In this document: in pieces, positions 1 to 64,000 of the stretch | Layout: the number at the start of each line of letters is the position of its first letter | How positions within the stretch are numbered: the stretch's first letter is position 1 | NCBI GenBank assembly: GCA_027019265.1 | Contig: JALUWX010000012.1 | Coordinates: 1-64,000, forward strand | DNA length: 64,000 nt | Source of the DNA: Phycisphaerales bacterium | GTDB lineage: Bacteria > Planctomycetota > Phycisphaerae > Phycisphaerales > UBA1924 | Direction: 5' to 3' | The notes under the pieces: generated by a model | Databases searched by the model: none | Told to the model about the DNA's origin: nothing | Seen by the model: only the letters and a program-made list of their open reading frames with translations | Made by a program: the position numbers and the translations under genes

Positions 1-155
1 CGGCGTCGAGCGAGATCGCTCGCGCGGTGGAGGGCATCAACTCGGTGACGCGTCAGTCGTCGGAGGGCGCGGCGCAAGCGGCGCAGGCGGCGAGCGACCT
101 GGCGCACCAGGCCGAACAGCTCCAGTCACTCGTTGGACGATTCCGGCTGGATTGA
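1..155 (+). CDS. Methyl-accepting chemotaxis protein, 3' end only
   Basis: This is the last ~50 codons of a gene that enters from the left edge; the reading frame starts at base 3 and ends with TGA at 153-155. The visible protein is the C-terminal leg of a receptor signalling domain ([14 protein letters not shown], then Ala-rich heptads, ending GRFRLD). Bases 1-146 match bases 2170-2315 of the next gene with a single difference, so the two receptors are tandem paralogues, and only the last two residues differ (LD versus IN). By family, such proteins signal from the membrane to CheA/CheW. The sensing part lies outside the window and cannot be described. Confidence 0.93.
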   Translation, partial: ASSEIARAVEGINSVTRQSSEGAAQAAQAASDLAHQAEQLQSLVGRFRLD

Positions 156-186
156 TCCGGAATCGGCAAGATACTGCTTCGAACGT

Positions 187-217
187 GCTCTCACCCGAAC
201 GGGTGGGAGCTTTTTTT
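187..217 (+). terminator. Rho-independent terminator after first MCP gene
   Basis: An 11-bp stem with one G-T pair (GCTCTCACCCG / CGGGTGGGAGC) and a tiny AA loop is followed at once by seven T residues. It sits 32 bases after the stop of the upstream receptor gene and separates it from the next one. Confidence 0.85.
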
Positions 218-317
218 CTTGTTGGAGTAACAGTTGGGTTCGAACCGGACGATCCATCCCCAGATCGGTGCATGGTTGCGCCGAGTATCCAACTCATACT
301 GCGCTGGAGTCACTGCG

Positions 318-2324
318 ATGAATCTCACGATCCGTACAAAGCTGGCATTGGGATTCGGTTCCACGATCTCGATGCTCGTACTTCTTCTTGGAGTCGTTCA
401 CTTCAAGACGAGCGACGCGAATGTCGCGACCGATAAGGTCCTCTACGAAGCGACCCCCGCTGTCGAGCTTTGTATGACGGTTCAGGGCGAGATCCACCAC
501 GCGCTCTCAATGCACCGTGGGTACATGATCCTCGGGCTCAAGGCGCTCGCCGACGAACGACTGGATACGTGGGATCACATCGATGAGTCCATGGTCGAGC
601 TCGACAAGCTTGCGCAGAACTGGGAAAGCACCCAGCTTCAGGAGGAGTACGCCCGGTTCAAGACGGTTATGGCCGACTTCCGGGTCGCGCAGCAGCAGAT
701 CGCTGATGTTGCCTGGACCGATGCGGACTTTCCGGCGAATGTCCAGTACTTCGATGTTGCTGAGCCCTTCGGCGACGAGATGGTCGTCAACCTCCAAGCG
801 ATCCTCGACGAGGAAGCGAAGCAACCCGCTGACTCGGAGCGGAAGCTCCTCGTCCGTCGGATCAGCGAAGCCGAGGGTCACCTGCTCAAGAGCCGGAACG
901 CGATCGCGACGTTCCTTGCGACCGGGAAGGACGAGGACCTCGAGAGCATCGGCTCGTGCTTGACTGCTTGTCAGGCATCCGTCGATCGTCTGATGACGAT
1001 GACGGGTCTGTTCACCCCGACCCAGACCGAGTTCTTCGACAAGTACATCAACGCACGGACGACGTTCATCGCTGAAGCCAAGAAGGCCGTCGAGATCCGT
1101 TCGAACCCGGGGTACTGTGTCTCCGAGAGCATCTGTCTGAACGAGGTCACCCCGCTCGCGATCGAAGCGGTGAACCTCATGACATCGATCGCTGGTCAGC
1201 AGTCCACGTACAAGAGCGAATCGGTCGAAGAGTACACCCAAGCGAACTCGACGATGATCAGCACGGTCTGGATCGTCGGGATCGTCGCGATCGCTTCGTC
1301 GTCGTTCATCGCGTTCTTCCTCGCGGGTTCCATCACCCGTCGTCTGATCGCGGTGACGAACTTCACCCAGAAGATCGCGGAACGTGATCTCTCGATCGAG
1401 GACCTCGATATGAAGTCCAAGGACGAGATCGGTCAGCTCGCTCGGAGTGTCTCGAGCATGAAGAACGCGCTCCGGAGCATCATCGTGGACGTCCTCACCT
1501 CAACGCAGGCGGTGGCGTCTGCGTCGACGGAGATCGCTGCGAGTGCTGAGGAGATGGCAGCGGGTCTTCAGACGCAGGAGCAGCAGACGCAGCAGGTGGC
1601 CGCGGCGGTCGAGGAGCTTTCGCAGTCTGTGGGTGAGGTCGCGGCGAAGTCCGCGGACGCGACGTCGGCTTCCGAGGAGTCTCAGCACCTTGCGGAGCAG
1701 GGCGGCGAGATCGTGCGGAACACGGTGACGGAGATGCAGGGTATCGCGACGGAGGTGCAGTCTTCTGCGGACACGATCAACACGCTCGGGAAGAAGAGCG
1801 AGACGATCGGCGAGATCATCGCGGTGATCAACGACATCGCGGACCAGACGAACCTGCTGGCGCTCAACGCGGCGATCGAAGCGGCGCGTGCGGGCGAGCA
1901 CGGCCGCGGGTTTGCGGTGGTCGCGGACGAGGTGCGGAAGCTCGCGGAGCGTACGACGGAGGCGACGGAGGAGGTTTCTCAGTCGATCCGTGGTATCCAG
2001 GGCGAGACGACGTCGGCGGTGCAGCTGATCGAGTCGGGGTCGGAGCGTGTGAACCGCGGTGTGGACCTCGCGTCGCAGGCGGGCACGGCGCTCGAGAGCA
2101 TCGTGTCCGGCTCGCAGGGCGTGCAGGGCATGGTGCGTGACATCGCGGCGGCGGCGAACGAGCAGACGGCGGCGTCGAGCGAGATCGCTCGCGCGGTGGA
2201 GGGCATCAACTCGGTGACGCGTCAGTCGTCGGAGGGCGCGGCGCAAGCGGCGCAGGCGGCGAGCGACCTGGCGCACCAGGCCGAACAGCTCCAGTCGCTC
2301 GTTGGACGATTCCGGATCAACTGA
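318..2324 (+). CDS. Methyl-accepting chemotaxis protein
   Basis: A 668-residue transmembrane chemoreceptor. The ATG at 318 was chosen over an upstream in-frame ATG at 234 because GGAG precedes it by eight bases and it places the first membrane helix ([19 protein letters not shown]) at residues ~8-28. A mostly helical periplasmic sensor of ~290 residues follows, then TM2 near residues 315-340, a HAMP linker ([19 protein letters not shown]) and a long signalling domain. The hairpin tip [20 protein letters not shown] and the following [20 protein letters not shown] are the conserved receptor core. The ligand cannot be told from sequence. From about base 1500 the codon use shifts to GCG-rich repeats, matching the neighbouring receptor fragment, which suggests gene conversion of the signalling half. 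No other che gene is in the window. Confidence 0.95.
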
Positions 2325-2352
2325 TCCCGCAGGTTCTTTGTCTATCTCAATC

Positions 2353-2383
2353 CCCCGCTCTCGGAGCGGGGTTTTTGTTTTTC
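2353..2383 (+). terminator. Rho-independent terminator after second MCP gene
   Basis: An 8-bp perfect stem (CCCCGCTC / GAGCGGGG) with loop TCG is followed by TTTTTGTTTTT. The ~240 bases from here to ytoQ hold no gene or other structure that I can support. Confidence 0.87.
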
Positions 2384-2625
2384 CGTCACAGAGTCACACG
2401 GGCGTGCTTCGGTGTGCACCATATTGGTGGATGGATCTGGAGAATGAGTGCTGTGAGGTACGCGGTGACCTGTCTGTGAGTTCCGATCTGGACAAATCGC
2501 TCCTGACACCATTCGGGATCGAATGGATTCCTGTCGTCAAGCTACCGGCCCGGGGCGAAAGATCCGGGTCGGTGCTTTGAATGAAACGAACACGATTCGA
2601 ATCACGTCACGATTGATCAGCGAGT

Positions 2626-3072
2626 TCAGAGCGTTCCGTTGAGCACATAACGGAGGATCTGTGCAACCTGGTCAGGGGTTTCGCACACGGCGAGCGCCGC
2701 GCCGTCGATCTCCTTGAGTGCGTGACGATGGGCCGGACCATGGAGCGTGATGAGAGGAGTCCCCAACGTGACGGCTTGGCCGGCGTCGAAGGCGGCGTTC
2801 CATTGCTTGTACTGATCCCCGAACCGGACGACCACGACATCCGCACGATCGAGGAGGGTCCGGGTCCGGATCGCGTTGATTTTCGCGCCCTTGTGGTCGT
2901 GCCAGAACGGATCGGGTTCGTCCCCGAGGATCCTGACCCCGCAGTCGTCCGAAGCGCCGTGGTCCGTCACGGGACCCGTGAACTCGATGTCGAGCCCGTC
3001 ACAGGCTTCAATGAGCAGCTCGCGCCAGTCGGAATGAACTTCCCCGGCCAGATAGACTTCAAGATCGTTCAT
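2626..3072 (-). CDS. ytoQ: YtoQ family protein
   Basis: A 148-residue cytoplasmic protein. It matches the YtoQ family along its whole length: the N-terminal VYLAGEVHSDWRELL, the central INAIRTRTLLDRADVVVVRF followed by GDQYKQWNAAFDAG, and the HALKEID segment. The fold is related to nucleoside 2-deoxyribosyltransferases, and the YKQWN and AFDAG segments are the family signature. The biochemical role of YtoQ is not settled, so no reaction is assigned. It stands alone, convergent with the receptor genes, just outside the left boundary of the genomic island. The start codon fits the family's usual N-terminus. Confidence 0.85.
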   Translation of the reverse strand: MNDLEVYLAGEVHSDWRELLIEACDGLDIEFTGPVTDHGASDDCGVRILGDEPDPFWHDHKGAKINAIRTRTLLDRADVVVVRFGDQYKQWNAAFDAGQAVTLGTPLITLHGPAHRHALKEIDGAALAVCETPDQVAQILRYVLNGTL

Positions 3073-3136
3073 GCCCAGAGCGTATCCCGGGATCAGGGAG
3101 ATGTCCGGGTCCGATCCGGGTGTGTAAAAACAACGA

Positions 3137-3157
3137 TCCCCCGTCAGAAACGGGGGA
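3137..3157 (-). terminator. Displaced tRNA-type terminator left of the island
   Basis: An 8-bp stem (TCCCCCGT / ACGGGGGA, loop CAGAA on the plus strand) is followed on the minus strand by a T-rich run (TTGTTTTTAC). It lies only three bases from the 45-bp repeat that copies the 3' half of tRNA-Arg. It was therefore probably the original terminator of tRNA-Arg before the island separated them. That last step is inference. Confidence 0.72.
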
Positions 3158-3160
3158 CCA

Positions 3161-3205
3161 AAGCACGGGCGGAAGGATTCGAACCCTCAACCTCCTGATC
3201 CGTAG
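3161..3205. repeat. Left attachment site core, 45-bp direct repeat
   Basis: Identical over 45 bases to 25226-25270. It reads as the 3' half of tRNA-Arg on the minus strand (anticodon stem 3' side, variable loop, T arm, acceptor strand) and stops at the anticodon loop; the sequence beyond base 3205 does not continue the tRNA, so it is not a second functional tRNA. Confidence 0.93.
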
Positions 3206-3265
3206 AAAGCGGTAATCGGCCTAGATGGCCTATAAACGGCGATACATGAGGGTCAAGAATCTCAT

Positions 3266-3366
3266 AACGGATGGAAAAACGGATGCCGCTTCGGGGCCCG
3301 AATTGGCCATCTTTTGCCTCCTCACCCTTGGTCAGGAGTACAAAGTGTCATCCGTTTTGGCATCCG
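3266..3366. repeat. Candidate integrase arm sites, left end
   Basis: A direct-repeat unit, CGGATGGAAAAACGGATG (3268-3285), and an inverted, slightly diverged copy, CATCCGTTTTGGCATCCG (3349-3366), face each other 60-200 bases inside the left core. The same pair occurs at the right end (25059-25076 inverted, 25137-25154 direct). Each unit is two CGGATG hexamers spaced by six bases. Placement at both ends beside the cores is what integrase arm-binding sites look like. Function is inferred, not shown. Confidence 0.6.
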
Positions 3367-3437
3367 GTTTTTCTCTGACCGTTGGTCGCTTCTGAATCCG
3401 GGCAGAGCCACAACAACGGCTGGATTAGAGTTGTCTT

Positions 3438-5264
3438 ATGGAAGTGCCTCAGGAAGTTGCGAAATCGATTACGGAGTTCGATGCACGAACAGACACGTTC
3501 GATGTGAACGATGTCCATCACGCGGTCACACGGTCCATCAAACGAGAGGCAATCGAAGATCATCAGCGTCGGGGATACTGGGCTGAGATGGCTGCATTCG
3601 GGTTTGATGTGCACCCCACTCCGGGTGGCGGGCCCTGGAAGACTTATTTTCAGCCAGCCATGACGTTTGCGGCAAAGGACGGAACCCCAATCTACGGGCC
3701 CGACATCGCCGAGGCCGATGCAGACACGATCGAGTATTGGTCTGAGCGAGCAAAAGCGGTTAGGCACCCGATCCTCGCAGCGCGATACGCGGACCTCGTA
3801 TGGGACTTTGGGAAGCATGTGACCAAGTCTTCAGCGGGGATCGAGTTCGCTCATCTAGCGATCGATTCATACGTCGCGGCGCTCAAGATGGACGACGGCG
3901 ACGCTTGGGGTGACAATCACTACAACGTCGAGCGTGTCTTGAAGCTCGCGATGAGTATCAAGGACTCGGCGCGGATTGTCACTGCGGTAGAAGCAGTCAT
4001 TGACTACGCGGATCGTACGTCCGACGACGGGAAACTTGGAACGTACTGCTATCTGTTCGACCTTCTATTGCCCGCGAAGAAAAGGCCACCTCTCACCGAT
4101 GAACAAGAGCAACAGATCGTCGATCGTTTCGAGGAGCGATTCGCCGAGATGACGAAGCCGGGTGGTCCCTACGACGTAGATCCACACTCGCCGCGCGACA
4201 TCGGTCTTCGGCTCGCAGGCTACTACAAGCGGAGGGGACGTGACGAGGATCGTACCCGGACTCTCATCGAGATTGGCAAGGCCTTTGAGCGACGCGCCAA
4301 GATGGGGGATGCGATGACGGGCATGTTGTTTCTCGACGATGCACGCAAGTTCTATGTCGAAGCGGGTCAGTCTGAAGAAGCCGAGCGTGTGCTTCGAGAA
4401 GCTCAAGAGATGGCTCCTGACGCGAAGAAGGGGATGGCCACGCAGACATTCGAGTTTGAGATCTCAAATGACGATCGCCAGAAGTTCCTTGACGCCCTGG
4501 TCGCGGGCGGCGTGAAGAAAGGTCTCGTCGAGTGGACGCTTGGCTTCCTTCCGAGACAGGACGAGTTGAAGAAGCAGATGGAGGAACATGCGAAAGAGTT
4601 TCCGCTCCAAGCTATGTTCGCGCCGACCATTCTCGGTGACGAAGGGATCAAGGCGAAGGTCGATGACACTCGCGGCGATCCGGATGGGCCGATGATTCAC
4701 GAAACCTCCAAGCGAATGGCATTGAGCACGGTCTGGATGTCGTGGGGCCTGGATCACTTGGTTCAGCACGGTCTGACTTCCGAGATGTACGCCGACTTTA
4801 TCTCAGAGTCCCCGGTCTTCCTGGAGGATCGCATTTTGCTGATTACTCGCGGTATCGAGGCACATATGCGAGGCGACTACGTTCAGTCGGTCCATGTCCT
4901 AGTTCCGCAGATCGAACGAGCGCTAGTAGGGCTGGTTTTCATGCTCGGCGGGGCGGCAACCAAGCCCCATCGCACCGGTCGGGGTGTTGTTCAATCCAAG
5001 AGCCTGAATGATGCTCTTGCGGATGAAGCGACGCGGAACGTGCTCGGGCCCGACCTGACCATGTATCTCTCGGCGACGCTGTCTCACCCGAAGGGGCACA
5101 ACATACGCAACGAGGTCTGTCATGGTCTCTGGGGTCCGGAGGCATTCACGAAGCAGGCAAGCGAGCGAGTGCTTCATGCAATGACAGCCCTGTCGCTGCT
5201 TCGAGCGAAGCCTGACCACGATGGTTCGCAGGTACCATCAGCTGGTACGGAGAACGAAGACTAG
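3438..5264 (+). CDS. DUF4209 domain protein with HEPN-like motif
   Basis: A 608-residue soluble protein and the only long plus-strand gene of the island. The N-terminal ~400 residues are helical and rich in charged residues, with TPR-like stretches (SEEAERVLREAQEMAPDAKK). The last ~100 residues carry the DUF4209 signature: HPKGHNIRNEVCHGLWG, containing the family's conserved Arg-Asn-x3-His-Gly motif. The Arg-x4-His spacing is also that of HEPN ribonucleases. That makes a nucleic-acid-targeting or RNase role plausible, but it is inference. The ATG at 3438 has no strong ribosome site but gives the only start before conserved sequence. It converges on the NERD gene. DUF4209 proteins are often found among defence genes, which fits this location. 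Confidence 0.75.
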   Translation: MEVPQEVAKSITEFDARTDTFDVNDVHHAVTRSIKREAIEDHQRRGYWAEMAAFGFDVHPTPGGGPWKTYFQPAMTFAAKDGTPIYGPDIAEADADTIEYWSERAKAVRHPILAARYADLVWDFGKHVTKSSAGIEFAHLAIDSYVAALKMDDGDAWGDNHYNVERVLKLAMSIKDSARIVTAVEAVIDYADRTSDDGKLGTYCYLFDLLLPAKKRPPLTDEQEQQIVDRFEERFAEMTKPGGPYDVDPHSPRDIGLRLAGYYKRRGRDEDRTRTLIEIGKAFERRAKMGDAMTGMLFLDDARKFYVEAGQSEEAERVLREAQEMAPDAKKGMATQTFEFEISNDDRQKFLDALVAGGVKKGLVEWTLGFLPRQDELKKQMEEHAKEFPLQAMFAPTILGDEGIKAKVDDTRGDPDGPMIHETSKRMALSTVWMSWGLDHLVQHGLTSEMYADFISESPVFLEDRILLITRGIEAHMRGDYVQSVHVLVPQIERALVGLVFMLGGAATKPHRTGRGVVQSKSLNDALADEATRNVLGPDLTMYLSATLSHPKGHNIRNEVCHGLWGPEAFTKQASERVLHAMTALSLLRAKPDHDGSQVPSAGTENED

Positions 5265-5332
5265 CTTCAGAGGTAGTGGGGCTGGCGTCACGTGCTCGCA
5301 AAGTCTGTTCATTAATTCCGAGGCATCATCAT

Positions 5333-6400
5333 TCAACCCCAGATCCGCTCCTCGATCCCGCATTTCTCGCACGCTCGGAAGTACTTCGGCCCATCTTTGC
5401 GGATCCGCACGACCTTGCCGCGATGTCCTTCCGCCCCGCACGCCGAGCAGACGGTCGGCATCGATGTGTTCGTCCCGCAACTCAGGCACTTCCAGTAGTA
5501 GCCGTACTTCCCCCATTGGGCAGAAAGATCCGCGCCGCCGCACTCTTTGCACGCGGCACCAGCCGCAGGTACCGCGGCCGGCTTGGGCTTCGGTGTCTGC
5601 GATGACGCCGTTAGCACCGCCACCGCGGTGGTCTGAACTACAGGCTCCGCTCGGATATTGGCCTCATGGCGTGCGGCGAGGAACTCGGCGACGGCCGGGA
5701 CTTCCTCGACCTTCATCGACCACACGCCGTACTCGCCCTTCGACTCACTCAGCAGGCCGCCCGCGGCTTTGTGTTTGCCGAGCTCCTCGCGGATCTTCGC
5801 CGGGACAAGGTCGGCTTTGCTGACGAAGGTGCGGAATGGCTGCGTGGGCTCCTTCCAACGGTTCACCCGCCTGATCTTCCCCCGATCGGAGATCGCCACG
5901 ATGATCTGGATGGGCATGTTGCCGAAGCCGCGCTGATCTGAGCCGGCCATCAGCTTGGAGATGGTCCGCAGGCCGGTCGGTAACTTACCAAGCAGGTGTT
6001 CCCGGTGCCGCTGCAGAAACGACCGCAAGAACTCGCCCTGGCGGCGCGCTTGTTGGATCGGTGACGGGAAGCCTTGGTCGCGTCCTCTGTATCGACGCGT
6101 CCACTCGTCGCCGCCCGCCCCGTCGTCGCGCACGCTGACTTCATCCGTGACCGACTTGCTCTCGACGATGAACGCACCCCAGCGGTGCAGAACGAGGTGA
6201 TCGATCTGACAGACGCCGGGCTGGCCGTCGTGCTCGGGCTGATCCGGGTCGACGAGTCGCAAATCGTTGAGGATCAACAGGCCGACCTCGGACGAGAAGT
6301 CCCGATGCAAATAGAAGGCCATCTGGCGCTCGGCCTCTGCGCCGGCGCGGTGTCGAGGGTCTGATGGAAGCGGCTCGTTGTTCGGCGGCTTGACGATCAT
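5333..6400 (-). CDS. NERD domain protein with C-terminal zinc ribbons
   Basis: A 355-residue protein. Residues ~20-180 form a nuclease-related domain (NERD): GVCQIDHLVLHRWGAFIVES gives Asp67, Glu80 and Lys82, the D...E-x-K active-site pattern of the PD-(D/E)XK fold. An Ala/Pro linker near residue 265 leads to two cysteine clusters (CKECGG with CLSC, then CSACG with CEKCG) that should bind zinc, similar to topoisomerase-type C4 fingers, and probably contact DNA. It is the last gene of the minus-strand block, 19 bases after abiEii, so it may be co-transcribed with the AbiE pair. Likely a DNA-processing nuclease of the island; the substrate is unknown. Confidence 0.85.
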   Translation of the reverse strand: MIVKPPNNEPLPSDPRHRAGAEAERQMAFYLHRDFSSEVGLLILNDLRLVDPDQPEHDGQPGVCQIDHLVLHRWGAFIVESKSVTDEVSVRDDGAGGDEWTRRYRGRDQGFPSPIQQARRQGEFLRSFLQRHREHLLGKLPTGLRTISKLMAGSDQRGFGNMPIQIIVAISDRGKIRRVNRWKEPTQPFRTFVSKADLVPAKIREELGKHKAAGGLLSESKGEYGVWSMKVEEVPAVAEFLAARHEANIRAEPVVQTTAVAVLTASSQTPKPKPAAVPAAGAACKECGGADLSAQWGKYGYYWKCLSCGTNTSMPTVCSACGAEGHRGKVVRIRKDGPKYFRACEKCGIEERIWG

Positions 6401-6419
6401 GTTCGATTCCTGGGCGACA

Positions 6420-7286
6420 TCACTGCGGTCGTGCGTTCCAATACTCGGTGAGACGGGCGAAGGCCGTCAAGGCGTCTGTCGTTGTCAATCCGGCTTGTTC
6501 AGCCATCGGAGGAAACTCGTCGGTCCACGAAGGCGGCGGCGGGTCGAGTGTGTCCGGCACCGGATGGGTGCCTCGTCGTGCAAATGTCTCGTTGACAGCC
6601 GAAACAACTGCCGCCGGATCAAGCTCCCCACGCTCGATGAACAGCACCAAGTCGACCAAGTCTTTCACCCGGGTGTTGTCGCGGTCGGTCCATCGATAGG
6701 TGTACGCGTGCAGCTTCTCGGCGAACTGCTGTGGCTTGGGGATCGCGAGGGCGCGGGCTGGGGCGATTCCAGCGAAGGCGAGCAAGTCGTCCCCGACCAA
6801 CTCTTCAGGGTCGCCGCTGATCGGATCACCAAAGCCAACATCGAGATGAAAGCGGCCGAATGAGCGACCGGCGATCATCGCATCGATCGGAAAGCGGGTC
6901 CCACCCGCTGGGGCACCCGGGAGCTCGCCGCGCGCTGAGCCAACGCGAAAGTCGAGATGGTCACCGAGCTCGATCGCCGCGGCCTCTTGGATCTTCTCAC
7001 GGATCGCATCGATCCGGTCATCAAGCGGGCCCTCATTGGCGTCGGAAATCGTCAAATCAATATCGCGTGTCGTGCGGGCCCGCGGGCGGTAGCGAAGCTC
7101 CATCGCGAATCCGCCTTTGAGAATCCACGGCGGTGTCGGCTCATGGAAAAGGCGTGCAAGCAGCCGTTCCATGAGAAATCGGAGTTGAAGATCCTGCACG
7201 GAAACGCCACGGTCTGCCGCGACATTCCGCAGGCGAGCTTGAAGGGCTTGCCTGAACGACTCGGAATTGTCGTAGCTTGCGGTCAT
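6420..7286 (-). CDS. abiEii: AbiEii-type toxin, nucleotidyltransferase
   Basis: A 288-residue protein of the AbiEii/AbiGii nucleotidyltransferase family, the toxin of a Type IV toxin-antitoxin system that blocks phage growth by abortive infection. The active-site region is clear: WILKGGFAMELRYRPRARTT followed by RDIDLTI, giving the Gly-Gly motif at residues 58-59 and the metal-binding Asp-Ile-Asp at 75-77. A later KPQQFAEKLHAYTYRW segment matches the family's conserved Lys-x-x-x-Phe-x-x-Lys helix. The ATG overlaps the stop of abiEi by four bases (ATGA), so the two are translationally coupled with the antitoxin first. By family, the toxin adds nucleotides to an acceptor such as tRNA; the target here is not known. 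Confidence 0.92.
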   Translation of the reverse strand: MTASYDNSESFRQALQARLRNVAADRGVSVQDLQLRFLMERLLARLFHEPTPPWILKGGFAMELRYRPRARTTRDIDLTISDANEGPLDDRIDAIREKIQEAAAIELGDHLDFRVGSARGELPGAPAGGTRFPIDAMIAGRSFGRFHLDVGFGDPISGDPEELVGDDLLAFAGIAPARALAIPKPQQFAEKLHAYTYRWTDRDNTRVKDLVDLVLFIERGELDPAAVVSAVNETFARRGTHPVPDTLDPPPPSWTDEFPPMAEQAGLTTTDALTAFARLTEYWNARPQ

Positions 7287-7891
7287 CCGGTGGACTCAAG
7301 CACGGCAAGCAGGCGGCGGGCAGACTTTGCTTGCTGGGCTTCCTGAAGCAGTTTGCGTCGAATCACGAGCCCTCTTTCCAGTGCGTCTCGAACGGCTAGT
7401 TCAAGCTGCTCGGTAGACACATCGTGAGCGCTCACGACATCAAGCAGCGTCCGAAGTGGTGTGGTGGCGCGAAACCCGGCGAAGGCGACGGTGTCCTTCG
7501 GGCCGAGTTCGGCCTTGTGTAGTACGGCATTGCTCGGTGGCCGTTTGCGGAACTGCTTCGGTACTGTGAGGTGGGCCTTGCCCGGGAGCACATCGCTGAG
7601 CTCGTGAAGCGCGAGAGCGGACTGGTGTGACACGACCGCCTGTGGCCGGTCATCGCGTCCGCGGCTCCACAGGGACAGCCGGATCAGATCGTCGTGCTCG
7701 GCGACCGGGATGGTTGGCACCCGATAGAGGCCCCGCTCGACCCGCTTGAAGTTGCCGGCTGAAACGTGGTAGTCGAGGTGCTGGCGCGAGTATCCCGCCC
7801 CCTCGGCCTGCTTGGCGGTGAAGTAGCCCCCCTGGGCGTGGGCGATGGAGTGCAGGGCACTCTGGGCGGATTGGCTGTCTCGATAGGGCAT
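7283..7891 (-). CDS. abiEi: AbiEi-type antitoxin and autoregulator
   Basis: A 202-residue antitoxin. The N-terminal winged helix (AQGGYFTAKQAEGAGYSRQH, then LDYHVSAGNFKRVERGLYRV) is the AbiEi_4-type DNA-binding domain; the C-terminal domain (ELAVRDALERGLVIRRKLLQ) follows the family pattern. I place the start at the ATG at 7891 and not at the longer TTG frame beginning at 7918. The TTG version would run the coding region through a perfect operator-like palindrome (7899-7917), and the promoter -10 element lies at 7918-7923. Established AbiEi proteins bind inverted repeats at their own promoter, which matches what is seen here. It precedes and overlaps the toxin gene. Confidence 0.88.
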   Translation of the reverse strand: MPYRDSQSAQSALHSIAHAQGGYFTAKQAEGAGYSRQHLDYHVSAGNFKRVERGLYRVPTIPVAEHDDLIRLSLWSRGRDDRPQAVVSHQSALALHELSDVLPGKAHLTVPKQFRKRPPSNAVLHKAELGPKDTVAFAGFRATTPLRTLLDVVSAHDVSTEQLELAVRDALERGLVIRRKLLQEAQQAKSARRLLAVLESTG

Positions 7892-7898
7892 GCATAAA

Positions 7899-7946
7899 TG
7901 TCCAAATATTTTGGACAAGTATGCGGTGTCAGGGCCCCTTTGTCAA
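7899..7946 (-). promoter_or_regulatory. abiE promoter with overlapping operator palindrome
   Basis: Reading the minus strand: a perfect -35 (TTGACA, plus-strand 7941-7946), a 17-base spacer, and -10 CATACT (7918-7923). An 8-3-8 palindrome, TGTCCAAATATTTTGGACA (7899-7917), starts next to the -10 and covers the expected transcription start. The ATG of abiEi follows within seven bases. This layout would let a dimer bound to the palindrome block transcription; AbiEi is the obvious candidate. Confidence 0.78.
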
Positions 7947-7991
7947 GCGCGAGACCGTACGAAAGCCGTTCAAGTGACGGAGCTTGTCGGT

Positions 7992-10900
7992 CTAGGTCAC
8001 CAACGACATCAGCTTCGAGTACGAATCGACGACTTCGTACTTCACCGACTCGGACGCGATCTCGGAGAAGAAGCGACGGGCGCACTCGATCTTGGACTCC
8101 TCGATCTTCCGAAGCTCCATGGATGACATCGATCCCTTGGTCTCGGCAATGAAATAGACATGCCGCACTCGACCCTGGTCGAAGGCGATAGCCCAATCAG
8201 GGTTGTAGTTGCCGACCGGGGTCGGGATGCTGAAGCCACGCGGCAGCTTGGCGTACACCACAACTTCGGCGCTCGTGTCGAGTTCCTCAACGAACGAACG
8301 TTCGGTCTTCGAGTCCGTGAACACATAGTCGAAGACATGCCGATCGGCCTTGAACGCCCGGTTGAAGTCACCCGACCGCTTCTCTCTCGTGAAGATATCG
8401 ATGTCGTGGATGTCATCGATCGGGTCGTATGAGAGCTTCTCGACGATGACGGTCGCCTTCTGCTCGTTCATCAGCCGGCCAGCGTCCGCGATGAAGCCCT
8501 CGGGATTCGTCTTGTACTGGGCAAAGGTTGTGTTGTTGATGCCGGTCAGCACGCGGGCGACCGTTCGACGGGTCAGGTCTGTAGCCTCGCACAGCTTGCC
8601 GATCAGGTCGTAGCGGATGTCGGAGTAGACCGAAGCCTTGTACTTGACCTCCTCAGACTCGGTGATCTTGAAACCTTCACCACCCTTGAGCTGCTCGCCG
8701 GTGGCCTCGCTGACCTGCTCACCACGGTGGATGGTGTACTGCAGCGCCGGCACTTTCAGCTTCTCGTCGAGCGCCGCGATGCACTTGGCAACAAGCTCAT
8801 CGGAATCAAAGTGGACGGTGTACGCGGCCTTCTTGTTGATCCGGTTCCAGAGCTCCTGGAACTCCTGTTTCTCGAAGTTCTTCCGGTTCAGCGGGTTGTC
8901 TTTGACGCTCCGATGATCCTCGGGCACGGGCAACTGCGACTCATCGAAGACGCTGTCGATCAACTTGAACACTGCCTCGGCGTGGGGCTTTAACTCGTCG
9001 GGCAGCTCCGCGACGGTTCCACTCTCCTTGGCCTCGTGATACGCGGGCGCGATCCGATCATCGGTGTCTGTGTACTTGTTCTCGATGAGATAGCGTTCGA
9101 TCAGTCGTGCCATCTGATCCGTGACTTCGATCGGTGGCCCGTCCTCGGTGGCGAGGTACTTGCCCTTGAAATAGTCCTTGTTGGCAAAGCGTGGCCGCTC
9201 CGAGAGCGAATCACTGATGTCCTTCTGGAGCCCGCTGACAAAGTCCTTGTAGCTCTCGTTCGCGACGACCGTCAGCACGTTGATGTCGTGAACGAGCCCG
9301 GGGTCGTCCATCCGCTCCCCGAGCCGCGGACCGCGTGAGAACACCGAGAGCCGCATCCCTCGCCCGACCTCTTGCCGGCGCGAGATCGTGCTGTCGCTGT
9401 GCTTGAGTGTGCAGATCACGAACACGTTGGGGTTGTCCCAGCCCTCGCGGAGTGCCGAGTGCGAGAAAATGAACCGGGTCGGCTCTTCGAACGACAGCAA
9501 CCGTTCCTTGTCCTTCAAGATCAGGTCGTACGCATCGCTGTCGTCGCTCTGCCCCTTCATCTCGCCGGTCTTCTTGACACTCGGATCGACGAGCCGGTTC
9601 TTCTTCTTATCCACCGAGAAGTACCCGTTGTGTGTCTTCGCGGCCTCTATCCCCTTGATGTACTTGGCGTAGTCCGAGTCAAACAGCGTCAGCACCTCGT
9701 CCAGGTGCGCCCGGTACTCCTCCTCGAACATCTCGGCGTACTCACCGTTCACCTGTTCGCCCGCATCGTCGTACTTGCGGTACTTCGCGACCTCGTCGAT
9801 GAAGAACAGCGTGAGCACCTTGATGCCTTGCTCGAACAGCCGCTCTTCCTTCTCGAAGTGGGCCTTGATCGCCTCGCGGATCTGGATCCGCCGGAGCGTG
9901 GATTCGTTCACATCGCCCGACGCCTCGCCGGCTCGGATCGTCACGCCGTTGGTGAACTCCACAGTGTCCGTCCGGGCGTCGATGTCCGCGACGACGAAGC
10001 CCTCCTTGTACTGGTCGAGCCCCTCGGACAGGTCGTACAGGTTCGTGTTCTTCCCGACCTTCCGGATCACCCGCTTGATGCCGTTACCTTGCTTGACCTC
10101 GATCTCCAGCCTCGCCTCGGGGGGCTTGCTCGGCGAGATCACCACCGACTCCAGGAACAGATAGCTGTTCGTCCCGCTCAGCCCCCGCGTCGAGATGCCG
10201 CGCACGGCGATCTTCTTCACGAGCTTCTGGTTGTACGCGTCCAGGGCATCGAGCCGGTGGATCTTGTTGTGGTTGGTCTTGTGCGTTGCCGAGTACCGCA
10301 GGATCATCAGCGGGTTGAACTCCTTCAGGGAGTCCAGCGTGTTCCTACCCTCCATTTTCTGCGGTTCATCGAGGATCAGGATCGGGTTGTTCCGCTTGAT
10401 CACATCGATCGGGCGGCGGCTCTGGAAGTCGTCGAGTTCTTCATAGATCCGCCGGGCATCTTTGCCCCGGGCATTGAACGCCTGGACATTGATGATCATC
10501 ACGTTGATGCCAGAGTCCGATGAGAAGCTCTCCAGCTCGTGCAGCCGCTTGCTGTTATAGATGAATGCCCGGGCCTTCTTGTGGTACTGCTCCTGGAAGT
10601 GGTCCTTGGTGATGTCAAACGACTTCGCGACACCCTCGCGGATCGCGATGCTCGGTACGACCACGATGAACTTGTTCCAGCCGTACCGCCGGTTCAGCTC
10701 GAACATCGTTTTGATGTAGCAGTAGGTCTTCCCGGTGCCCGTCTCCATCTCGATGTCGAGGTTGACGCCGCAGACCTTGCTCTTAACCAGCTCCTTCGAC
10801 TCGGGCAGGTTCTGCCGGCGCTGTACCTTCTTGATATTCTCCAGCAGCGGCACCGCCTTGGCGATCTCCGCATTGCGGAAGCCGGGCAGCTCGATGATCT

Positions 10901-11042
10901 CTTGCCCGCTCTTGGGCTGCTGCCCGGGATCGATGCGGTACCGCAGCGGCGGTGTGGGCGGCTGCCCCTCGAAGCAGTCCACCACCGATTCCACGGCCGC
11001 GGTCTGGTACGCCTGTTTCTTGAACTTGAGCTTCATCGTCAT
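7992..11042 (-). CDS. res: Type III restriction enzyme, Res subunit
   Basis: A 1016-residue helicase-nuclease. The N-terminal SF2 helicase has Walker A METGTGKT (residues 99-106), a DEPQ box (about 225-228, in place of DEAD/DEAH) and motif III YSATHK. Motif VI is QEVGRGMRL. Near the C-terminus, YNPDWAIAF followed by YFIAETKG forms the PD...E-x-K endonuclease core. Together with Mod it would translocate on and cut DNA that lacks the protective methyl mark. It starts 22 bases after the mod stop and is last in the coupled block helicase-DUF4391-mod-res. Length and motif order are normal for the family, with no sign of truncation. The DEPQ box is common in Type III Res proteins. Confidence 0.92.
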
Positions 11043-11064
11043 GGGCGAATCCTCATCGAGAAGC

Positions 11065-13047
11065 TCAGAGCGTCTTCACATCCGTGCCGGGGGAGAGCTG
11101 CTTGAAGATCTGCTCCACATTGATCTTCACATCGTCGCCGCTGTACCCCGAGTCGTGGAACACCACCCGCAGCGGCTTGCGCCCGGCGAGCTCCTTGACG
11201 AAGTCTTCTGTGATGCCGGTCTCGAAGCACGCGGCCAGGGCGTTGGTGTCTACGAAGTAGACAGTCTTGCCGCCGATCGTCTCCGTGGTGATCGGGAGCG
11301 AGAGGTCCACGCCCCAATCGAGCAGCACCTGGAAGAGCAGGTCTTCGTCGTCGCGGTCGTCCTTGATGTTGTCGACCAGGCCGCCGAGCAGTTCCGCCGA
11401 CGCCTCGTCCGGTCGATAGTAAACATCCTTCATATTTGATGAGTCAATCTTCAGGACGCGGAAGCCGAGATCCAGCCGCCGCTGATGAAGCTGGGACTGT
11501 GACTGAACCGCCGCGGCGGATCTTTTGACTCGCTCAATGGCTACTTGAGCGAGGTTACTGAACCCCGCACTCACAGCAGCAGCGTTTGTGTCGGTCGACT
11601 CTGGAAGTTGAACCAGGATCCAACGGCGGCTTCCGCTCGTCGCATTTAGACCAAACACGGCTTCCGCGGTGCTGCCAGAGCCAGCGAAGAAGTCCAAGAC
11701 AATTCCATCGTCATCGCTCAACCACTTTGCGAGACGGGCAATCAACTCTGGCGGCTTTGCAAAGTCGAAGTAATCGTCCAGACCATGGCGCTTCAGTGCC
11801 GCCGTCCCAAGGTCGTTGGTGAGGTCATCCAGATAGTCGCGTGGCCGTATGCCGTCGGACAAGCGGTCTTCGAGGTAGTACTTTGTGTAGACGTTCCAAG
11901 GGGACTGATCGCCCGACGGAGTCACTAGAGGGCTTCTGCTGGTCTGCTTAAAAACCAGCAACTCCTTCTTGTTGAGATAGGACTGATAGCTCCATCGCCA
12001 GACCTTGTCGTTCCTGGACTGTGGCGGTCTGTTACTGGCATCAGCGACTGTGGCCGGGAAATTGTCCCCCGGTGGGATCGCAAAAGTACCGTCTGGACAC
12101 TCAATCCAGTATCGCTGGTTGGAACAGCCCCGCATCGGATCTAGGGCTGCCTGGTACAGTCCAACGGTGGCATAGTGGCCACGCTCATCGGTATCCTTGA
12201 ACTTCTTCTTGTATGCCTCGTCTACCGCATCCATAAACGGAGCTACCGCCGCACCGTTGCGGGCATATGCGAGTACATAGTCCTTCGAGGGAGCGAAGTA
12301 TGTCCCTTTATTCGACGTCTTCTTCGCGATGCGAGCGACGCACCCCAAGAAGTTCCCCTCACCGAAGACCTCGCCGCAGACTTGCCGAAGTGTGGCGATC
12401 TCTTGGTCACCAATTGAGATGAAGATGACCCCATCATCTCGCAGTAGTGTGCGGGCGAGCTTGAGCCGCGGGTACATCATCGTGAGCCAGTCGGAGTGGA
12501 ATCGGCCGTTCGCTTCCGTATTCGCCACTAGTCGATGGCCGAGGTCGTCCACCTGCTGGGATCGCTGGAGAAAGTCAGCCTTCGTGTCCGCGTAGTCGTC
12601 GTCATAGACCAGGTCGCTGCCTGTGTTGTACGGCGGGTCGATGTAGATCATCTTGACCTTGTTCAGATAGGTCTCCTGGAGCAGCTTGAGCGCGTCCAGG
12701 TTGTCTCCCTCAATGAACAGGTTCCGCGTCGTGTCGAAGTCGACGCTCTCCTCCCGGCACGGGCGCAGCGTCTTGGCGATCGGGGCGTTGGCCGCGAGCA
12801 GGGCCTCCCGCTTGCCCGGCCAGTTGAGGTGGTACCGCTCTTGTTGCCCCTCGACGATCTCGGTCGAGAGCTCCTGACGGAGCTGGTCGAAGTTCACTGC
12901 CCGTACGAGCTCGCCCTTGTCGTTGCGCGACTCGGTGATGCACCCCGGGAACCGCTCGGCGACCCACGCGAGGTTGGCCGACACAAGGTCGGGCGTGTGC
13001 ATCTTGAGCTTCTCGGGTGTGCTTTCGGCGTTGGCGGTATCGGTCAT
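11065..13047 (-). CDS. mod: Type III DNA methyltransferase, Mod subunit
   Basis: A 660-residue amino-methyltransferase. The catalytic motif IV DPPYNT (residues 137-142) precedes the AdoMet-binding motif [10 protein letters not shown] (452-460), which is the beta-class order typical of Type III Mod. The specificity region lies between them, and its codon use is more varied (bases ~11.4-12.5 kb), a common sign of exchange of recognition domains. The C-terminus ([20 protein letters not shown]) matches the Mod end that contacts Res. By family it methylates adenine on one strand of an asymmetric site; the site cannot be predicted. The start codon overlaps the DUF4391 stop (ATGA), so translation is coupled. 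Confidence 0.93.
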
Positions 13048-13802
13048 GGTGTGCGTCCTGCGGCGGTCGGATCCGGCTGTGGGCCGGGTTGGGTTCGATT
13101 GTCTGCGGCCAGCTCGTCGAGCTTCCCCTGAAGATCACGGAGCTCGGCGTTCAGCTCGACCTTGCGGTTGAACTGCTTCTCCCGCCCAAGCCGGTCTTCC
13201 AGCTTGGCGCGTTCCTTGTCGAGCGATTGAATGCGTCCCAGGCGTTCGGCGTGGGCCCGGAGCGTTTCGCCGGCACGGGGCGGGTGCGGCATCAGCCGAC
13301 GGAGAAGCTGGGCGTAGAGCGAGGCGAGGTCGAGGGCGACCGGCATGGGTGCCCGAGTCGCGTCGGTCGGCATCCAGGGCGACATGAAGTAGTCGCCGAG
13401 CACCCACTTGGAGGCGTCGCCCTCGCTCGGGCGTTTGTACGCCGCGACGGCCCGGACGCGGTCCTGGGCGAAGACCTCGAAGAGGATCGGGAACCCGATC
13501 GCCTGGTCGATGCACCGGAGCACATCGAGCGTGAACTCGTCCTCGGCGGCGTCCTTGAGCATCACCCGGAAGACCTGGATCTCCTCGACGCCGTCGCGGC
13601 CGGGGACGCGGATCGTCTCGGGCGCGAGCTTGAACTGCCACACGATCTTGGCGACCTCATCGGTGAACCGCTGCTGGAGCTTGCGGGTCGGCTTGGCGTG
13701 GGCATAGATCTTGTTCTTGGGCAGCACTTTCTCGAACGCGGCCTGGGCCGGGTACTCAATCAGCGGGGACTCGGCATTGGATGAGCCGGGCCGGGCACTC
13801 AT
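13044..13802 (-). CDS. DUF4391 domain protein of the restriction block
   Basis: A 252-residue protein of the DUF4391 family. The N-terminal half contains the family core: YPAQAAFEKVLPKNKIYAHA, FTDEVAKIVWQFKLAPETIR and the IQVFRVMLK segment. The middle holds SKWVLGDYFMSPWMP. The last ~70 residues are a charged coiled coil (IQSLDKERAKLEDRLGREKQ), so it may bridge the helicase and the Mod/Res complex. No catalytic residues can be named. Its ATG overlaps the helicase stop and its stop overlaps the mod start, so it is locked between the two in translation. That argues for a subunit made in fixed ratio. The molecular role is unknown. Confidence 0.8.
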   Translation of the reverse strand: MSARPGSSNAESPLIEYPAQAAFEKVLPKNKIYAHAKPTRKLQQRFTDEVAKIVWQFKLAPETIRVPGRDGVEEIQVFRVMLKDAAEDEFTLDVLRCIDQAIGFPILFEVFAQDRVRAVAAYKRPSEGDASKWVLGDYFMSPWMPTDATRAPMPVALDLASLYAQLLRRLMPHPPRAGETLRAHAERLGRIQSLDKERAKLEDRLGREKQFNRKVELNAELRDLQGKLDELAADNRTQPGPQPDPTAAGRTP

Positions 13803-16800
13803 GCGACCTCCAGGACCGCGATGAAGGCGATGAGCTCGAAGTCGTCGAGCCCGGCGATCTGCTGCGTGAGCGCCGTGGTCTTCTTGCCGGTGAAGAGGCT
13901 GTCGAGGTCCTTGTCCTCGGAGACATCGATGATCGAGCCGATCGCGCGCCGGAGCAGGCCGGAGTACTTGGACATGTCCCGGCCGTCGTCAGTCTCGGAG
14001 TTGAAAAGCTCGCACGCCTGGCGGTGCGGCTCGGGCCGGTTGCGGCACGAGGTGCGAGCAAGGTCGAGGATGCGTTTGACCTCGGCGTGGTTGGCAATGA
14101 CCTCGCCGTCCATGATGACGTAGACGAGGTAGTAGGGATGGAGGCGGTTCTGCTGGTTGATGTTCACACCGTCGTGGCGGTTGCGAAGCGTGAACATCAC
14201 GCCCGGCGCGAGCCCTCGCTCGGCGTCGGCGGGCACCGCCGCGTGGAGCCCGGACGGGAGCGATTCGAGATCCGGGTCCTCCTTGATGTAGTTGAGCAGG
14301 TCCATCCGGAAGTCGTTGAGCCCGAGGTCGGTGATGGACACGCCGGTGCGCAGATCCTCCATCTCGATGACTTCGCTCTGGAGCTTGCGGAGCTGCTCTT
14401 GGCGGTACGACACATCGCTCGCCTTCGCGGTGAGCACGTTGTCGTCGCCGGTGGCGGAGACATCCGCGATGACCATCCGGTTCTCAACCCGTTCCTTGAG
14501 GTTGATGTACTCGTCGAGCGAGATGTCCGGCCAGTAGTTGACGAGCTGGATGCACGCGTTCGGTGAGCCGATGCGGTCGATGCGGCCGAAGCGCTGGAGG
14601 ATCCGCACCGGGTTCCAGTGGATGTCGTAGTTGATCAGGTAGTCGCAGTCCTGGAGGTTCTGCCCCTCGGAGATGCAGTCGGTGCCGATGAGGATGTCGA
14701 TCTTGCCCGGCTCCTCGGGCATGATGAGGGCCTTCTCCTTCGAACGCGGCGAGAACAGCGTCAGCAGCGACTGGAAATCGAACGACCGCCCGAGCGTTGA
14801 CTTGGGCGACGACGAGCCCGTGACGATCCCGGTGTGGACACCCTCGGTTTCGAGCAGGTCGCTCGACAGGCACTTGTAGAGATAGTTCGCGGTGTCCGCG
14901 AAGGCGGTGAATATCAGCACCTTTTTGTTGCCCGGGTTGATCGGCGAAGCGATCTTGCTGCGGATCTGAGTCTTGATGTGCTGGAGCTTCGTGTCGTCGG
15001 ATGGGGTGATCTTCTCCATCTCGTCGAGCAGGCCGCGGATGACGAACAGGTCGGACTTGAGCGCCTGCTCCCAGGACTCGATGTCCATATCAGAAAGGCG
15101 GATCTGCACCTTGCCGCCCACGCTCATGTCGTCAAAATCGGGGAGGTCGTCGTCGTCCGGATCTATGTCTGCAAAGCCGCCGGCGACATCGGTGAACCCA
15201 GCGTCCACGCCCGTGCGCCGATATTCCTCGATCTTGGTGAGGATCGCGTCGTGGTTGACGCGTAGCTTCCCGAGCGTTATGCGGAAGGCCTCGACAGAAC
15301 TTTCGAGCCGTTTGAGCAGATTGACGGTCATGAGCGACTGGAGGCTCTTCTCGCGATCCACTTGCTTGAGCTTGCCCTTGCCGCCGCCGACCTCGGTGTC
15401 GTAGATCGCCTCGTAGTTTCCGAGACGGCTCGGCAGGATGTAGCTCACCGGCGCGTAGACTGCGAGCACAAGCTGCGACAAACGCGCGTAGATGTCGTTG
15501 AAGCCGATGACATCGGGGCGGTTAGTCAGTGGCGGATGGAAAGAGTCGGGCTTGAGCCGCTCGGGGAATGTCCCAATCTCGGAGGTGTCGTAGAAGGTCT
15601 GGATGTGCTTCCGAGACCGAGCGATTGTGACGCTATCGAGCAACTCGAAGAAGTCGAAGTCGAGTGCATCGAGAATGGCTGAAGTCGTCCGCTCGTCGGC
15701 GGGGAGCTTTGACCACGTGTTGAATGCGGCCTGGGCGCGCCGGAAGATGTCGTCGATCTCTCTCGTGACACCCACCCGCTCCCGGAACGCTTCGGCGTCG
15801 CCCTCATACGCCAGCGCAAGTTGGTTCTTCAGGTCAGTGAAGCGATTGTTCACGGGAGTGGCTGAGAGCATCAAGACCTTGGTCTTGACGCCCTCGCGAA
15901 TGACGGCACGCATCAGTGTGTCGTAGCGCGTCTCGCGATCTTTGTACGGATCCGCGTTTCTGAAGTTGTGCGACTCGTCGATCACGACAAGGTCGTAGTT
16001 GCCCCAGTTCACCCGATTGAGCGGCGTACCGAACGATTCACCTGATGTCCGCTGAAGATCAGTGTGGCAGAGCACGTCGTAGTTGAAGCGGTCACCGGCG
16101 AAGAGGTTGGTCTTCAGGTTGCGGTTGTAGTTCAACCAATTGTCCGCAAGCTTCTTCGGGCACAGCACCAGCACGGAGCGATTGCGGAGCTCGTAGTACT
16201 TGATAACGGCGAGTGCGGTAAAAGTCTTCCCGAGTCCAACGCTGTCCGCCAGGATGCAGCCGTTGAAGGTCTCCAGCTTGTTGATCAGTCCCGTGGCAGC
16301 ATCACTCTGGAAGTTGTAGAGTTTGCGCCATACCTGACTGTCCTTGTAGCCGGTCAAGTCATTCGGCAGCACATCCTCGGTGAGATCTTCCAAGAACTCG
16401 TTGAAGATGTGATACAGCATCATGAAGTAGATGCGGTTCGGCGCGTTCTCCTGATACACCGCAGCGATGTGTTCGGCAAGTCGTTCCGTGACATCGGCAA
16501 GCTTGTCGGTATCGTTCCAGAGCTGATCAAACAGTGCAAGAAATGCCGTGGTGTTCGGTGAGCCATCGATCTTGCTGATGAAGTTCGAGATTGCATCGCC
16601 ACGCTGATAGCCCAGGTCCACCGCGGTAAAGCCATGGAGCGGCTGATACACGATGGGACCGTCGGCACGGTCGATGCATGCGAATGCCTGCATCGGGGCT
16701 CGCGTACGGTTTGAGCGGAAGCGGCACTTCCGTGACATCCAGTCAGCGCACTCGCGGGCGATCGCACGCTGTGTGAGCTTGTTCTTGAGCTGAATTTCGA

Positions 16801-17071
16801 ACTCTGTGCCGTAGAAACTTCGTTCTCGCGTATGACGAGGAATGTGAAACTCTCGACGTTCTCGCACACCGCTATCAGTCGCCTCTGATGGGATAAAGGT
16901 GGGGGCGGTGAAAATGAACTCGAATGCTTCAATCGCTTCAAGCTGTTCTTTGAGTGCCTCGTATGCGTAAATTGAAAAGCAGGGCGCGGCGATCTGCAGC
17001 TTGGTACCTGGGCCAAGCTCGGCCTTCAGGTCGTCGCCGAACAACTTATTGATGTTGTCGATGATGTCCAT
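13799..17071 (-). CDS. SNF2-type helicase with N-terminal PLD-like region
   Basis: A 1090-residue SF2/SNF2 ATPase. The N-terminal ~60 residues (LQIAAPCFSIYAYEALKEQL) resemble the degenerate phospholipase D-like domain found in such proteins; the HKD catalytic residues are not obvious. The motor has Walker A ADSVGLGKT (275-283), DESH (365-368) and LSATPVNN. The second lobe reads ILIGTDCISEGQNLQDCDYL then QRFGRIDRIGS. An acidic insert (DIDPDDDDLPDFDDM) sits between the lobes. It follows the HTH gene by three bases and overlaps DUF4391. In an ordinary Type III system no such motor exists, so it is the element that makes this block unusual. Likely a DNA-translocating or remodelling ATPase that helps recognise or process invading DNA. 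Confidence 0.9.
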   Translation of the reverse strand: MDIIDNINKLFGDDLKAELGPGTKLQIAAPCFSIYAYEALKEQLEAIEAFEFIFTAPTFIPSEATDSGVRERREFHIPRHTRERSFYGTEFEIQLKNKLTQRAIARECADWMSRKCRFRSNRTRAPMQAFACIDRADGPIVYQPLHGFTAVDLGYQRGDAISNFISKIDGSPNTTAFLALFDQLWNDTDKLADVTERLAEHIAAVYQENAPNRIYFMMLYHIFNEFLEDLTEDVLPNDLTGYKDSQVWRKLYNFQSDAATGLINKLETFNGCILADSVGLGKTFTALAVIKYYELRNRSVLVLCPKKLADNWLNYNRNLKTNLFAGDRFNYDVLCHTDLQRTSGESFGTPLNRVNWGNYDLVVIDESHNFRNADPYKDRETRYDTLMRAVIREGVKTKVLMLSATPVNNRFTDLKNQLALAYEGDAEAFRERVGVTREIDDIFRRAQAAFNTWSKLPADERTTSAILDALDFDFFELLDSVTIARSRKHIQTFYDTSEIGTFPERLKPDSFHPPLTNRPDVIGFNDIYARLSQLVLAVYAPVSYILPSRLGNYEAIYDTEVGGGKGKLKQVDREKSLQSLMTVNLLKRLESSVEAFRITLGKLRVNHDAILTKIEEYRRTGVDAGFTDVAGGFADIDPDDDDLPDFDDMSVGGKVQIRLSDMDIESWEQALKSDLFVIRGLLDEMEKITPSDDTKLQHIKTQIRSKIASPINPGNKKVLIFTAFADTANYLYKCLSSDLLETEGVHTGIVTGSSSPKSTLGRSFDFQSLLTLFSPRSKEKALIMPEEPGKIDILIGTDCISEGQNLQDCDYLINYDIHWNPVRILQRFGRIDRIGSPNACIQLVNYWPDISLDEYINLKERVENRMVIADVSATGDDNVLTAKASDVSYRQEQLRKLQSEVIEMEDLRTGVSITDLGLNDFRMDLLNYIKEDPDLESLPSGLHAAVPADAERGLAPGVMFTLRNRHDGVNINQQNRLHPYYLVYVIMDGEVIANHAEVKRILDLARTSCRNRPEPHRQACELFNSETDDGRDMSKYSGLLRRAIGSIIDVSEDKDLDSLFTGKKTTALTQQIAGLDDFELIAFIAVLEVA

Positions 17072-17074
17072 GGC

Positions 17075-17308
17075 CTACACCCCGCCCGACTGACTATGGC
17101 CATGGCTAGTGCCTGTCTGTAGCCACCGGTCAACCGCATCCTTACTGAACCGCCAGTGCTTGCCCACTTTCTGCCCCGGCACCTTGCCCTCCTGAGCGAG
17201 CTTGTAGAGCGTGGACCGCGAGAGCTGCAGGTACGAACAAAGCTGCTCGATCGTCATAACATCGGGCAGTGGGTCGGAAGCGGGTTTGGCCGGGCCGTGG
17301 CGGGGCAT
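17075..17308 (-). CDS. Excisionase-type helix-turn-helix protein
   Basis: A 77-residue DNA-binding protein of the excisionase (HTH_17, MerR-like) family: DVMTIEQLCSYLQLSRSTLY followed by KLAQEGKVPGQKVGKHWRFS, which gives the helix-turn-helix and the conserved Gly-x-x-W-R-F wing. It is the first gene of the coupled restriction block, three bases before the helicase. Two roles are possible: a transcriptional regulator of the block, or an excision factor for the island. Position favours the regulator; the family name derives from excision factors but most members near defence genes are regulators or adaptors. Confidence 0.85.
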   Translation of the reverse strand: MPRHGPAKPASDPLPDVMTIEQLCSYLQLSRSTLYKLAQEGKVPGQKVGKHWRFSKDAVDRWLQTGTSHGHSQSGGV

Positions 17309-17312
17309 CGGC

Positions 17313-17334
17313 AGATTGTATCAGTTATTGTCAG
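17313..17334 (-). promoter_or_regulatory. Possible promoter and direct repeat before the HTH gene
   Basis: On the plus strand, two copies of TTGT(at)CAGTT lie head to tail about a helical turn apart (TTGTATCAGTTA, TTGTCAGTT). On the minus strand the first copy contains a -10-like TACAAT (17315-17320). It ends only six bases before the ATG, so a transcript from it would have almost no leader. There is no good -35. A short direct repeat beside an excisionase-type gene is a plausible binding site, but this is weak evidence. Confidence 0.35.
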
Positions 17335-17359
17335 TTGGCGTCGAGCGGTGAGGCAGGAA

Positions 17360-18805
17360 CTACACCCAGGACCGCAGTGCCTGGAGCACCCGCACCATCG
17401 CCAGCGTGTCCAACTTGCAGTACTCCAAAAGAGCACCCCGGACAGCTTGGATTTCCTGAGCGGTCGCGTCCCCCAACGCGAGCTTGGCGAACGCCGCCAC
17501 GGCCGCACCGCCGTCACCGATGTCGAGGTCGGCGTAGCTCAGGTCCGGCGCGAGTACCGGGAGCACGACCTTGATGCTTGACCGACCACCGAAGTCCGGG
17601 TGGACCATCCCCTTTCGCACAACAGGTTCGAGGTCGAAGAGCTTCGCTTCCAGGTTCGCGAGATCGGTTGCGTAGGTAGGTCGAAGACTCGCGAGCCCCC
17701 TGATCTGAGTCTTCTCGAACGAGCTGTAGACCACGATGGTCCGGCACTCCGCAGTGTCGCGGATCAATCTGGCCGCGAGTTCCTCGCGGCAATCCCGGGC
17801 ATGGTCAGCCAAGTACTCGAGGTGCGCCGGTTCGCTGCCGGGCGACGCCTCAACATGGAGCGAGTACTGGGTCACGAGCTGCTCGTGCGGCGCGACATCC
17901 GGATACAGCGGCAACGCGGTCATGAGCGTCTCGAAGTCGAGATAGCCGATCGGCCATTCCAGCGAATGCAACGCCGACCGGATCTCGGCGGCATCGATCT
18001 GAGGCGACTTGGTCCGGATCGCGGTCGCGGCCCTCTGTTGCGAATCGCTCAGCTTGTAGTCCGACGGGATCGCGGCTATCCGGGTCACACCCATCGCGGT
18101 CAACTCGGTGAACTTCTTCTCGCGGAGATAGGGGAGTTGGAAGATCGGATCGGAGATCCCGACCCCGACGCACCGGTCCGCGAAGTACTCGCAGTCCCGG
18201 CATTCCCAGCACCAATGCGGGCTCGGCCTACTTCGCCGAAGGAGCAGCGGGGCGATCTGATCCCACAGCCGGTTGAACTCTTCGGCGATCGGGGTCACCT
18301 CATCCGTGTGGTCGGTGACGACAAACAGATCCGGGTCCGGCATCCCGAGCCGCCAGTCGCGGTTCATCAGCACCAACTCGCAGTTCTTGACGGGCAGTCC
18401 GGCACGCCGGGCGACCATCACCGTGTACGCAAGGTCCTCAAGGTGCTCGTCCTTGGGGTCGTCTTCGTTGAACAAACTCGATTTGATCTCACCGATGACC
18501 CAACCACCCTTGACGCGACGGATCCAATCCGCCCGGGCGGTGTACCCATCGACCGTGAAGGCGGCCTCGAAGATGACCTCTACGGCACGATCGAGGATCA
18601 GTTGCTTGGTCTTCTCGATCGAGCCCGCGAACACGCCGTTGGGTTGCAGACTCTGGGCACGCCGGTGGACCTCCTGACCTTCCTGCATGCGGAGCAGATC
18701 GGCCGGCGTCGGTGTGCCGCCCGACTCTCGCATGCCGTACCACGCTCGAGTCTTGCAACCGAGTGCGGTGAGGAAGTCGTGCTTCGTGACGGTTCGCGTC
18801 GGCAT
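17360..18805 (-). CDS. DUF2779 protein, RecB-like plus DnaQ-like nuclease
   Basis: A 481-residue two-part protein. The N-terminal part looks like a Cas4/RecB-type PD-(D/E)XK nuclease: GYTARADWI then WVIGEIKSS gives D...E-x-K. Cysteines (CWECRDCEYFADRC, with an early Cys) could hold an iron-sulfur cluster. The C-terminal part is DUF2779: IGYLDFETL near residue 293 and YCKLDTLAMV near 464 are the first and last acidic motifs of a DnaQ-like exonuclease fold, with FGGRSSIKVVLP between. So it probably degrades or trims DNA or RNA. It lies 17 bases after the unknown gene upstream and 51 bases before the HTH gene, on the same strand. It may be a separate defence or element-maintenance gene. Confidence 0.82.
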   Translation of the reverse strand: MPTRTVTKHDFLTALGCKTRAWYGMRESGGTPTPADLLRMQEGQEVHRRAQSLQPNGVFAGSIEKTKQLILDRAVEVIFEAAFTVDGYTARADWIRRVKGGWVIGEIKSSLFNEDDPKDEHLEDLAYTVMVARRAGLPVKNCELVLMNRDWRLGMPDPDLFVVTDHTDEVTPIAEEFNRLWDQIAPLLLRRSRPSPHWCWECRDCEYFADRCVGVGISDPIFQLPYLREKKFTELTAMGVTRIAAIPSDYKLSDSQQRAATAIRTKSPQIDAAEIRSALHSLEWPIGYLDFETLMTALPLYPDVAPHEQLVTQYSLHVEASPGSEPAHLEYLADHARDCREELAARLIRDTAECRTIVVYSSFEKTQIRGLASLRPTYATDLANLEAKLFDLEPVVRKGMVHPDFGGRSSIKVVLPVLAPDLSYADLDIGDGGAAVAAFAKLALGDATAQEIQAVRGALLEYCKLDTLAMVRVLQALRSWV

Positions 18806-18822
18806 CGATGCTCAACGGTATG

Positions 18823-19671
18823 TCAATCCTGACCTGATACGGCAGCAACCCAGGCCGGCAGCAGGTGATCGGCGATGACGGGGCGTGCCTCGCGGCGAAG
18901 CCGCCACGTCTGTCCGGTCCGCCGTTCGATGAGCCCGGCTCGATCGAGCAGCCCCGTGATCAACTTCCAACCCGGCCGGCCCTCCGGCGTGACCTTGCAA
19001 GGATGCCCCCAATTCAAGCGGCCGAAGTGCCGATCGCTGATGACCCAAGTCCACCGACTCTCTCGAAGCGTGACGAGTAACGCAAGGTCGAACGCCAAGG
19101 CGATCGCCGGTTCACGCTCAGCAGAATCCCATCGCCGATCGATCGCACCACGCTCGTACGCCGGTGCGATGTCATCGTGGAACACGCTCACTTTGTTCAA
19201 GATGATCAGCGGCGGCCGGAACAGTTTGTCGTCAAGAATGCTGACGCCGGGGTCAAACACCTCGGCGATACCCTCGGCGTCGAGCATCGCCATGAACTTG
19301 GCGGCCTCGTCCTCAGTGATGCCTTGGACCGGCGTGTGCTTCCGACGGCTCGGCACCACTCGATTCCGTTTCGGCTTCGGCTTGGTCTTCAGTGGTTTCC
19401 GTTGCGGAGTCTCCGGGTCGCCGATGAGCCGGACGAGCCGCTCGCACGCACCGTGGCTGTTTAGGATCAGTTGCTGCACCTTGATGTGCCGCTGTCTCCA
19501 GACCGATGCCCGCTTCGCAAGCTCGGCCCGGAAGGTCGGACTGCCACTGTCCCAAAGGTCGATGAACCGACCGGCGACCGCCCCGTGTGCGTCCACTGTG
19601 GTCTGCACGAGCAGGGCATCGATGCTCACGAGCCAGGTTCGCTCGATGTCGGTGAGTTCGCCGTCCGCCAT
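18823..19671 (-). CDS. Unrecognised protein with winged-helix-like C-terminus
   Basis: I do not recognise this 282-residue protein. An open frame extends upstream through a run of adenines to 19989, but that part overlaps the recombinase. The ATG at 19671 has GGAG nine bases upstream and begins MADGELTDIERTW, so I use it. The protein is charged, with a basic linker (PLKTKPKPKRNRVVPSRRKH) in the middle. The last ~90 residues (GLLDRAGLIERRTGQTWRLR) read like a winged-helix DNA-binding domain. It lies between the serine recombinase and the DUF2779 gene on the same strand and may act with either. Confidence 0.6.
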   Translation of the reverse strand: MADGELTDIERTWLVSIDALLVQTTVDAHGAVAGRFIDLWDSGSPTFRAELAKRASVWRQRHIKVQQLILNSHGACERLVRLIGDPETPQRKPLKTKPKPKRNRVVPSRRKHTPVQGITEDEAAKFMAMLDAEGIAEVFDPGVSILDDKLFRPPLIILNKVSVFHDDIAPAYERGAIDRRWDSAEREPAIALAFDLALLVTLRESRWTWVISDRHFGRLNWGHPCKVTPEGRPGWKLITGLLDRAGLIERRTGQTWRLRREARPVIADHLLPAWVAAVSGQD

Positions 19672-19686
19672 GGGTGTCTCCGGTGT

Positions 19687-19718
19687 TCGACGGCTCCGCC
19701 GTCGACGTTTTTTTTTTT
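19687..19718 (+). terminator. Strong hairpin followed by eleven T residues
   Basis: An 8-bp perfect stem (TCGACGGC / GCCGTCGA, loop TCC), two bases, then T11. In sequence it is an excellent plus-strand terminator, yet no plus-strand gene lies upstream within 14 kb. On the minus strand it is A11 followed by a hairpin in the leader of the 282-residue protein gene, where it could affect message structure instead. It might also stop antisense transcription into the recombinase. Confidence 0.5.
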
Positions 19719-19793
19719 CTGAAGGCCGCCCCCGGCCGTTGGTCCGGGTGCGGCGAGGTCTTTGCAGGATCCAGCGGCAAACCGCCCAGATCC

Positions 19794-21737
19794 TCAAGCA
19801 GCCTTGCGTCGGCGTCGGCATGAACCGCATCCACGCCGCTTGAAGCTTCGACGGCATGTTTTGTCGCAACGCTTTGGTACAGAGGCGGTTACTTCTTCCA
19901 GCGTCACGCTCGCCCATTTGGAAGGGTGCCCCCCACGCTTGGGTTCGAGCTTGGGTACTGCCCTTCCATTTGCGTCGTCGAAGGCCCAACCGGGCAGAGC
20001 GAACTTGAACCGCACCTCCCGCGTCTCCGGATTCGCGATGGCCTCATCGATGAGCACCTCGCAGAGCGAACGGAGTGCGGTGCGGTTGCCGTCGAGAGCT
20101 TGTGTGCCGTGGGCTTCGAGCCACTCGATGACGACACCGGCCATCTCGTCAATCTGCTCGCCGGCGAGTTCATCGCCGCCGCCCAAGAGCGTAATCTGAT
20201 GGCCGAGTGCGATCGCCTCGTCGTTCAGCCGCTCAAGCTCGGCCTCGATGCGAGCGGTGTCGTCCACGCGGGACAGCATCCGATTTTGCACCTCGATGGC
20301 CTTCTCGACGCGGGCGAGCTGCTTCTTCAGGTCCGGCAGGTTGCTCTTTTGCTTCTCACGCTCGGCCTGCTGCCGCACCAACTCGGCCGCGATATCGTCA
20401 TGGAGCGTGGGCAACGAGCAAATGATCTGCTCAACACGTTCCAGCACGAACCGCTCAAGCGGCTCCGCCGGGATCATCGCCCGCTTCACCGGAAGCTCCG
20501 ACATCGCGAGCTTGTCGAGGCTGTTTGATGTGTAGTAGCGGTGACGCGTTCGACCGGAGTCGGTGCCTGTCATCGGCTTGCCGATCCGCTCGTCGATCAG
20601 GATCCCGCTCAACGGCCACGTGCCTCGGCCGTTCGCCTTCGACTTCTTCTTCTGAGGTACGTATCCGGACGCGGCCCGCTCCAAATAGTCGTCGATCGCT
20701 GCCTCGGCCTTCTCGCGGACATCCGCCGACAGGAAGTCACGCAAGCCGTCGTACTCGCGGAATACCCAATCCTCACGTGGTCGGAGGACCTTGACAGGCA
20801 CGCCCACATCACGCCCCGTTGGCTTCGGCCCGTCCGGGTGCTGCCGGTAGTAGTACGCCTGACTGATCCAGTTCGCCCGCCCCCGTCCGAGGTACACCGG
20901 ATTGCGGGTGATGCGGTCGACCGACGACGGTTCCCAATAGCCGCCCCGCGGAGCCATGACACCCTCGTCATTCAGGATGGTGGCGATCCGGTTCGGACCA
21001 AGCCCTTGCATGTACTTCAGATGGAAGATTCGACGCACGGTTTCGGCCCGGTCGGGCTGACCCTCGATCAGCTCGACACGGTGACGATCCGACTTGTCGT
21101 ATGTGTGTCCCTGTTCGAGCATGTCCTTGGTGTCGCCGGTACGGGCATCGATCACCTCTCGCCGACCATCCGGGTGCTCTCGCACGATCTCGATGGGTTC
21201 GTCCTTGCTGTCGATGTACAGCCGATCGAGCCCATAAGGTGCCCGCGACGAGTGGTTCCGCTTGCCATCAAGCAGCCGCAACATCGAGTTGCGGGCCGAC
21301 GCGTTGGCCGCGGTTTCTGAGGACTGACGTGCCGACATGGCATCGACGTAGTCCATGAGATCGTCGCCGGGCGACTTGTGTGGAGTCCACCTGGTGGCCG
21401 AGATCACCTCGATACCGTGCAGCTCAAGGCGATACTGAACAGAAATCCAGTGCTTACCACCCGTGCGTGCTCGTCGCGTCGGGTCATAGAACACGAGACA
21501 CTTGACCGGCTCGCCGGCTAGTTTACGACGGATCGCCTCGTCGGCGATGGCGTCGATGTTCCGTTCGTCGGATCCCGTGCGGCCACCGAAGTCGATTGGG
21601 TCCAACGCGATCATGCCCATCCGGTCGATCCACTCGCCGATGTATTTACGCTGAGCGGGGACCGATTCGAGCTGTTCCTCTGTCGAGGATCTGTAGACGG
21701 GGATTCCGTATTCCCCTTTGAGCGGCTGATCATTCAT
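19794..21737 (-). CDS. Large serine recombinase
   Basis: A 647-residue site-specific recombinase. The catalytic domain begins GIPVYRSSTEEQ, placing the active Ser at residue 18 (Arg-x-Ser-Thr, with Ser where Val is usual), and continues with VKCLVFYDPTRRARTGGKHW. A Recombinase domain follows (GLGPNRIATILNDEGVMAPR), then a zinc-ribbon-like stretch without the usual cysteines. A coiled coil (LPDLKKQLARVEKAIEVQNR) comes next, typical of large serine integrases, and then a basic tail. Start at 21737 is chosen for its AGGAG. The small gene upstream overlaps it by eight bases. Because the island also has a tyrosine integrase, this enzyme may move a nested element, or it may be a second mobility function of the same island. 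Confidence 0.9.
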   Translation of the reverse strand: MNDQPLKGEYGIPVYRSSTEEQLESVPAQRKYIGEWIDRMGMIALDPIDFGGRTGSDERNIDAIADEAIRRKLAGEPVKCLVFYDPTRRARTGGKHWISVQYRLELHGIEVISATRWTPHKSPGDDLMDYVDAMSARQSSETAANASARNSMLRLLDGKRNHSSRAPYGLDRLYIDSKDEPIEIVREHPDGRREVIDARTGDTKDMLEQGHTYDKSDRHRVELIEGQPDRAETVRRIFHLKYMQGLGPNRIATILNDEGVMAPRGGYWEPSSVDRITRNPVYLGRGRANWISQAYYYRQHPDGPKPTGRDVGVPVKVLRPREDWVFREYDGLRDFLSADVREKAEAAIDDYLERAASGYVPQKKKSKANGRGTWPLSGILIDERIGKPMTGTDSGRTRHRYYTSNSLDKLAMSELPVKRAMIPAEPLERFVLERVEQIICSLPTLHDDIAAELVRQQAEREKQKSNLPDLKKQLARVEKAIEVQNRMLSRVDDTARIEAELERLNDEAIALGHQITLLGGGDELAGEQIDEMAGVVIEWLEAHGTQALDGNRTALRSLCEVLIDEAIANPETREVRFKFALPGWAFDDANGRAVPKLEPKRGGHPSKWASVTLEEVTASVPKRCDKTCRRSFKRRGCGSCRRRRKAA

Positions 21738-21972
21738 GCCTGCTCTCCTTTTGACCGTCCAATACATCGCGAGCGATCACTGCGATCAGGAGGCGGACGG
21801 CCTCACGGAAAAGCTGCTCCTCCTGCTGCGACTGCCGTCGGTACTCCGCGGCAGCGAACCTGACCGGTTTCGCCTTCCGCCCGCGTCGGCGAGGGCTACC
21901 GTCGCCCCCGTCGCCAGACAGATCCGATGACCGACCGTGTTGGTTCATGCTCTTCCGCTTCTGTACTTCCAT
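21730..21972 (-). CDS. Small basic protein before the serine recombinase
   Basis: An 80-residue protein that I do not recognise. It starts MEVQKRKSMNQHGR, is highly basic and glycine-rich in the middle (SPRRRGRKAKPVRF), and ends in a helix (EQLFREAVRLLIAVIARDVL). A second in-frame ATG at 21948 could also be used. Its stop overlaps the recombinase start by eight bases, so the two are probably translated together. That suggests a small partner of the recombinase, such as a directionality or DNA-binding factor. This role is inferred from position and charge only. Confidence 0.5.
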   Translation of the reverse strand: MEVQKRKSMNQHGRSSDLSGDGGDGSPRRRGRKAKPVRFAAAEYRRQSQQEEQLFREAVRLLIAVIARDVLDGQKESRHE

Positions 21973-22070
21973 GACGCCGCCCAAACTCCTTCTTTCACTC
22001 GTGCGATCTGGTACCGATTTCTGTTGGAATGCCGGCCGCCACGATTGGCAGCTCTCGCTACTATTTGGCC

Positions 22071-22466
22071 TTATCGCTGCGGCCACGGCCGCGAGCGCGA
22101 AGGCTCCACCGGCACTACCGCCATACCGCTCGCGTGACCGTGCGTGCCGCGCGCCCGGTCCACCGCCTCGCGGAACGACTCGCCAAACTCGCGTGCGTAC
22201 CCGTCCTCGATGGTGTCGCAGAAGCCATAGATCGCGCCGAGGAGCGTCGCGATATCGTCGGGTCCCATTCCATCGTCGAGTGTCTGGATCCGGAACCCAC
22301 GCGGCGATGCGTGCTCGCAATCCGGCGTGCTCACCGGATCCGGCATCGACACCGCGAGCAGCAGCGTGCGTGACAACCCCGCCGTCGCCGCCTCGCAGTT
22401 GCTCGCGAGTAGTCTGATCTTTCTCGCCATCCCATCGGGGCCGTTGAATGTGTGCGTCGACGTCAT
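22071..22466 (-). CDS. Small unknown island protein
   Basis: A 131-residue protein without recognised domain. It has AGAGAGG before the ATG and reads MTSTHTFNGPDGMARKIRLL, then a region with a helical, acidic core (GMGPDDIATLLGAIYGFCDT). It ends in an Arg/Pro-rich tail. Codon positions look coding (third-position G/C), and it is spaced ~100 bases from the small basic gene. Compare the next gene upstream, which also has a helical, acidic and alanine-rich composition; the two may be a related pair. Function unknown. Confidence 0.5.
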   Translation of the reverse strand: MTSTHTFNGPDGMARKIRLLASNCEAATAGLSRTLLLAVSMPDPVSTPDCEHASPRGFRIQTLDDGMGPDDIATLLGAIYGFCDTIEDGYAREFGESFREAVDRARGTHGHASGMAVVPVEPSRSRPWPQR

Positions 22467-22549
22467 CGCCGTACCTCTCTAAATAAGGAATGACCACCAA
22501 ACCCGCGGCGAGGCGTTGGCCCCGCGGCGAGCCTCTCTCCCCTCCGCCG

Positions 22550-22909
22550 TTACCCACCGCAGTCATCGCACAGGTCGAGCCCCGCCGCGTCGAGCATCTC
22601 GCGCCGTGCCTTGTTCACGAGGTCTCGGAATGCCTCTTCGCCCATCTCCGCGCCCACTGCCATCTGCGACAGCACCATGAGCACCGCGACATCGAGCTGC
22701 GCGAGCAGCACCGCGACCTCCGCCTCGTTGAGCGTCCCGACCGCGCCGGCCACCAATGCCTCCGGCCGCGCCGCGGGAACCGGTCCGTCGCGGTCCTCCC
22801 CAAGCGTGGCCGCCACCGCGAGCACGCCGCCGTGCTCCTTCGCCCATGCGAGCAGCCCATCCGCCGCCGCCGTGATTTCGTCCGCCGTGTGGGTGTTGTC
22901 GTTCGTCAT
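22550..22909 (-). CDS. Small acidic unknown island protein
   Basis: A 119-residue, strongly acidic, alanine- and leucine-rich protein (DEITAAADGLLAWAKEHGGV; EVAVLLAQLDVAVLMVLSQM) ending in a Cys-x-x-Cys (LDLCDDCGG). A GGAG precedes the ATG. The hydrophobic stretch AVLLAQLDVAVLMVLSQM is long enough for a membrane helix but carries Asp and Gln, so a soluble helical bundle is more likely. It is the first gene of the minus-strand run that leads to the serine recombinase, and it faces a plus-strand gene across a ~220-bp region full of inverted repeats. Small acidic proteins on mobile elements are sometimes DNA mimics or anti-defence proteins; that is only a possibility here. Confidence 0.5.
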   Translation of the reverse strand: MTNDNTHTADEITAAADGLLAWAKEHGGVLAVAATLGEDRDGPVPAARPEALVAGAVGTLNEAEVAVLLAQLDVAVLMVLSQMAVGAEMGEEAFRDLVNKARREMLDAAGLDLCDDCGG

Positions 22910-22923
22910 CCGATGCTCCGTCA

Positions 22924-23118
22924 GTACGCCAATGAGTCAATACGGCGTACATAGCGTTGCGTCGGAGCAAAGGCAAGGATCCGTCCGCGGCGAACTCGAC
23001 AATTTCGAGACGAAACCAGAGCCACGTCAGGATCCAGCTCAAACCCCCATGGATCCTGACGCAAATCGCCAATTCTCGGGTATGCGGATATAGACGCCAA
23101 CACGCAGATCCGGCGTAC
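22924..23118. promoter_or_regulatory. Divergent control region with inverted repeats
   Basis: The region between the divergent genes contains three copies of the heptamer GGCGTAC: 22924-22930 (inverted), 22944-22950 and 23112-23118. The first two form a 7-13-7 inverted repeat directly before the minus-strand gene, and the third lies just before the plus-strand start. Separately, a perfect 10-bp inverted repeat, GTCAGGATCC / GGATCCTGAC (23026-23035 and 23051-23060), has a 15-base spacer. These look like operator sites for a shared regulator, which is not identified. Confidence 0.5.
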
Positions 23119-23128
23119 CATGTTCATC

Positions 23129-23689
23129 ATGCCACGAGCAGGTACACCCAATCAGTCATGGCGTGATGTGCTTGATGAGGTACGCGAGCTCGCGTTACGC
23201 ACGGGTACGGGCCGCACGAAACTACTCCGCAAGCTCGACGAACTTGACCTCGCGATGGCCAGTGAGATTGACGCCCTGGACGACGCACGCCGCCGGCGGA
23301 TCATCGGCCCCCGTGCCCGCGTGCGGGCAGCCACCTACACCGTCGAAGAGTCACGCCGCGGCCCCGCTCTCATTGAGATTCGCCCCGACGCGTCGGCGAG
23401 GCCGTACAAGGTGCCGCTGCCGTACTACAGGGCGGTGGCCGCAGAGGTCGCGTCCACCGCGGAGCCGCAACTCTTCGCCACCATCAAGGCTGCTGCGAGC
23501 CGTGGGCTGGGTGAGGAGCTGCCCGACTACGCCGCCCGCGTCTCGCTGCGATTCTGGTCCGCCTCAGGTCTCGTCCATCATGAGGGTGCTCGCTTCACCC
23601 GCGTCGGAACCAAGGCCGAGTTCACGCGTCAGGTGCGGGACGCTTGGAACGCCGCTTCTTCCGCCCCCTTTGAGGTCCATCCAGATTGA
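23129..23689 (+). CDS. Unknown island protein, possible element regulator
   Basis: A 186-residue protein that I do not recognise. I use the ATG at 23129 (MPRAGTPNQSWRDVLDEVRE) rather than the one three codons upstream. It starts with a helical, charged region (RTGRTKLLRKLDELDLAMAS) and has a basic patch (DDARRRRIIGPRARVRAATY). A beta-rich domain follows (GPALIEIRPDASARPYKVPL). The basic patch and its location beside the operator-like repeats would suit a DNA-binding regulator. The last 68 bases overlap the end of the integrase gene on the other strand. Confidence 0.55.
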   Translation: MPRAGTPNQSWRDVLDEVRELALRTGTGRTKLLRKLDELDLAMASEIDALDDARRRRIIGPRARVRAATYTVEESRRGPALIEIRPDASARPYKVPLPYYRAVAAEVASTAEPQLFATIKAAASRGLGEELPDYAARVSLRFWSASGLVHHEGARFTRVGTKAEFTRQVRDAWNAASSAPFEVHPD

Positions 23690-25073
23690 AGTACTCGCCA
23701 AGCTTTTCGAGGGCTTCGAACAACGCGGCCAACTCTTCTGTCCGGTAATGACGGGCGGGCTTCTTGTCGCCGTGGGCGAGGTATTGGTAGACAACATGGG
23801 GCGTGGTCCCGCGCACGATGCGTTCGAGTTCCTGAGCGCCGGTTGACCGGAACGACTTGGCCGTCCGCCTGGGGTCCTCGTTCTTCTCCTTCGTGAGCAC
23901 CTTGTCGACAAAGGCGGTGAGGTCACGGCTGATGTTGCTGTATCCCTTCCCGAACGGCAGCTTGTCGGGCACGCTCTTGACATGGGCTTCGAGGAGCGCC
24001 TTGGTCACCGGCCAGAGCGTGTGTGCTTGGGCAGCGCCGGTCTTGCTGCGTTGTCGCAGAATTTCACCGCGATCGAAGTCGATGGTCTCGCGTTCAAGTG
24101 TTCGGATATCCGCGGCCCGGTATCCGGCGTTCAGCCCCAAAGCCATCACGAGCTTCATGCGGTCGTCCGCCTGAGCCCACAATGCGTGGATCTCTTCGAG
24201 GCTGAAGAATGTCGGGTTCGGGTCGTCCTTGCCGATTTGCGACCAGTGCCGGTCGATCGCACGCGGCATAGTGGTCAGGTACCCGCTCTTGACAAGGTAC
24301 TCGCAGAACAGCCTGACTTTGTCCAAGCGGCCCTTGCCCCAGCCCTTGGACAGCTCGCGTTCGTTCATCTCCTCGATGATGTGCTCACGGTAGTCCGCGA
24401 TAGCGCGCCAGTTCGCTTCAAGATCACGCGTCAACACGATCGGTGGGTCGGTTTCCGCAAGAAACTCGATGAACGGCTTGATGTTGGTCCTGAACGATCC
24501 AATGTGACTCGATGATTGCTTGGCCGACTTCTTCTCGTTCTCGACGGACTCGACCCACTTGGTCATGAGCTCGTCGAGCGGGGCGTTCGCGTCGGTGACC
24601 GCGGCCCGCCCATGGGCGGCGAGGATGGCCTCCAACTCCGCGATCTTGGCGTCCTTGAGCTCGATGGCCTCTTCGAGGACAGCCGCCCTCCACGCCTGCC
24701 GGAGGAGCTCGGGGATGTCCTGGTCGACGATGAGTCGCTGCCGCACCTCGCGGAACGGGCGGCTGAAGAAGCGGTGGAGGTCCTCGACCTGAAGGAACAC
24801 ATCTTCGAGCTGCTCGGTGTGTTTGGCGGCGAAATCACGGATCTCCTGCCCACCCGTGAGCAGTTCCTCCTTGAGCAGAGACTCCTGAACGGCCCGGGCG
24901 TAGGCAGCTTGGTCCTCAGGACCGCTGCCGCCCCGTCCGACCCAATAGGCGTGCTCCTTGCCCCGGATGGTCCGCCGGAAGCGCCAGCACTTCTCCCGTT
25001 CGTTCCACCGCAGCCTGACGGGCTTACTCCGTCCCGTTACTGACCCGTTTCGCTTCGCCATCCGTTTTTCCAT
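23622..25073 (-). CDS. int: Tyrosine recombinase, island integrase
   Basis: A 483-residue phage-type integrase. I use the ATG at 25073 (MEKRMAKRNGS), preceded by GGAG; the longer frame to 25190 has no ribosome site. It has an N-terminal basic arm-binding part, a helical core-binding domain (SHIGSFRTNIKPFIEFLAET) and the catalytic domain. The latter shows NAGYRAADIRTLE (first Arg), RRTAKSFRSTGAQEL (K-S-F-R, where His-x-x-Arg is usual), GDKKPARHY (final Tyr). Its first codons lie on one of the CGGATG repeats, so binding of Int there could repress its own gene. It sits 150 bases from attR with the tRNA, the standard arrangement. It should catalyse insertion and excision at tRNA-Arg. Confidence 0.92.
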   Translation of the reverse strand: MEKRMAKRNGSVTGRSKPVRLRWNEREKCWRFRRTIRGKEHAYWVGRGGSGPEDQAAYARAVQESLLKEELLTGGQEIRDFAAKHTEQLEDVFLQVEDLHRFFSRPFREVRQRLIVDQDIPELLRQAWRAAVLEEAIELKDAKIAELEAILAAHGRAAVTDANAPLDELMTKWVESVENEKKSAKQSSSHIGSFRTNIKPFIEFLAETDPPIVLTRDLEANWRAIADYREHIIEEMNERELSKGWGKGRLDKVRLFCEYLVKSGYLTTMPRAIDRHWSQIGKDDPNPTFFSLEEIHALWAQADDRMKLVMALGLNAGYRAADIRTLERETIDFDRGEILRQRSKTGAAQAHTLWPVTKALLEAHVKSVPDKLPFGKGYSNISRDLTAFVDKVLTKEKNEDPRRTAKSFRSTGAQELERIVRGTTPHVVYQYLAHGDKKPARHYRTEELAALFEALEKLGEYFNLDGPQRGRKKRRSKRPAPDA

Positions 25074-25154
25074 CCGCTCAGCTCCGGATCGAGCACGCGT
25101 GGTGCTCCCCTCCGGCGGGTGGATGATAGCCCAAAACGGATGGAAAAACGGATG
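25059..25154. repeat. Candidate integrase arm sites, right end
   Basis: An inverted unit, CATCCGTTTTTCCATCCG (25059-25076), overlaps the first codons of int, and a direct unit, CGGATGGAAAAACGGATG (25137-25154), lies between int and the tRNA. They match the left-end pair at 3268-3285 and 3349-3366. Confidence 0.62.
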
Positions 25155-25194
25155 GATCTGGAATGGCCGGCGGGAGCACAGAAACCCCAAAACG

Positions 25195-25225
25195 ACGCAA
25201 GCCCTGCATTTAGCAGGGCTTGCGT
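25195..25225 (-). terminator. Island-borne terminator of tRNA-Arg
   Basis: A perfect 13-bp stem with a 5-base loop, on the minus strand ACGCAAGCCCTGC, TAAAT, GCAGGGCTTGCGT, then CGTTTTGG. It begins at the base next to the 45-bp core and so belongs to the island, replacing the tRNA's previous terminator now found at 3137-3157. Confidence 0.8.
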
Positions 25226-25270
25226 AAGCACGGGCGGAAGGATTCGAACCCTCAACCTCCTGATCCGTAG
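25226..25270. repeat. Right attachment site core, 45-bp direct repeat
   Basis: Identical to 3161-3205. This copy is part of the complete tRNA-Arg gene and keeps it functional. The repeat runs from the anticodon loop to four bases past the tRNA 3' end. Confidence 0.93.
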
Positions 25271-25302
25271 TCAGGTGCTCTATCCAGTTGAGCTACGCCC
25301 GC
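25229..25302 (-). tRNA. tRNA-Arg(ACG)
   Basis: A 74-base tRNA on the minus strand. The acceptor stem is GCGGGCG paired with CGCCCGT (one terminal G-T), the D arm contains AACTGGATAG, the anticodon stem-loop reads CCTGA CTACGGA TCAGG with anticodon ACG, and the T loop is TTCGAAT. CCA is not encoded. ACG is normally deaminated to ICG and reads CGT/CGC/CGA. It serves as the integration site of the island. Confidence 0.96.
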
Positions 25303-25484
25303 AAGGGTGCTGAGGGGTAGCGTAAGCCCCTTCCTCGTCCCTGACAAGTTCAGCACGCCCGGGTGTTGATTTCTTTTTGGTCGCGAGCAAGAATGTCAGC
25401 CCGGGACGGCTTTCCCGATCCGGGCATATCAAGACTGGACCCCATGCCGCAAGCCGCGGCGGACCTGAAGGATACGGACCCCAC

Positions 25485-25745
25485 ATGGCTAGCTCGAACT
25501 CCGCGAAGAAGCGAATCCGTCAGAACGTCAAGCGTCGCGCCCTCAACCGTTGGCGCATGAAAGCGATGCGCGCCGCGATCAAGGAGTTCGACTACGCCGT
25601 CTCCCACGATCAGGACGCGACGGATCTCTTCCGCAAGGCCTCCGCGATCATCGATCGCTCGGCCCAGAAGGGGATCATCCACAAGAACCAAGCCGCTCGT
25701 CGCAAGAGCCGCATGAACAAGCGCCTCAAGGCCACCAAGGGCTGA
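25485..25745 (+). CDS. rpsT: 30S ribosomal protein S20
   Basis: An 86-residue, very basic protein that binds 16S rRNA early in small-subunit assembly. MASSNSAKKRIRQNVKRRAL is the S20 N-terminus, and HKNQAARRKSRMNKRLKAT its C-terminal helix. Length and spacing are normal. The ATG at 25485 gives the family's usual start; a longer open frame upstream has no support. It is monocistronic, followed by its own terminator, and marks the return to chromosomal sequence after the island. Confidence 0.97.
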   Translation: MASSNSAKKRIRQNVKRRALNRWRMKAMRAAIKEFDYAVSHDQDATDLFRKASAIIDRSAQKGIIHKNQAARRKSRMNKRLKATKG

Positions 25746-25773
25746 TCGACGATCGCATCCGACGAAACCCCCA

Positions 25774-25807
25774 GGAGCCCGGCCTAAGGTCGGGTTCCTT
25801 CGTTTTT
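25774..25807 (+). terminator. Terminator after rpsT
   Basis: An 11-bp stem with two G-T pairs (GGAGCCCGGCC / GGTCGGGTTCC, loop TAA) is followed by TTCGTTTTT. It separates rpsT from the protease gene 34 bases further on. Confidence 0.85.
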
Positions 25808-25840
25808 CCACCCCATCACGCACACGGATCACCCAAGCCC

Positions 25841-26626
25841 ATGTCACGACGCGCGTCGAGCGCTGATCGAGTTGCTCCCCCTGTCGCAACGATGATGCGT
25901 GAGGGGTACTTCGAGCGCTCGATGCGCCCGCTCCACGTGCTCGTGTTCATCGCGCCGTTCCTTCTGTTCTACGAGCTGGGATTGCTGGGGATCCTGGGTG
26001 ATGGCGCGGATTCACTCGAAGCGCATCGGATGCTCGTGCGGTTCTTCAATCTTTTCGGGGTCGTCGGGCTCCATCTGCCGTCGATCGCGCTCGTGCTGTA
26101 CTTATTGATCCAGCACATCCTGAGCCGGGACTCGTGGAAGCTCCAACCCTCGGTGCTCGTGCGCATGGCCGCGGAGTCCGCGTTTCTGACGGGGCCGCTG
26201 ATCATCCTCGTCATGGTCCTCGATCCGGGGAGGAGCGGGGCGCTTGTGCAGAGTATCTCGATCGGGCCGACCAACGGCGAGCGTCTCATGCTCGCGTTCG
26301 GCGCTGGGCTCTACGAGGAGATGCTCTTCCGTCTGCTCCTCATCACGCTTGTTCACTTCCTTCTCAGCGACACGCTCGGTGTGAAATCAGCGAAAGCGTC
26401 GATGATCGCCGTTGTCATCTCAGCGATCGCCTTTGCGTGGCACCATGACCAGATCTTCCGTCTCGACGGCTCTCTCAACCTGACCCTGGGGGTCTTCTAT
26501 GTCCTTGCGGGGCTGTACTTCGGGATCCTCTACCTCAAGCGTGGGTTCGGGATCGTGGTGGGGGTGCATCTGATCTACGATCTCCTCGTGCTCGTGGTCA
26601 TCCCCGCTTTTTCAGGACGGGGTTGA
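25841..26626 (+). CDS. CPBP family intramembrane protease
   Basis: A 261-residue multi-pass membrane protein of the CPBP (Abi, Rce1-like) family. The three family motifs are intact: YEEMLFRLLL (Glu-Glu-x3-Arg), FAWHH (Phe-x3-His) and GVHLIYD (His-x3-Asp). About seven hydrophobic segments are seen, including LHVLVFIAPFLLFYELGLLG and LIILVMVLD. By family it would cleave or bind substrates inside the membrane; the substrate is unknown. Start at 25841 (MSRRASSADRV). It is followed by tRNA-Glu. Confidence 0.88.
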   Translation: MSRRASSADRVAPPVATMMREGYFERSMRPLHVLVFIAPFLLFYELGLLGILGDGADSLEAHRMLVRFFNLFGVVGLHLPSIALVLYLLIQHILSRDSWKLQPSVLVRMAAESAFLTGPLIILVMVLDPGRSGALVQSISIGPTNGERLMLAFGAGLYEEMLFRLLLITLVHFLLSDTLGVKSAKASMIAVVISAIAFAWHHDQIFRLDGSLNLTLGVFYVLAGLYFGILYLKRGFGIVVGVHLIYDLLVLVVIPAFSGRG

Positions 26627-26649
26627 CCCGATTGGATGTGAAGATCACT

Positions 26650-26677
26650 TGACGCACAAGATCACGCGCGTACAGTT
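26650..26677 (+). promoter_or_regulatory. Promoter of tRNA-Glu
   Basis: TTGACG (26650-26655), a 16-base spacer and TACAGT (26672-26677), placed 11 bases before the tRNA 5' end. This is close to a housekeeping sigma factor promoter and at the expected distance. Confidence 0.68.
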
Positions 26678-26688
26678 GCCGCTGTCCG

Positions 26689-26763
26689 GCCCCATCGTCT
26701 AGTCAGGTCCAGGACACCAGGTTTTCATCCTGGTAACGCGGGTTCGAATCCCGCTGGGGTCAC
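26689..26763 (+). tRNA. tRNA-Glu(TTC)
   Basis: A 75-base tRNA. The acceptor stem GGCCCCA pairs with TGGGGTC (one G-T), the anticodon stem-loop is CCAGG TTTTCAT CCTGG with anticodon TTC, and the T loop is TTCGAAT with stem CGGGT/CCGCT-type pairing. The discriminator is A; CCA is not encoded. Confidence 0.96.
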
Positions 26764-27070
26764 TTTCGCTTCTCCGGATCGGGGTTCGCTCCGATACGGG
26801 TCGCTCGGTTTGAGGTCCGGGAACCTCGATGGATTCGCTTTCGATGAATCAACCCCTCGATCGGGTTGGTGATCGGAGGCGTATTTTTTTACACCTCCGA
26901 ATGAAGCATGCATCGCTCGATTCCGCGGGCGAGGAATCGTGGGTGAGGGGATCTGGGTCAGCTTCTCGGACCAGACTACGGCGCAGCCGTTGAGCGGGTG
27001 TGAATCAGAGTCATTCGGCGCTTGAGCACCCCCCAGAGTCGGCCGATACCCCATACGGAGGTATCCGCTC
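26764..27070. other. Intergenic region after tRNA-Glu
   Basis: About 300 bases without a supported gene. A minus-strand open frame crosses it and also covers the tRNA and the HPt gene, so it is not credible. A quasi-palindrome (GGAGGCGTA, T7, ACACCTCC) lies near 26874-26900 with its T run in the loop. The ribosome site of the HPt gene (GGAGG) is at the right end. Confidence 0.6.
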
Positions 27071-27406
27071 ATGGACGCGATGGATCCGTCTCGACTCAGT
27101 TTGGACCCGCAAGATCCCGACGAAAGGGAGCTTATCGAGTTCTTCCTCGGTGAACTCCCCGAGCGCGTTCGTCTCATCCACGATGCGATGAGCGAGGAGG
27201 ATCACGAGCGGCTCTCCAGGATCGCTCATCAGCTCAAGGGCGCCGCACCCGGGTTCGGATTCCAGACCATCGGTGACGCGGCCGCACAGCTCGAAAGCGC
27301 GATCAAAGAGCTCAACGGATACGACAGCTGGGCGGATCGTGTGAGCGCTCAAGTCAGCTCGCTTGTTGAGGAATGCGAATCCTTTATCCGGAACAGCCCC
27401 CTGTAA
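27071..27406 (+). CDS. HPt domain phosphotransfer protein
   Basis: A 111-residue, single-domain histidine phosphotransfer protein. The phosphorylated His is residue 53 in IAHQLKGAAPGFGF, the HPt signature. The rest is a four-helix bundle pattern. GGAGG lies nine bases upstream of the ATG. It precedes the REC-GGDEF gene by 27 bases, so it could pass phosphate to that receiver. No hybrid kinase is nearby, so the donor is elsewhere. Confidence 0.92.
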   Translation: MDAMDPSRLSLDPQDPDERELIEFFLGELPERVRLIHDAMSEEDHERLSRIAHQLKGAAPGFGFQTIGDAAAQLESAIKELNGYDSWADRVSAQVSSLVEECESFIRNSPL

Positions 27407-27433
27407 GCGAGACTCAAGCACGACGCACTCCAG

Positions 27434-28384
27434 ATGCTCATCAACCCTTCAAATCCCGACGAACGCCCGGTCGTACTGCTGATCGACGACTCGGAGTTCG
27501 TGCACCGACTGCTTCAGGCGCGACTGAAGACGGAGTCGATCACGCTCATCTGTGAGCGGGATGGTCGCGCCGGGCTCGAGCGTGCGAAGGCGACCAACCC
27601 TTCGCTCGTTCTTCTGGATCTCGACATGCCGGTGATGGACGGGTTTGAGGTGCTCCGTGAACTCATGGACACCCCCGAGACACACAACATCCCCGTCATC
27701 ATCCTTTCGAGTCAGGACACGATCCAGGACAAGGTGACCGCGTTCGATCTGGGCGCGATCGACTTTGTCTCCAAACCGTTTGAGCTGACGGAGCTCCGTG
27801 CTCGTCTCCGTTCCTCGCTCCGGATCTCTTCCCTCTTCCGGATCCTCGAACAGAAAGCGCAGATCGACGGGCTCACCGGGCTGTTCAACCGCGCGTACTT
27901 CGATGATCGCTGGACCCAGGAGTACGAGCGTTGTGTCCGTCAGGGTGGGGGGCTCTCGATCGCGATGGTCGATATCGACCACTTCAAGCAGATCAACGAC
28001 ACCTACGGCCACCCCGCGGGTGATGTCGTGATCGAGGAGGTCGCGAAGCTGCTCCAACGCACGATCCGCAAGGTCGATGTTGCGTGCCGTTACGGGGGAG
28101 AAGAATTCGCGCTCATCCTTCCCGAGACATCCCCGAGCGACGCTCTGGTGCTCTGTGATCGGATCCGATCGGACTGTGAGTCCATGACCTGGAGCCATCA
28201 CCCCGAACGAGCGATCACCCTCTCGATCGGGATCAGCGGCTGTATCGACGGCCCGCTCTCGGACGCCGTCTCCTGGGTCGCGCACGCGGACTCGAACCTC
28301 TACCAAGCCAAGCAGACCGGGCGCAACCGGATCGTCTGTACCGAGACGATCCCTGGACCGATCAAGCTCCCCGAAGCGGGTTGA
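27434..28384 (+). CDS. Response regulator with GGDEF domain, PleD-like
   Basis: A 316-residue diguanylate cyclase under receiver control. Residues ~12-125 are the receiver: acidic pair DD at 18-19, phospho-acceptor Asp62 (LLDLDMPVMDG), Lys114 in SKPF. Residues ~142-305 are the GGDEF domain, with DGLTGLFNR at the start and the active site RYGGEEF (GGEEF at 221-225). RKVD at 212-215 fits the RxxD inhibitory site, so feedback by c-di-GMP is expected. The product would be c-di-GMP, usually controlling motility versus attachment. It forms a likely operon with the HPt gene. Confidence 0.95.
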   Translation: MLINPSNPDERPVVLLIDDSEFVHRLLQARLKTESITLICERDGRAGLERAKATNPSLVLLDLDMPVMDGFEVLRELMDTPETHNIPVIILSSQDTIQDKVTAFDLGAIDFVSKPFELTELRARLRSSLRISSLFRILEQKAQIDGLTGLFNRAYFDDRWTQEYERCVRQGGGLSIAMVDIDHFKQINDTYGHPAGDVVIEEVAKLLQRTIRKVDVACRYGGEEFALILPETSPSDALVLCDRIRSDCESMTWSHHPERAITLSIGISGCIDGPLSDAVSWVAHADSNLYQAKQTGRNRIVCTETIPGPIKLPEAG

Positions 28385-28426
28385 GCGGAACGCCTCGGAT
28401 CGCGCCGAGTCAGTCTACGATCGTCC

Positions 28427-28693
28427 ATGAGCGATCAGAACGGACACCGTCCGGAACCAAACAACACCCGGATCGACAAGCTCGAGGAAACGCTGGGCTA
28501 CATCGAGCATGACGGGACCAAGCTCCGTGATCAGATCGGGGAACTGAGCAAAGCCGTCTTCGCGCTCACACAGCGGCTCGATACGCTCGAATCACGCCTC
28601 GTCGAGCTCCGAGATCAGGTCGGGACCGAGGATCGTGGGCTCGAGCCCCCGCCCCACAGCGCCGGTCCCGACATCCCCAGAGAACCGCTCTGA
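28427..28693 (+). CDS. slyX: SlyX family protein
   Basis: An 88-residue, coiled-coil protein of the SlyX family. TRIDKLEETLGYIEHDGTKL and LTQRLDTLESRLVELRDQVG form the heptads, and the C-terminal PPPHSA is the family's Pro-Pro-Pro-His motif. Its biochemical function is unknown in any species. It lies between the GGDEF and lipoprotein genes on the same strand. Confidence 0.82.
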   Translation: MSDQNGHRPEPNNTRIDKLEETLGYIEHDGTKLRDQIGELSKAVFALTQRLDTLESRLVELRDQVGTEDRGLEPPPHSAGPDIPREPL

Positions 28694-28715
28694 CCGCGCC
28701 TGCGTAGGATCTCTT

Positions 28716-29012
28716 GTGAAAAAGCAAACTTCCAAACGAACCCTGGCAGTCCTCCCGGCCGTGCTGTGTGTGCTCCTCGGGCCCAGCGCCTGTGGGGAAC
28801 TCCTCCAACGCCGGGTCGATGTCGAGAAAGCGAGCGGCGCGGACCCCGAACTCCAATCCAAGTTCGGGCTCACGGCCGATGCGCAGGATCCCTCGGAACG
28901 GGACAAGGAACTCGGGTACGGGCGATGGAAAGCCAAGCCTGAAACCGAGGGGACCGATTCACCCACGTCACCCGATCGGCGCAAGGGGTACGGGGGGACG
29001 GGGGACAACTGA
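28716..29012 (+). CDS. Small putative lipoprotein
   Basis: A 98-residue protein with GTG start at 28716, chosen because AGGA lies six bases upstream and a signal peptide follows directly (VKKQTSKRTLAVLPAVLCVL). The segment LGPSACGELL resembles a lipobox with Cys near residue 27. The mature part is short, charged and low in complexity (ERDKELGYGRWKAKPETEGT), probably unstructured. No family recognised. It lies between slyX and yggS. Confidence 0.65.
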   Translation: MKKQTSKRTLAVLPAVLCVLLGPSACGELLQRRVDVEKASGADPELQSKFGLTADAQDPSERDKELGYGRWKAKPETEGTDSPTSPDRRKGYGGTGDN

Positions 29013-29070
29013 ACCGTCTGTTCCTGTATGATGGTCCGGACACAACCACCACGCCCACGGATGGAGCGAG

Positions 29071-29871
29071 ATGACCGAACTCGAGCAACGCTACAACGAT
29101 GTCAAAGAACGGATCCGTGCCGCGTGTGAGCGATCGGGTCGATCCCCGGATTCGGTCTACCTCATCGCCGTGACCAAGTACGCGGAGCCCGAGGATATCC
29201 GGGCGCTCGTCGAACTCGGGCACCGGGACTTCGGGGAGAACCGAGCGATCCAGCTCGCTCAGCGCGCGGGGATCATGAACGACTGGTTCGATCGGGTCCG
29301 CGCCATGCCACGCACGGCGCGCGATGCTTCGACTCTGGATGTCGATTCACCGATCCGTTGGCACATGATCGGTCATCTCCAGCGCAACAAAGCCCGGAAG
29401 ATCGGGGACTGTGTACGGCTCGTCCACTCCGTGGATTCACTCCGTCTCGCGGAAGAGATCCAGCAGATCGCAAACCGGCTCGATCGCACGATCGATGTGC
29501 TGATCCAGGTCAATGTCTCGGGTGAGGAGCAGAAGTACGGGCTCCCGATCGCGGCCGCCGGCGCGGTCGCTGAACAGATCGACACTATGATCAATGTCCG
29601 TGTCCGTGGTCTCATGACCATGGCACCCTTGTCGGAGAACCCCGAGGATTCCCGAGCCCACTTCGCTCGATGCGCGGATCTCTTCCTGGACATGCGCCGG
29701 GACGGGGTCGGGGAGGGGCACTTCGACCTGCTCTCCATGGGGATGTCGAACGACTACGAGGTCGCGATCGAAGAGGGCGCGAACATCGTCAGGGTTGGTT
29801 CTGCGATCTTCGGGGAACGTGATCTGAGCGACGAAGCGCACGCCGACCTCGAAACGACGAGCGGTCTCTGA
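29071..29871 (+). CDS. yggS: YggS family PLP-binding protein
   Basis: A 266-residue PLP homeostasis protein (PLPBP). The cofactor Lys is in LIAVTKYAEPEDIRALVELG (Lys36); GENRAIQL, WHMIGHLQRNKAR and LLSMGMSNDYEVAIEEGANI with VRVGSAIFG complete the family pattern. It binds PLP without known catalysis and balances vitamin B6 and amino acid pools in the cytoplasm. There is a ~20-residue insert around residues 66-90 (RAGIMNDWFDRVRAMPRTAR) not seen in the shorter homologues I know. A GGAG lies upstream of the ATG. Confidence 0.95.
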   Translation: MTELEQRYNDVKERIRAACERSGRSPDSVYLIAVTKYAEPEDIRALVELGHRDFGENRAIQLAQRAGIMNDWFDRVRAMPRTARDASTLDVDSPIRWHMIGHLQRNKARKIGDCVRLVHSVDSLRLAEEIQQIANRLDRTIDVLIQVNVSGEEQKYGLPIAAAGAVAEQIDTMINVRVRGLMTMAPLSENPEDSRAHFARCADLFLDMRRDGVGEGHFDLLSMGMSNDYEVAIEEGANIVRVGSAIFGERDLSDEAHADLETTSGL

Positions 29872-29896
29872 TACGGGGGATAGGGATCGGTCCGGG

Positions 29897-30718
29897 TTAC
29901 GCGAGATTCATCGACGCGGCCGCCGATGCGAGCGTACCCCCCGGCCGCCGGATCTGATCCATCCGGAGCTGGAGGTTGCGCCCAGGGCACGCCGTGGGCG
30001 CGAGTTCCCTGTGGGTCCGGACGTTCGAGAGCGCGACCCGGAATCGGGACATCTCATGGGTGATGAGCCGGTTGAGGGTTTCGAGCGCTTCGGGTGTCGG
30101 GGTCGCTTGTTCGTAGTTCCCCATCATCACGATCCCGATGTTCCCGGGGTTCTGATCTTTGACGTGAGCTCCCTGATAGGTCAGGGGACGCGCCTGCCAA
30201 GCCCGCCCGGCGGGATCGATCGCGTAGTGATACCCGATATCGGCCCACTTGTGAGAGAGGTGCCCGTTCCGGATCGCGATCAATCGACGGACCGAATCGT
30301 CGTACCGACCCGAGGGGCTCGGGCTGATCGCGTCGTGGTGGATCGTGATCCGACGGATCGGGGACTGGGCATCCGCGAGCCAAGCGCGGGTGGTCCCTGT
30401 CGTCCAGCGGGTTCTGGGGATCACGAAGGATGGGAGTTCCCTCAGCGAGGCCGAGGCCGTCTGGATCGGTGCCGGGGACTGGATCGAGCCGCTCGAGGGG
30501 AGCGAGGGTTTGAAGTCCGCGACAGGTGGGAGGGGGTCCCCGATCCGATTGACGGATTTCGTTCGTGTCGAGGACCCGCACGCGCCAAGAACCCCGCTCA
30601 TCGCCACAAGGGAGCCCAGGGTCGCTCCGATCCGGAGCGCGGATCGTCGCGACATCCCCGGATCGTTCGACTCGGGGGTGTTCGGGTTCTTGTTCGGTTC
30701 GTGGGGGTGGTCACGCAT
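29897..30718 (-). CDS. N-acetylmuramoyl-L-alanine amidase, Tat-exported
   Basis: A 273-residue cell-wall amidase. A twin-arginine signal is visible (MSRRSALRIGATLGSLVAMS, then GVLGACG, which might also be lipidated at Cys). The catalytic domain is amidase_2/PGRP type: RITIHHDA gives the first zinc His, DIGYHYAIDPAGRAWQAR the conserved Tyr, and THRELAPTACPGRNL the later His and Cys. It should cut the bond between muramic acid and the stem peptide. The start at 30718 is chosen over one at 30790 in a region without a ribosome site; a start at 30655, immediately before the twin arginine, is also possible. It stands alone between yggS and the divergent outer-membrane gene. Confidence 0.9.
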   Translation of the reverse strand: MRDHPHEPNKNPNTPESNDPGMSRRSALRIGATLGSLVAMSGVLGACGSSTRTKSVNRIGDPLPPVADFKPSLPSSGSIQSPAPIQTASASLRELPSFVIPRTRWTTGTTRAWLADAQSPIRRITIHHDAISPSPSGRYDDSVRRLIAIRNGHLSHKWADIGYHYAIDPAGRAWQARPLTYQGAHVKDQNPGNIGIVMMGNYEQATPTPEALETLNRLITHEMSRFRVALSNVRTHRELAPTACPGRNLQLRMDQIRRPGGTLASAAASMNLA

Positions 30719-30894
30719 TCGTTGGTCTCGTCCCTCAGGATACGGGTCTACAACTATTTCGGCCAGATCGATCCGTTCGATACAATACAAAAATCGAGGT
30801 CATTGTGCTTCGATCTCGGCGGGGTTTCTTTGCGCCGCCGCGCATCCAATCGTGACTCGCAGACCTCCGGGTCCAATACGTCGAGGAGTCGGGT

Positions 30895-31959
30895 ATGACC
30901 CTTCCGCGATCCATCATCCTGTTTCTGCTCTGCGCGTTCTGGGTTGCTCCAGTCCGAGCGGAAGTTGACGCGGATCTCAACGCTGAGATTGTTCGTGTCC
31001 AGCTTGTCCAGGCGCAGCGCGAGTACACGCTCGCGCTCGAGCGGCTCAACGCCGCCGAAGCGAACCTTGGGCTCGCGCGCCAGCGCGCCATCGAAGCGGG
31101 GATCCTTGAATCCGGTTCCAGTGGCGCAGCTCTTGCGCATCAGTCCCAGCCGGAAGGTGAACCCGCGCCCGAAACCAAGAAAGACGAAGCCAAACCCCAA
31201 GCCAAGCCGGACCCCGAGCCCAAGCCCATCCCGAAAGCGGATCCGAAACCCCAGGAAGAACCCAAGAAGGTCGAGAAGCCCAAAGGCCCCTCGTTCTGGG
31301 AGAAATGGCAGCGCAATATCCGGATCGGTCTCAACACCCGGACAGGGAACTCGGAGAACGCGAACCTCAATCTCCAGCTCAACCTCCGGCGCAAGACCCA
31401 GAAGCTCGACACCCGTCTCGACACCACCTACCGATACGCGACACGCAACGGCGAAGACACCCAGAACCGGCTCGATATGTCCGGACGCCATGAATGGCTC
31501 GCGCAGGGGGACTCAAAGATCGGGTGGTGGGTGACCGCGCGTCTCGAGGTCGATGAGTTCCAAGCGTGGGACTACCGGGTGCAGGCGCACACCGGGATCA
31601 GCTACCAGTTCATCAAGAACGAGAAGACAAACCTGAAGGGACGCACAGGTTTCGGGGGCACAAGGACCTACGGGCTCCCCGAGGACGAGTTCCGTCCGGA
31701 AGCGCTCGTGACCGGGATCGACCTGTCCCACAGGTTCAACGACACGATGAATGTCGAAGCGAGCACCGAGTACTTCCTCGAAGTCACGGAAGAAGCCCGT
31801 GAACGCTTCAACAACTCCGTGAAATGGAACATCCTCCTCGACAAAGAGAGCAACATGAACCTCCGGCTCCAGCTCACCCACCGGTACGACTCGGATCCGG
31901 GCAGAAATAAAGATCCCAACGATGTCTTCTTCGATATCACCCTGGGGTGGAAGTTCTAG
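30895..31959 (+). CDS. DUF481 outer-membrane beta-barrel protein
   Basis: A 354-residue exported protein. It has a signal peptide (SIILFLLCAFWVAPVRA), a short coiled coil (EYTLALERLNAAEANLGLAR), a Pro/Lys-rich linker (residues ~85-130) and a C-terminal barrel of alternating strands. The barrel starts IRIGLNTRTGNSENANLNL and ends DVFFDITLGWKF with the terminal Phe used by the outer-membrane assembly machine. The family is DUF481 (YdiY-like). Its role in other bacteria is poorly defined; salt induction is the name-giving observation. The linker could cross the periplasm. Next gene: MscS. Confidence 0.85.
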   Translation: MTLPRSIILFLLCAFWVAPVRAEVDADLNAEIVRVQLVQAQREYTLALERLNAAEANLGLARQRAIEAGILESGSSGAALAHQSQPEGEPAPETKKDEAKPQAKPDPEPKPIPKADPKPQEEPKKVEKPKGPSFWEKWQRNIRIGLNTRTGNSENANLNLQLNLRRKTQKLDTRLDTTYRYATRNGEDTQNRLDMSGRHEWLAQGDSKIGWWVTARLEVDEFQAWDYRVQAHTGISYQFIKNEKTNLKGRTGFGGTRTYGLPEDEFRPEALVTGIDLSHRFNDTMNVEASTEYFLEVTEEARERFNNSVKWNILLDKESNMNLRLQLTHRYDSDPGRNKDPNDVFFDITLGWKF

Positions 31960-32020
31960 AATCCTGCTCACTCAGGGGATCGACCCGGGGACGTCTACCC
32001 CGTAGCACAAGGAACACACC

Positions 32021-32962
32021 ATGCTCCAGGAAGCACAGGACACGGCCCAGGCCGTACAAGACAACGCCGCCCAAGCCGCAGACGCAGCCAACGCCGCGGC
32101 ACCCGCCGAGGGCTTCGGCGAACTCGTTTCACGTGTCAGCGAAGGCGACATGAGCTCGGACACATGGATCCTCGCGTGGGAGACAGTCGGCCAGCCCGTT
32201 CTCCTCGCGCTCGTTCTCATCATCGCCGTCTTCATGGTCGCCGGATGGTCGCGTGGGATCACCCGCAAAGCCTGCAGCCGAGCCGGGGTTGAAGAAACCC
32301 TCTCCCGATTCCTCGGGAACATGATCCGCTACCTCATCCTCATCGCCGGCGGGATCATGATCCTCGGGACCCTCGGGGTCGAGACCACCAGCTTCGCCGC
32401 CATCCTCGCCGCCGCGGGCTTCGCGATCGGTATGGCGATGTCCGGGATGCTGGGCAACATCGCCGCGGGTGTCATGCTCCTGCTCTTCCGTCCGTTCAAG
32501 GTCGGGGATGTCGTCAGCGCCGGCGGAACCACGGGCAAGGTGGACGAGATCGGGCTCTTCACCACCACCTTCGATACCCCGGACAACCGGCGCATCATCG
32601 TCCCGAACGCATCGATCTTCGGCGGCACCATCGAGAACATCTCGCATCACGACACCCGGCGCGTCGCGGTCGCGGTCGGCACGGACTACGGCGCGGACAT
32701 CGACAAAGCGCGCGAGGTCATGCTCGCCGCCGCCAAAGCAACGGAGAACGTGCTCGCCGACCCCGAGCCGGCGATCGTGCTCACGGGTCTGGGCGGATCC
32801 TCGATCGATTGGTCCGTGCGCGTCTGGGTCAACGCCGCGGATTACTGGGGCGTCATGGACGCGCTCACCCGGAACGTCAAGGTTGCCCTCGACGACGCGG
32901 GCATCGGGATCCCCTTCCCCCAGATGGACGTCCACATCGACGGCAAGGTCGCCCAGGGCTAA
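32021..32962 (+). CDS. mscS: MscS family mechanosensitive channel
   Basis: A 313-residue inner-membrane channel. Three hydrophobic segments (VLLALVLIIAVFMVAGW; YLILIAGGIMILGTL; SFAAILAAAGFAIGMAMSG) are followed by GNIAAGVMLLLFRPFKVGD, the MscS beta-domain start, and the pore-lining Gly/Ala pattern is present in the third. It opens at high membrane tension and lets solutes out on osmotic shock. AAGGA precedes the ATG. An Ala-rich N-terminal region (TAQAVQDNAAQAADAANAAA) precedes the first helix. It may share regulation with the DUF481 gene; it ends at a terminator. Confidence 0.94.
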   Translation: MLQEAQDTAQAVQDNAAQAADAANAAAPAEGFGELVSRVSEGDMSSDTWILAWETVGQPVLLALVLIIAVFMVAGWSRGITRKACSRAGVEETLSRFLGNMIRYLILIAGGIMILGTLGVETTSFAAILAAAGFAIGMAMSGMLGNIAAGVMLLLFRPFKVGDVVSAGGTTGKVDEIGLFTTTFDTPDNRRIIVPNASIFGGTIENISHHDTRRVAVAVGTDYGADIDKAREVMLAAAKATENVLADPEPAIVLTGLGGSSIDWSVRVWVNAADYWGVMDALTRNVKVALDDAGIGIPFPQMDVHIDGKVAQG

Positions 32963-32997
32963 CCCCCCTCCAGATCAACCCGTTCAATCGGATTCAC

Positions 32998-35052
32998 TCA
33001 ACCCGCGCCCGGCGCGGGTTTTTCTTTGCGCACCCGCGCGAGCCATTTGCACCAGATGGACAGCACCACGAGCATGTACAACCGCTGCGAATGGTCGCGC
33101 CCGTGCCACGGGTTGATCGACTTCTCCCCGGCCGCATCGTGCTCCCGGATCATCCGCTCCACGAAGCGCATGTTGATCTCCACCCCCGACTCCCCGAGCC
33201 CCGGGAACGGGTCCGACGAGCGCAGGTGATCGAGCATCAGCTGGCGCATCCCCCCGTAGTCCGAACGGAACCACTCCCCGATCGGGATCGCGAAGCCCTG
33301 CTTGGGACGATCGACGATGTGATCGGGGAGGTACTTCCGCGCGACCTGCTTAAGGAGCCCTTTGCGTTCGCCGTTGGGCATGAGCACATCGAGCGGAGTC
33401 CGGAGCGCGGCCTCGACGAGATCACGAGCAAGGAACGGGGCTCGGACTTCGAGCCCGACCGCCATCGAGGCGGTATCCGTTTTCCGGAGCAGATCATCCG
33501 AGAGATAGTGCTCGAAGTCTTCACGGAGCGGATCCTCAACGTATCGATAGGTTGAGTCGCCGGGGGTTTCGCCGTCGATACTCGGGATCAACCTTCGAAG
33601 ATCGGGGGTCGGGAAGATCGAGAGCAGTTCTGAGTATCCCCCGTAGCGAGCCGCCGTAATGAGACGAGCCAGATAGGTCGTCCGACTCCCCGGCACGCGC
33701 TGGTCGAGCATCCGGGTCGGGATCAGCCTGAGTGCATGGCGCCATCGAAGAAGCGTTGGCGCGATCGTGTGCCGTCGATATCCCCCGAACAACTCGTCTC
33801 CACCGTCCCCCGAGAGCGCGACCTTGACGTGTTCACGTGCGGCTTTGGACACCCAGTACGTCGGGAGCAACGAGCTGTCCCCGAACGGGAGCCCGAGTTG
33901 CTCGATAAGCTTGACGAGATCGTGCGCCGGATCCGGATCGCACTCGAGGATCTGGTGCTCGATCCCGATGTGTTTCGCCGTTTCCGAAGCAGCCTGGGAC
34001 TCGTCGTACCGTGCGTCGTTCATCCGAACCGTGTACGCCCGGACATCTGGTCTGTGCGTGTGTGTGATCGCCGCGATGAGCGACGAGTCGATCCCCCCCG
34101 AGAGGAACACACCGAGAGGGACGTCGGCCTCAAGCCGCGATGTGATCGCGGGCTCGATCTGTTCACAGAGCTTCTTTGCTCGTAGTTCGCCGATCGTTTC
34201 TGAACCGAGTCGTTCAGAGAGCTTGTATCTCCGTCGCACACTCGTGAGCGGTGTTGTTGCGAACTTGGGGTTTCGCTTCTCTGCGCCCTGCTTGGGTTCC
34301 CGTGGACAGATCGACCACTCGCGAGGGTGGACCCCGTACGCAGGAATCGGTGGAATGAAAGTCGCTCCATCTCGGATCCACCACTCGAAACCCATGAGGT
34401 ACGGGTTCGCTTCTCCGATCGCAGCGAGCGGCGGAAGACACGACGAAAGAACTCGAACATTGGATGGTGATCCGCTGTGGTACAACGGCTTCTCACCGAC
34501 GAGATCGCGTCCCCATCCGAGTTGTCTTGTCTGTCGATCCCAAGCAATCGCCGCGTACATCCCGTCGAGTTCATCGAGGATCCGGAGTCCCCACGCCCGC
34601 CACCCATGCACCAACACCTCCGTGTCCGAGTGATCCGTCCCGAACACGTACCCCTTCCCCTCAAGCTCCTCCCGAAGCTCCCGATGGTTGTAGATACACC
34701 CGTTGAACACCACCCCGACCAGCGGCTTGCCGGGCTCCACCTCGCTCGCAACGATCGGTGTCTTCCCTCGGTGATACACCAGGTCCGGCCGCAAACGCTC
34801 CCCGTCGTGGATCATGGGCTGCGCCCCGTCGGCGAGGTCGATGATGCTCAAACGCCGATGCACGAGCGCGACATCGACGATCGTCCCGTCCTCCCGGACG
34901 GCGCGGTCCCGGAACCGTCCCTCCCCGTCGGGACCACGATGCATGATCGAGTCGTCGAGCACATCGAGCCACGACTCCGGGATCGATTCCAAAGGCGGTG
35001 GGGGCGTCTCGCCCGGCTCAAAGACCCGGATCACCCCCGCGATCCCGCACAT
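32998..35052 (-). CDS. asnB: Asparagine synthase (glutamine-hydrolysing)
   Basis: A 684-residue cytoplasmic enzyme that makes asparagine from aspartate, glutamine and ATP. The N-terminal glutaminase starts MCGIAGV with the nucleophile Cys2 and has IMHRGPDGEG and LVHRRLSIIDL. The synthetase part has the PP-loop FLSGGIDSSLIAA and SGDGGDELFGGYRRH. The start abuts the stop of the preceding membrane-protein gene (TGAATG), so the two are coupled. AsnB-like enzymes also amidate cell-surface or exopolysaccharide components; in this operon next to ugd that cannot be excluded. Confidence 0.95.
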   Translation of the reverse strand: MCGIAGVIRVFEPGETPPPPLESIPESWLDVLDDSIMHRGPDGEGRFRDRAVREDGTIVDVALVHRRLSIIDLADGAQPMIHDGERLRPDLVYHRGKTPIVASEVEPGKPLVGVVFNGCIYNHRELREELEGKGYVFGTDHSDTEVLVHGWRAWGLRILDELDGMYAAIAWDRQTRQLGWGRDLVGEKPLYHSGSPSNVRVLSSCLPPLAAIGEANPYLMGFEWWIRDGATFIPPIPAYGVHPREWSICPREPKQGAEKRNPKFATTPLTSVRRRYKLSERLGSETIGELRAKKLCEQIEPAITSRLEADVPLGVFLSGGIDSSLIAAITHTHRPDVRAYTVRMNDARYDESQAASETAKHIGIEHQILECDPDPAHDLVKLIEQLGLPFGDSSLLPTYWVSKAAREHVKVALSGDGGDELFGGYRRHTIAPTLLRWRHALRLIPTRMLDQRVPGSRTTYLARLITAARYGGYSELLSIFPTPDLRRLIPSIDGETPGDSTYRYVEDPLREDFEHYLSDDLLRKTDTASMAVGLEVRAPFLARDLVEAALRTPLDVLMPNGERKGLLKQVARKYLPDHIVDRPKQGFAIPIGEWFRSDYGGMRQLMLDHLRSSDPFPGLGESGVEINMRFVERMIREHDAAGEKSINPWHGRDHSQRLYMLVVLSIWCKWLARVRKEKPAPGAG
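33001..33025 (+). terminator. Terminator after MscS, inside the asnB 3' end
   Basis: CCCGCGCC, one base, GGCGCGGG then TTTTTCTTT. It stops plus-strand transcription, but its stem encodes the last codons of the convergent asparagine synthetase gene (PAPGAG). Confidence 0.85.
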
Positions 35053-35637
35053 TCACGCCGCCCCTTCGTTCCGCGATTCGGATTCTTCTGCTTCAGCGCT
35101 CAGGTCGCGCCCGATCTGGATGTCGTCATCGATCACGAAGTCCACGGTGTCCCGGAACGTCCCGGTGCGCAGGCCGATGATCGTGTGGATGATCCTCGTC
35201 GAGATGATCGCGCTCACGAACGCGATCACAAACGCCCACGAGTGGTGCACATCGAACCACTTCTGCAGCGCCCACATCCCCCCCGGACCGATCAGGATGT
35301 AGATGGGCATCAGCGCCATCCGCTCCGCTTGGATCCGGGTTGCGTCGTGGACGAACTGCCTGCTCTTGGGGCGCTTCTCGTGCTTGGGGAGGTGCCCGTG
35401 CGGGTTCCAGTGGTTCGCCACCCAGTGCAGCGCGTAGTACACGCACACATCAAGCACCGTGTCGAGGATGTACGCGATCACCGTGATCACGAACTTGTGC
35501 TCGGGACCGATCCAGTCCCCGATCCACATCACGGGGAACTTCGCGAGCGCGATCGCGAGGATCCCGGCCGCGAGGATATTCAGATTGATATTCACCACTC
35601 GCTTGCGTTGGTAGAACTTGAAGACGCGTCCGGGCAT
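35053..35637 (-). CDS. Unknown multi-pass membrane protein
   Basis: A 194-residue protein with about four membrane segments (INLNILAAGILAIALAKFPV; FVITVIAYILDTVLDVCVYY; LMPIYILIGPGGMWALQ; WAFVIAFVSAIISTRIIHTI). Between the second and third lies a His-rich loop (HWVANHWNPHGHLPKHEKRP). Start 35637 has GAGGA upstream; the longer frame overlaps the prenyl synthase gene. No family recognised. Its place between polyprenyl synthase and asparagine synthase is fixed by close spacing, which hints at a lipid- or envelope-related role. Confidence 0.75.
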   Translation of the reverse strand: MPGRVFKFYQRKRVVNINLNILAAGILAIALAKFPVMWIGDWIGPEHKFVITVIAYILDTVLDVCVYYALHWVANHWNPHGHLPKHEKRPKSRQFVHDATRIQAERMALMPIYILIGPGGMWALQKWFDVHHSWAFVIAFVSAIISTRIIHTIIGLRTGTFRDTVDFVIDDDIQIGRDLSAEAEESESRNEGAA

Positions 35638-35663
35638 GGTGCCTGATCCTCGGTCCGTTCCGT

Positions 35664-36698
35664 TTAGTGCGAGCGGGTGACCACCGCGTCCGCGAGCAGG
35701 GTCAGCATGGGTTTCGCGACCCCGTCCGGGATCGCGCTGAGTCTCGACTTGGCGCTCTCGACATACGACACGGCGCACGCGCGGGTCGCTTCGAGCGACG
35801 CAGTTCCCTCGATCCGTTCGATCAGCGAAGCGACATCGCTCGAATCGCCCTCCCCGATCGCGCGGACATCGATCAAGGATCGCTCGCGTGTCTCGTCATC
35901 GGCGTGCGCGAGGTGATGGATGATCGGGTACGTCAGCTTCCCCTTCTCCAGATCCTTCCCCACGGATTTTCCAACCTCTTCGAGCGTCCCCGTCAGGTCG
36001 AGCACGTCGTCCTGGATCTGGAACGCGATCCCCAGATCGAGCCCGAAGCCCCGCAGCGCTTCCGCGATGGGGTCGTGCTCCCGATCGAACCCGAGCGCGG
36101 AACGCGCCCCCAGTTCGCACGCGGCCCCGATCAGCGCGGCCGTCTTCCGCTTCAGGATCTCGAAATACGTGGGCTCATCGAGCGAAAGGTTGTTCCGGTT
36201 GTGGAGCTGGAGCAGCTCACCCGTGCACATGACCGCGCTCGCGCGTCCCACGATCCTCGACGGCACTGGAGACTCGAGCGAGGAGCACAGCTCGTACGCG
36301 CTCGCGATTAGGTAGTCCCCGAGGATCACGCTCGTCTCGTTCCCCTTCATCGCGTTGATCGTCCGTCCCCGACGACGGATCTCCGCTTCGTCGAGCACGT
36401 CGTCGTGAACGAGTGTCGCCATGTGCACCATCTCAGAGACCGCGCCGCACACGATCGGAGCGCGATCCGTCACCGCGGACAGATCCTCCGATCCACGCGC
36501 CGCGGCGTTGCACAGCAGCACCAACGTCGGGCGCAGCATCTTCCCCCGGTACCGCTCGATGTGCGCGCACATCGTGTCCACAGGGGGGAGCTCCGAGCGG
36601 AGCTGTTCATCGAACACATCGGACACCCGCGCTAGACCATCCACAACGACGGACTGGATCTCGCGCAGCTCTTCGGGGATGTCGAGCACACCTTGCAC
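35664..36698 (-). CDS. Polyprenyl diphosphate synthase
   Basis: A 344-residue trans-isoprenyl transferase. The two Asp-rich motifs are intact: LVHDDVLDEAEIRRRG (Asp99, 100, 103) binds the allylic substrate with Mg, and FQIQDDVLDLTG (Asp230, 231, 234) binds the second. KMLRPTLVLLC and GKDLEKGKLTYPIIH are also conserved. It extends FPP or GPP with isopentenyl units, usually for the side chain of menaquinone or ubiquinone. Small residues before the first motif (MVHMA) favour long products, but length cannot be fixed from sequence. It starts 15 bases after the methyltransferase. Confidence 0.93.
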   Translation of the reverse strand: MQGVLDIPEELREIQSVVVDGLARVSDVFDEQLRSELPPVDTMCAHIERYRGKMLRPTLVLLCNAAARGSEDLSAVTDRAPIVCGAVSEMVHMATLVHDDVLDEAEIRRRGRTINAMKGNETSVILGDYLIASAYELCSSLESPVPSRIVGRASAVMCTGELLQLHNRNNLSLDEPTYFEILKRKTAALIGAACELGARSALGFDREHDPIAEALRGFGLDLGIAFQIQDDVLDLTGTLEEVGKSVGKDLEKGKLTYPIIHHLAHADDETRERSLIDVRAIGEGDSSDVASLIERIEGTASLEATRACAVSYVESAKSRLSAIPDGVAKPMLTLLADAVVTRSH

Positions 36699-36713
36699 GT
36701 GGATGACCTCGTC

Positions 36714-37607
36714 TCAGCAGAACGCGCCGATGTAGTTGATGAACGCGGGGTCCGCTTCACCCTCCATCGTCGCTTCGTATTCGCCGTTCCCTTCGCCGTC
36801 CTCGTCTTCCCCTTCCCAGTAGACGTTGACGTGCTCGAACCCCGCTTCGTACAGGAGCTCACGGATCTCGGGGAGCGACCACAAGCGCCATTCGTACACG
36901 AACGCGTCTTCCATCTTGGTCTTGTCAGCGAACTTGAAGTGGATCTTGCAGCACATCTCACCCGTGATCGGGTTGAAGCTGTGCTGGTCCCAGACGTACG
37001 TGAACTTCTGCCCGTTCTCGTCCTCGATCTTCTTCGTCTCTTCCTGCTCGAGCATCGCTTCGGATCCGCCGTAGTGGTCGAGGAAGAACACCCCGCCCGG
37101 CGCGAGCGATTCGCGAACCGTCGTGAAGTAGTGGCGCATCTGCTCGCGGGTCCGGAAGATCCAGTACGAGAAGTTCATCGCAAGCACGATGTCCACATTC
37201 GACGCATCACCCGGCGAGAGCACATCCCGGTTGATCTGACGGATCCGCCCGCGCTGTGATTCGTTCAGCTTGGACAAACAGTGGTCCCGCCCCCAGTCCA
37301 GGGTCGGCTGATCGATATCGAGGCCCACAGCGACGTTGTCGTCCCGTCTCCGGACCCACTCGCACGATGTGTTGCAGGTCCCGGCGAAGTCCTCTCGGAG
37401 CGTTCTCGCTTTCCGTCCCCGGATCGCTTCGTACTCCCCATCGACGAAGTCGATCTCGGCCTCCACGTTCTGGACACTGAGCTGGTAGAGCGTGTGCCGA
37501 TCCGCGTTCGAAGCGGAGAGCGCCCCCGTTTTCTCCGCCTTTTTCGCCGCCTTCTCGTCGAGCTTCGCTTTCCTTCCCGATTTGCGTGCTTTGGTCGTCG
37601 CGCTCAT
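36714..37607 (-). CDS. SAM-dependent methyltransferase
   Basis: A 297-residue class I methyltransferase. A Lys/Ala-rich N-terminus precedes the Rossmann domain. The AdoMet-binding region is REDFAGTCNTSCEWVRRRDD, then VAVGLDIDQPTLDWGRDH, with motif IV-like DIVLAMNFSYWIF and LAPGGVFFLDHYGG. The C-terminus has an acidic stretch (EGEDEDGEGNGEYEAT). The start at 37607 removes 14 poorly supported residues. Because it heads an operon with polyprenyl synthase, a quinone or lipid substrate is possible, but it does not match UbiE/MenG closely. Substrate unknown. Confidence 0.85.
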   Translation of the reverse strand: MSATTKARKSGRKAKLDEKAAKKAEKTGALSASNADRHTLYQLSVQNVEAEIDFVDGEYEAIRGRKARTLREDFAGTCNTSCEWVRRRDDNVAVGLDIDQPTLDWGRDHCLSKLNESQRGRIRQINRDVLSPGDASNVDIVLAMNFSYWIFRTREQMRHYFTTVRESLAPGGVFFLDHYGGSEAMLEQEETKKIEDENGQKFTYVWDQHSFNPITGEMCCKIHFKFADKTKMEDAFVYEWRLWSLPEIRELLYEAGFEHVNVYWEGEDEDGEGNGEYEATMEGEADPAFINYIGAFC

Positions 37608-37809
37608 CGATCGATCCCGTCCTTCCAGAATCCAAGGCCGTCCGCACACACAAGAAATCGGGTCCGTCCGAGAACCCCGTGTGTGCCCAATCGTAGTGGA
37701 TCACATACGCCCCGGCGCTCGATGGAGACAGTGAAACACGCACTTTCGGAGCGGGGTCCGAGGGATCATCAGGGTCTACACTCCAGACCCATACGGAGGA
37801 ACCATTCCC

Positions 37810-39153
37810 ATGCGTTTGACCATGGTCGGAACCGGATACGTCGGGCTCGTTACAGGGGTCTGTCTCGCGAACACAGGCAACGATGTCACCTGCCTCGATG
37901 TCGATCCCGAGAAGATCGAGAAGCTCGAGAAGGACATCTGCCCGATCTATGAGCCCGGTCTCACGGACCTCATGATCAAGAACCGCAAAGCGGGGCGCCT
38001 CACCTACACCCTCGACAAGAAGGCCGCCTACCAGAGCGCGGAGATGATCTTCATCTGTGTCGGGACCCCGTCGGACGACAAGGGTCACACGGATATGACC
38101 TACATCGACGGCGCGGCCGACGATATCGGGAACGCGATCAAAGAGCTCGGACCCGACCAGCCCCCCAAGATCGTCGTCGTCAAATCCACCGTCCCCGTCG
38201 GGACCACCTTCCGGGTGAAGGAACGGATCAAAGCGATCGTCGGGGATATCCCCTTCCATGTCGCCGACAACCCCGAGTTCCTCAAGGAAGGCGACGCCGT
38301 CAACGACTTCAACAAGCCCGACCGGGTTGTCGTGGGTGTCGAGTCCGACGAAGTGGGGGAGCGCTTCCGCGATCTCTACGACCCCTTCGTCCGGAACGGG
38401 CACCCCATCTTCGTCATGGACGTCCTGAGCGCCGAGATGGTGAAGTACGCCTCCAACAACTTCCTCGCGACCAAGATCTCCTTCATCAACGAGATGGCCA
38501 ACCTCTGCGAGGCCTACGGCGCCAACATCAACCGGGTCCGTGAAGGCATGTGCTCCGATTCCCGGATCGGGCACCAGTTCCTCTACCCGGGTCTGGGCTA
38601 CGGCGGATCCTGCTTCCCCAAGGACACCCTCGCGTGCATCATGATGGGCGACAAGGCCGGGGTCACCATGCAGATCTCCAACGCCGTCCACGGCACCAAC
38701 GAGCGCCAGCGCAACCTCTTCTTCAACAAGATCATCAAGCACTTCGGTTCCGAGACCGCGCTCCAGGGCAAGAAGATCGCCTTCTGGGGGCTCGCGTTCA
38801 AACCCCGGACCGACGACATCCGCAAGGCCCCCGCGCTCACCCTGATCCGCAAGGCGCTCGGGTACGGCGCGACCTGCCACGGCTTCGACCTCGTCGCGAA
38901 GGAGAACGTCGGGAAAGAGATGGGCGACACCGTCACTCTCTTCGACGACATGTACGAATGCGCCAAGGGCTGCGACGCGCTCGTCATCTCCACCGATTGG
39001 CCGGAGTTCAAGTCCCCCGATTTCGACAAGCTCGGAGAGGTCATGGGCGCGAAGGTTATCTTCGACGGCCGGAACCTCTACCGCCGTCAACACCTCGACG
39101 AGCTCGGGTTCACCTACTACTCCGTGGGTCGCGCCCCCGTCACCCCGGCCTGA
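37810..39153 (+). CDS. ugd: UDP-glucose 6-dehydrogenase
   Basis: A 447-residue NAD-dependent enzyme that oxidises UDP-glucose to UDP-glucuronate, a precursor of acidic surface polysaccharides. The N-terminal NAD domain starts MVGTGYVGLVTGVCLANTG. The catalytic Cys268 is in GLGYGGSCFPKD. VVKSTVPVGTT, ADNPEFLKEGDAV and the C-terminal GLAFKPRTDDIRKAP complete the family pattern. GGAGG lies upstream of the ATG. Divergent from the methyltransferase operon; it ends at a strong terminator, so it is monocistronic. Confidence 0.96.
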   Translation: MRLTMVGTGYVGLVTGVCLANTGNDVTCLDVDPEKIEKLEKDICPIYEPGLTDLMIKNRKAGRLTYTLDKKAAYQSAEMIFICVGTPSDDKGHTDMTYIDGAADDIGNAIKELGPDQPPKIVVVKSTVPVGTTFRVKERIKAIVGDIPFHVADNPEFLKEGDAVNDFNKPDRVVVGVESDEVGERFRDLYDPFVRNGHPIFVMDVLSAEMVKYASNNFLATKISFINEMANLCEAYGANINRVREGMCSDSRIGHQFLYPGLGYGGSCFPKDTLACIMMGDKAGVTMQISNAVHGTNERQRNLFFNKIIKHFGSETALQGKKIAFWGLAFKPRTDDIRKAPALTLIRKALGYGATCHGFDLVAKENVGKEMGDTVTLFDDMYECAKGCDALVISTDWPEFKSPDFDKLGEVMGAKVIFDGRNLYRRQHLDELGFTYYSVGRAPVTPA

Positions 39154-39180
39154 TCCGATTCCATCCATCACAGCAACGAA

Positions 39181-39213
39181 GAAGGGGACCCGGTCGGGTC
39201 CCCTTCTTCTATT
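39181..39213 (+). terminator. Terminator between ugd and the PEP-CTERM gene
   Basis: A 12-bp perfect stem (GAAGGGGACCCG / CGGGTCCCCTTC) with a minimal loop, then TTCTATTT. It lies 27 bases after the ugd stop and 25 before the end of the convergent gene, so it may serve both. Confidence 0.85.
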
Positions 39214-39237
39214 TCAATCGAGTTATGGTTCGTTGGA

Positions 39238-39903
39238 TCAGCGCCGACGACGACCCATCGCGAGACCACCGAGCCCGAGCAGCGCGACGGCGCTGGGCGC
39301 GGGGGTGATCGTCACGTTGTCGAGATCAAACGTGACCTCGAGCGGGGTGCTCAGCCCATCGGGACGGAATGAAGAGACTTGGATGTTCCCGATCGAGCTC
39401 AGGATCGTCTCGTAATCCGCCGGTGTGAAGGGGGGCTCGACTACGAGGAGGGGGTTCGACGGATCGATCGCGAACGTCAGCGTGGTCCACACACCCGAGG
39501 AGACGAGCGTTCCGCTCTGGATCCCGATCGCCGGGAAGTTGAACGACGACGCAAGACGGACCGCGATGTCCAGGTCCATCCCCGCGTTATGCCGCACATC
39601 GAACGAGATCGTCGTGATCCCACCAGCGATGTAATCGCCGACGAACGCGTCGCCGGAGGAGTCGAATCCGTCCTGACCACGGAAGAGGGTCAGCCCGAAC
39701 GGGCCGGCCGTGTTCAGGTCCGTCGTCGTCGAGACGTAAGCGCTCCCGTCGAGCGCGCCCGAACCGACCTCGACGAGCGAGCTCCCGATCCCGTCGGCCC
39801 AGTTGCTTGCGCCGTCGTTGAAGTCCTCGACGAACGAGCTGACGCCCGCAACCGAAACGCTCGAAGCAAGGCCGATGAGCGCGAGTGCGATGGTTTGATT
39901 CAT
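39238..39903 (-). CDS. Exported protein with PEP-CTERM-like anchor
   Basis: A 221-residue secreted protein: signal peptide MNQTIALALIGLASSVSVAG, a beta-rich domain (FVEDFNDGASNWADG onward, laminin-G/jellyroll-like pattern), and the tag PAPSAVALLGLGGLAMGRRR at the C-terminus. The tag has the short Pro-motif, a hydrophobic helix and an Arg run, as in exosortase-type sorting signals. No enzyme motif is seen. It follows the dockerin-tagged gene by 52 bases on the same strand. Confidence 0.82.
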   Translation of the reverse strand: MNQTIALALIGLASSVSVAGVSSFVEDFNDGASNWADGIGSSLVEVGSGALDGSAYVSTTTDLNTAGPFGLTLFRGQDGFDSSGDAFVGDYIAGGITTISFDVRHNAGMDLDIAVRLASSFNFPAIGIQSGTLVSSGVWTTLTFAIDPSNPLLVVEPPFTPADYETILSSIGNIQVSSFRPDGLSTPLEVTFDLDNVTITPAPSAVALLGLGGLAMGRRRR

Positions 39904-39955
39904 TTCACGTATCCTCTCTCAATACACACGGTGTGTGCGGGTTGAATGTCCCTGC

Positions 39956-40981
39956 TTATTCCGCCGCAAACGCGCTCAGGAACGCGCTCACATCGAAGAA
40001 ATCGAACTGGCAATCCCCCGTGATGTCGGCCGCCGGATCGTCGTTCGACAACGCCGTCAGGAACCCGCTGACATCGAAGAAGTCCTTCTCCCCGTCCCCG
40101 TTGAAGTCGCCCTCGTCGCCGACCCGGACCGTGAGCGACAACGTCGCCGTGTACCCGAAGATCTGCGCGATCGGGTTCTCCTTGGAGTAGAAGATCGGGT
40201 AGTTCCCCGAGCCCCCGTCCGGACCACCCGAAGCGGGGTTCATCGAAGTCACAGCGAACCGGAGCTCCCCGAGATCCAGCATCCGCGCGAGCTCGAGACC
40301 CGTCCCCTGATCGCACGGGGTGAACGAGAACGTGAACGCCGTGTCCGCCGGGACCAGGTCGCCCGGGTTGACCGTGTCCGTGACCCCGATCGCGAGCGGC
40401 TCCGCTTCGAACTGGTCCTTGAGATGATTCGAGACGTCCATCGCGATCCCCGCGCTGTCGTACTGCGCCGCAAACGCGCGACGCATCCCCTGCGCGGGCT
40501 CGACCTCGGGGACAAACCCGAAGGCCGTGCTCTCCGAGAACGTGGTCTGGTCGAACCCTTCCCGATACCCGACCAGGAACAGGTTGATCGGACGGCCGGG
40601 ATCGGTGTCCAGGATGTCGGGCTCCCCGACCATCACATACGTCGTGTACGAGTCGTATGTGTCGTCGTACGTGAACCCGAGGTCGTTCGAGACCGTCATC
40701 GTGAGCGTTGCTTCGATGATTCGGTAGCCGTCCTCACCCAGACCCGGAGCGATATCGCCGGAGGTATCGAACCCGACGAGCACCTGCGCGTCGTGATCGT
40801 CGAATCCCTCCAAGAGGGTCGCACCGAACGCTGACACCTCGAGCCGGAACCCCGGGGACCCGTTGAACGGATACATCCAGCGATCCAGCGAAGGGGTCCC
40901 GATCGTCGGCGAAACCAACTGCGCCTGAGCGCCCGAAGCCGCAAGGAATGAGCAAGCAAGAGCGATGGTGGATCGTTGCAT
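39956..40981 (-). CDS. Exported protein with dockerin-like C-terminus
   Basis: A 341-residue secreted protein. I start at 40981 (MQRSTIALACSFLAASGAQA, a clear signal peptide, with GGAG upstream). The main domain is beta-rich and unrecognised, with Tyr/Thr-rich stretches (FTYDDTYDSYTTYVMVGEPD). The C-terminus carries two calcium-loop modules: DFNGDGEKDFFDVSGFLTAL and ITGDCQFDFFDVSAFLSAF; in the second, Cys-Gln replaces the usual Gly-x, so one loop is weaker. Such dockerin-like pairs are common at the ends of exported proteins in Phycisphaerae. The Fur-like boxes at 41083-41142 lie upstream. Confidence 0.82.
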   Translation of the reverse strand: MQRSTIALACSFLAASGAQAQLVSPTIGTPSLDRWMYPFNGSPGFRLEVSAFGATLLEGFDDHDAQVLVGFDTSGDIAPGLGEDGYRIIEATLTMTVSNDLGFTYDDTYDSYTTYVMVGEPDILDTDPGRPINLFLVGYREGFDQTTFSESTAFGFVPEVEPAQGMRRAFAAQYDSAGIAMDVSNHLKDQFEAEPLAIGVTDTVNPGDLVPADTAFTFSFTPCDQGTGLELARMLDLGELRFAVTSMNPASGGPDGGSGNYPIFYSKENPIAQIFGYTATLSLTVRVGDEGDFNGDGEKDFFDVSGFLTALSNDDPAADITGDCQFDFFDVSAFLSAFAAE

Positions 40982-41082
40982 GTGGAGTCTCCGAGCAAAA
41001 AATGCGCTAGGGCCGTGAGTTGGCAAGGAATTTCCGATTTCCCGCGATCCAGACTTGTCACACGGGAACAGTCGCCGAATGA

Positions 41083-41142
41083 TTGAGACTGAGTCTCAAG
41101 AACTCAAGGGCAGACATCAAATTTGTTGCGACTGAATCTCAA
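41083..41142. promoter_or_regulatory. Two Fur-like palindromes in a divergent promoter region
   Basis: TTGAGACTGAGTCTCAA (41083-41099) is a perfect palindrome with core TGAGACT-G-AGTCTCA, the 7-1-7 form of Fur family sites. A weaker copy, TTGCGACTGAATCTCAA, starts exactly 43 bases later (41126-41142), four helical turns. They lie between the divergent dockerin and prepilin genes. Identity of the regulator is inferred. Confidence 0.6.
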
Positions 41143-41185
41143 CAACTTCTCGGACGCACCAAACCCCGGTCAAGGATCGGCCGAC

Positions 41186-42097
41186 ATGAACACCATGACC
41201 CAACGACGCGCCTTCACCCTCATCGAGCTCTTGGTCGTGGTCGCGATCATCGCGCTCCTGATCGGGATCCTCCTCCCCGCGCTGGGCAGCGCCCGTGAGA
41301 GCGCGAAGGCCGTCCGTGAACAGGTCGGGCTCAAGCAGCTCATGACGGCCTACACGATGTACGCCGACGACAACGGCGGCCGACTCCTCATCGGATACCT
41401 CAGCGACGACCACTGGTCACGGATGGTCGAAGACAACGAGGTCCCCAGGGATCTCCGAGGAAACTCCGTCGGCGCAATCGTCGGGAAACGCTACCCCTGG
41501 CGCCTCATCCCCTACCTGGATTTCCAGTTCGAAGCGATCTATCAGGATTCGCGCGTGATGGAACAGCTCGCAGAAGCCGTCGATGCGCCCGACGCCCACG
41601 CGCACTCGAGCGAAACCATGCAGTACGTCGTCTCCCTCTACCCCTCCTTCGGGATCAACTCCTACTTCGTCGGAGGCGGCGCGAACGGTGACAACCTCAT
41701 GTGGTCCACCCAAGGGCGCCGGCTCTTCGGGAAGTTTCATGTGGATCGGCTCTCCGGAGCGCACCGTCCCTCACATCTGATGACCTTCGCGACCTCGCGC
41801 TCCCAAGCCGACGCGTCCGTGCTCCCCGGGTACGGGACTATCGAGGGCGGGTTCATCGTCAAGCCCCCGTACCTCTACGAGACCTCGGGTCGTCAGTGGA
41901 ACGACACCTACGCGAGCACCCCCGAGGACCCCATGCGGAACTCCGGCGGGGTCTCGATGCGCTACAAGGACAAAGCCATCGTCGGGATGCTCGACGGGCA
42001 CGCCGAGCAGCTCGACTGGGACCAGCTCAACGACATGCGATACTGGTCGAACGGCGCCACCGAGCCCGACTGGACCATCCGCGCCAACCTCCCCTAA
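41186..42097 (+). CDS. Prepilin-like protein with type IV pilin N-terminus
   Basis: A 303-residue protein beginning MNTMTQRRAFTLIELLVVVA, the class III leader and hydrophobic helix of type IV pilin/type II pseudopilin precursors; cleavage is expected before Phe10. The helix continues IIALLIGILLPALGSARESA. The rest resembles the large globular domains of planctomycete prepilin-like proteins, with AIVGMLDGHAEQLDW near the end, similar to the H-x9-DG motif of that group. Such proteins are abundant in planctomycetes, and most have no known role. An alternative ATG is at 41195. It is 37 bases upstream of tyrS. Confidence 0.86.
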   Translation: MNTMTQRRAFTLIELLVVVAIIALLIGILLPALGSARESAKAVREQVGLKQLMTAYTMYADDNGGRLLIGYLSDDHWSRMVEDNEVPRDLRGNSVGAIVGKRYPWRLIPYLDFQFEAIYQDSRVMEQLAEAVDAPDAHAHSSETMQYVVSLYPSFGINSYFVGGGANGDNLMWSTQGRRLFGKFHVDRLSGAHRPSHLMTFATSRSQADASVLPGYGTIEGGFIVKPPYLYETSGRQWNDTYASTPEDPMRNSGGVSMRYKDKAIVGMLDGHAEQLDWDQLNDMRYWSNGATEPDWTIRANLP

Positions 42098-42134
42098 AGC
42101 GGCCCCATCCGCGCGTCCGACCTACGCTCCATCC

Positions 42135-43658
42135 ATGAGCGATCGAGCGACCATCACCAACCTCATCGACGAACTCGACTGGCGTGGGTTCATCAAAGAC
42201 TGCACCGACCGGGAAGGGCTCGTGTCCCACCTCGCGTCCGGACACCGACGCATCTACGCCGGGTTCGACCCCACCTCCGACTCCCTCACCATCGGGAACC
42301 TCGTCCCCATCATGATGCTCGCGCACGTGCGGCGCGCTGGGCACACCCCCGTCGTCGTCATGGGCGGAGGGACCGGGCTCATCGGCGACCCCTCGGGCAA
42401 GTCCGCCGAACGCCAGATGATGACCAAGGAGCTCGTCGAGCACAACGTCTCCAAACAACGCGCCATCTTCGAGAACGTCCTGGGACAGATCGACGGCCCC
42501 GACTACGAGATCAAAAACAACCTCGACTGGTTGGGCTCCATCTCGTACATCGACGCGCTCAGAGACATCGGCAAGCACTTCTCCGTCAACATGATGATGC
42601 AGAAGGAGTCCGTCAAAGAACGACTCAACAACAGAGAGCAGGGAATCTCCTACACCGAGTTCTCCTACATGATCCTCCAGGCCTACGACTTCGCGCACCT
42701 CTACGAAGCGGAGAAGATTACCGTGCAGTTTGGGGGGTCAGATCAATACGGCAACATCGTCGCTGGTTGTGACCTGATTCGTCGATACCGGCGAGAGTTT
42801 CTTGAGCGCATGATTGAGTTGTATCGCCCAGCCGCTAAAGCAGCCGGAGCTGATATTGATCTAGCAGTTTTCCGTGAAGCGACAAAAGATGAAGCTGATC
42901 GAAATCCTGTGTTTGCAGATGCACTACTTTCCACGCTCAATGTGGCGTGGAAGCGATATGGGCACGTAGTTGGAATTTCAGCAGAAGATCTTGAACGGTT
43001 GCAACGAGAGATCGCATTGGGCGATTTCAACTGTTCGGGCCTCACCGCCCCCCTCGTCAAAAAAGCCGACGGCACCAAGTTCGGCAAAACCGAAGCCGGC
43101 GCGATCTGGCTCACCGCGGCGCGCACCTCCCCCTACGCCTACCACCAGTTCTGGCTCAACGCCTCCGACGACGACGCACGCGACTGGATCAAGATCTTCA
43201 CCTTCCTCCCCAAGGACGAGATCGAAGCCATCCTCGCGCGTCACGACGAAGCCCCGGGGAAGCGTGAACTCCAGCGAGCCCTCGCCAACGAAGCGACCAA
43301 GATCCTCCACGGCGAAGCCCAGATGGAGAACGCGATCGCCGCAGGGAAGGCCCTCTTCTCCGGCGACATCGCCGCCCTCGATGAGTCCACCCTCCTCGAC
43401 GTCTTCGCGAATATCGAGTCCTCCACCCACCCGATCGCGGACCTTGACGACGGCGCAGACCCCGTCGAAATCCTCAAGGCCGTCGGGCTCGCGAGCTCGA
43501 ACCGGGAAGCCAAGGAGTTCCTGAATGAGGGCTCCGTGAGCGTGAACGGGCAGAAGATCGATCTCGAAACCAAGCTCACCCGGGACCACCTCCTCCACGG
43601 GTCCATCATCGCGATCCGGAGGGGCAAGAAGAACTGGCGTTTGACCCGCTGGTCCTGA
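42135..43658 (+). CDS. tyrS: Tyrosyl-tRNA synthetase with inserted domain
   Basis: A 507-residue class I aminoacyl-tRNA synthetase that charges tRNA-Tyr. The HIGH region reads DPTSDSLTIGNLVPIM, so the first His is Thr and the second Asn. GGSDQYGNIVAGCDLIRR (about 200-217) binds tyrosine, and KFGKTEAG is the KMSKS equivalent (about 315). An S4 RNA-binding domain follows (LASSNREAKEFLNEGSVSVN). Between DLIRR and CSGLTAPLV lie ~80 extra residues (YRREFLERMIELYRPAAKAA through EDLERLQREIALGDFN), which make it longer than the usual ~420. That insert and its flanks (about 42720-43030) use A/T-ending codons, unlike the rest of the gene. The frame is intact, so the enzyme is probably functional. Confidence 0.93.
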   Translation: MSDRATITNLIDELDWRGFIKDCTDREGLVSHLASGHRRIYAGFDPTSDSLTIGNLVPIMMLAHVRRAGHTPVVVMGGGTGLIGDPSGKSAERQMMTKELVEHNVSKQRAIFENVLGQIDGPDYEIKNNLDWLGSISYIDALRDIGKHFSVNMMMQKESVKERLNNREQGISYTEFSYMILQAYDFAHLYEAEKITVQFGGSDQYGNIVAGCDLIRRYRREFLERMIELYRPAAKAAGADIDLAVFREATKDEADRNPVFADALLSTLNVAWKRYGHVVGISAEDLERLQREIALGDFNCSGLTAPLVKKADGTKFGKTEAGAIWLTAARTSPYAYHQFWLNASDDDARDWIKIFTFLPKDEIEAILARHDEAPGKRELQRALANEATKILHGEAQMENAIAAGKALFSGDIAALDESTLLDVFANIESSTHPIADLDDGADPVEILKAVGLASSNREAKEFLNEGSVSVNGQKIDLETKLTRDHLLHGSIIAIRRGKKNWRLTRWS

Positions 43659-43788
43659 GCGGTTTCCCAGATTAATTCTTCCGATCTTCGTTCGAACTCG
43701 CCCCGGATTCTGGTAATCTGAGCAATCGGCGCGTGAGAAACGCCGTGTTGTACGAGTAGAGAAGAGAAGAGAAAGAGGGAGAAACCAG

Positions 43789-44409
43789 ATGAAGTCCACT
43801 ACCGCTTTGGGCGCGATCCTGTGCGCCGGGTTTGCCACGTCCGCGCTCGCGCAGACCGCGTCGTTTACCGTGGTCCCGTCCGTGAACACGATCGATGCAA
43901 CCAACACCACCGTGTTCACCGTCGATGTGTTCGCGAGCGCCGATTTCGGAACCCATATCTCCGGTGGCGCGTTCGGGTTCGACTCGATCGACGGCGGCGG
44001 AGCCGTCAGCGACATCCAGGGCGGCGCTCAGCCGTGGGCTGCTGTTGGTGAGAACAACTTCGGGTACGCCGGGAACGGCGATCACAACGGGCTCGTCTTC
44101 GGGCAAGTCATCTTCCCCCCGTTCTTCCCCCCCGCGTCCGAAACGGCGCTCTCCGGTGGTCCGGTGCTCGTCGCGAGTTTCCAGTTCTCGTTGTTCGCTG
44201 GCGCGCTGGACCGTCTCGAAGTGAACCTGACCACCCTCGACAGCGCGCCCTTCGCGCTCGAGATCTTCGATGAGAACACGGGCTCCTTCACCCAGATCAG
44301 CAACCAGGACATCCAGCTGGGATCGTTCGTTGTCCAGATCCCCGCGCCCTCAGCCACCGCGCTGTTCGGGCTCGCGGCGCTCGGCGCGACCCGGCGGAGA
44401 CGAAGCTGA
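43789..44409 (+). CDS. Exported protein with PEP-CTERM-like anchor, paralogue A
   Basis: A 206-residue secreted protein: signal peptide (STTALGAILCAGFATSALAQ), a beta-sandwich domain, tag IPAPSATALFGLAALGATRR then a short Arg run. It shares with the next gene FGTHISGGAF, GLVFGQVIFPPFFPP and the whole domain layout, so the two are tandem duplicates. GAGGGA is the ribosome site. Function unknown; adhesion or surface structure is possible. Confidence 0.83.
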   Translation: MKSTTALGAILCAGFATSALAQTASFTVVPSVNTIDATNTTVFTVDVFASADFGTHISGGAFGFDSIDGGGAVSDIQGGAQPWAAVGENNFGYAGNGDHNGLVFGQVIFPPFFPPASETALSGGPVLVASFQFSLFAGALDRLEVNLTTLDSAPFALEIFDENTGSFTQISNQDIQLGSFVVQIPAPSATALFGLAALGATRRRRS

Positions 44410-44454
44410 ATCAATGTGTTTCACATGAGGGGACGTTCGTAAAGGAGATTTGAG

Positions 44455-45069
44455 ATGAGAAAGTTCACAGCAATCACAACCCTCGCCGTTGCAGGACTCG
44501 CGTCCGCCGCCGCGGCCCAGAGCGGATCGCTCAGCATCGTCGGAGCGCCCGCAACCTTCAACTGGACCGTCGAGTCGGTCTTCACCGTCGATATCGTCGC
44601 GAACGCCGACTTCGGGACCCACGTCTCGGGCGGCGCGTTCACCACGCAGCTGAGCGGCGCGGTCAGCCAAATCAATGGAGTCAACGCCAGCGCCGCGAGC
44701 TGGGCCGCCGTCGGCGAGAACGACTTCGGGTACGACAACAACGGGCTCCACGAAGGGCTCGTCTTCGGACAGGTCGTCTTCCCCCCGTTCTTCCCGCCTT
44801 CAGCGGAATCCGCGCTTCCCGGCACCGTGGTCGCTCAACTCCAGTTCGAGGTCGCCGCAGGTTTCATCGGTCCCCTGACCATCCAACTCGGTGCCCGTGA
44901 CGCGGCCCCCTTCGTGCTCGAAATCTACAACGAGGGCGACGAATCGTTCACCCAGCTCGGTGCTTCCGACATCAGCTTTGGCTCAGCATCGATCTTCCTG
45001 ATCCCCGCCCCGTCCAGCGCCGCTGTCCTCGGGCTCGGCGCCCTCTGCGCCACCCGCCGTCGCCGCTGA
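44455..45069 (+). CDS. Exported protein with PEP-CTERM-like anchor, paralogue B
   Basis: A 204-residue paralogue of the preceding gene, 45 bases downstream: signal peptide (FTAITTLAVAGLASAAAAQ), FGTHVSGGAF, GLVFGQVVFPPFFPP, tag IPAPSSAAVLGLGALCATRR then Arg. The N-terminal thirds have diverged more than the centre. It ends at a strong terminator, so the two form an operon. Confidence 0.83.
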   Translation: MRKFTAITTLAVAGLASAAAAQSGSLSIVGAPATFNWTVESVFTVDIVANADFGTHVSGGAFTTQLSGAVSQINGVNASAASWAAVGENDFGYDNNGLHEGLVFGQVVFPPFFPPSAESALPGTVVAQLQFEVAAGFIGPLTIQLGARDAAPFVLEIYNEGDESFTQLGASDISFGSASIFLIPAPSSAAVLGLGALCATRRRR

Positions 45070-45097
45070 TCGGAGTGGACAGATCCTGAAATGAAAC

Positions 45098-45128
45098 AGC
45101 CCCCGGCGGGTCGGACCCGCCGGGGGCT
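45098..45128. terminator. Terminator between convergent genes
   Basis: A 13-bp perfect stem (AGCCCCCGGCGGG / CCCGCCGGGGGCT, loop TCGGA). Both sides are followed by moderately T-rich sequence (TTCGCATTC; GTTTCATTTC), so it may stop both the PEP-CTERM pair and the convergent dockerin gene. Confidence 0.75.
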
Positions 45129-45179
45129 TTCGCATTCGCACTCGGAGAACCGGAGTGCAACTCAGGGGGCTAGTTCACA

Positions 45180-46724
45180 TCAGGGACAACCAGCAGACAG
45201 TTCCTGGAGGAACGCGCTCACGTCAAAGAAGTCGTACTCCCCGTCACCCGAGAAGTCCGAGATCGGATCCTCGTTCGACAGCGCCTGGAGGAACGCGCTC
45301 ACATCGAAGAAATCGAGCTCCCCGTCCCCCGTCAGATCAGCCCGGCACACATCCACGTTCCCGAGCGATCCATCGCCGTTGATATTCTGGGCTTCGAGAT
45401 CCGCGGATCCGAACGGCCCGGATTGCCAGACGGCCAACGCATCGCCGCCCGCGCCGTTCGCGGAGAACAAGCGGGTCCGATCCATCGAGGATCCCTGCGC
45501 CAGCTCGGTGGTCATCCACGCGGAACTCCCGTCGCGCTCCAGACCCGTTCCGAGGATCTGGTCCCCGGCCCCGGATCCCTCGATCCAGAGGATCACGATT
45601 GAGTCGTCGAGCGCTCTGGGTTGGGACCAGAGCGATTCGTTGGAATCAATCGAGGAGATCACCACCCCGTCGGAGCCCCATTGACGCGCCCCCGTGTTGT
45701 CGAGGCGCTGCGCGTAGATCCCCTGCGACCCCTGGTTGTTGTCCAGTTCGGTCCAGGAGACCACGACCGAGTCGGACTGCGCGTCGAAGGTCGCCGTGGG
45801 GGAGACACGCTCACGCCCGTTCGTCGAGACAGCAATCCCGTTGTGGGGGAAGATCTCCGTCCCGTCGCTCCCGAGGCGCTGCGCGTACACATTGAGCGAG
45901 TTCGCGGTGTCGTACCACGAGAAGACCGCGCCACCCGCGCCGTCCGGTTCGAACTCGGGGAAGTTCCCGAACTGGAGCGAGCCGCCGTCGTACACGGCGA
46001 CGCGCGAAGCCCACGCTTCATTGCCCATGTCGTCGATCTTCTGCGCGTACAGGTGTTTGGGATCGAAGAACGCTGTGAACTGCACCCACGACATGATCAC
46101 GGATCCGTTGTCGGAACCGTGCATCGAAGCGAGGTTGATCCCGGGTCCGCCGCCGCTGATCGTGGTCTCCCACTCGACCGAACCCGCCGCGCTGATGCGC
46201 GCGAGCTTCGTGTCCGAGTTGTTGATCCACCCGATCACCGTGTCCCCATCGCTCGTCGCCGCGAGGTCGGGAGACGCAACGAAGTCCGTCCCGTTCCCGA
46301 ACTGGATCCCGTTCGCGCCCCACGTGAACGACCCGTCCGGAGCAACCCGCTGCGCCGTCACCAGGGTCCCCCCGAATCGATCATCACGGAACACGAGCAC
46401 CGCGTGCCCGGATGTATCCACATCCAGGTCGTATTCCTGAGTCGAAGAGAATCCACGATCCGCAACCAGCACCCCGTTGTGTGCCCACTGCTCCACTCCG
46501 TCCGCGTCGAGGCGCTGGAGCCGGACGTCGTACCCCGTTTCGCTCGAGTACCACGAGATGTAGCATCCCCCGTCGCTCGTCGCGACAATCTTGGGCTGCA
46601 CCTGCTCCCCCGCCCCGTCAGCGACGACAAGCGGCGTCGCGGAATCCCCGCTCCATTGGGCAAAGACCGGCGACACATTCACCGCGATACCCGCGGCCAC
46701 AACCAACGCTCCGGAACTCTTCAT
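45180..46724 (-). CDS. Large exported protein with dockerin-like C-terminus
   Basis: A 514-residue secreted protein: signal peptide (GALVVAAGIAVNVSPVFAQ), then ~420 residues of repeated beta-propeller-like blades, and a C-terminal pair of calcium loops (LTGDGELDFFDVSAFLQALS; FSGDGEYDFFDVSAFLQELS). The blades share the pattern AQR(V/L)...G...W..NG(I/V), for example LQRLDADGVEQWAHNGV and AQRVAPDGSFTWGANGI. About seven such units are visible, which suits a propeller. No enzyme motif. Together with the next gene upstream it forms a pair with near-identical dockerin ends. Confidence 0.83.
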   Translation of the reverse strand: MKSSGALVVAAGIAVNVSPVFAQWSGDSATPLVVADGAGEQVQPKIVATSDGGCYISWYSSETGYDVRLQRLDADGVEQWAHNGVLVADRGFSSTQEYDLDVDTSGHAVLVFRDDRFGGTLVTAQRVAPDGSFTWGANGIQFGNGTDFVASPDLAATSDGDTVIGWINNSDTKLARISAAGSVEWETTISGGGPGINLASMHGSDNGSVIMSWVQFTAFFDPKHLYAQKIDDMGNEAWASRVAVYDGGSLQFGNFPEFEPDGAGGAVFSWYDTANSLNVYAQRLGSDGTEIFPHNGIAVSTNGRERVSPTATFDAQSDSVVVSWTELDNNQGSQGIYAQRLDNTGARQWGSDGVVISSIDSNESLWSQPRALDDSIVILWIEGSGAGDQILGTGLERDGSSAWMTTELAQGSSMDRTRLFSANGAGGDALAVWQSGPFGSADLEAQNINGDGSLGNVDVCRADLTGDGELDFFDVSAFLQALSNEDPISDFSGDGEYDFFDVSAFLQELSAGCP

Positions 46725-46821
46725 TGGGACACTCCTCCAGGGTGGAAGCGTAAAAATCTACGCTCGACCGAGAATCTACCAGCCCCGGGGCATCTGCACA
46801 AGTGGAACCGTGAGGATCGAG

Positions 46822-46862
46822 CAAAAAGAAAGAAGCCCGCCTCGCAGATCGCGGGACGGGCT
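46822..46862 (-). terminator. Terminator after the five-repeat protein gene
   Basis: On the minus strand a 12-bp stem with one mismatch (AGCCCGTCCCGC / GCGAGGCGGGCT, loop GATCT) is followed by TCTTTCTTTTTG. Confidence 0.8.
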
Positions 46863-46891
46863 CCACTCAATCGAGTTGAGTCACGATCCGA

Positions 46892-49258
46892 TCAGCACGG
46901 ATCCTCAGGGCAACCCGCTTGGAGTTGCTGGAGGAACGCGCTCACATCGAAGAAGTCGTACATTCCGTCCCCGGTAAAGTCCGCGACGGGGTTGTTGTTC
47001 GTGAGCGCCTGGAGGAAGGCGCTCACATCGAAGAAGTCGAGATCGCCGTCCCCGTTCAGATCCGCCGGGCAGTTCGTTGCGATCCGGATGTTCCCGGCGA
47101 ACAGCTCGGTCTCCGTGTTGCTGTTCGTCCCCGCATCACGACCGATGTGCTCACCAAAGGATCCTGTGCAACCAGCGGCGGGGGTCTCGATGCACCAGTA
47201 GTTGGTGTTCGGGAAGTCGCCCTGGAGCAGGAAGAACCCTTCGCCGGACGAGCCTGTGTTATCGAAGAAGATCCCGGTCGTTGTCGCGACCGTCTGACCA
47301 AGCGTGAGATTGGTCTGGAACCCGGTCGAGATATCGATCACTTCCATGCCTCCACCGAGCAGGTTCGGTGCCGTGAGCGTGAGCTCCCAGTCGATGATGT
47401 TGACATCATCGATCACACCGAGCGTGCCGTCGGTCGTGATGAACCCCGTGACCGTCCCCGCGCCGATGCGACGGTTGACCTGGTACGTGATTGTGGGCGT
47501 AACCTCAGCGAACGCGAACGTCCCGCTCGGGCTCGCCATCTCAGAAGCCGTGCTTCCTCCGATATCGAACCCGATGTACTCGCCCTCACCGAGCCCGGTG
47601 CAGTTCCCGAACTCGGTTTCCACGCACCAGTAATCCCCGGTCGAGCTGCTCTGGGTCACGAAGAACCCTTCGCCCGAGCCGCCGGAGATATCGAAGAGGA
47701 TCTGGGTCGGGGTCGCGCGAGCGACCGCGCCATCGAACCGGGCTTGGGAGACGGTCGCCGGCGTGAACACCTGGACAGGCCCACCCGACAGGTTCGGACC
47801 CGAGACCGTCAGCTCGAAGTCAACGATGTTCGTGTCCGTCACGAGCGTGCCCAGACGTCCATCGAGCGTGATCCAACCCGTCACGGATCCGTTCCCGATC
47901 GTCCGATCGATCTGGTAGGTGATGTCGGGCTGGTTGATGCTCGCGAATGAGAACATCCCACTCGGGAATCCCGTCTGCGCGACCGTATTGAGGTTCTCCT
48001 CGTACCCGATGTGCTCACCAAGACCCTGGCCTGTGCAGCCCGATGTCTCGATGCAGTAGAAGTTCCCAAACGTGCCTGCTGTTCCTTGGAGCAGGAAGAA
48101 GCCTTCACCGAGATCGCCCTGGCTGATATCGAACATCAGATCCGTGCTCGACGCAATCGTCGTGTTCCCGTTGAGGTTGGTCTGGATCTGTGAATCCGAG
48201 GTGATCCGGGTCTCTGGCCCGCTCTCAAGATTCGGAGCGCAGAGCGTGAGATCCCACGCGATGATGTTGGAAGATCGCATCACACCGAACTTGCCGTCCG
48301 TCGTGATCGTCCCCCATACGCGACCACTCGCGACCTCGCGATTGATCGTGTACGTGATCGGGTCCGGACCCGCGACAGTCGCGAACGTCACGACACCCGA
48401 ACCCGGGGTCGTCTGCGCGACGTTCCCCCCATCGTCGGCCTGGCCGATGTGCTCACCCGTCCCGCCGCTCGTGCAACCCGAAACCTCGATGCAGTAGAAG
48501 TTCCCGAAGGTTTCTCCCATCGCCGTGAACCCCTGCATGAGGAAGAACCCGCTCGCGCCGAAGTCGAACCGGAGCTCGGTCGGGGTCGCGATGGTGCCCG
48601 TCCCCGAGATGATCGTCTGGAACGACGTCGGGAAGTCGATCGAGTCGAGCGAGCCGTCTTCCATCCCGGGCGCGTAGAGATCAAGATCCCAGTCGATGAT
48701 GTTCGACGTGGTAAGCACCCCGAGCGTACCGTCGGTCGTGATCGTTCCACAGACCGCGCCGTCTCCGACCTCACGGTTGATGACGTACGTGATCGGCGTA
48801 CGACCCACGACGATCACGCCGTTGGTCGAGTTGGATGTGATCGGGAACCCGATGTGCTCACCGATCCCGGCGCCCGAGCAGTTGCCCGTCGCGGTTTCAA
48901 GGCAGTAGAACTCGCTTGAAACCCCGCCTTGGAAGATGACCAAGTCATCGGTTGCTCTGGACGTGTCAAACGTGAGCACCGAGGCCGTCGCGTTCATCGC
49001 GTTGCCCTGGACGAAGAACTGGGTCTCGTTCGCGGGGTTGAGCGTGACGGGTGTCCCCCCGTTGATCGAAGCATCCGTGATCGTCAGGTTGTAATCGATG
49101 ATGTTCCCGGTCCCGATCGTCCCGATCGTCCCGTCCGTCGTGATGTCGCCGACGATGGTCCCGGTCCCGACGCTCCGATTCACCTGATAGGTGATCTGCG
49201 CCAGCGCGCTCTGGGCGCTCACCATGAGCGCCATCACAATCATCAAAATCCGTGTCAT
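46892..49258 (-). CDS. Secreted protein of five repeats plus dockerin-like end
   Basis: A 788-residue exported protein: signal peptide (ILMIVMALMVSAQSALAQ), then five tandem repeats of ~145 residues starting near residues 22, 156, 301, 446 and 590. Each begins like ITYQVNRRIGAGTVTGFITT and continues DGTLG...NII(D/A)W(D/E)L and an ending with Glu-His-Ile-Gly (YIGFD in one). Four repeats have a conserved Cys pair (FYCIE...GCT). The C-terminus has two calcium loops (LNGDGDLDFFDVSAFLQALT; FTGDGMYDFFDVSAFLQQLQ). The repeats are 40-60% alike by eye. Function unknown; a surface or matrix protein is the simplest reading. Confidence 0.8.
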   Translation of the reverse strand: MTRILMIVMALMVSAQSALAQITYQVNRSVGTGTIVGDITTDGTIGTIGTGNIIDYNLTITDASINGGTPVTLNPANETQFFVQGNAMNATASVLTFDTSRATDDLVIFQGGVSSEFYCLETATGNCSGAGIGEHIGFPITSNSTNGVIVVGRTPITYVINREVGDGAVCGTITTDGTLGVLTTSNIIDWDLDLYAPGMEDGSLDSIDFPTSFQTIISGTGTIATPTELRFDFGASGFFLMQGFTAMGETFGNFYCIEVSGCTSGGTGEHIGQADDGGNVAQTTPGSGVVTFATVAGPDPITYTINREVASGRVWGTITTDGKFGVMRSSNIIAWDLTLCAPNLESGPETRITSDSQIQTNLNGNTTIASSTDLMFDISQGDLGEGFFLLQGTAGTFGNFYCIETSGCTGQGLGEHIGYEENLNTVAQTGFPSGMFSFASINQPDITYQIDRTIGNGSVTGWITLDGRLGTLVTDTNIVDFELTVSGPNLSGGPVQVFTPATVSQARFDGAVARATPTQILFDISGGSGEGFFVTQSSSTGDYWCVETEFGNCTGLGEGEYIGFDIGGSTASEMASPSGTFAFAEVTPTITYQVNRRIGAGTVTGFITTDGTLGVIDDVNIIDWELTLTAPNLLGGGMEVIDISTGFQTNLTLGQTVATTTGIFFDNTGSSGEGFFLLQGDFPNTNYWCIETPAAGCTGSFGEHIGRDAGTNSNTETELFAGNIRIATNCPADLNGDGDLDFFDVSAFLQALTNNNPVADFTGDGMYDFFDVSAFLQQLQAGCPEDPC

Positions 49259-49386
49259 GGGTATCCCTCTCGAGTGATGGCATGGGAGAAATGCCCCATG
49301 CTCGGACCCATCCTATCGGACTTCCGCACAGAATGATGCTCAGACCGAGGGTTTTTGCCCAGAACGAATCGCTCCGCAACCGAGCG

Positions 49387-49408
49387 TATACTTGGTAGTA
49401 CATAGTAT
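49387..49408 (+). promoter_or_regulatory. Likely PadR operator/promoter region
   Basis: TATACT (49387-49392) resembles a -10 element, and the sequence ATACTTGGTAGTACATAGTA (49388-49407) has dyad symmetry (ATACT ... AGTAT) with ACAT/GTAC steps typical of PadR-family sites. It lies ~45 bases before padR, as expected for autoregulation. A -35 is not evident. Confidence 0.5.
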
Positions 49409-49453
49409 GTCGGCCGACCCATCCCAAGCACCCGGCCTCAAGGAGCACAACCC

Positions 49454-49795
49454 ATGAAACTCGAACGAGAACTCATGCGCGGCGCCGGACCCACGGCCGT
49501 CCTCAAACTCCTCTCCTCCCGAGCCATGTACGGCTACGAACTCGTCGAAGCCCTCTCCAAACGATCCGAGGGGATTCTCGAGATGGGACAGTCCACCCTC
49601 TACCCCATGCTCTACAACCTCGAAGCCAAAGGGCTCATCGAGGCCGAATGGCGCGATGCCGACAACGGCCGCCAACGAAAGTACTACACCCTGACGGGCA
49701 AAGGGCACCGCAAGCTCAACACCGACATGGCCTCCTGGGAGCAACTCACCCAAGCCATGACCTCCCTCGGGGTCATCAAGGGAGCCCCGGCATGA
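49454..49795 (+). CDS. PadR family transcriptional regulator
   Basis: A 113-residue winged-helix repressor. MKLERELMRGAGPTAVLKLL and GYELVEALSKRSEGILEMGQ are the DNA-binding part, STLYPMLYNLEAKGLIEAEW is the recognition helix and beta-turn, and RQRKYYTLTGKGHRKL the wing. It has no C-terminal dimerisation domain beyond a short helix, so it is the small (subfamily 2) type. It overlaps the next gene (ATGA) and probably controls its own operon through the element at 49387-49408. The signal is unknown. Confidence 0.93.
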   Translation: MKLERELMRGAGPTAVLKLLSSRAMYGYELVEALSKRSEGILEMGQSTLYPMLYNLEAKGLIEAEWRDADNGRQRKYYTLTGKGHRKLNTDMASWEQLTQAMTSLGVIKGAPA

Positions 49796-51771
49796 GCCAA
49801 GCGAGCCAAAGCATCTGGTCCCGCCGGTTCTACCTCCGTCCACACCCCAACCGAACCGCGCGCAAGCTCGTCGAAGAATCCGGGCTCCCCACCCCCGTCC
49901 GATCCTGGATTCTCGACGTCACCCAACGCTCCCGGCTCTGGCGCTCCGAGCGCGCCGAGGTCGCGCGAGAGATCATCGCCCACGCGCTCGATGCGATCGA
50001 GCACGGCAAAGACCCCGACGAACTCCTCGCTTCGATGGGGGACCCCAAAACCCTCGCCAAACTCGTGCGCCGATCCATGAAGCGCAAACGACCCTGGATC
50101 TGGAAACGATTCCGGGATACCCGTCGAGCGATCGGCGTCATCGTTGTGCTGCTGGTCATCTTCTACGGCACCCTCGCCGCCCGTTTCTATCTCAGCAGCC
50201 CAAGCGTCACCACCAACTACCTCGCGCAGATGAACGAACGGAGGGAGCAGTTCGACGAATCCGAACACGCTTGGCCCATCTACGAGGAGGTCGTCAGGTC
50301 CTGGAGAAAGGCATACCAAGAAGAACGGGATATCCAGGACCTGCGAGCCGCATCCGAACGAACAGCGGCCGACGTCCACAGCGACTATGAGCGTGAAGAA
50401 CGCTTCTGGGCCGGGATCGACAACCCCGACGAGATGAGTCCCGATCACCCCGACTACGAACGGACCGTCTCGCTCTACAAATCCTTCCGTCCCAAATTCG
50501 ATCGTGTGATCGAAGCTTCGACCCTCCCCGCGCTCGGGGTCCTCTACACAGCCCGATTCGAATCCATAGAGCACCCCGACGGCACGCTCGAAGAGCGCGC
50601 GATCCCCCCGAGCCATGATCCGAACGAGAACGAGCCACTCTTCAACGTGCTGCTCCCCCATCTCGGGAGCATGCGCCAGTTCACGAACCTCCTGTCGTTC
50701 GATGCGATCATCGCGGCTCGTGAAGGCGATGCCGATCGTGCCCAGAGAGATCTGCTCGCGATCCTGAACATCACGAGACAGCTCCAGCAGGAACCCGGGT
50801 TCATCATCTCCGACATGGTCGGGATCGCGATGATCAGCATGTGCCGGGAAACGCTCCTCGGGTTGATCCAAGACCACCCCGCGTTGTTCTCGAAGGATCA
50901 GCTCATCGAGCTCGCGCACACGCTCAGCGATGTCTCCTCTCGGGTCACCATGAGCTTCGAGAACGAGCAGATCATGTTCTACGACCTCCTCCAGCGCGTG
51001 TACACCGACAACGGCAACGGGAACGGGCATCTCACCCCGGAAGGGATGAAGCTGATCTCGGAGATATCGAGCATCTATGAGAACATCGAGAACTTCAATC
51101 CCAACGAGGGGTTCCGGGCCTTCCTCGATCCCGCGGCGACGGCCTTGCTCCCGGATCGGAAATCAGCCAAAGCCCGATACGACGGCTACATGAACACCTT
51201 CAAGTCCGTGCTCCATGAAGGTCCCCAGTCGTCATGGAAGGTCAGGCAAGCGGAGCAGCAGATCGTGATTGACAGCGATGAAGCGATCGTCCTCGATCCC
51301 GTTGACATCATGACCCCCGCGCTCGGGAGCGCGACCCATGTGGTGTTCAGGTCGAACACCGAGTCCGAAGCATCCGTCCTCGCGCTCGCGCTCGAGATCC
51401 ACAGGATCGATCACGGGCGTTACCCCGATTCCCTCGGATCGCTCAGCCCCAAGCTCGTGCCGTCCATCCCCGAGGACCCGATGAACCCCGGGCGTTCCAT
51501 GCTCTACAAACGCACCGATAGCGGGTATCTCATCTACTCCACCGGGTCCGACGGCGATGACGATAACGGGAACGGCGTAGACAAACGATCACCAACGGGG
51601 CGCGACGCCATGAGCTTCGAGATCCGATACGGCCAAGAACCCGTCCGGGTCACCCGGACCAAACGGGTTCTCGTAGCCGAACTCAAATCCTACGAGACTT
51701 ACGCGCAGCGGACACCGCCGGACCTGGACTGGATCCTCGTCGAGATGGACCGCTCACAGAACCCGGAGTGA
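49792..51771 (+). CDS. Membrane protein paired with PadR, pseudopilin-like end
   Basis: A 659-residue protein with a cytoplasmic helical N-terminus (VAREIIAHALDAIEHGKDPD, like the domain before the first helix in PadR-linked permeases). One membrane helix is at ~residues 116-135 (AIGVIVVLLVIFYGTLAARF), and a large extracytoplasmic domain follows. The last ~130 residues (HRIDHGRYPDSLGSLSPKLV, then PMNPGRSMLYKRTDSGYLIY) resemble the C-terminal domain of GspG-like pseudopilins. ATG overlaps the padR stop. PadR genes are often coupled to a membrane target gene; this is that partner. Function unknown. Confidence 0.78.
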   Translation: MSQASQSIWSRRFYLRPHPNRTARKLVEESGLPTPVRSWILDVTQRSRLWRSERAEVAREIIAHALDAIEHGKDPDELLASMGDPKTLAKLVRRSMKRKRPWIWKRFRDTRRAIGVIVVLLVIFYGTLAARFYLSSPSVTTNYLAQMNERREQFDESEHAWPIYEEVVRSWRKAYQEERDIQDLRAASERTAADVHSDYEREERFWAGIDNPDEMSPDHPDYERTVSLYKSFRPKFDRVIEASTLPALGVLYTARFESIEHPDGTLEERAIPPSHDPNENEPLFNVLLPHLGSMRQFTNLLSFDAIIAAREGDADRAQRDLLAILNITRQLQQEPGFIISDMVGIAMISMCRETLLGLIQDHPALFSKDQLIELAHTLSDVSSRVTMSFENEQIMFYDLLQRVYTDNGNGNGHLTPEGMKLISEISSIYENIENFNPNEGFRAFLDPAATALLPDRKSAKARYDGYMNTFKSVLHEGPQSSWKVRQAEQQIVIDSDEAIVLDPVDIMTPALGSATHVVFRSNTESEASVLALALEIHRIDHGRYPDSLGSLSPKLVPSIPEDPMNPGRSMLYKRTDSGYLIYSTGSDGDDDNGNGVDKRSPTGRDAMSFEIRYGQEPVRVTRTKRVLVAELKSYETYAQRTPPDLDWILVEMDRSQNPE

Positions 51772-52419
51772 TCAGCGCCGACGACGCGCGAGCACGAGAC
51801 CCGCGCCCACGAGCACCGATGCGCTCCCCGGCGAAGGCACAATCGCGAACGCGAGGTCGTTGAACGTCGGATCGAACACCGTGAACCCGGACCCGTTGAA
51901 GAAGTCCGTCGCGTTCACGAGATCACCCATCGACGACCCGGACCACACCCACGCGTCCGCGCCGCCGTTGACGAGGGTCGAACCGATCGAGATCCAGTAC
52001 TCGCTGCCGCCCGAGAGGGAGAGCGCGGACCCGAGATCGAGGGTGTACTCGAACTCCATCCCTCCGCCGAAGAGCGTCGCGCCCGTCGCGCTGACGGAGA
52101 GCGAGCTGAGCTCCGTATCGACCGTCGTGCTGAAGACTTCCGTGCTCAGATCATCAGCGAAGATCCGGACCGTGTACGACGACATGTTCGTCAGATCCGC
52201 GAACTGGAAGTTCTGCGAACCACCCCACCAGCGGATCTGGGTGACCTCGGTGTCCGAAGCGAGGGTGAAGTTGTCGGCCATGCGCTGGGAGAAGAACTGC
52301 CCGGCAACAGCATCAGAGAAGAAACTCGCCTGGCTCGGCTGATCCGAGTCCTGCACATAGACCTCAGCGAAAGCGCTGCTCGACAGCGCGACAAGCACAG
52401 CGGGGACGATCAAACGCAT
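51772..52419 (-). CDS. Exported protein with PEP-CTERM-like anchor
   Basis: A 215-residue secreted protein: signal peptide (RLIVPAVLVALSSSAFA), a beta-rich domain (MADNFTLASDTEVTQIRWWG, which fits a family of exported planctomycete and cyanobacterial PEP-CTERM proteins) and the tag VPSPGSASVLVGAGLVLARR with a final Arg run. The stop directly abuts the stop of the convergent gene. No enzyme motif. Confidence 0.8.
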   Translation of the reverse strand: MRLIVPAVLVALSSSAFAEVYVQDSDQPSQASFFSDAVAGQFFSQRMADNFTLASDTEVTQIRWWGGSQNFQFADLTNMSSYTVRIFADDLSTEVFSTTVDTELSSLSVSATGATLFGGGMEFEYTLDLGSALSLSGGSEYWISIGSTLVNGGADAWVWSGSSMGDLVNATDFFNGSGFTVFDPTFNDLAFAIVPSPGSASVLVGAGLVLARRRR

Positions 52420-52501
52420 CTCGGTTCCTCCAAGGTTCGACGCGCATCTCGCGCGTGGTCGTGGTGAGATACGGTAGCCGAGATCGGTCCGGATCCAATG
52501 G

Positions 52502-52523
52502 AAAAAACCCCGCCGGACGGGGC
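52502..52523 (-). terminator. Terminator after prpD
   Basis: On the minus strand CCCCG, TCCGG, CGGGG then TTTTTTCC; a short but G+C-rich hairpin with six T residues, 32 bases after the prpD stop. Confidence 0.72.
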
Positions 52524-52554
52524 TTCTGGTCGAATTTCATATGGTCCGGGTGGG

Positions 52555-54177
52555 TTATTCGAACCCGTCGCGGGTCTGGATCTCGAAGTCGTGGAGGTTC
52601 GCGATGTCCTCCGCGCTCTTGGACCCCAGGTCCTCGAACCGCGCGATCACGGGCTTCGGGTCCTCGAACGCGAGCTTCCCGAGCAGCGAGAACTTGTGGT
52701 CCAGGATCCCGTGCAGGTCCGCTTCCGTGTTCCGCGCGTGACCCGCGGGGTACATCACCATCCCGGACTCGAACTCCGTCCCGTCCGTGTCCTCGATGAC
52801 CACGGAGGTCGGGATCCCGTCGGGGTACTTCTTGTCGTAGTCGGGACCCCCGTGCTCGAACTGGATCTTGTCCATCAGCGCCCGGGTCCGCTCGTTGTGG
52901 ATCGCATCCGCGCTGTAGTCGTAGGGCTCGAGCATCAGCTCGGTCCACCCCGACTTCTGGTTCGCGAGCGCCTTGCGCAGGAGGGTCGCGACGATGTAGA
53001 CCATCGAGTGGTCCGCGCTCTGCCGGGTCGTGGGGTTCCGCTTCGCCGGGTCCCCGATGATCCCGAACGCGGGCTCATAGGCCGTGATCGTGATCGACTT
53101 GATCTTCGAACCCGAAGCATCATCGAGGAGGTGGGGGGCTTTCGCGAGCAGGTCGAGCATCGCCTGGAGCGCGCCCGCGCTCTGGTGCTCGTACAGACCC
53201 AGCTTGAAGTGCATTCCCATCACCGCAAAGTCGTCACCCGCGCGTCCGAGCACCAGATCGAATGGGGACTCGTCCGCTTGCTTTGTGTTCGCCCTGTCGG
53301 TTCCCACCTTCTCGAACATCTGACCCGGGCCCTCGAAGATCCGGAAGATCGCTTCGGGGTTCCGGAAGATGTCCCGGGGACCCATGAACCCCATCATCGA
53401 ACGACGGACCGAGTTGATCGCGACCTCGGAGCTGATCGCCGCGCTCGCGCCCTTCGAGTCGGAGAGCTGCTTCCCGGCCCGGATCGCGCGGAAGGGGATG
53501 TAGTGCGCGACCACCATCCCGATCGCGCTCTCGATCTGTTCGGGCTTCGCGCCCAGCATCGCGCCGAAGACGGCCGCAGAAGCGATCGCACCGTGGACGA
53601 CGTGATCGACCTTGTAGGTCTTGAGCGAGAACACCTCAGCCAAACGACCACGGATCTCGTCGAGACACACCATCGCGCGGAGCGCGTACGCCCCGTCCCG
53701 ATCCGTCAGCTGCGCCCCGGCGATACAGACCCCGTAGAAGTCGTTGTGCCCGAACTCCCCGGCGATGTGCCCCAGCTCCGGGTTGTACCCGAAGTTCGTC
53801 CCGTTCGAGTCCCATTCACGGACGGCCGCGTTGTTCGCGAGGATCGCTTTCTCGGGCTGCACCTGGGTTTTGGACCCGAACACCGTTGCGCCCCGATGGG
53901 TCGCTTTGCCCAAGCGATGGGTCGCATCGGTGACCACGTACTGGAGCGCTTCGTCCCGGAGGATCGTCGGCGCGTTCGTCTTCAGCGCCAGCGCGGACAA
54001 GCCGCAGATCACCGCGTCGGTGAAGAAGAGGTTGGTGCGCTCGAGCACCTTCGCGCTCGGCTCCCCCTTCGTCGCGGCGTCATCGCTCAGGAAGTCGATC
54101 GCGTACTGCGCGATCCCGAGCGCTTGGTTGGAGTCACGAGTGAGCTTGACATGCGTATCCGCGGCCGTGGTCGACAT
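52555..54177 (-). CDS. prpD: MmgE/PrpD family protein, 2-methylcitrate dehydratase-like
   Basis: A 540-residue enzyme of the MmgE/PrpD family. VREWDSNGTNFGY and GHNDFYGVCIAGAQ, YKVDHVVHGAIASAAVFGAM, MVVAHYIPFRAIRAGKQLSD and PTTRQSADHSMVYIVATLLR are the conserved blocks; the last includes the Asp-His pair. By family it dehydrates 2-methylcitrate in the propionate-degrading methylcitrate cycle. No prpB or prpC is nearby, so the exact substrate is open. Start 54177 (MSTTAADTH) has GAGGA upstream. It lies between two terminators and is monocistronic. Confidence 0.92.
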   Translation of the reverse strand: MSTTAADTHVKLTRDSNQALGIAQYAIDFLSDDAATKGEPSAKVLERTNLFFTDAVICGLSALALKTNAPTILRDEALQYVVTDATHRLGKATHRGATVFGSKTQVQPEKAILANNAAVREWDSNGTNFGYNPELGHIAGEFGHNDFYGVCIAGAQLTDRDGAYALRAMVCLDEIRGRLAEVFSLKTYKVDHVVHGAIASAAVFGAMLGAKPEQIESAIGMVVAHYIPFRAIRAGKQLSDSKGASAAISSEVAINSVRRSMMGFMGPRDIFRNPEAIFRIFEGPGQMFEKVGTDRANTKQADESPFDLVLGRAGDDFAVMGMHFKLGLYEHQSAGALQAMLDLLAKAPHLLDDASGSKIKSITITAYEPAFGIIGDPAKRNPTTRQSADHSMVYIVATLLRKALANQKSGWTELMLEPYDYSADAIHNERTRALMDKIQFEHGGPDYDKKYPDGIPTSVVIEDTDGTEFESGMVMYPAGHARNTEADLHGILDHKFSLLGKLAFEDPKPVIARFEDLGSKSAEDIANLHDFEIQTRDGFE

Positions 54178-54220
54178 GGGTTCTCTGTCCTCAGTCAATG
54201 CAGTGGGGGGGTGATCCGTG

Positions 54221-54243
54221 AAAAAGCCCCGTGTTCGGGGCCT
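54221..54243 (-). terminator. Terminator between the coiled-coil gene and prpD
   Basis: On the minus strand GCCCCG, AACA, CGGGGC and then TTTTTCACGG. It ends transcription of the secreted coiled-coil protein gene, ~100 bases after its stop. Confidence 0.82.
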
Positions 54244-54341
54244 GAATCCTAGTCGTCGTCACGGGGTCGTGCAGGGTCGCCCAAGACACCCATCCCGCTG
54301 AGAGGCGGGATGAGCCCCTGGGGCTCGGGCTCGGGTCCGAT

Positions 54342-55811
54342 TCAGCGATCCAGTTCATCCAGCTCCCGTTTGAGCTGCTCGAACTGGGCCCGCATCTCCT
54401 CGAGCTCCCGTTGTTGCCGCTCGTTGTCCGCTTGGAGCGATCGGATCTGCTCGTTCTGGATGTCCCGCGCCGTCATCGGATGGGTCGTGGGGGTGAACTC
54501 GTCGGGGAGGTCCGACATGGATTCGAAGTTCGCGAAGCCGTACGCGGTCGGGATGAAGACGGCGGAGAGTTGCTGATCGAAAATCGTCGCGGCGGTCGGT
54601 GCGGGGTTATTGAGATCTCCGAGGAAGTAGTAGGTGTTGGGTCCTTCGGAGGCCGGGAAGATGGCGTGCGTGGAGACCGTGTAATCGAAGGAGCCCGACG
54701 GGATGATAGAGTCGATGCGTGTCTCGTGATCGAGATTGGTCGGGAAAGCGAGGGTGGTTGTGGAGACCCCGAGATTCACCGATGATGAGGTGTTGAGCTG
54801 ATGGGAGATGGTGAGTTCAGCGGACGCGATAACCAGGACGTACCCGTCGCTTGGGGCTTGGATCGTCACCGACGAGAGGGTATCGATGGTCGCGTTATCC
54901 TGGGTGAGCGGGAGCCCCCCCGAGAGAATGGTCTCCGCGACCCCGGGTTCGTTGAGGGTTTCAAGAGCGCTGATTGCATCCGAGGGGAGAATAACAGAGC
55001 TGTCGGCGCTCGCGCTCGTGTCGAGCCAGATGCTGTTGACACTCCCGAAGATACTGACCCGTGCATTACCGGTGCCGCCCGCGTTGCCGTCGAGCACGAT
55101 GCCTTCCAGATTGGTGTTATTGCGCGTGAGGGAGAGGAAGCCCCCTCCGCCGGTCGAGAAGTCGGCTTCGATCCGCGCGAACCGGAAGCCTTGCGGGCCG
55201 ACGAGATTCAAGAACCCCCCGTCCGAGAGCGCGCTGTAGCCGAGGGTTCCCCGGGTGAACCCGATGCTGTTGATGAGTTCGAGCGTGGGGTCGAGGGATC
55301 CCGATCCCTGGAGCTGGATCGGGCCGGAATCGCTGTCCATGACGATGCGCCCGATCCCGTTGGAATACGCGGCCTGGAGCGAGGTGCCCGAGAGGTTCGC
55401 GTATCCCGAGCGGAGCGCGAAGTTCGCGAGGGGCGCGGGGACAAACTTCTGACGCGGCGCGAGGATCGTCGTCCCGGGCTGTCCCGCTTCGGACACGTGG
55501 AGCTCGAGGTACCGGGGTTCGAAGGAATCGAAGACCGATCCCGAGGTCCCGAAGTCAACCTCAACGGAGAAGAGCCCATCGACGACCTCGACATCGAAGA
55601 GCGGGAGGAACCCGCCGGGAACGATGTTCCCCCCGACCTCGCTGTCGTAGACAAAGAAATCGATGTCGTAGAGCCCGTTCGCCGGGACCCCGTTGTCCAT
55701 CAGCGAACCCTGGTAGGTGAACGAGTCGTCGATGAACTGCGCGTGCGCTGAGCTTGCGGCGATGGTGGAAGCCGCGATGATCGCGGCGGCGGCCAATGAA
55801 CGGATCGGCAT
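54342..55811 (-). CDS. Secreted protein with tail-fibre-like module and coiled coil
   Basis: A 489-residue exported protein: signal peptide (RSLAAAAIIAASTIAASSAH), then a module common to planctomycete secreted proteins and some tail fibres (FTYQGSLMDNGVPANGLYDI ... APRQKFVPAPLANFALRSGY). A repetitive Gly/Ser-rich part follows, then a receptor-like beta domain (about residues 290-400) and a long C-terminal coiled coil (NEQIRSLQADNERQQRELEE, MRAQFEQLKRELDEL). It lacks both the PEP-CTERM and dockerin tags. It may trimerise. Function unknown. Confidence 0.75.
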   Translation of the reverse strand: MPIRSLAAAAIIAASTIAASSAHAQFIDDSFTYQGSLMDNGVPANGLYDIDFFVYDSEVGGNIVPGGFLPLFDVEVVDGLFSVEVDFGTSGSVFDSFEPRYLELHVSEAGQPGTTILAPRQKFVPAPLANFALRSGYANLSGTSLQAAYSNGIGRIVMDSDSGPIQLQGSGSLDPTLELINSIGFTRGTLGYSALSDGGFLNLVGPQGFRFARIEADFSTGGGGFLSLTRNNTNLEGIVLDGNAGGTGNARVSIFGSVNSIWLDTSASADSSVILPSDAISALETLNEPGVAETILSGGLPLTQDNATIDTLSSVTIQAPSDGYVLVIASAELTISHQLNTSSSVNLGVSTTTLAFPTNLDHETRIDSIIPSGSFDYTVSTHAIFPASEGPNTYYFLGDLNNPAPTAATIFDQQLSAVFIPTAYGFANFESMSDLPDEFTPTTHPMTARDIQNEQIRSLQADNERQQRELEEMRAQFEQLKRELDELDR

Positions 55812-55882
55812 CGTGGTCTCTCCCTGAGTTCCGAGGAAGGGAGAGGATACCGGATGGATCCGTGGATGCCAAAGAACCGCGT

Positions 55883-56422
55883 TCAGGGCTCAGGAACGGG
55901 CTTCGGAGCGACCCGGGGGGACTCCCCGGAGAGTTTGTTCCACTCCGTATCCGACCGATCGGCCTGCTCGTCGTGGTCACCCTTGAGCCAGTCCTTTTTG
56001 GTGTTCCCGAAGAACCCGTTGTAGAAGAGGAAGAGCCGCCCGTCCTTCACAATGAAGGTCTTGGGGTCGATCTCGGTTTTGTCGCCTTCGAGCATCGCCC
56101 AGGCGCACCACCCGCCGTAGGCCGGTTCGTACTTCGCCGGGTCCGATTTGAACTGATCCCGGTTCGCTTCGCTCGCGAACCGGTACAGCACCCCCTTGTG
56201 CTCGAGGGTGATGTCCTTCTTCCCCTTGGTGGGCTTGGACCCGCCCTCGGGGAAGTACGCAACCGGGTCGTACCCGTCGATCCCGAGGTTCTTCTTCCCC
56301 AGGTCGTACTCGTCGATGTTCCGGATGGGGGAGGGCTCCGTGACGGGCGCTGCGCCGGGCTGCGCGAACGCGAGCGTGGTCAGGAGGGTGACGGAGAGGA
56401 TGGTGTTGGTGAGCTGTTTCAT
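55883..56422 (-). CDS. Exported YHS domain protein
   Basis: A 179-residue protein: signal peptide (LTNTILSVTLLTTLAFAQ) and then a YHS-type domain (GIDGYDPVAYFPEGGSKPTK, YRFASEANRDQFKSDPAKYE, PAYGGWCAWAM). The last segment is charged. YHS domains of this exported type are thought to bind metal; the ligand here is not known. Single gene, divergent to none, 64 bases downstream of the second CPBP gene on the same strand. Confidence 0.87.
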   Translation of the reverse strand: MKQLTNTILSVTLLTTLAFAQPGAAPVTEPSPIRNIDEYDLGKKNLGIDGYDPVAYFPEGGSKPTKGKKDITLEHKGVLYRFASEANRDQFKSDPAKYEPAYGGWCAWAMLEGDKTEIDPKTFIVKDGRLFLFYNGFFGNTKKDWLKGDHDEQADRSDTEWNKLSGESPRVAPKPVPEP

Positions 56423-56486
56423 GGTGGACCTCGTGTCGTGTGTGACGAGGTCAACCCCTGGGCGCCATCCGTTGTTCCCGAGAATC

Positions 56487-57263
56487 TCAGGACACGTTCG
56501 CGTTGCCCGTGAACACGAACCATCCCAGACCCGTCGCGAAGGTCCAGATCCCGTAGATCGCGTGCTCGAACCCCGAAGCGAGCGCGGAGCGTGTCCGGAG
56601 GTACGTCCACGCGAACAGCACCCCGGCCGGGATCGTCATCACGAGCGCGACCCAGTTCCACATCGGGACATGGAGCCAGGAGAACACGAGCACGTTGAGC
56701 ACAAACGCGAACACCCCGTTCCCGATGATGGGCTCGTAGCGATGGAAGAAGAACACCCGATGGGTGACCTCTTGGGGGTAGGCGCTCAGCCACGGGTAGA
56801 GGATCGAGATCATCAGCATCAGGATCGGGAGCTCCCGGGGGAGACGGAGGAATCCGCCCTTGGGGAGCATGTGGAACACGTGCTCCATCATCCACGCCGC
56901 CCCAAGGATGGTGGGGGCGCACAGCGCGAACACGAGGAGGATCCGTTTCAGATCGCGTTTGAACGCGCCCCAGTCCCACAGCTCCCGGTTCTCGAAGGTC
57001 GGGTCCCGACGGAGCACCACCGCGAGGAACACGAACGACCCGACGAGCACGGGGAACACGAAGAGCCCCCTGGGGAGCCCCGTGTCGAGGTTCAGGTGGA
57101 TCCCGAACCGACCCAGGAGGGTCTGCGCCCGGACGGGCTGGAGCAGCACGGCTACCGCGGCCGGGACGATGATGTACAACACCACGAACTCGGTCCACAG
57201 CCGGACCCGCCGGATCGTGCTCGGAGAATCGGGAACGGATCGCTCGATGTGCATGGTGCTCAC
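56487..57263 (-). CDS. CPBP family intramembrane protease-like protein
   Basis: A 258-residue multi-pass membrane protein. Motif 1 reads AYPQEVTHRVFFFHRY, so the first Glu of Glu-Glu-x3-Arg is Gln; motif 2 is FSWLH; motif 3 is FEHAIYGIW. About seven membrane helices. Its ATG overlaps the stop of the upstream MscS gene (ATGA), so channel and protease-like protein are translationally coupled. Activity cannot be predicted given the Gln; variants with Gln-Glu occur in this superfamily. Confidence 0.82.
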   Translation of the reverse strand: MSTMHIERSVPDSPSTIRRVRLWTEFVVLYIIVPAAVAVLLQPVRAQTLLGRFGIHLNLDTGLPRGLFVFPVLVGSFVFLAVVLRRDPTFENRELWDWGAFKRDLKRILLVFALCAPTILGAAWMMEHVFHMLPKGGFLRLPRELPILMLMISILYPWLSAYPQEVTHRVFFFHRYEPIIGNGVFAFVLNVLVFSWLHVPMWNWVALVMTIPAGVLFAWTYLRTRSALASGFEHAIYGIWTFATGLGWFVFTGNANVS

Positions 57264-58657
57264 GACCGTTCTTCGTCGGACCCGTCCGTTCCGGATTCGT
57301 CATTCTCCGGGGTCGGATCGTCCTCGTCCGATCCCCTGTCGGTGGTGGGCGCGGCATCCTTCTTGGGCTTTTCTCCCAAGGGCTCGCGGTCCGGGCCGAG
57401 GGTTTGCTCGCGCTCGACGGGGATCGCTTCGGGGTGTTCAGCGATGAGGAACGCGAGCATTTTCTCGCGGATATCGCAGTGCAGGTTCCATGCATCGGGC
57501 GCGGTGGACGCGCTCGCGAGGATCCGGACTTCCATCGTCTTGTCGTTGGAGTTGATGACCTGGACCTTCGCCGTCCGTCCGTCGTGGAGCTCGTGCCCGT
57601 CGAGGATCTCGTCGAGCTTCTCGCGGATCCGGTCGAGCTTGGCGTCGAAATCGAGTCTGAGGATGACGGGACCGAGCGTGTTGCTCGAGGTCCTCGTCAG
57701 GTTCTGGAACGAATCCGAGATGATGTCCGACAAGGGCACGATCAATCGGCGCTCGTTCCAGAGCTTGATGGAGACGAACGCCATCGAGATCTCCTCGACC
57801 GTCCCGTAGTGCCCGTCGATCTCGACCACGTCCCCCAAACGAAGGGGCTGGGTCAGCGCGATCTGCACCCCGGCGAGCAGGTTCTCGAGCACCTGCTTGG
57901 CGGCGAACCCCACGATGATCCCCATCACCCCCGCGCTCGCGAGCATGCTCGTCCCGATCCGCTCGACGGACTCGAACGCCATCAGCCCGAGCGCGACCCC
58001 GACGATCCCGACGATCGTCATCACGGCGCGGGACAGCACCTTGACCTGGGTGTGGATGCGCTGAGCGCGGGAGTTGTCCGTGCGCTCCATCTCGTAGCGC
58101 GTCAGGTACGCGCTCGCGGACCCGGAGATCAGCGAGATCACGAGCCAGGTCAGGGAGAGGATGATCCCGAACGTCGCGGACTCGTCCCACAGCGCGGACT
58201 CCGCGCCCGCGATCAACGATCGCGCGCTCGCGCCCAGCAGCGCGAGGGTCAAGCCCAGCACGATCGCGAGGGTCATCGTCGCGCGCTTGCTCTTCTCGAC
58301 GAGGGGGAGCCAGCGTTTGAGCTCCTCCCTGTGCTTGAGCACCCGTTGGAGGATCGCCACGATCGCTGTCCGGATCCCGACACACAGCACCACGAACACG
58401 ATCACCAGCGCGAGCATCTGCGCCCACGGCGCCCATCCCCCGGCCACCGAATCGATCGCTTCCCCCGCACGCTGCACGGGCACGGACTCCGCGATGGAAT
58501 CGAGCACCAGGTCCGTCTCGACCTTGTCCCCGCCCTCTCCCCCCTGGATCTCCTGCGCGTCCTGGGATTGCTGGGTGTCCTGCGCCGACGACGACCCGTC
58601 CGAGGACTGGTCCTGGGTCTGTTCGTCAGCGGCGATCGCGGAGAGGTTCTGGTTCAT
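57260..58657 (-). CDS. MscS family mechanosensitive channel, large N-terminus
   Basis: A 465-residue membrane channel. A disordered Gln/Ser/Asp-rich N-terminus (TQDQSSDGSSSAQDTQQSQD) precedes the first helix (APWAQMLALVIVFVVLCVGI). Four to five helices follow. The pore helix and beta domain read MLASAGVMGIIVGFAAKQVL, then ENLLAGVQIALTQPLRLGDV and VEIDGHYGTVEEISMAFVSI. The C-terminus is acidic and probably unstructured. The family has no fixed ligand gating; it opens with membrane tension. It is not closely similar to the shorter MscS at 32021 and has one extra pair of helices. Confidence 0.93.
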   Translation of the reverse strand: MNQNLSAIAADEQTQDQSSDGSSSAQDTQQSQDAQEIQGGEGGDKVETDLVLDSIAESVPVQRAGEAIDSVAGGWAPWAQMLALVIVFVVLCVGIRTAIVAILQRVLKHREELKRWLPLVEKSKRATMTLAIVLGLTLALLGASARSLIAGAESALWDESATFGIILSLTWLVISLISGSASAYLTRYEMERTDNSRAQRIHTQVKVLSRAVMTIVGIVGVALGLMAFESVERIGTSMLASAGVMGIIVGFAAKQVLENLLAGVQIALTQPLRLGDVVEIDGHYGTVEEISMAFVSIKLWNERRLIVPLSDIISDSFQNLTRTSSNTLGPVILRLDFDAKLDRIREKLDEILDGHELHDGRTAKVQVINSNDKTMEVRILASASTAPDAWNLHCDIREKMLAFLIAEHPEAIPVEREQTLGPDREPLGEKPKKDAAPTTDRGSDEDDPTPENDESGTDGSDEERS

Positions 58658-58676
58658 CGAGACGAATCGTACCCGA

Positions 58677-59177
58677 TCAGTCTGAAGATTCGTTCACGAT
58701 GGGTTCCGCCTTCTTCACCCCGTGGGATCCCGAGCTCGCGAACAGCAGCACCCCCGACACCACGAGCACCAGCGCGAGCACCTTCCGTCCCGTCAAAGGT
58801 TCCCCGAGGAACATCGCCCCGAGCACCACAGCGACGGCCGGCGCGAGAGTGAACGCGATGGGCTTCATCCTCGACACCTCCCCGAGCGAGATCGAGATGT
58901 AGAAGAAGATCATCGCGCACGCGCCCGCAACGAGCCCGGACCCGACGATGAGCAAGGTCCACTCCTTCGAAGTCAGCGCCCCGAGCCCCTTCCCCGCGCC
59001 CTCGGGCGCGAGCTTGGACGCCACCAGGTACGCGCCCCAGATCAACGGGAGCGCGATCGACGAGCGGATCGCAACAGCCATGAACGGCCCGACCTTGCCC
59101 GTATGGAGCACGCTCCGCGCACACACCTCCCCGATCCCCCAGCACAATCCCGCGAGCACCGCGAACAGCACACCCAT
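58677..59177 (-). CDS. EamA/DMT-type small membrane transporter
   Basis: A 166-residue membrane protein with five helices, one EamA unit rather than the usual two. It starts MGVLFAVLAGLCWGIGEVCA (GVL..L.WG is the EamA start) with AGGAGG upstream and includes LGEVSRMKPIAFTLAPAVAV and GEPLTGRKVLALVLVVSGVL. Half-size members dimerise to make a transporter of the drug/metabolite superfamily. The substrate is unknown. Its start overlaps the stop of the next gene upstream (ATGA). Confidence 0.85.
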   Translation of the reverse strand: MGVLFAVLAGLCWGIGEVCARSVLHTGKVGPFMAVAIRSSIALPLIWGAYLVASKLAPEGAGKGLGALTSKEWTLLIVGSGLVAGACAMIFFYISISLGEVSRMKPIAFTLAPAVAVVLGAMFLGEPLTGRKVLALVLVVSGVLLFASSGSHGVKKAEPIVNESSD

Positions 59178-59899
59178 CACATCCTCCTCATCGTCCGACG
59201 AACCATCACCACCCCGAATCCCGCGAAGCACACCACCGACATCGCCAAGCACCCCACTCCGAGGATCCCCAGGGTCGAGGAAAACACCCCGTGATCGATC
59301 GATCCGATCTCCGTCGAGCGCTCCCGGAGCGCCCACGCGATCGTCGGGTATCCGGATCGCTCCATCTCAACGGCCGCGCTTTCCATGTACCGATCCACAC
59401 GCTCGTCCCTGATCCCCGTCAACCGATCGAAGATCCCCCGTGTGTCATCGGGATCCTCGGGGATGGTCCGGAACCGCGCGGGAACAATCCCGATCCCCTC
59501 GATGATCCTGTAGCGGACACTCCGCACGGGGTTCAGGAGACCTTCAGCGTGACTCTCCAGGATCACCAAAGACGGCAACGGCCCGGACACGGACTCCCCG
59601 ATGTTCCACAGGTTCTCGAGTTCCGAGACCCGTCGCTCCACGCGGATCTCCGCGCTCCAGTCCCCGTCGTCCGGGGTCTCGAACGTGATCTGGGTCACCC
59701 GATCCCGATCCGCGCTCCACTTATGACCAAGCAGCATCGGACCGCCCAGCGCGAGCCCGATCAACCCGAGCACGAACAGGAACATCCCCCACGGAAAGCG
59801 CTTGCGCGACGTGGCCACATCCACGACCAGATCGTCCACCCCCGGATCGATGAACGAATCCACCACCCCCTCCGCGATGTCCCCGACGATGTTGCTCAT
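59177..59899 (-). CDS. Unknown two-helix membrane protein
   Basis: A 240-residue protein that I do not recognise. Start at 59899 (MSNIVGDIAEGVVDSFIDPG); a longer open frame beyond this is antisense to the thiolase gene and not credible. It has one helix near residues 40-60 (PWGMFLFVLGLIGLALGGPM), an extracytoplasmic domain (~150 residues) and a second helix near the C-terminus (GILGVGCLAMSVVCFAGFGV). It is coupled to the EamA gene by a 4-base overlap. Divergent from the thiolase gene. Confidence 0.7.
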   Translation of the reverse strand: MSNIVGDIAEGVVDSFIDPGVDDLVVDVATSRKRFPWGMFLFVLGLIGLALGGPMLLGHKWSADRDRVTQITFETPDDGDWSAEIRVERRVSELENLWNIGESVSGPLPSLVILESHAEGLLNPVRSVRYRIIEGIGIVPARFRTIPEDPDDTRGIFDRLTGIRDERVDRYMESAAVEMERSGYPTIAWALRERSTEIGSIDHGVFSSTLGILGVGCLAMSVVCFAGFGVVMVRRTMRRM

Positions 59900-59968
59900 C
59901 TCGCGGATTGTATCGTGTCGCGCTATCATCCAGACCCAACCCAGACCCACTGATTGAAGGAGCTCCCC

Positions 59969-61162
59969 ATGTCCAACCAGCCCGTCATTGTTGCCGCCAA
60001 ACGCACCCCGATCGGGAAGTTCTTCGGCGCCTTCTCGCGCACCCCCTCCCCCCAGCTCGGGTCCTTCGCGATCAAGGCCGCGCTCGCGGATGCGCCCGCG
60101 GCGACGGAGCACGTGGACGAGTGCATCATGGGCTGTGTGCTCCAAGCGGGACTGGGTCAGAACCCCGCGCGTCAAGCGGGGCTCGGCGCCGGGCTCCCCA
60201 CGACCCTGAGCGCCAAGACCATCAACAAGGTCTGCGGGTCGGGTCTGGAAGCGATCATGCTCGCCGCCCAGTCCATCAAGGCCGGGGACAACGAGGTGGT
60301 CGTTGCGGGGGGGATGGAGAACATGACCCTCGCGCCCCACTTCGCGCACGTGCGCCAGGGGGTGAAGTACGGCCCCGGAACGATGGAAGACCACATGGCG
60401 TTCGACGGGCTCCGCTGCGCCTTCGAGTGCTGGCCGATGGGCAACGCCGCGGACCACATCGCGGATAAGTACGGGGTGTCGCGCGAGGAGATGGATGCTT
60501 TCGGCGCCGAGTCCCACGTCCGCGCCCACGATGCCTGGGAGAACGGGCACTTCGACTCCGAGGTCGTCACCCTCACGGGGGAAGACCTGGGGAACAAGAA
60601 GGTCCCCGGCCCCGAGGGCGGGATCCAGCGCGACGAGGGGATCCGTCCCGGGACCACCCCCGACGCGCTCGCGAAGCTCCGCCCGGCCTTCGGGCGCGAC
60701 GGCGCGGTGACGGCCGGCAACGCCTCCCAGATCTCCGACGGCGCGGCCGCGACGATCGTCATGTCCGAATCCAAAGCCAACGAGCTCGGGCTCGAACCCC
60801 TCGCGAAAATCGTCTCCTACCACACGAGCGGGATCGATCCGAAGGACATCTTCGCCGCACCCATCGAGGGGATCCGGGGCGCGCTCCGCAAAGCGGGGTG
60901 GGAGACGGGTGATGTGGACCTGTTCGAGATCAACGAAGCGTTCGCGGCCCAGGTCCTCTGCAACGTCAAGGAACTCGGGGTCAACCACGACAACCTCAAC
61001 ATCTGCGGCGGCGGCGTCGCGCTCGGCCACCCCATCGGCGCGTCGGGCGCCCGGGTCCTCGTGACCCTCATCCACCAGATGAAGCGCACGGGCGCGAAGA
61101 AGGGCGTTGCGGCGCTGTGTCTGGGCGGCGGGAACGCGGTGGCGATGTGTGTGGAGGTTTGA
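59969..61162 (+). CDS. atoB: Acetyl-CoA C-acetyltransferase (thiolase)
   Basis: A 397-residue thiolase. Nucleophile Cys is in TINKVCGSGLEAIMLAAQS, the His pocket in GVALGHPIGASGARVL and the second Cys in ALCLGGGNAVAMCVE; NEAFAAQ is also present. It condenses or cleaves acetyl-CoA and acetoacetyl-CoA; polyhydroxybutyrate synthesis and fatty acid use are both possible. ATG 59969 has AAGGAG nine bases upstream, better than a TTG five codons earlier. No partner gene (reductase, synthase) is in the window. Confidence 0.95.
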   Translation: MSNQPVIVAAKRTPIGKFFGAFSRTPSPQLGSFAIKAALADAPAATEHVDECIMGCVLQAGLGQNPARQAGLGAGLPTTLSAKTINKVCGSGLEAIMLAAQSIKAGDNEVVVAGGMENMTLAPHFAHVRQGVKYGPGTMEDHMAFDGLRCAFECWPMGNAADHIADKYGVSREEMDAFGAESHVRAHDAWENGHFDSEVVTLTGEDLGNKKVPGPEGGIQRDEGIRPGTTPDALAKLRPAFGRDGAVTAGNASQISDGAAATIVMSESKANELGLEPLAKIVSYHTSGIDPKDIFAAPIEGIRGALRKAGWETGDVDLFEINEAFAAQVLCNVKELGVNHDNLNICGGGVALGHPIGASGARVLVTLIHQMKRTGAKKGVAALCLGGGNAVAMCVEV

Positions 61163-61177
61163 GGGATGGAGGGGGAA

Positions 61178-61744
61178 ATGATTGATTGGGATGAGCGATA
61201 TAAACTGCTCACGGAAGAATATGAGCGTTTTCAAAATTCTAGGAAGATTGCTTACGATCAATCGAAGTATGTGTTTGAAAATGTAGACAAGTGGCTGCTG
61301 ACTTTGTCTAGTGGTGGCGTGGCGTTGACCACCGCGTCTCTCGCTATCAATGATCAGGCTAAAGCCAATTCACTCATTGCTTTGGCGGGTGTTTCATTCC
61401 TTCTTGCGATCGGTCTTGCCTTGGTGACAAAGGGCATCAGCTATTTGGCCACAAAGTGGTACGTGAAAGCGACAGATACAGCTTGGGTACGATTTCAACA
61501 TAGATTTTCCCGAGCCCATAGGCGATACACGATTCGAGGGTTGCGCCGGGTTGATGTCAAAATCTCCATTCTCAACATCACGACATATGTCGCGTTTTTG
61601 CTAGGACTATTGCTGATCGCTGTGGCACTCGTCGGACAAGTTGCTAGAATTGGTGGGCAAGGAGATGCCACTAGTGATGCAGCAGCCAAATCAACCCTCT
61701 CACCCGACGCCTCCACCCAGACCGGCTCCGCCACCTCGCCCTAG
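61178..61744 (+). CDS. Low-G+C two-helix membrane protein
   Basis: A 188-residue protein that I do not recognise. ATG 61178 has GGAGG five bases upstream, better than the ATG at 61166. A cytoplasmic helix of charged residues (WDERYKLLTEEYERFQNSRK) precedes two pairs of hydrophobic segments (LTLSSGGVALTTASLAI with LIALAGVSFLLAIGLALV, then YVAFLLGLLLIAVALVG), with a basic loop between (RFQHRFSRAHRRYTIRG). The gene has many A/T-ending codons, unlike the thiolase that ends 15 bases earlier. A possible membrane effector; this is speculation. Confidence 0.7.
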   Translation: MIDWDERYKLLTEEYERFQNSRKIAYDQSKYVFENVDKWLLTLSSGGVALTTASLAINDQAKANSLIALAGVSFLLAIGLALVTKGISYLATKWYVKATDTAWVRFQHRFSRAHRRYTIRGLRRVDVKISILNITTYVAFLLGLLLIAVALVGQVARIGGQGDATSDAAAKSTLSPDASTQTGSATSP

Positions 61745-61850
61745 TACGCCGCAAAGACCTGCGCCGCCAATTCCAACTCCATCAACTCCGATGCCGAAGG
61801 GGCCGCCACTATTCACGCCCCCACCACCGCCTCCAAGACCCAGCAGTTGA
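61677..61850 (+). CDS. Small proline-rich protein overlapping the previous gene
   Basis: A 57-residue protein of Pro (almost half), Ser, Thr, Arg and Gln (QQPNQPSHPTPPPRPAPPPR, then PSTPQRPAPPIPTPSTPMPK). It overlaps the end of the two-helix protein gene in another frame; ATG 61677 (AAGGAG ~13 bases upstream) or ATG 61665 are possible starts. Pro-rich low-complexity frames can arise by chance opposite a Thr/Ala-rich reading, so this is not certain. In favour: it runs well past the stop of the first gene without a break and has its own ribosome site. Confidence 0.45.
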   Translation: MQQPNQPSHPTPPPRPAPPPRPSTPQRPAPPIPTPSTPMPKGPPLFTPPPPPPRPSS

Positions 61851-62014
61851 GAGCAAGGGTTCTTCAAGTATTCGTAAAAATAATGGATTTGCAGATAGAG
61901 TATTACTGCACGATGTCGTGGATTTTTCTGCAAAATCAGTCTTCGGATCCAGGAATCACTACGCCTAAGCGACCAATGGGGCGCATGAGTTCGATGTGTT
62001 TGGTATGATCTGGA

Positions 62015-62824
62015 ATGGGACAACCAAAGGTATCTTTCGTACAGTGCGAGCAGGCGACCGTCTGGCCTGAGATCAGTAAGACTCATGACTGGATCGATTC
62101 TTCCTTTTCAACAAGCCCGAGTGCAATTGGGGAATTGAGATTTAGTCCGCCAGCAAACGGAAATTATGCCCGCAAGCATCCGGTATGCGATCCCTCCGGG
62201 GCGACAGTCGGGTATATCGCCAAGGGTGTCTGGGAGATTGGGTATACATATACAAGTGTCTACGTAGGGGGGTGTTTTTGGATTGCGAATGCACCGATCC
62301 GGGGGACAACATCAAGCAATGATTTCTCGCGAGTCTCGCTTGTAGATAGAGTGGGGCAATTCTTCTGGGGTAAAGATCCGAAGTTTGCTGTGACAAAAAC
62401 GTTTGTTCTTGGGGATGGTTGGCCCTTTTCGATAGAAGCATTTAAGCTTGTTGGGGATGGGTCACACCTGTTCTATATGTCGAAATGTGGCTTCGCACTT
62501 TTTGACGTCCGGGGTAGAGAGCGTGAGGCACAAGTGGATTTTGATGACTTGGCCTATCAGTTTTCAGGATTCGACGTATCTCCTAAAGTATTGAGCCTTG
62601 CAGTTGCGTTCTCAACACGGGATTGCCGAGACGTTGTTGACGGGGAATATCGATACAAGAATTTCCTACGCTTGTACGACATGACTACGGGATTCGTACT
62701 CGGGCAGCAGGATTTGCCTGGATCCAGCCATGAGCATTGGGTAGTTAATTTTAGCGAAAATGGTCGTCGGCTAAAGGTGGAGTCTAAATCAAAAATTATA
62801 ATTTTTGAAATGAAATCGATTTAG
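62015..62824 (+). CDS. Low-G+C unknown protein, beta-rich
   Basis: A 269-residue protein that I do not recognise. It is rich in aromatic and small residues, with strand-like segments (GATVGYIAKGVWEIGYTYTS; VYVGGCFWIANAP; FSIEAFKLVGDGSHLFYMSK), consistent with a beta-propeller or beta-sandwich. TCTGGA lies before the ATG. Codons such as TTT, AAA, ATA and AAT, rare elsewhere in the window, are frequent; G+C is clearly lower. The ~165 bases between it and the Pro-rich gene are A/T-rich with no other feature. It closes a cassette with the two genes before it. Confidence 0.7.
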   Translation: MGQPKVSFVQCEQATVWPEISKTHDWIDSSFSTSPSAIGELRFSPPANGNYARKHPVCDPSGATVGYIAKGVWEIGYTYTSVYVGGCFWIANAPIRGTTSSNDFSRVSLVDRVGQFFWGKDPKFAVTKTFVLGDGWPFSIEAFKLVGDGSHLFYMSKCGFALFDVRGREREAQVDFDDLAYQFSGFDVSPKVLSLAVAFSTRDCRDVVDGEYRYKNFLRLYDMTTGFVLGQQDLPGSSHEHWVVNFSENGRRLKVESKSKIIIFEMKSI

Positions 62825-63158
62825 TTAATCCGGGAGGCCCGCGACTTGAGCCCCGCAAGTCACGGAACGAACACCCTCCAGCCACCTACGCCCCCGATCC
62901 CGAACGTGCCGAAGCGCCACATTCGGGCCACCCGGACCCAACCGAACCAATAGCTACCACAAAAACCGCCCGCGCCACCCCAGCGGTACAGGGCAGCGCG
63001 GACGGCGAAAGGAGAATCTCGTTCACGGACGGGACCACCGGGGGATCTCGATCGTCCCTCGGGGACGGCCGGTCCGGAGCCGGAGATCTGGTGCACGGCG
63101 CTTGGGCAGCAGGCGGCCGTCTGGTACATTGCACCATCATCAACCAGAGGGGATCCCG
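62825..63158. other. Intergenic region before the VCBS gene
   Basis: About 330 bases. The G+C content returns abruptly to host level at 62830. Minus-strand open frames here are long only because the sequence is rich in G and C; none has a ribosome site or domain. A small hairpin (GACTTG, AGCCCCG, CAAGTC) is near 62846. The ribosome site of the next gene (AGAGGGGAT) is at the right end. Confidence 0.6.
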
Positions 63159-64000
63159 ATGAACCGCACCGCCCGCATCATGCTGCCGCTCGTCCTTGTC
63201 CAGTCTCCGCTCCTCGCGCAGGACTGCACGCGCGGAGGGCTCTACGGCCCCGATCTGCGGTTCACCGTCGGGGAGTCGCCCACCCAGGTCGGCGCCGAGG
63301 ACGTGGACCTCGATGGGGACATCGATCTGGTCGTGGTGACCGAGTCCGGGGCGCTCTCGGTGCTGCTCAACGACGCCACAGGGCTCTTTGAGCTCGCGTC
63401 GAGCATCGGGGTCCGCTCGAGCGGTTTCGTGTTCGAGTCCAACACGGGCAGCGGGTATCCGAACATCCTCGCGTGGGACACCGAGTTCGGCGCACTCGTC
63501 ACGCTGGAGAACCTGTTCGAGTTTCTGCCCGAGTTCGTCGAGGTCTCGCGCCGCTCCTTCCCATTCGCCGGCCCCGTCAGTCTGCACCGCGCGGAACTGA
63601 CGACGGACGAGTTCGAGGATCTCGTGTTCGTGGTCAAGGACGAGAACGCGGTGTACGTCGAGGACAAGACCGGGCTCTATGAGTCGTTCGCCACCGGAGT
63701 CGATCCCGTGGACGCGACCCTCGCAGACATGGACGGGGACGGGCAGCGCGACGTGGTCGTCGCGAACGCGGGGACGTCCGATGTGTCGGTGCTGCTCAAC
63801 CGCTCCAAACCATTCGGGGTGATCCCGATGTTCGAGCCCCAGCTCCGGTTCGGGCTCTTCGGCGACACCCCCAGCGCCATCGCGAGCGCGGATCTGGACA
63901 ACGACGGGGACACCGACATCGTCGTCTCCAACCGCGCGAGCAACGACGTGAGCGTGCTCCTGAACGACGGCTCGGGGTTCCTGATCGCGAAGAAACGCTT
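63159..64000 (+). CDS. VCBS/FG-GAP repeat protein, 5' part
   Basis: The first 280 residues of a secreted protein that runs off the right edge. Signal peptide (TARIMLPLVLVQSPLLAQ). Then calcium-binding repeats of VCBS/FG-GAP type: AEDVDLDGDIDLVVVTESGA, LADMDGDGQRDVVVANAGTS and ASADLDNDGDTDIVVSNRAS, each followed by VSVLLN. They likely form a beta-propeller outside the cell. The middle region (residues ~85-170) has degenerate repeats. Whether it ends in a dockerin or PEP-CTERM tag lies outside the window. Confidence 0.88.
   Translation, partial: MNRTARIMLPLVLVQSPLLAQDCTRGGLYGPDLRFTVGESPTQVGAEDVDLDGDIDLVVVTESGALSVLLNDATGLFELASSIGVRSSGFVFESNTGSGYPNILAWDTEFGALVTLENLFEFLPEFVEVSRRSFPFAGPVSLHRAELTTDEFEDLVFVVKDENAVYVEDKTGLYESFATGVDPVDATLADMDGDGQRDVVVANAGTSDVSVLLNRSKPFGVIPMFEPQLRFGLFGDTPSAIASADLDNDGDTDIVVSNRASNDVSVLLNDGSGFLIAKKR

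Follow-up and report, generated by a model that had tools for sequence, protein, structure and literature searches.

The closest described system is the hypervariable region of flagellin (fliC), whose forms lack homology to one another and are exchanged by recombination ending in the conserved flanks (PMC7018530). The tyrS gene of the Phycisphaerales genome analysed here shares with fliC its conserved ends, its middle forms without detectable homology, the occurrence of different forms in close relatives, and recombination that ends in the flanks. Two differences stand out: flagellin builds an exposed filament under immune, phage or predator pressure, whereas tyrosyl-tRNA synthetase (TyrRS) and the other enzymes discussed below are cytoplasmic, with no evident exposure; and the tyrS segment adjoins catalytic motifs. 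Within TyrRS itself, the fungal mitochondrial enzyme CYT-18 carries Ins 1 and Ins 2, insertions that are lineage-specific and create new surface (PMC4275181). The likeness lies in the placing of lineage-specific insertions in the catalytic domain; those of CYT-18, however, are small, common to one clade and linked to the splicing of group I introns, while the tyrS inserts described here are hypervariable and have no Rfam match. Diversity-generating retroelements (DGRs) also target variability to one part of a gene, but they depend on a reverse transcriptase plus a template repeat, and the tyrS variation concerns whole segments with changes in length. Rickettsia palindromic elements are in-frame, translated inserts in housekeeping genes, and form repeat families scattered over many genes; the tyrS inserts, in contrast, are mostly mutually unrelated and fixed in position. 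Swappable segments are known from surface proteins such as flagellin; as far as we found, they are apparently undescribed for housekeeping enzymes of the cell interior, and a literature search of partial coverage returned no earlier report of synthetase insertions or mosaics of this kind. We consider it quite probable that the patch of AT-ending codons in this tyrS represents one of many alleles of a hypervariable segment whose site is fixed, and which is replaced, within this group of Phycisphaerales, through homologous recombination with divergent relatives.

The tyrS gene and its AT-ending tract

The gene (42135..43658, plus strand, of the window, i.e. the whole stretch of 64,000 nucleotides that was analysed) encodes a protein of 507 aa that matches TIGR00234 (E=5e-101; 338.6 bits against a curated cut-off of 113.8) and TyrRS entries of the PDB; with its catalytic motifs present, it classifies as a bacterial TyrRS. 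Both sets of matches are split into two stretches around the insert. Read codon by codon, GC3 is ~0.9 up to codon ~195 (42717), lies at 0.1-0.6 from there to codon ~300 (43034), and recovers immediately thereafter. This tract (codons 195-300; 42717..43034, plus strand), delimited by GC3 per codon block and by maximum-likelihood segmentation, comprises the conserved tyrosine-pocket motif ITVQFGGSDQYGNIVAGCDLIRR and the insert. The original prediction had announced such a change from C/G-ending to A/T-ending codons inside the gene, and it was borne out: GC3 is 0.36 in the segment versus 0.88 in the remaining gene. The maximum-likelihood low-GC3 segment runs from 42738 to 43007 (GC3 32/90, versus 0.876 outside), with a log-likelihood gain of 49.8 versus at most 8.9 in 200 shuffles, for which segment lengths were sampled on a coarse grid. 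Across the same codons, relative codon adaptiveness drops from ~0.87 to ~0.5. As had also been predicted, the reading frame stays open throughout and conserved motifs stand at both sides; at the conserved 3' anchor GLTAPLVKKADGTK (43038..43080, plus strand) codon usage and identity to relatives are normal again.

Among 3,116 forty-codon windows from 110 ortholog pairs (this genome versus its relative G006), those of tyrS show the deepest GC3 dips (-0.56), the asnB-like gene being the sole other gene of this genome with a deviation below -0.25. Within the ~610 kb scanned from this genome, no real-looking gene outscored tyrS for an internal dip.

Elsewhere in the window, a probable mobile island (11068-25302) adjoins a tRNA-Arg gene (25228-25302, minus strand). 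It encodes a large serine recombinase-like protein (19878-21773), an adenine methyltransferase-like protein and a DISARM DrmD-like SNF2 helicase, all scoring below curated cut-offs. A tRNA-SeC called by ARAGORN (51855-51935, minus strand) overlaps a called protein-coding gene (51787-52437) and is a candidate only. Two ORFs at 61163-62821, with a GC3 of 0.47 between GC-rich genes, were possibly acquired recently.

Predicted structure of the variable segment

The alignment with Bacillus stearothermophilus TyrRS (2ts1) is interrupted between residues 221 and 296, which gives ~76 residues beyond ordinary TyrRS and agrees with the ~80 first estimated. In the B. stearothermophilus enzyme the equivalent loop follows Arg207-Lys208, residues that contact the tRNA acceptor arm. 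The variable segment (residues 218-301; 42786..43037, plus strand) is predicted to form a helical domain: in the AlphaFold2 model of the whole protein (mean pLDDT 88) the last tyrosine-pocket helix is extended, and the segment appears as four helices (202-236, 243-251, 258-275 and 283-295; block pLDDT 53-91), while the remainder matches E. coli TyrRS. Modelled alone, the segment gave the same four helices (pLDDT 70). The model thereby supports the earlier expectation of an extra domain on the catalytic half. Any known domain was rejected as the identity of this segment: Pfam gave nothing above cut-off, PDB sequences gave nothing with E below 0.39, and no solved fold matched at E<4, the query of this last search being a low-confidence model.

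The insert site in relatives

We compared tyrS in 60 relatives and 80 public contigs (mostly MAGs), nearly all of which have the gene. Between DLIRR and GLTAPLV lie 7-20 residues in most relatives, and 26 to ~105 in the genus and part of the family. Within the genus the inserts lie at exactly the same site, after DLIRR and before GLTAPLV; they range from 12 to ~103 aa, usually have AT-ending codons and are mostly without detectable mutual similarity, since 102 of the 105 pairs of inserts fail to score above shuffles at z>5 and the only ones that do belong to the trio of this genome, G014 and G002. As in flagellin, unrelated forms thus occupy one site between conserved flanks. For tyrS, the one candidate for a form common to lineages with diverged flanks is the family of this trio, in which the inserts of G014 and G002, the nearest ones, are 33-35% identical to that of this genome. 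A donor of the present allele was not found among the relatives' inserts, nor was any near-identical, recently shared tyrS allele caught among the relatives; both results count against our explanation, for which the evidence of recent sharing comes from valS.

Other sources and identities were considered. A silent donor cassette in the genome itself was rejected, as no second copy of the tyrS tract was found there. A phage or viral donor was rejected because viral matches were to generic TyrS only, at 42-49% identity and over lengths too short for the insert. The inserts of G014 and G002 (L031 being the public copy of the latter's contig) differ by a dN of 0.09 and a dS of 1.44; by this low ratio the segment is evidently translated and under protein-level constraint in these relatives. 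A group I or II intron was rejected on account of this purifying selection, the open frames in relatives, and the lack of any Rfam match at E<=1 around tyrS. A DGR or other retro-process came into consideration because the tract is diffuse on its 5' side and sharp on its 3' side; it was rejected, since 21 genus genomes contain no RVT_1 match, the tract has no second copy, and the polarity is absent in valS.

Across genus and family the position is identical and insert GC3 amounts to 0.29-0.49, versus 0.7-0.9 in the flanks. Whether all close relatives share the insert with the same codons, which had been named as grounds for taking it to be old, thus has a divided answer: the site and the AT-ending codons are common to them, the same insert is not. 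Assembly error was the other ground named for doubting the patch. Breaks do occur here: four of ~20 genus assemblies (G017, G018, G013 and G008) show gaps, N or contig ends within tyrS, among them an N gap in G018 and contig breaks in G017 and G013 at this spot, and several have them in asnB. Such breaks are consistent with strain mixtures and are better read so. That this MAG holds an assembly or binning chimera is hardly credible, because open-frame inserts stand at the same site in many independent MAGs and gene order around tyrS is conserved on a 99.8-kb contig; the frame, moreover, is open.

Turnover between sister species

Two sister species whose flanks are 98% identical differ in their inserts, which are unrelated and measure 91 and 36 aa; in a tree built on the flanks only, sisters with inserts of these lengths lie 0.057 substitutions/site apart, and a 12-aa form is sister of G014, nested in a clade of 83-aa forms. 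Between L005 and L013, the closest sisters, nucleotide identity is 0.89-1.0 up to ~45 nt ahead of the insert, falls to 0.64 in that last stretch, and is 0.87-0.93 directly after the insert. Their difference begins ~17 codons before the insert, with most synonymous sites differing, and stops at GLTAPLV: the synonymous mismatch is 12/17 in the 20 codons before the insert versus 25/145 at greater distance (p=1e-5); immediately after the insert it is 6/20, no different from the far background. A near-insert excess is seen as well in L010/L011 (p=0.003). The excess is weak in L002/L009 (p=0.03) and lacking in L006/L016, one of the four close tyrS pairs tested; these two pairs count against our explanation. 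The mean mismatch of close pairs climbs from ~0.25 to 0.46-0.66 within the 32 codons before the insert and stands at 0.34 over the first 8 codons on its downstream side. This genome against 14 genus members gives 0.57 in the 20 codons before the insert versus 0.34 further upstream, and 0.25 in the 20 codons after it. Close relatives therefore differ in the form they carry, and divergence changes abruptly at its borders, again as in flagellin; this jump argues for replacement of a tract rather than steady drift.

Variable segments in other enzymes

In valS the variable patch lies between WWGHRIPVW and DPDVLDTWFSS. The patches of G016 and G007 are 97% identical over 231 nt, with 1/68 synonymous mismatches, versus 0.29-0.35 over the 30 codons next to the patch and as much as 0.77 at greater distance; the crossovers fall within conserved motifs. 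Judged from sequence, this shared patch is direct evidence of horizontal exchange of a segment smaller than a gene. The same patch family is found in G009 (0.78 amino-acid identity), where the patch has a GC3 of about 0.47 in a valS of 0.87. Counted on the alignment, the shared patch shows six nonsynonymous changes to one synonymous change, which is suggestive only as to diversifying selection on an exposed target; in the G014/G002 tyrS insert dN/dS is low. The valS of this genome (L292, G000:C32) itself has an AT-rich variable patch of 102 codons, with a GC3 of ~0.4 over the first three quarters and flanks of 0.9.

The asnB-like gene of the window (33001-35052, minus strand; profile match to TIGR01536, asparagine synthase) has a milder dip in codons 168-297 (34162..34548, minus strand; GC3 0.56 versus 0.80), in a hypervariable region between GEKPLY and SGGIDS. 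Its middle is hypervariable across the genus and forms a recombination mosaic in sister species: between G007 and G001 the synonymous mismatch jumps up and back over ~400 codons. Two matches to this gene, L195 and L201 (in G013 and G001), have one in-frame stop each (TAG and TAA). In aroDE, the mismatch between G014 and G002 goes from 0.04-0.18 to 0.5-1.0 over ~170 codons, then back. AT-rich variable patches are likewise borne by valS and by hisS, the latter on the basis of match gaps and the G006 gene.

An unbiased ranking of 625 internal dips in 1.42 Mb of G006 placed the asnB-like gene first, tyrS second, aroDE fourth, valS fifth and hisS seventh, the third place falling to a methyltransferase-like gene that is probably mobile. 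On a 119-kb contig of G014 the top dips, a run of N aside, are those of aroDE, tyrS and asnB. Three of six motif-recognised synthetases in the G006 stretch have a strong patch; AspRS, GluRS and GlnRS have none. Read from these comparisons, segment swapping affects at least five genes (tyrS, valS, hisS, the asnB-like gene and aroDE), and is a hotspot phenomenon with many allele families; their amino-acid theme was noticed afterwards, and from half a genome of one relative (G006). The original prediction of recombination with a foreign tyrS accordingly stands as to internal replacement, which the sister tracts and the valS patch support; a single event with one foreign tyrS was rejected as too narrow, given the many insert forms at the site, the turnover in the flank tree, and the further genes involved.

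Codon composition of the segments

Why the segments should be AT-rich admits of several answers. If the insert were a surface loop free to evolve, its GC3 could have been lowered by relaxed or reversed codon selection during fast vertical divergence without recombination. Local identity and GC3 are indeed correlated genome-wide, if weakly (rho 0.09-0.14), dS is raised in the G014/G002 insert, and in each of the 18 genomes compared valS has an AT-rich patch whose dip coincides sharply with the variable segment. But other fast-evolving windows (identity 0.15-0.30) dip little (mean -0.07), codons in alignment gaps elsewhere have a GC3 of 0.76, and insert GC3 lies below strict intergenic GC (0.35 versus 0.59 in this genome, 0.29 versus 0.50 in G006), so that simple loss of codon selection does not suffice. 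Plain relaxation is disfavoured on these three counts; the unrelated inserts of the nearly identical sisters also speak against vertical divergence, and for valS the patch shared by G016 and G007 contradicts it. We therefore regard this account as unlikely.

Selection at the level of RNA or translation for AT-ending (slow, weakly paired) codons, for instance aiding the folding of the domain during synthesis, with recombination secondary, we hold to be unlikely as well, although active selection for such codons is possible in itself. In its favour, the long inserts of the genus keep a GC3 of about 0.35-0.47 regardless of host GC3 and below intergenic GC, and the tyrS dip extends 20-30 codons upstream of the insert and not downstream. 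Yet these same upstream codons differ between sisters, as expected of a replaced tract, and valS lacks the 5'/3' polarity. Some long TyrS inserts outside the genus, moreover, keep a high GC3 (0.84 in L035, 0.78 in L008), a finding that also counts against our own explanation, as does the GC-richness of many hosts of AT-rich alleles. An imported composition retained through rapid turnover fits the AT-richness.

Proposed mechanism and significance

Replacement by recombination would proceed as follows. DNA with another allele would enter the cell and pair with tyrS through GGSDQYGN...DLIRR upstream and GLTAPLVxKADGGKFGKTE downstream, strongly conserved motifs proposed because the sister differences start and stop there. 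The tract between the crossovers would be replaced in frame, a step visible in the comparison of sister species. On translation the new segment would form a helical domain that stands out from the catalytic fold; that it is translated and constrained is evident in relatives, and the fold is predicted. Turnover would outpace adjustment to host codon usage, and the GC3 of the allele pool (~0.35-0.47) would be kept.

A similar behaviour is seen in valS, hisS, the asnB-like gene and aroDE, which suggests that diversity is favoured by selection in these enzymes. It is conceivable, though doubtful, that TyrRS, ValRS, HisRS, asparagine synthase and AroD-AroE are under frequency-dependent diversifying selection, for example to evade phage proteins, toxins or inhibitors that bind to them, and alter their surfaces with swappable AT-rich cassettes from a common pool, in a cytoplasmic equivalent of antigenic variation. 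Essential synthetases often serve as markers that are taken to evolve slowly. In this group, internal segments of several synthetases have a faster turnover than the species themselves and move between species, which affects phylogenies built on synthetases as well as the assembly of MAGs, where contigs break at the patches. It also raises the question of why cytoplasmic housekeeping enzymes need a diversity that is usual for surface antigens.
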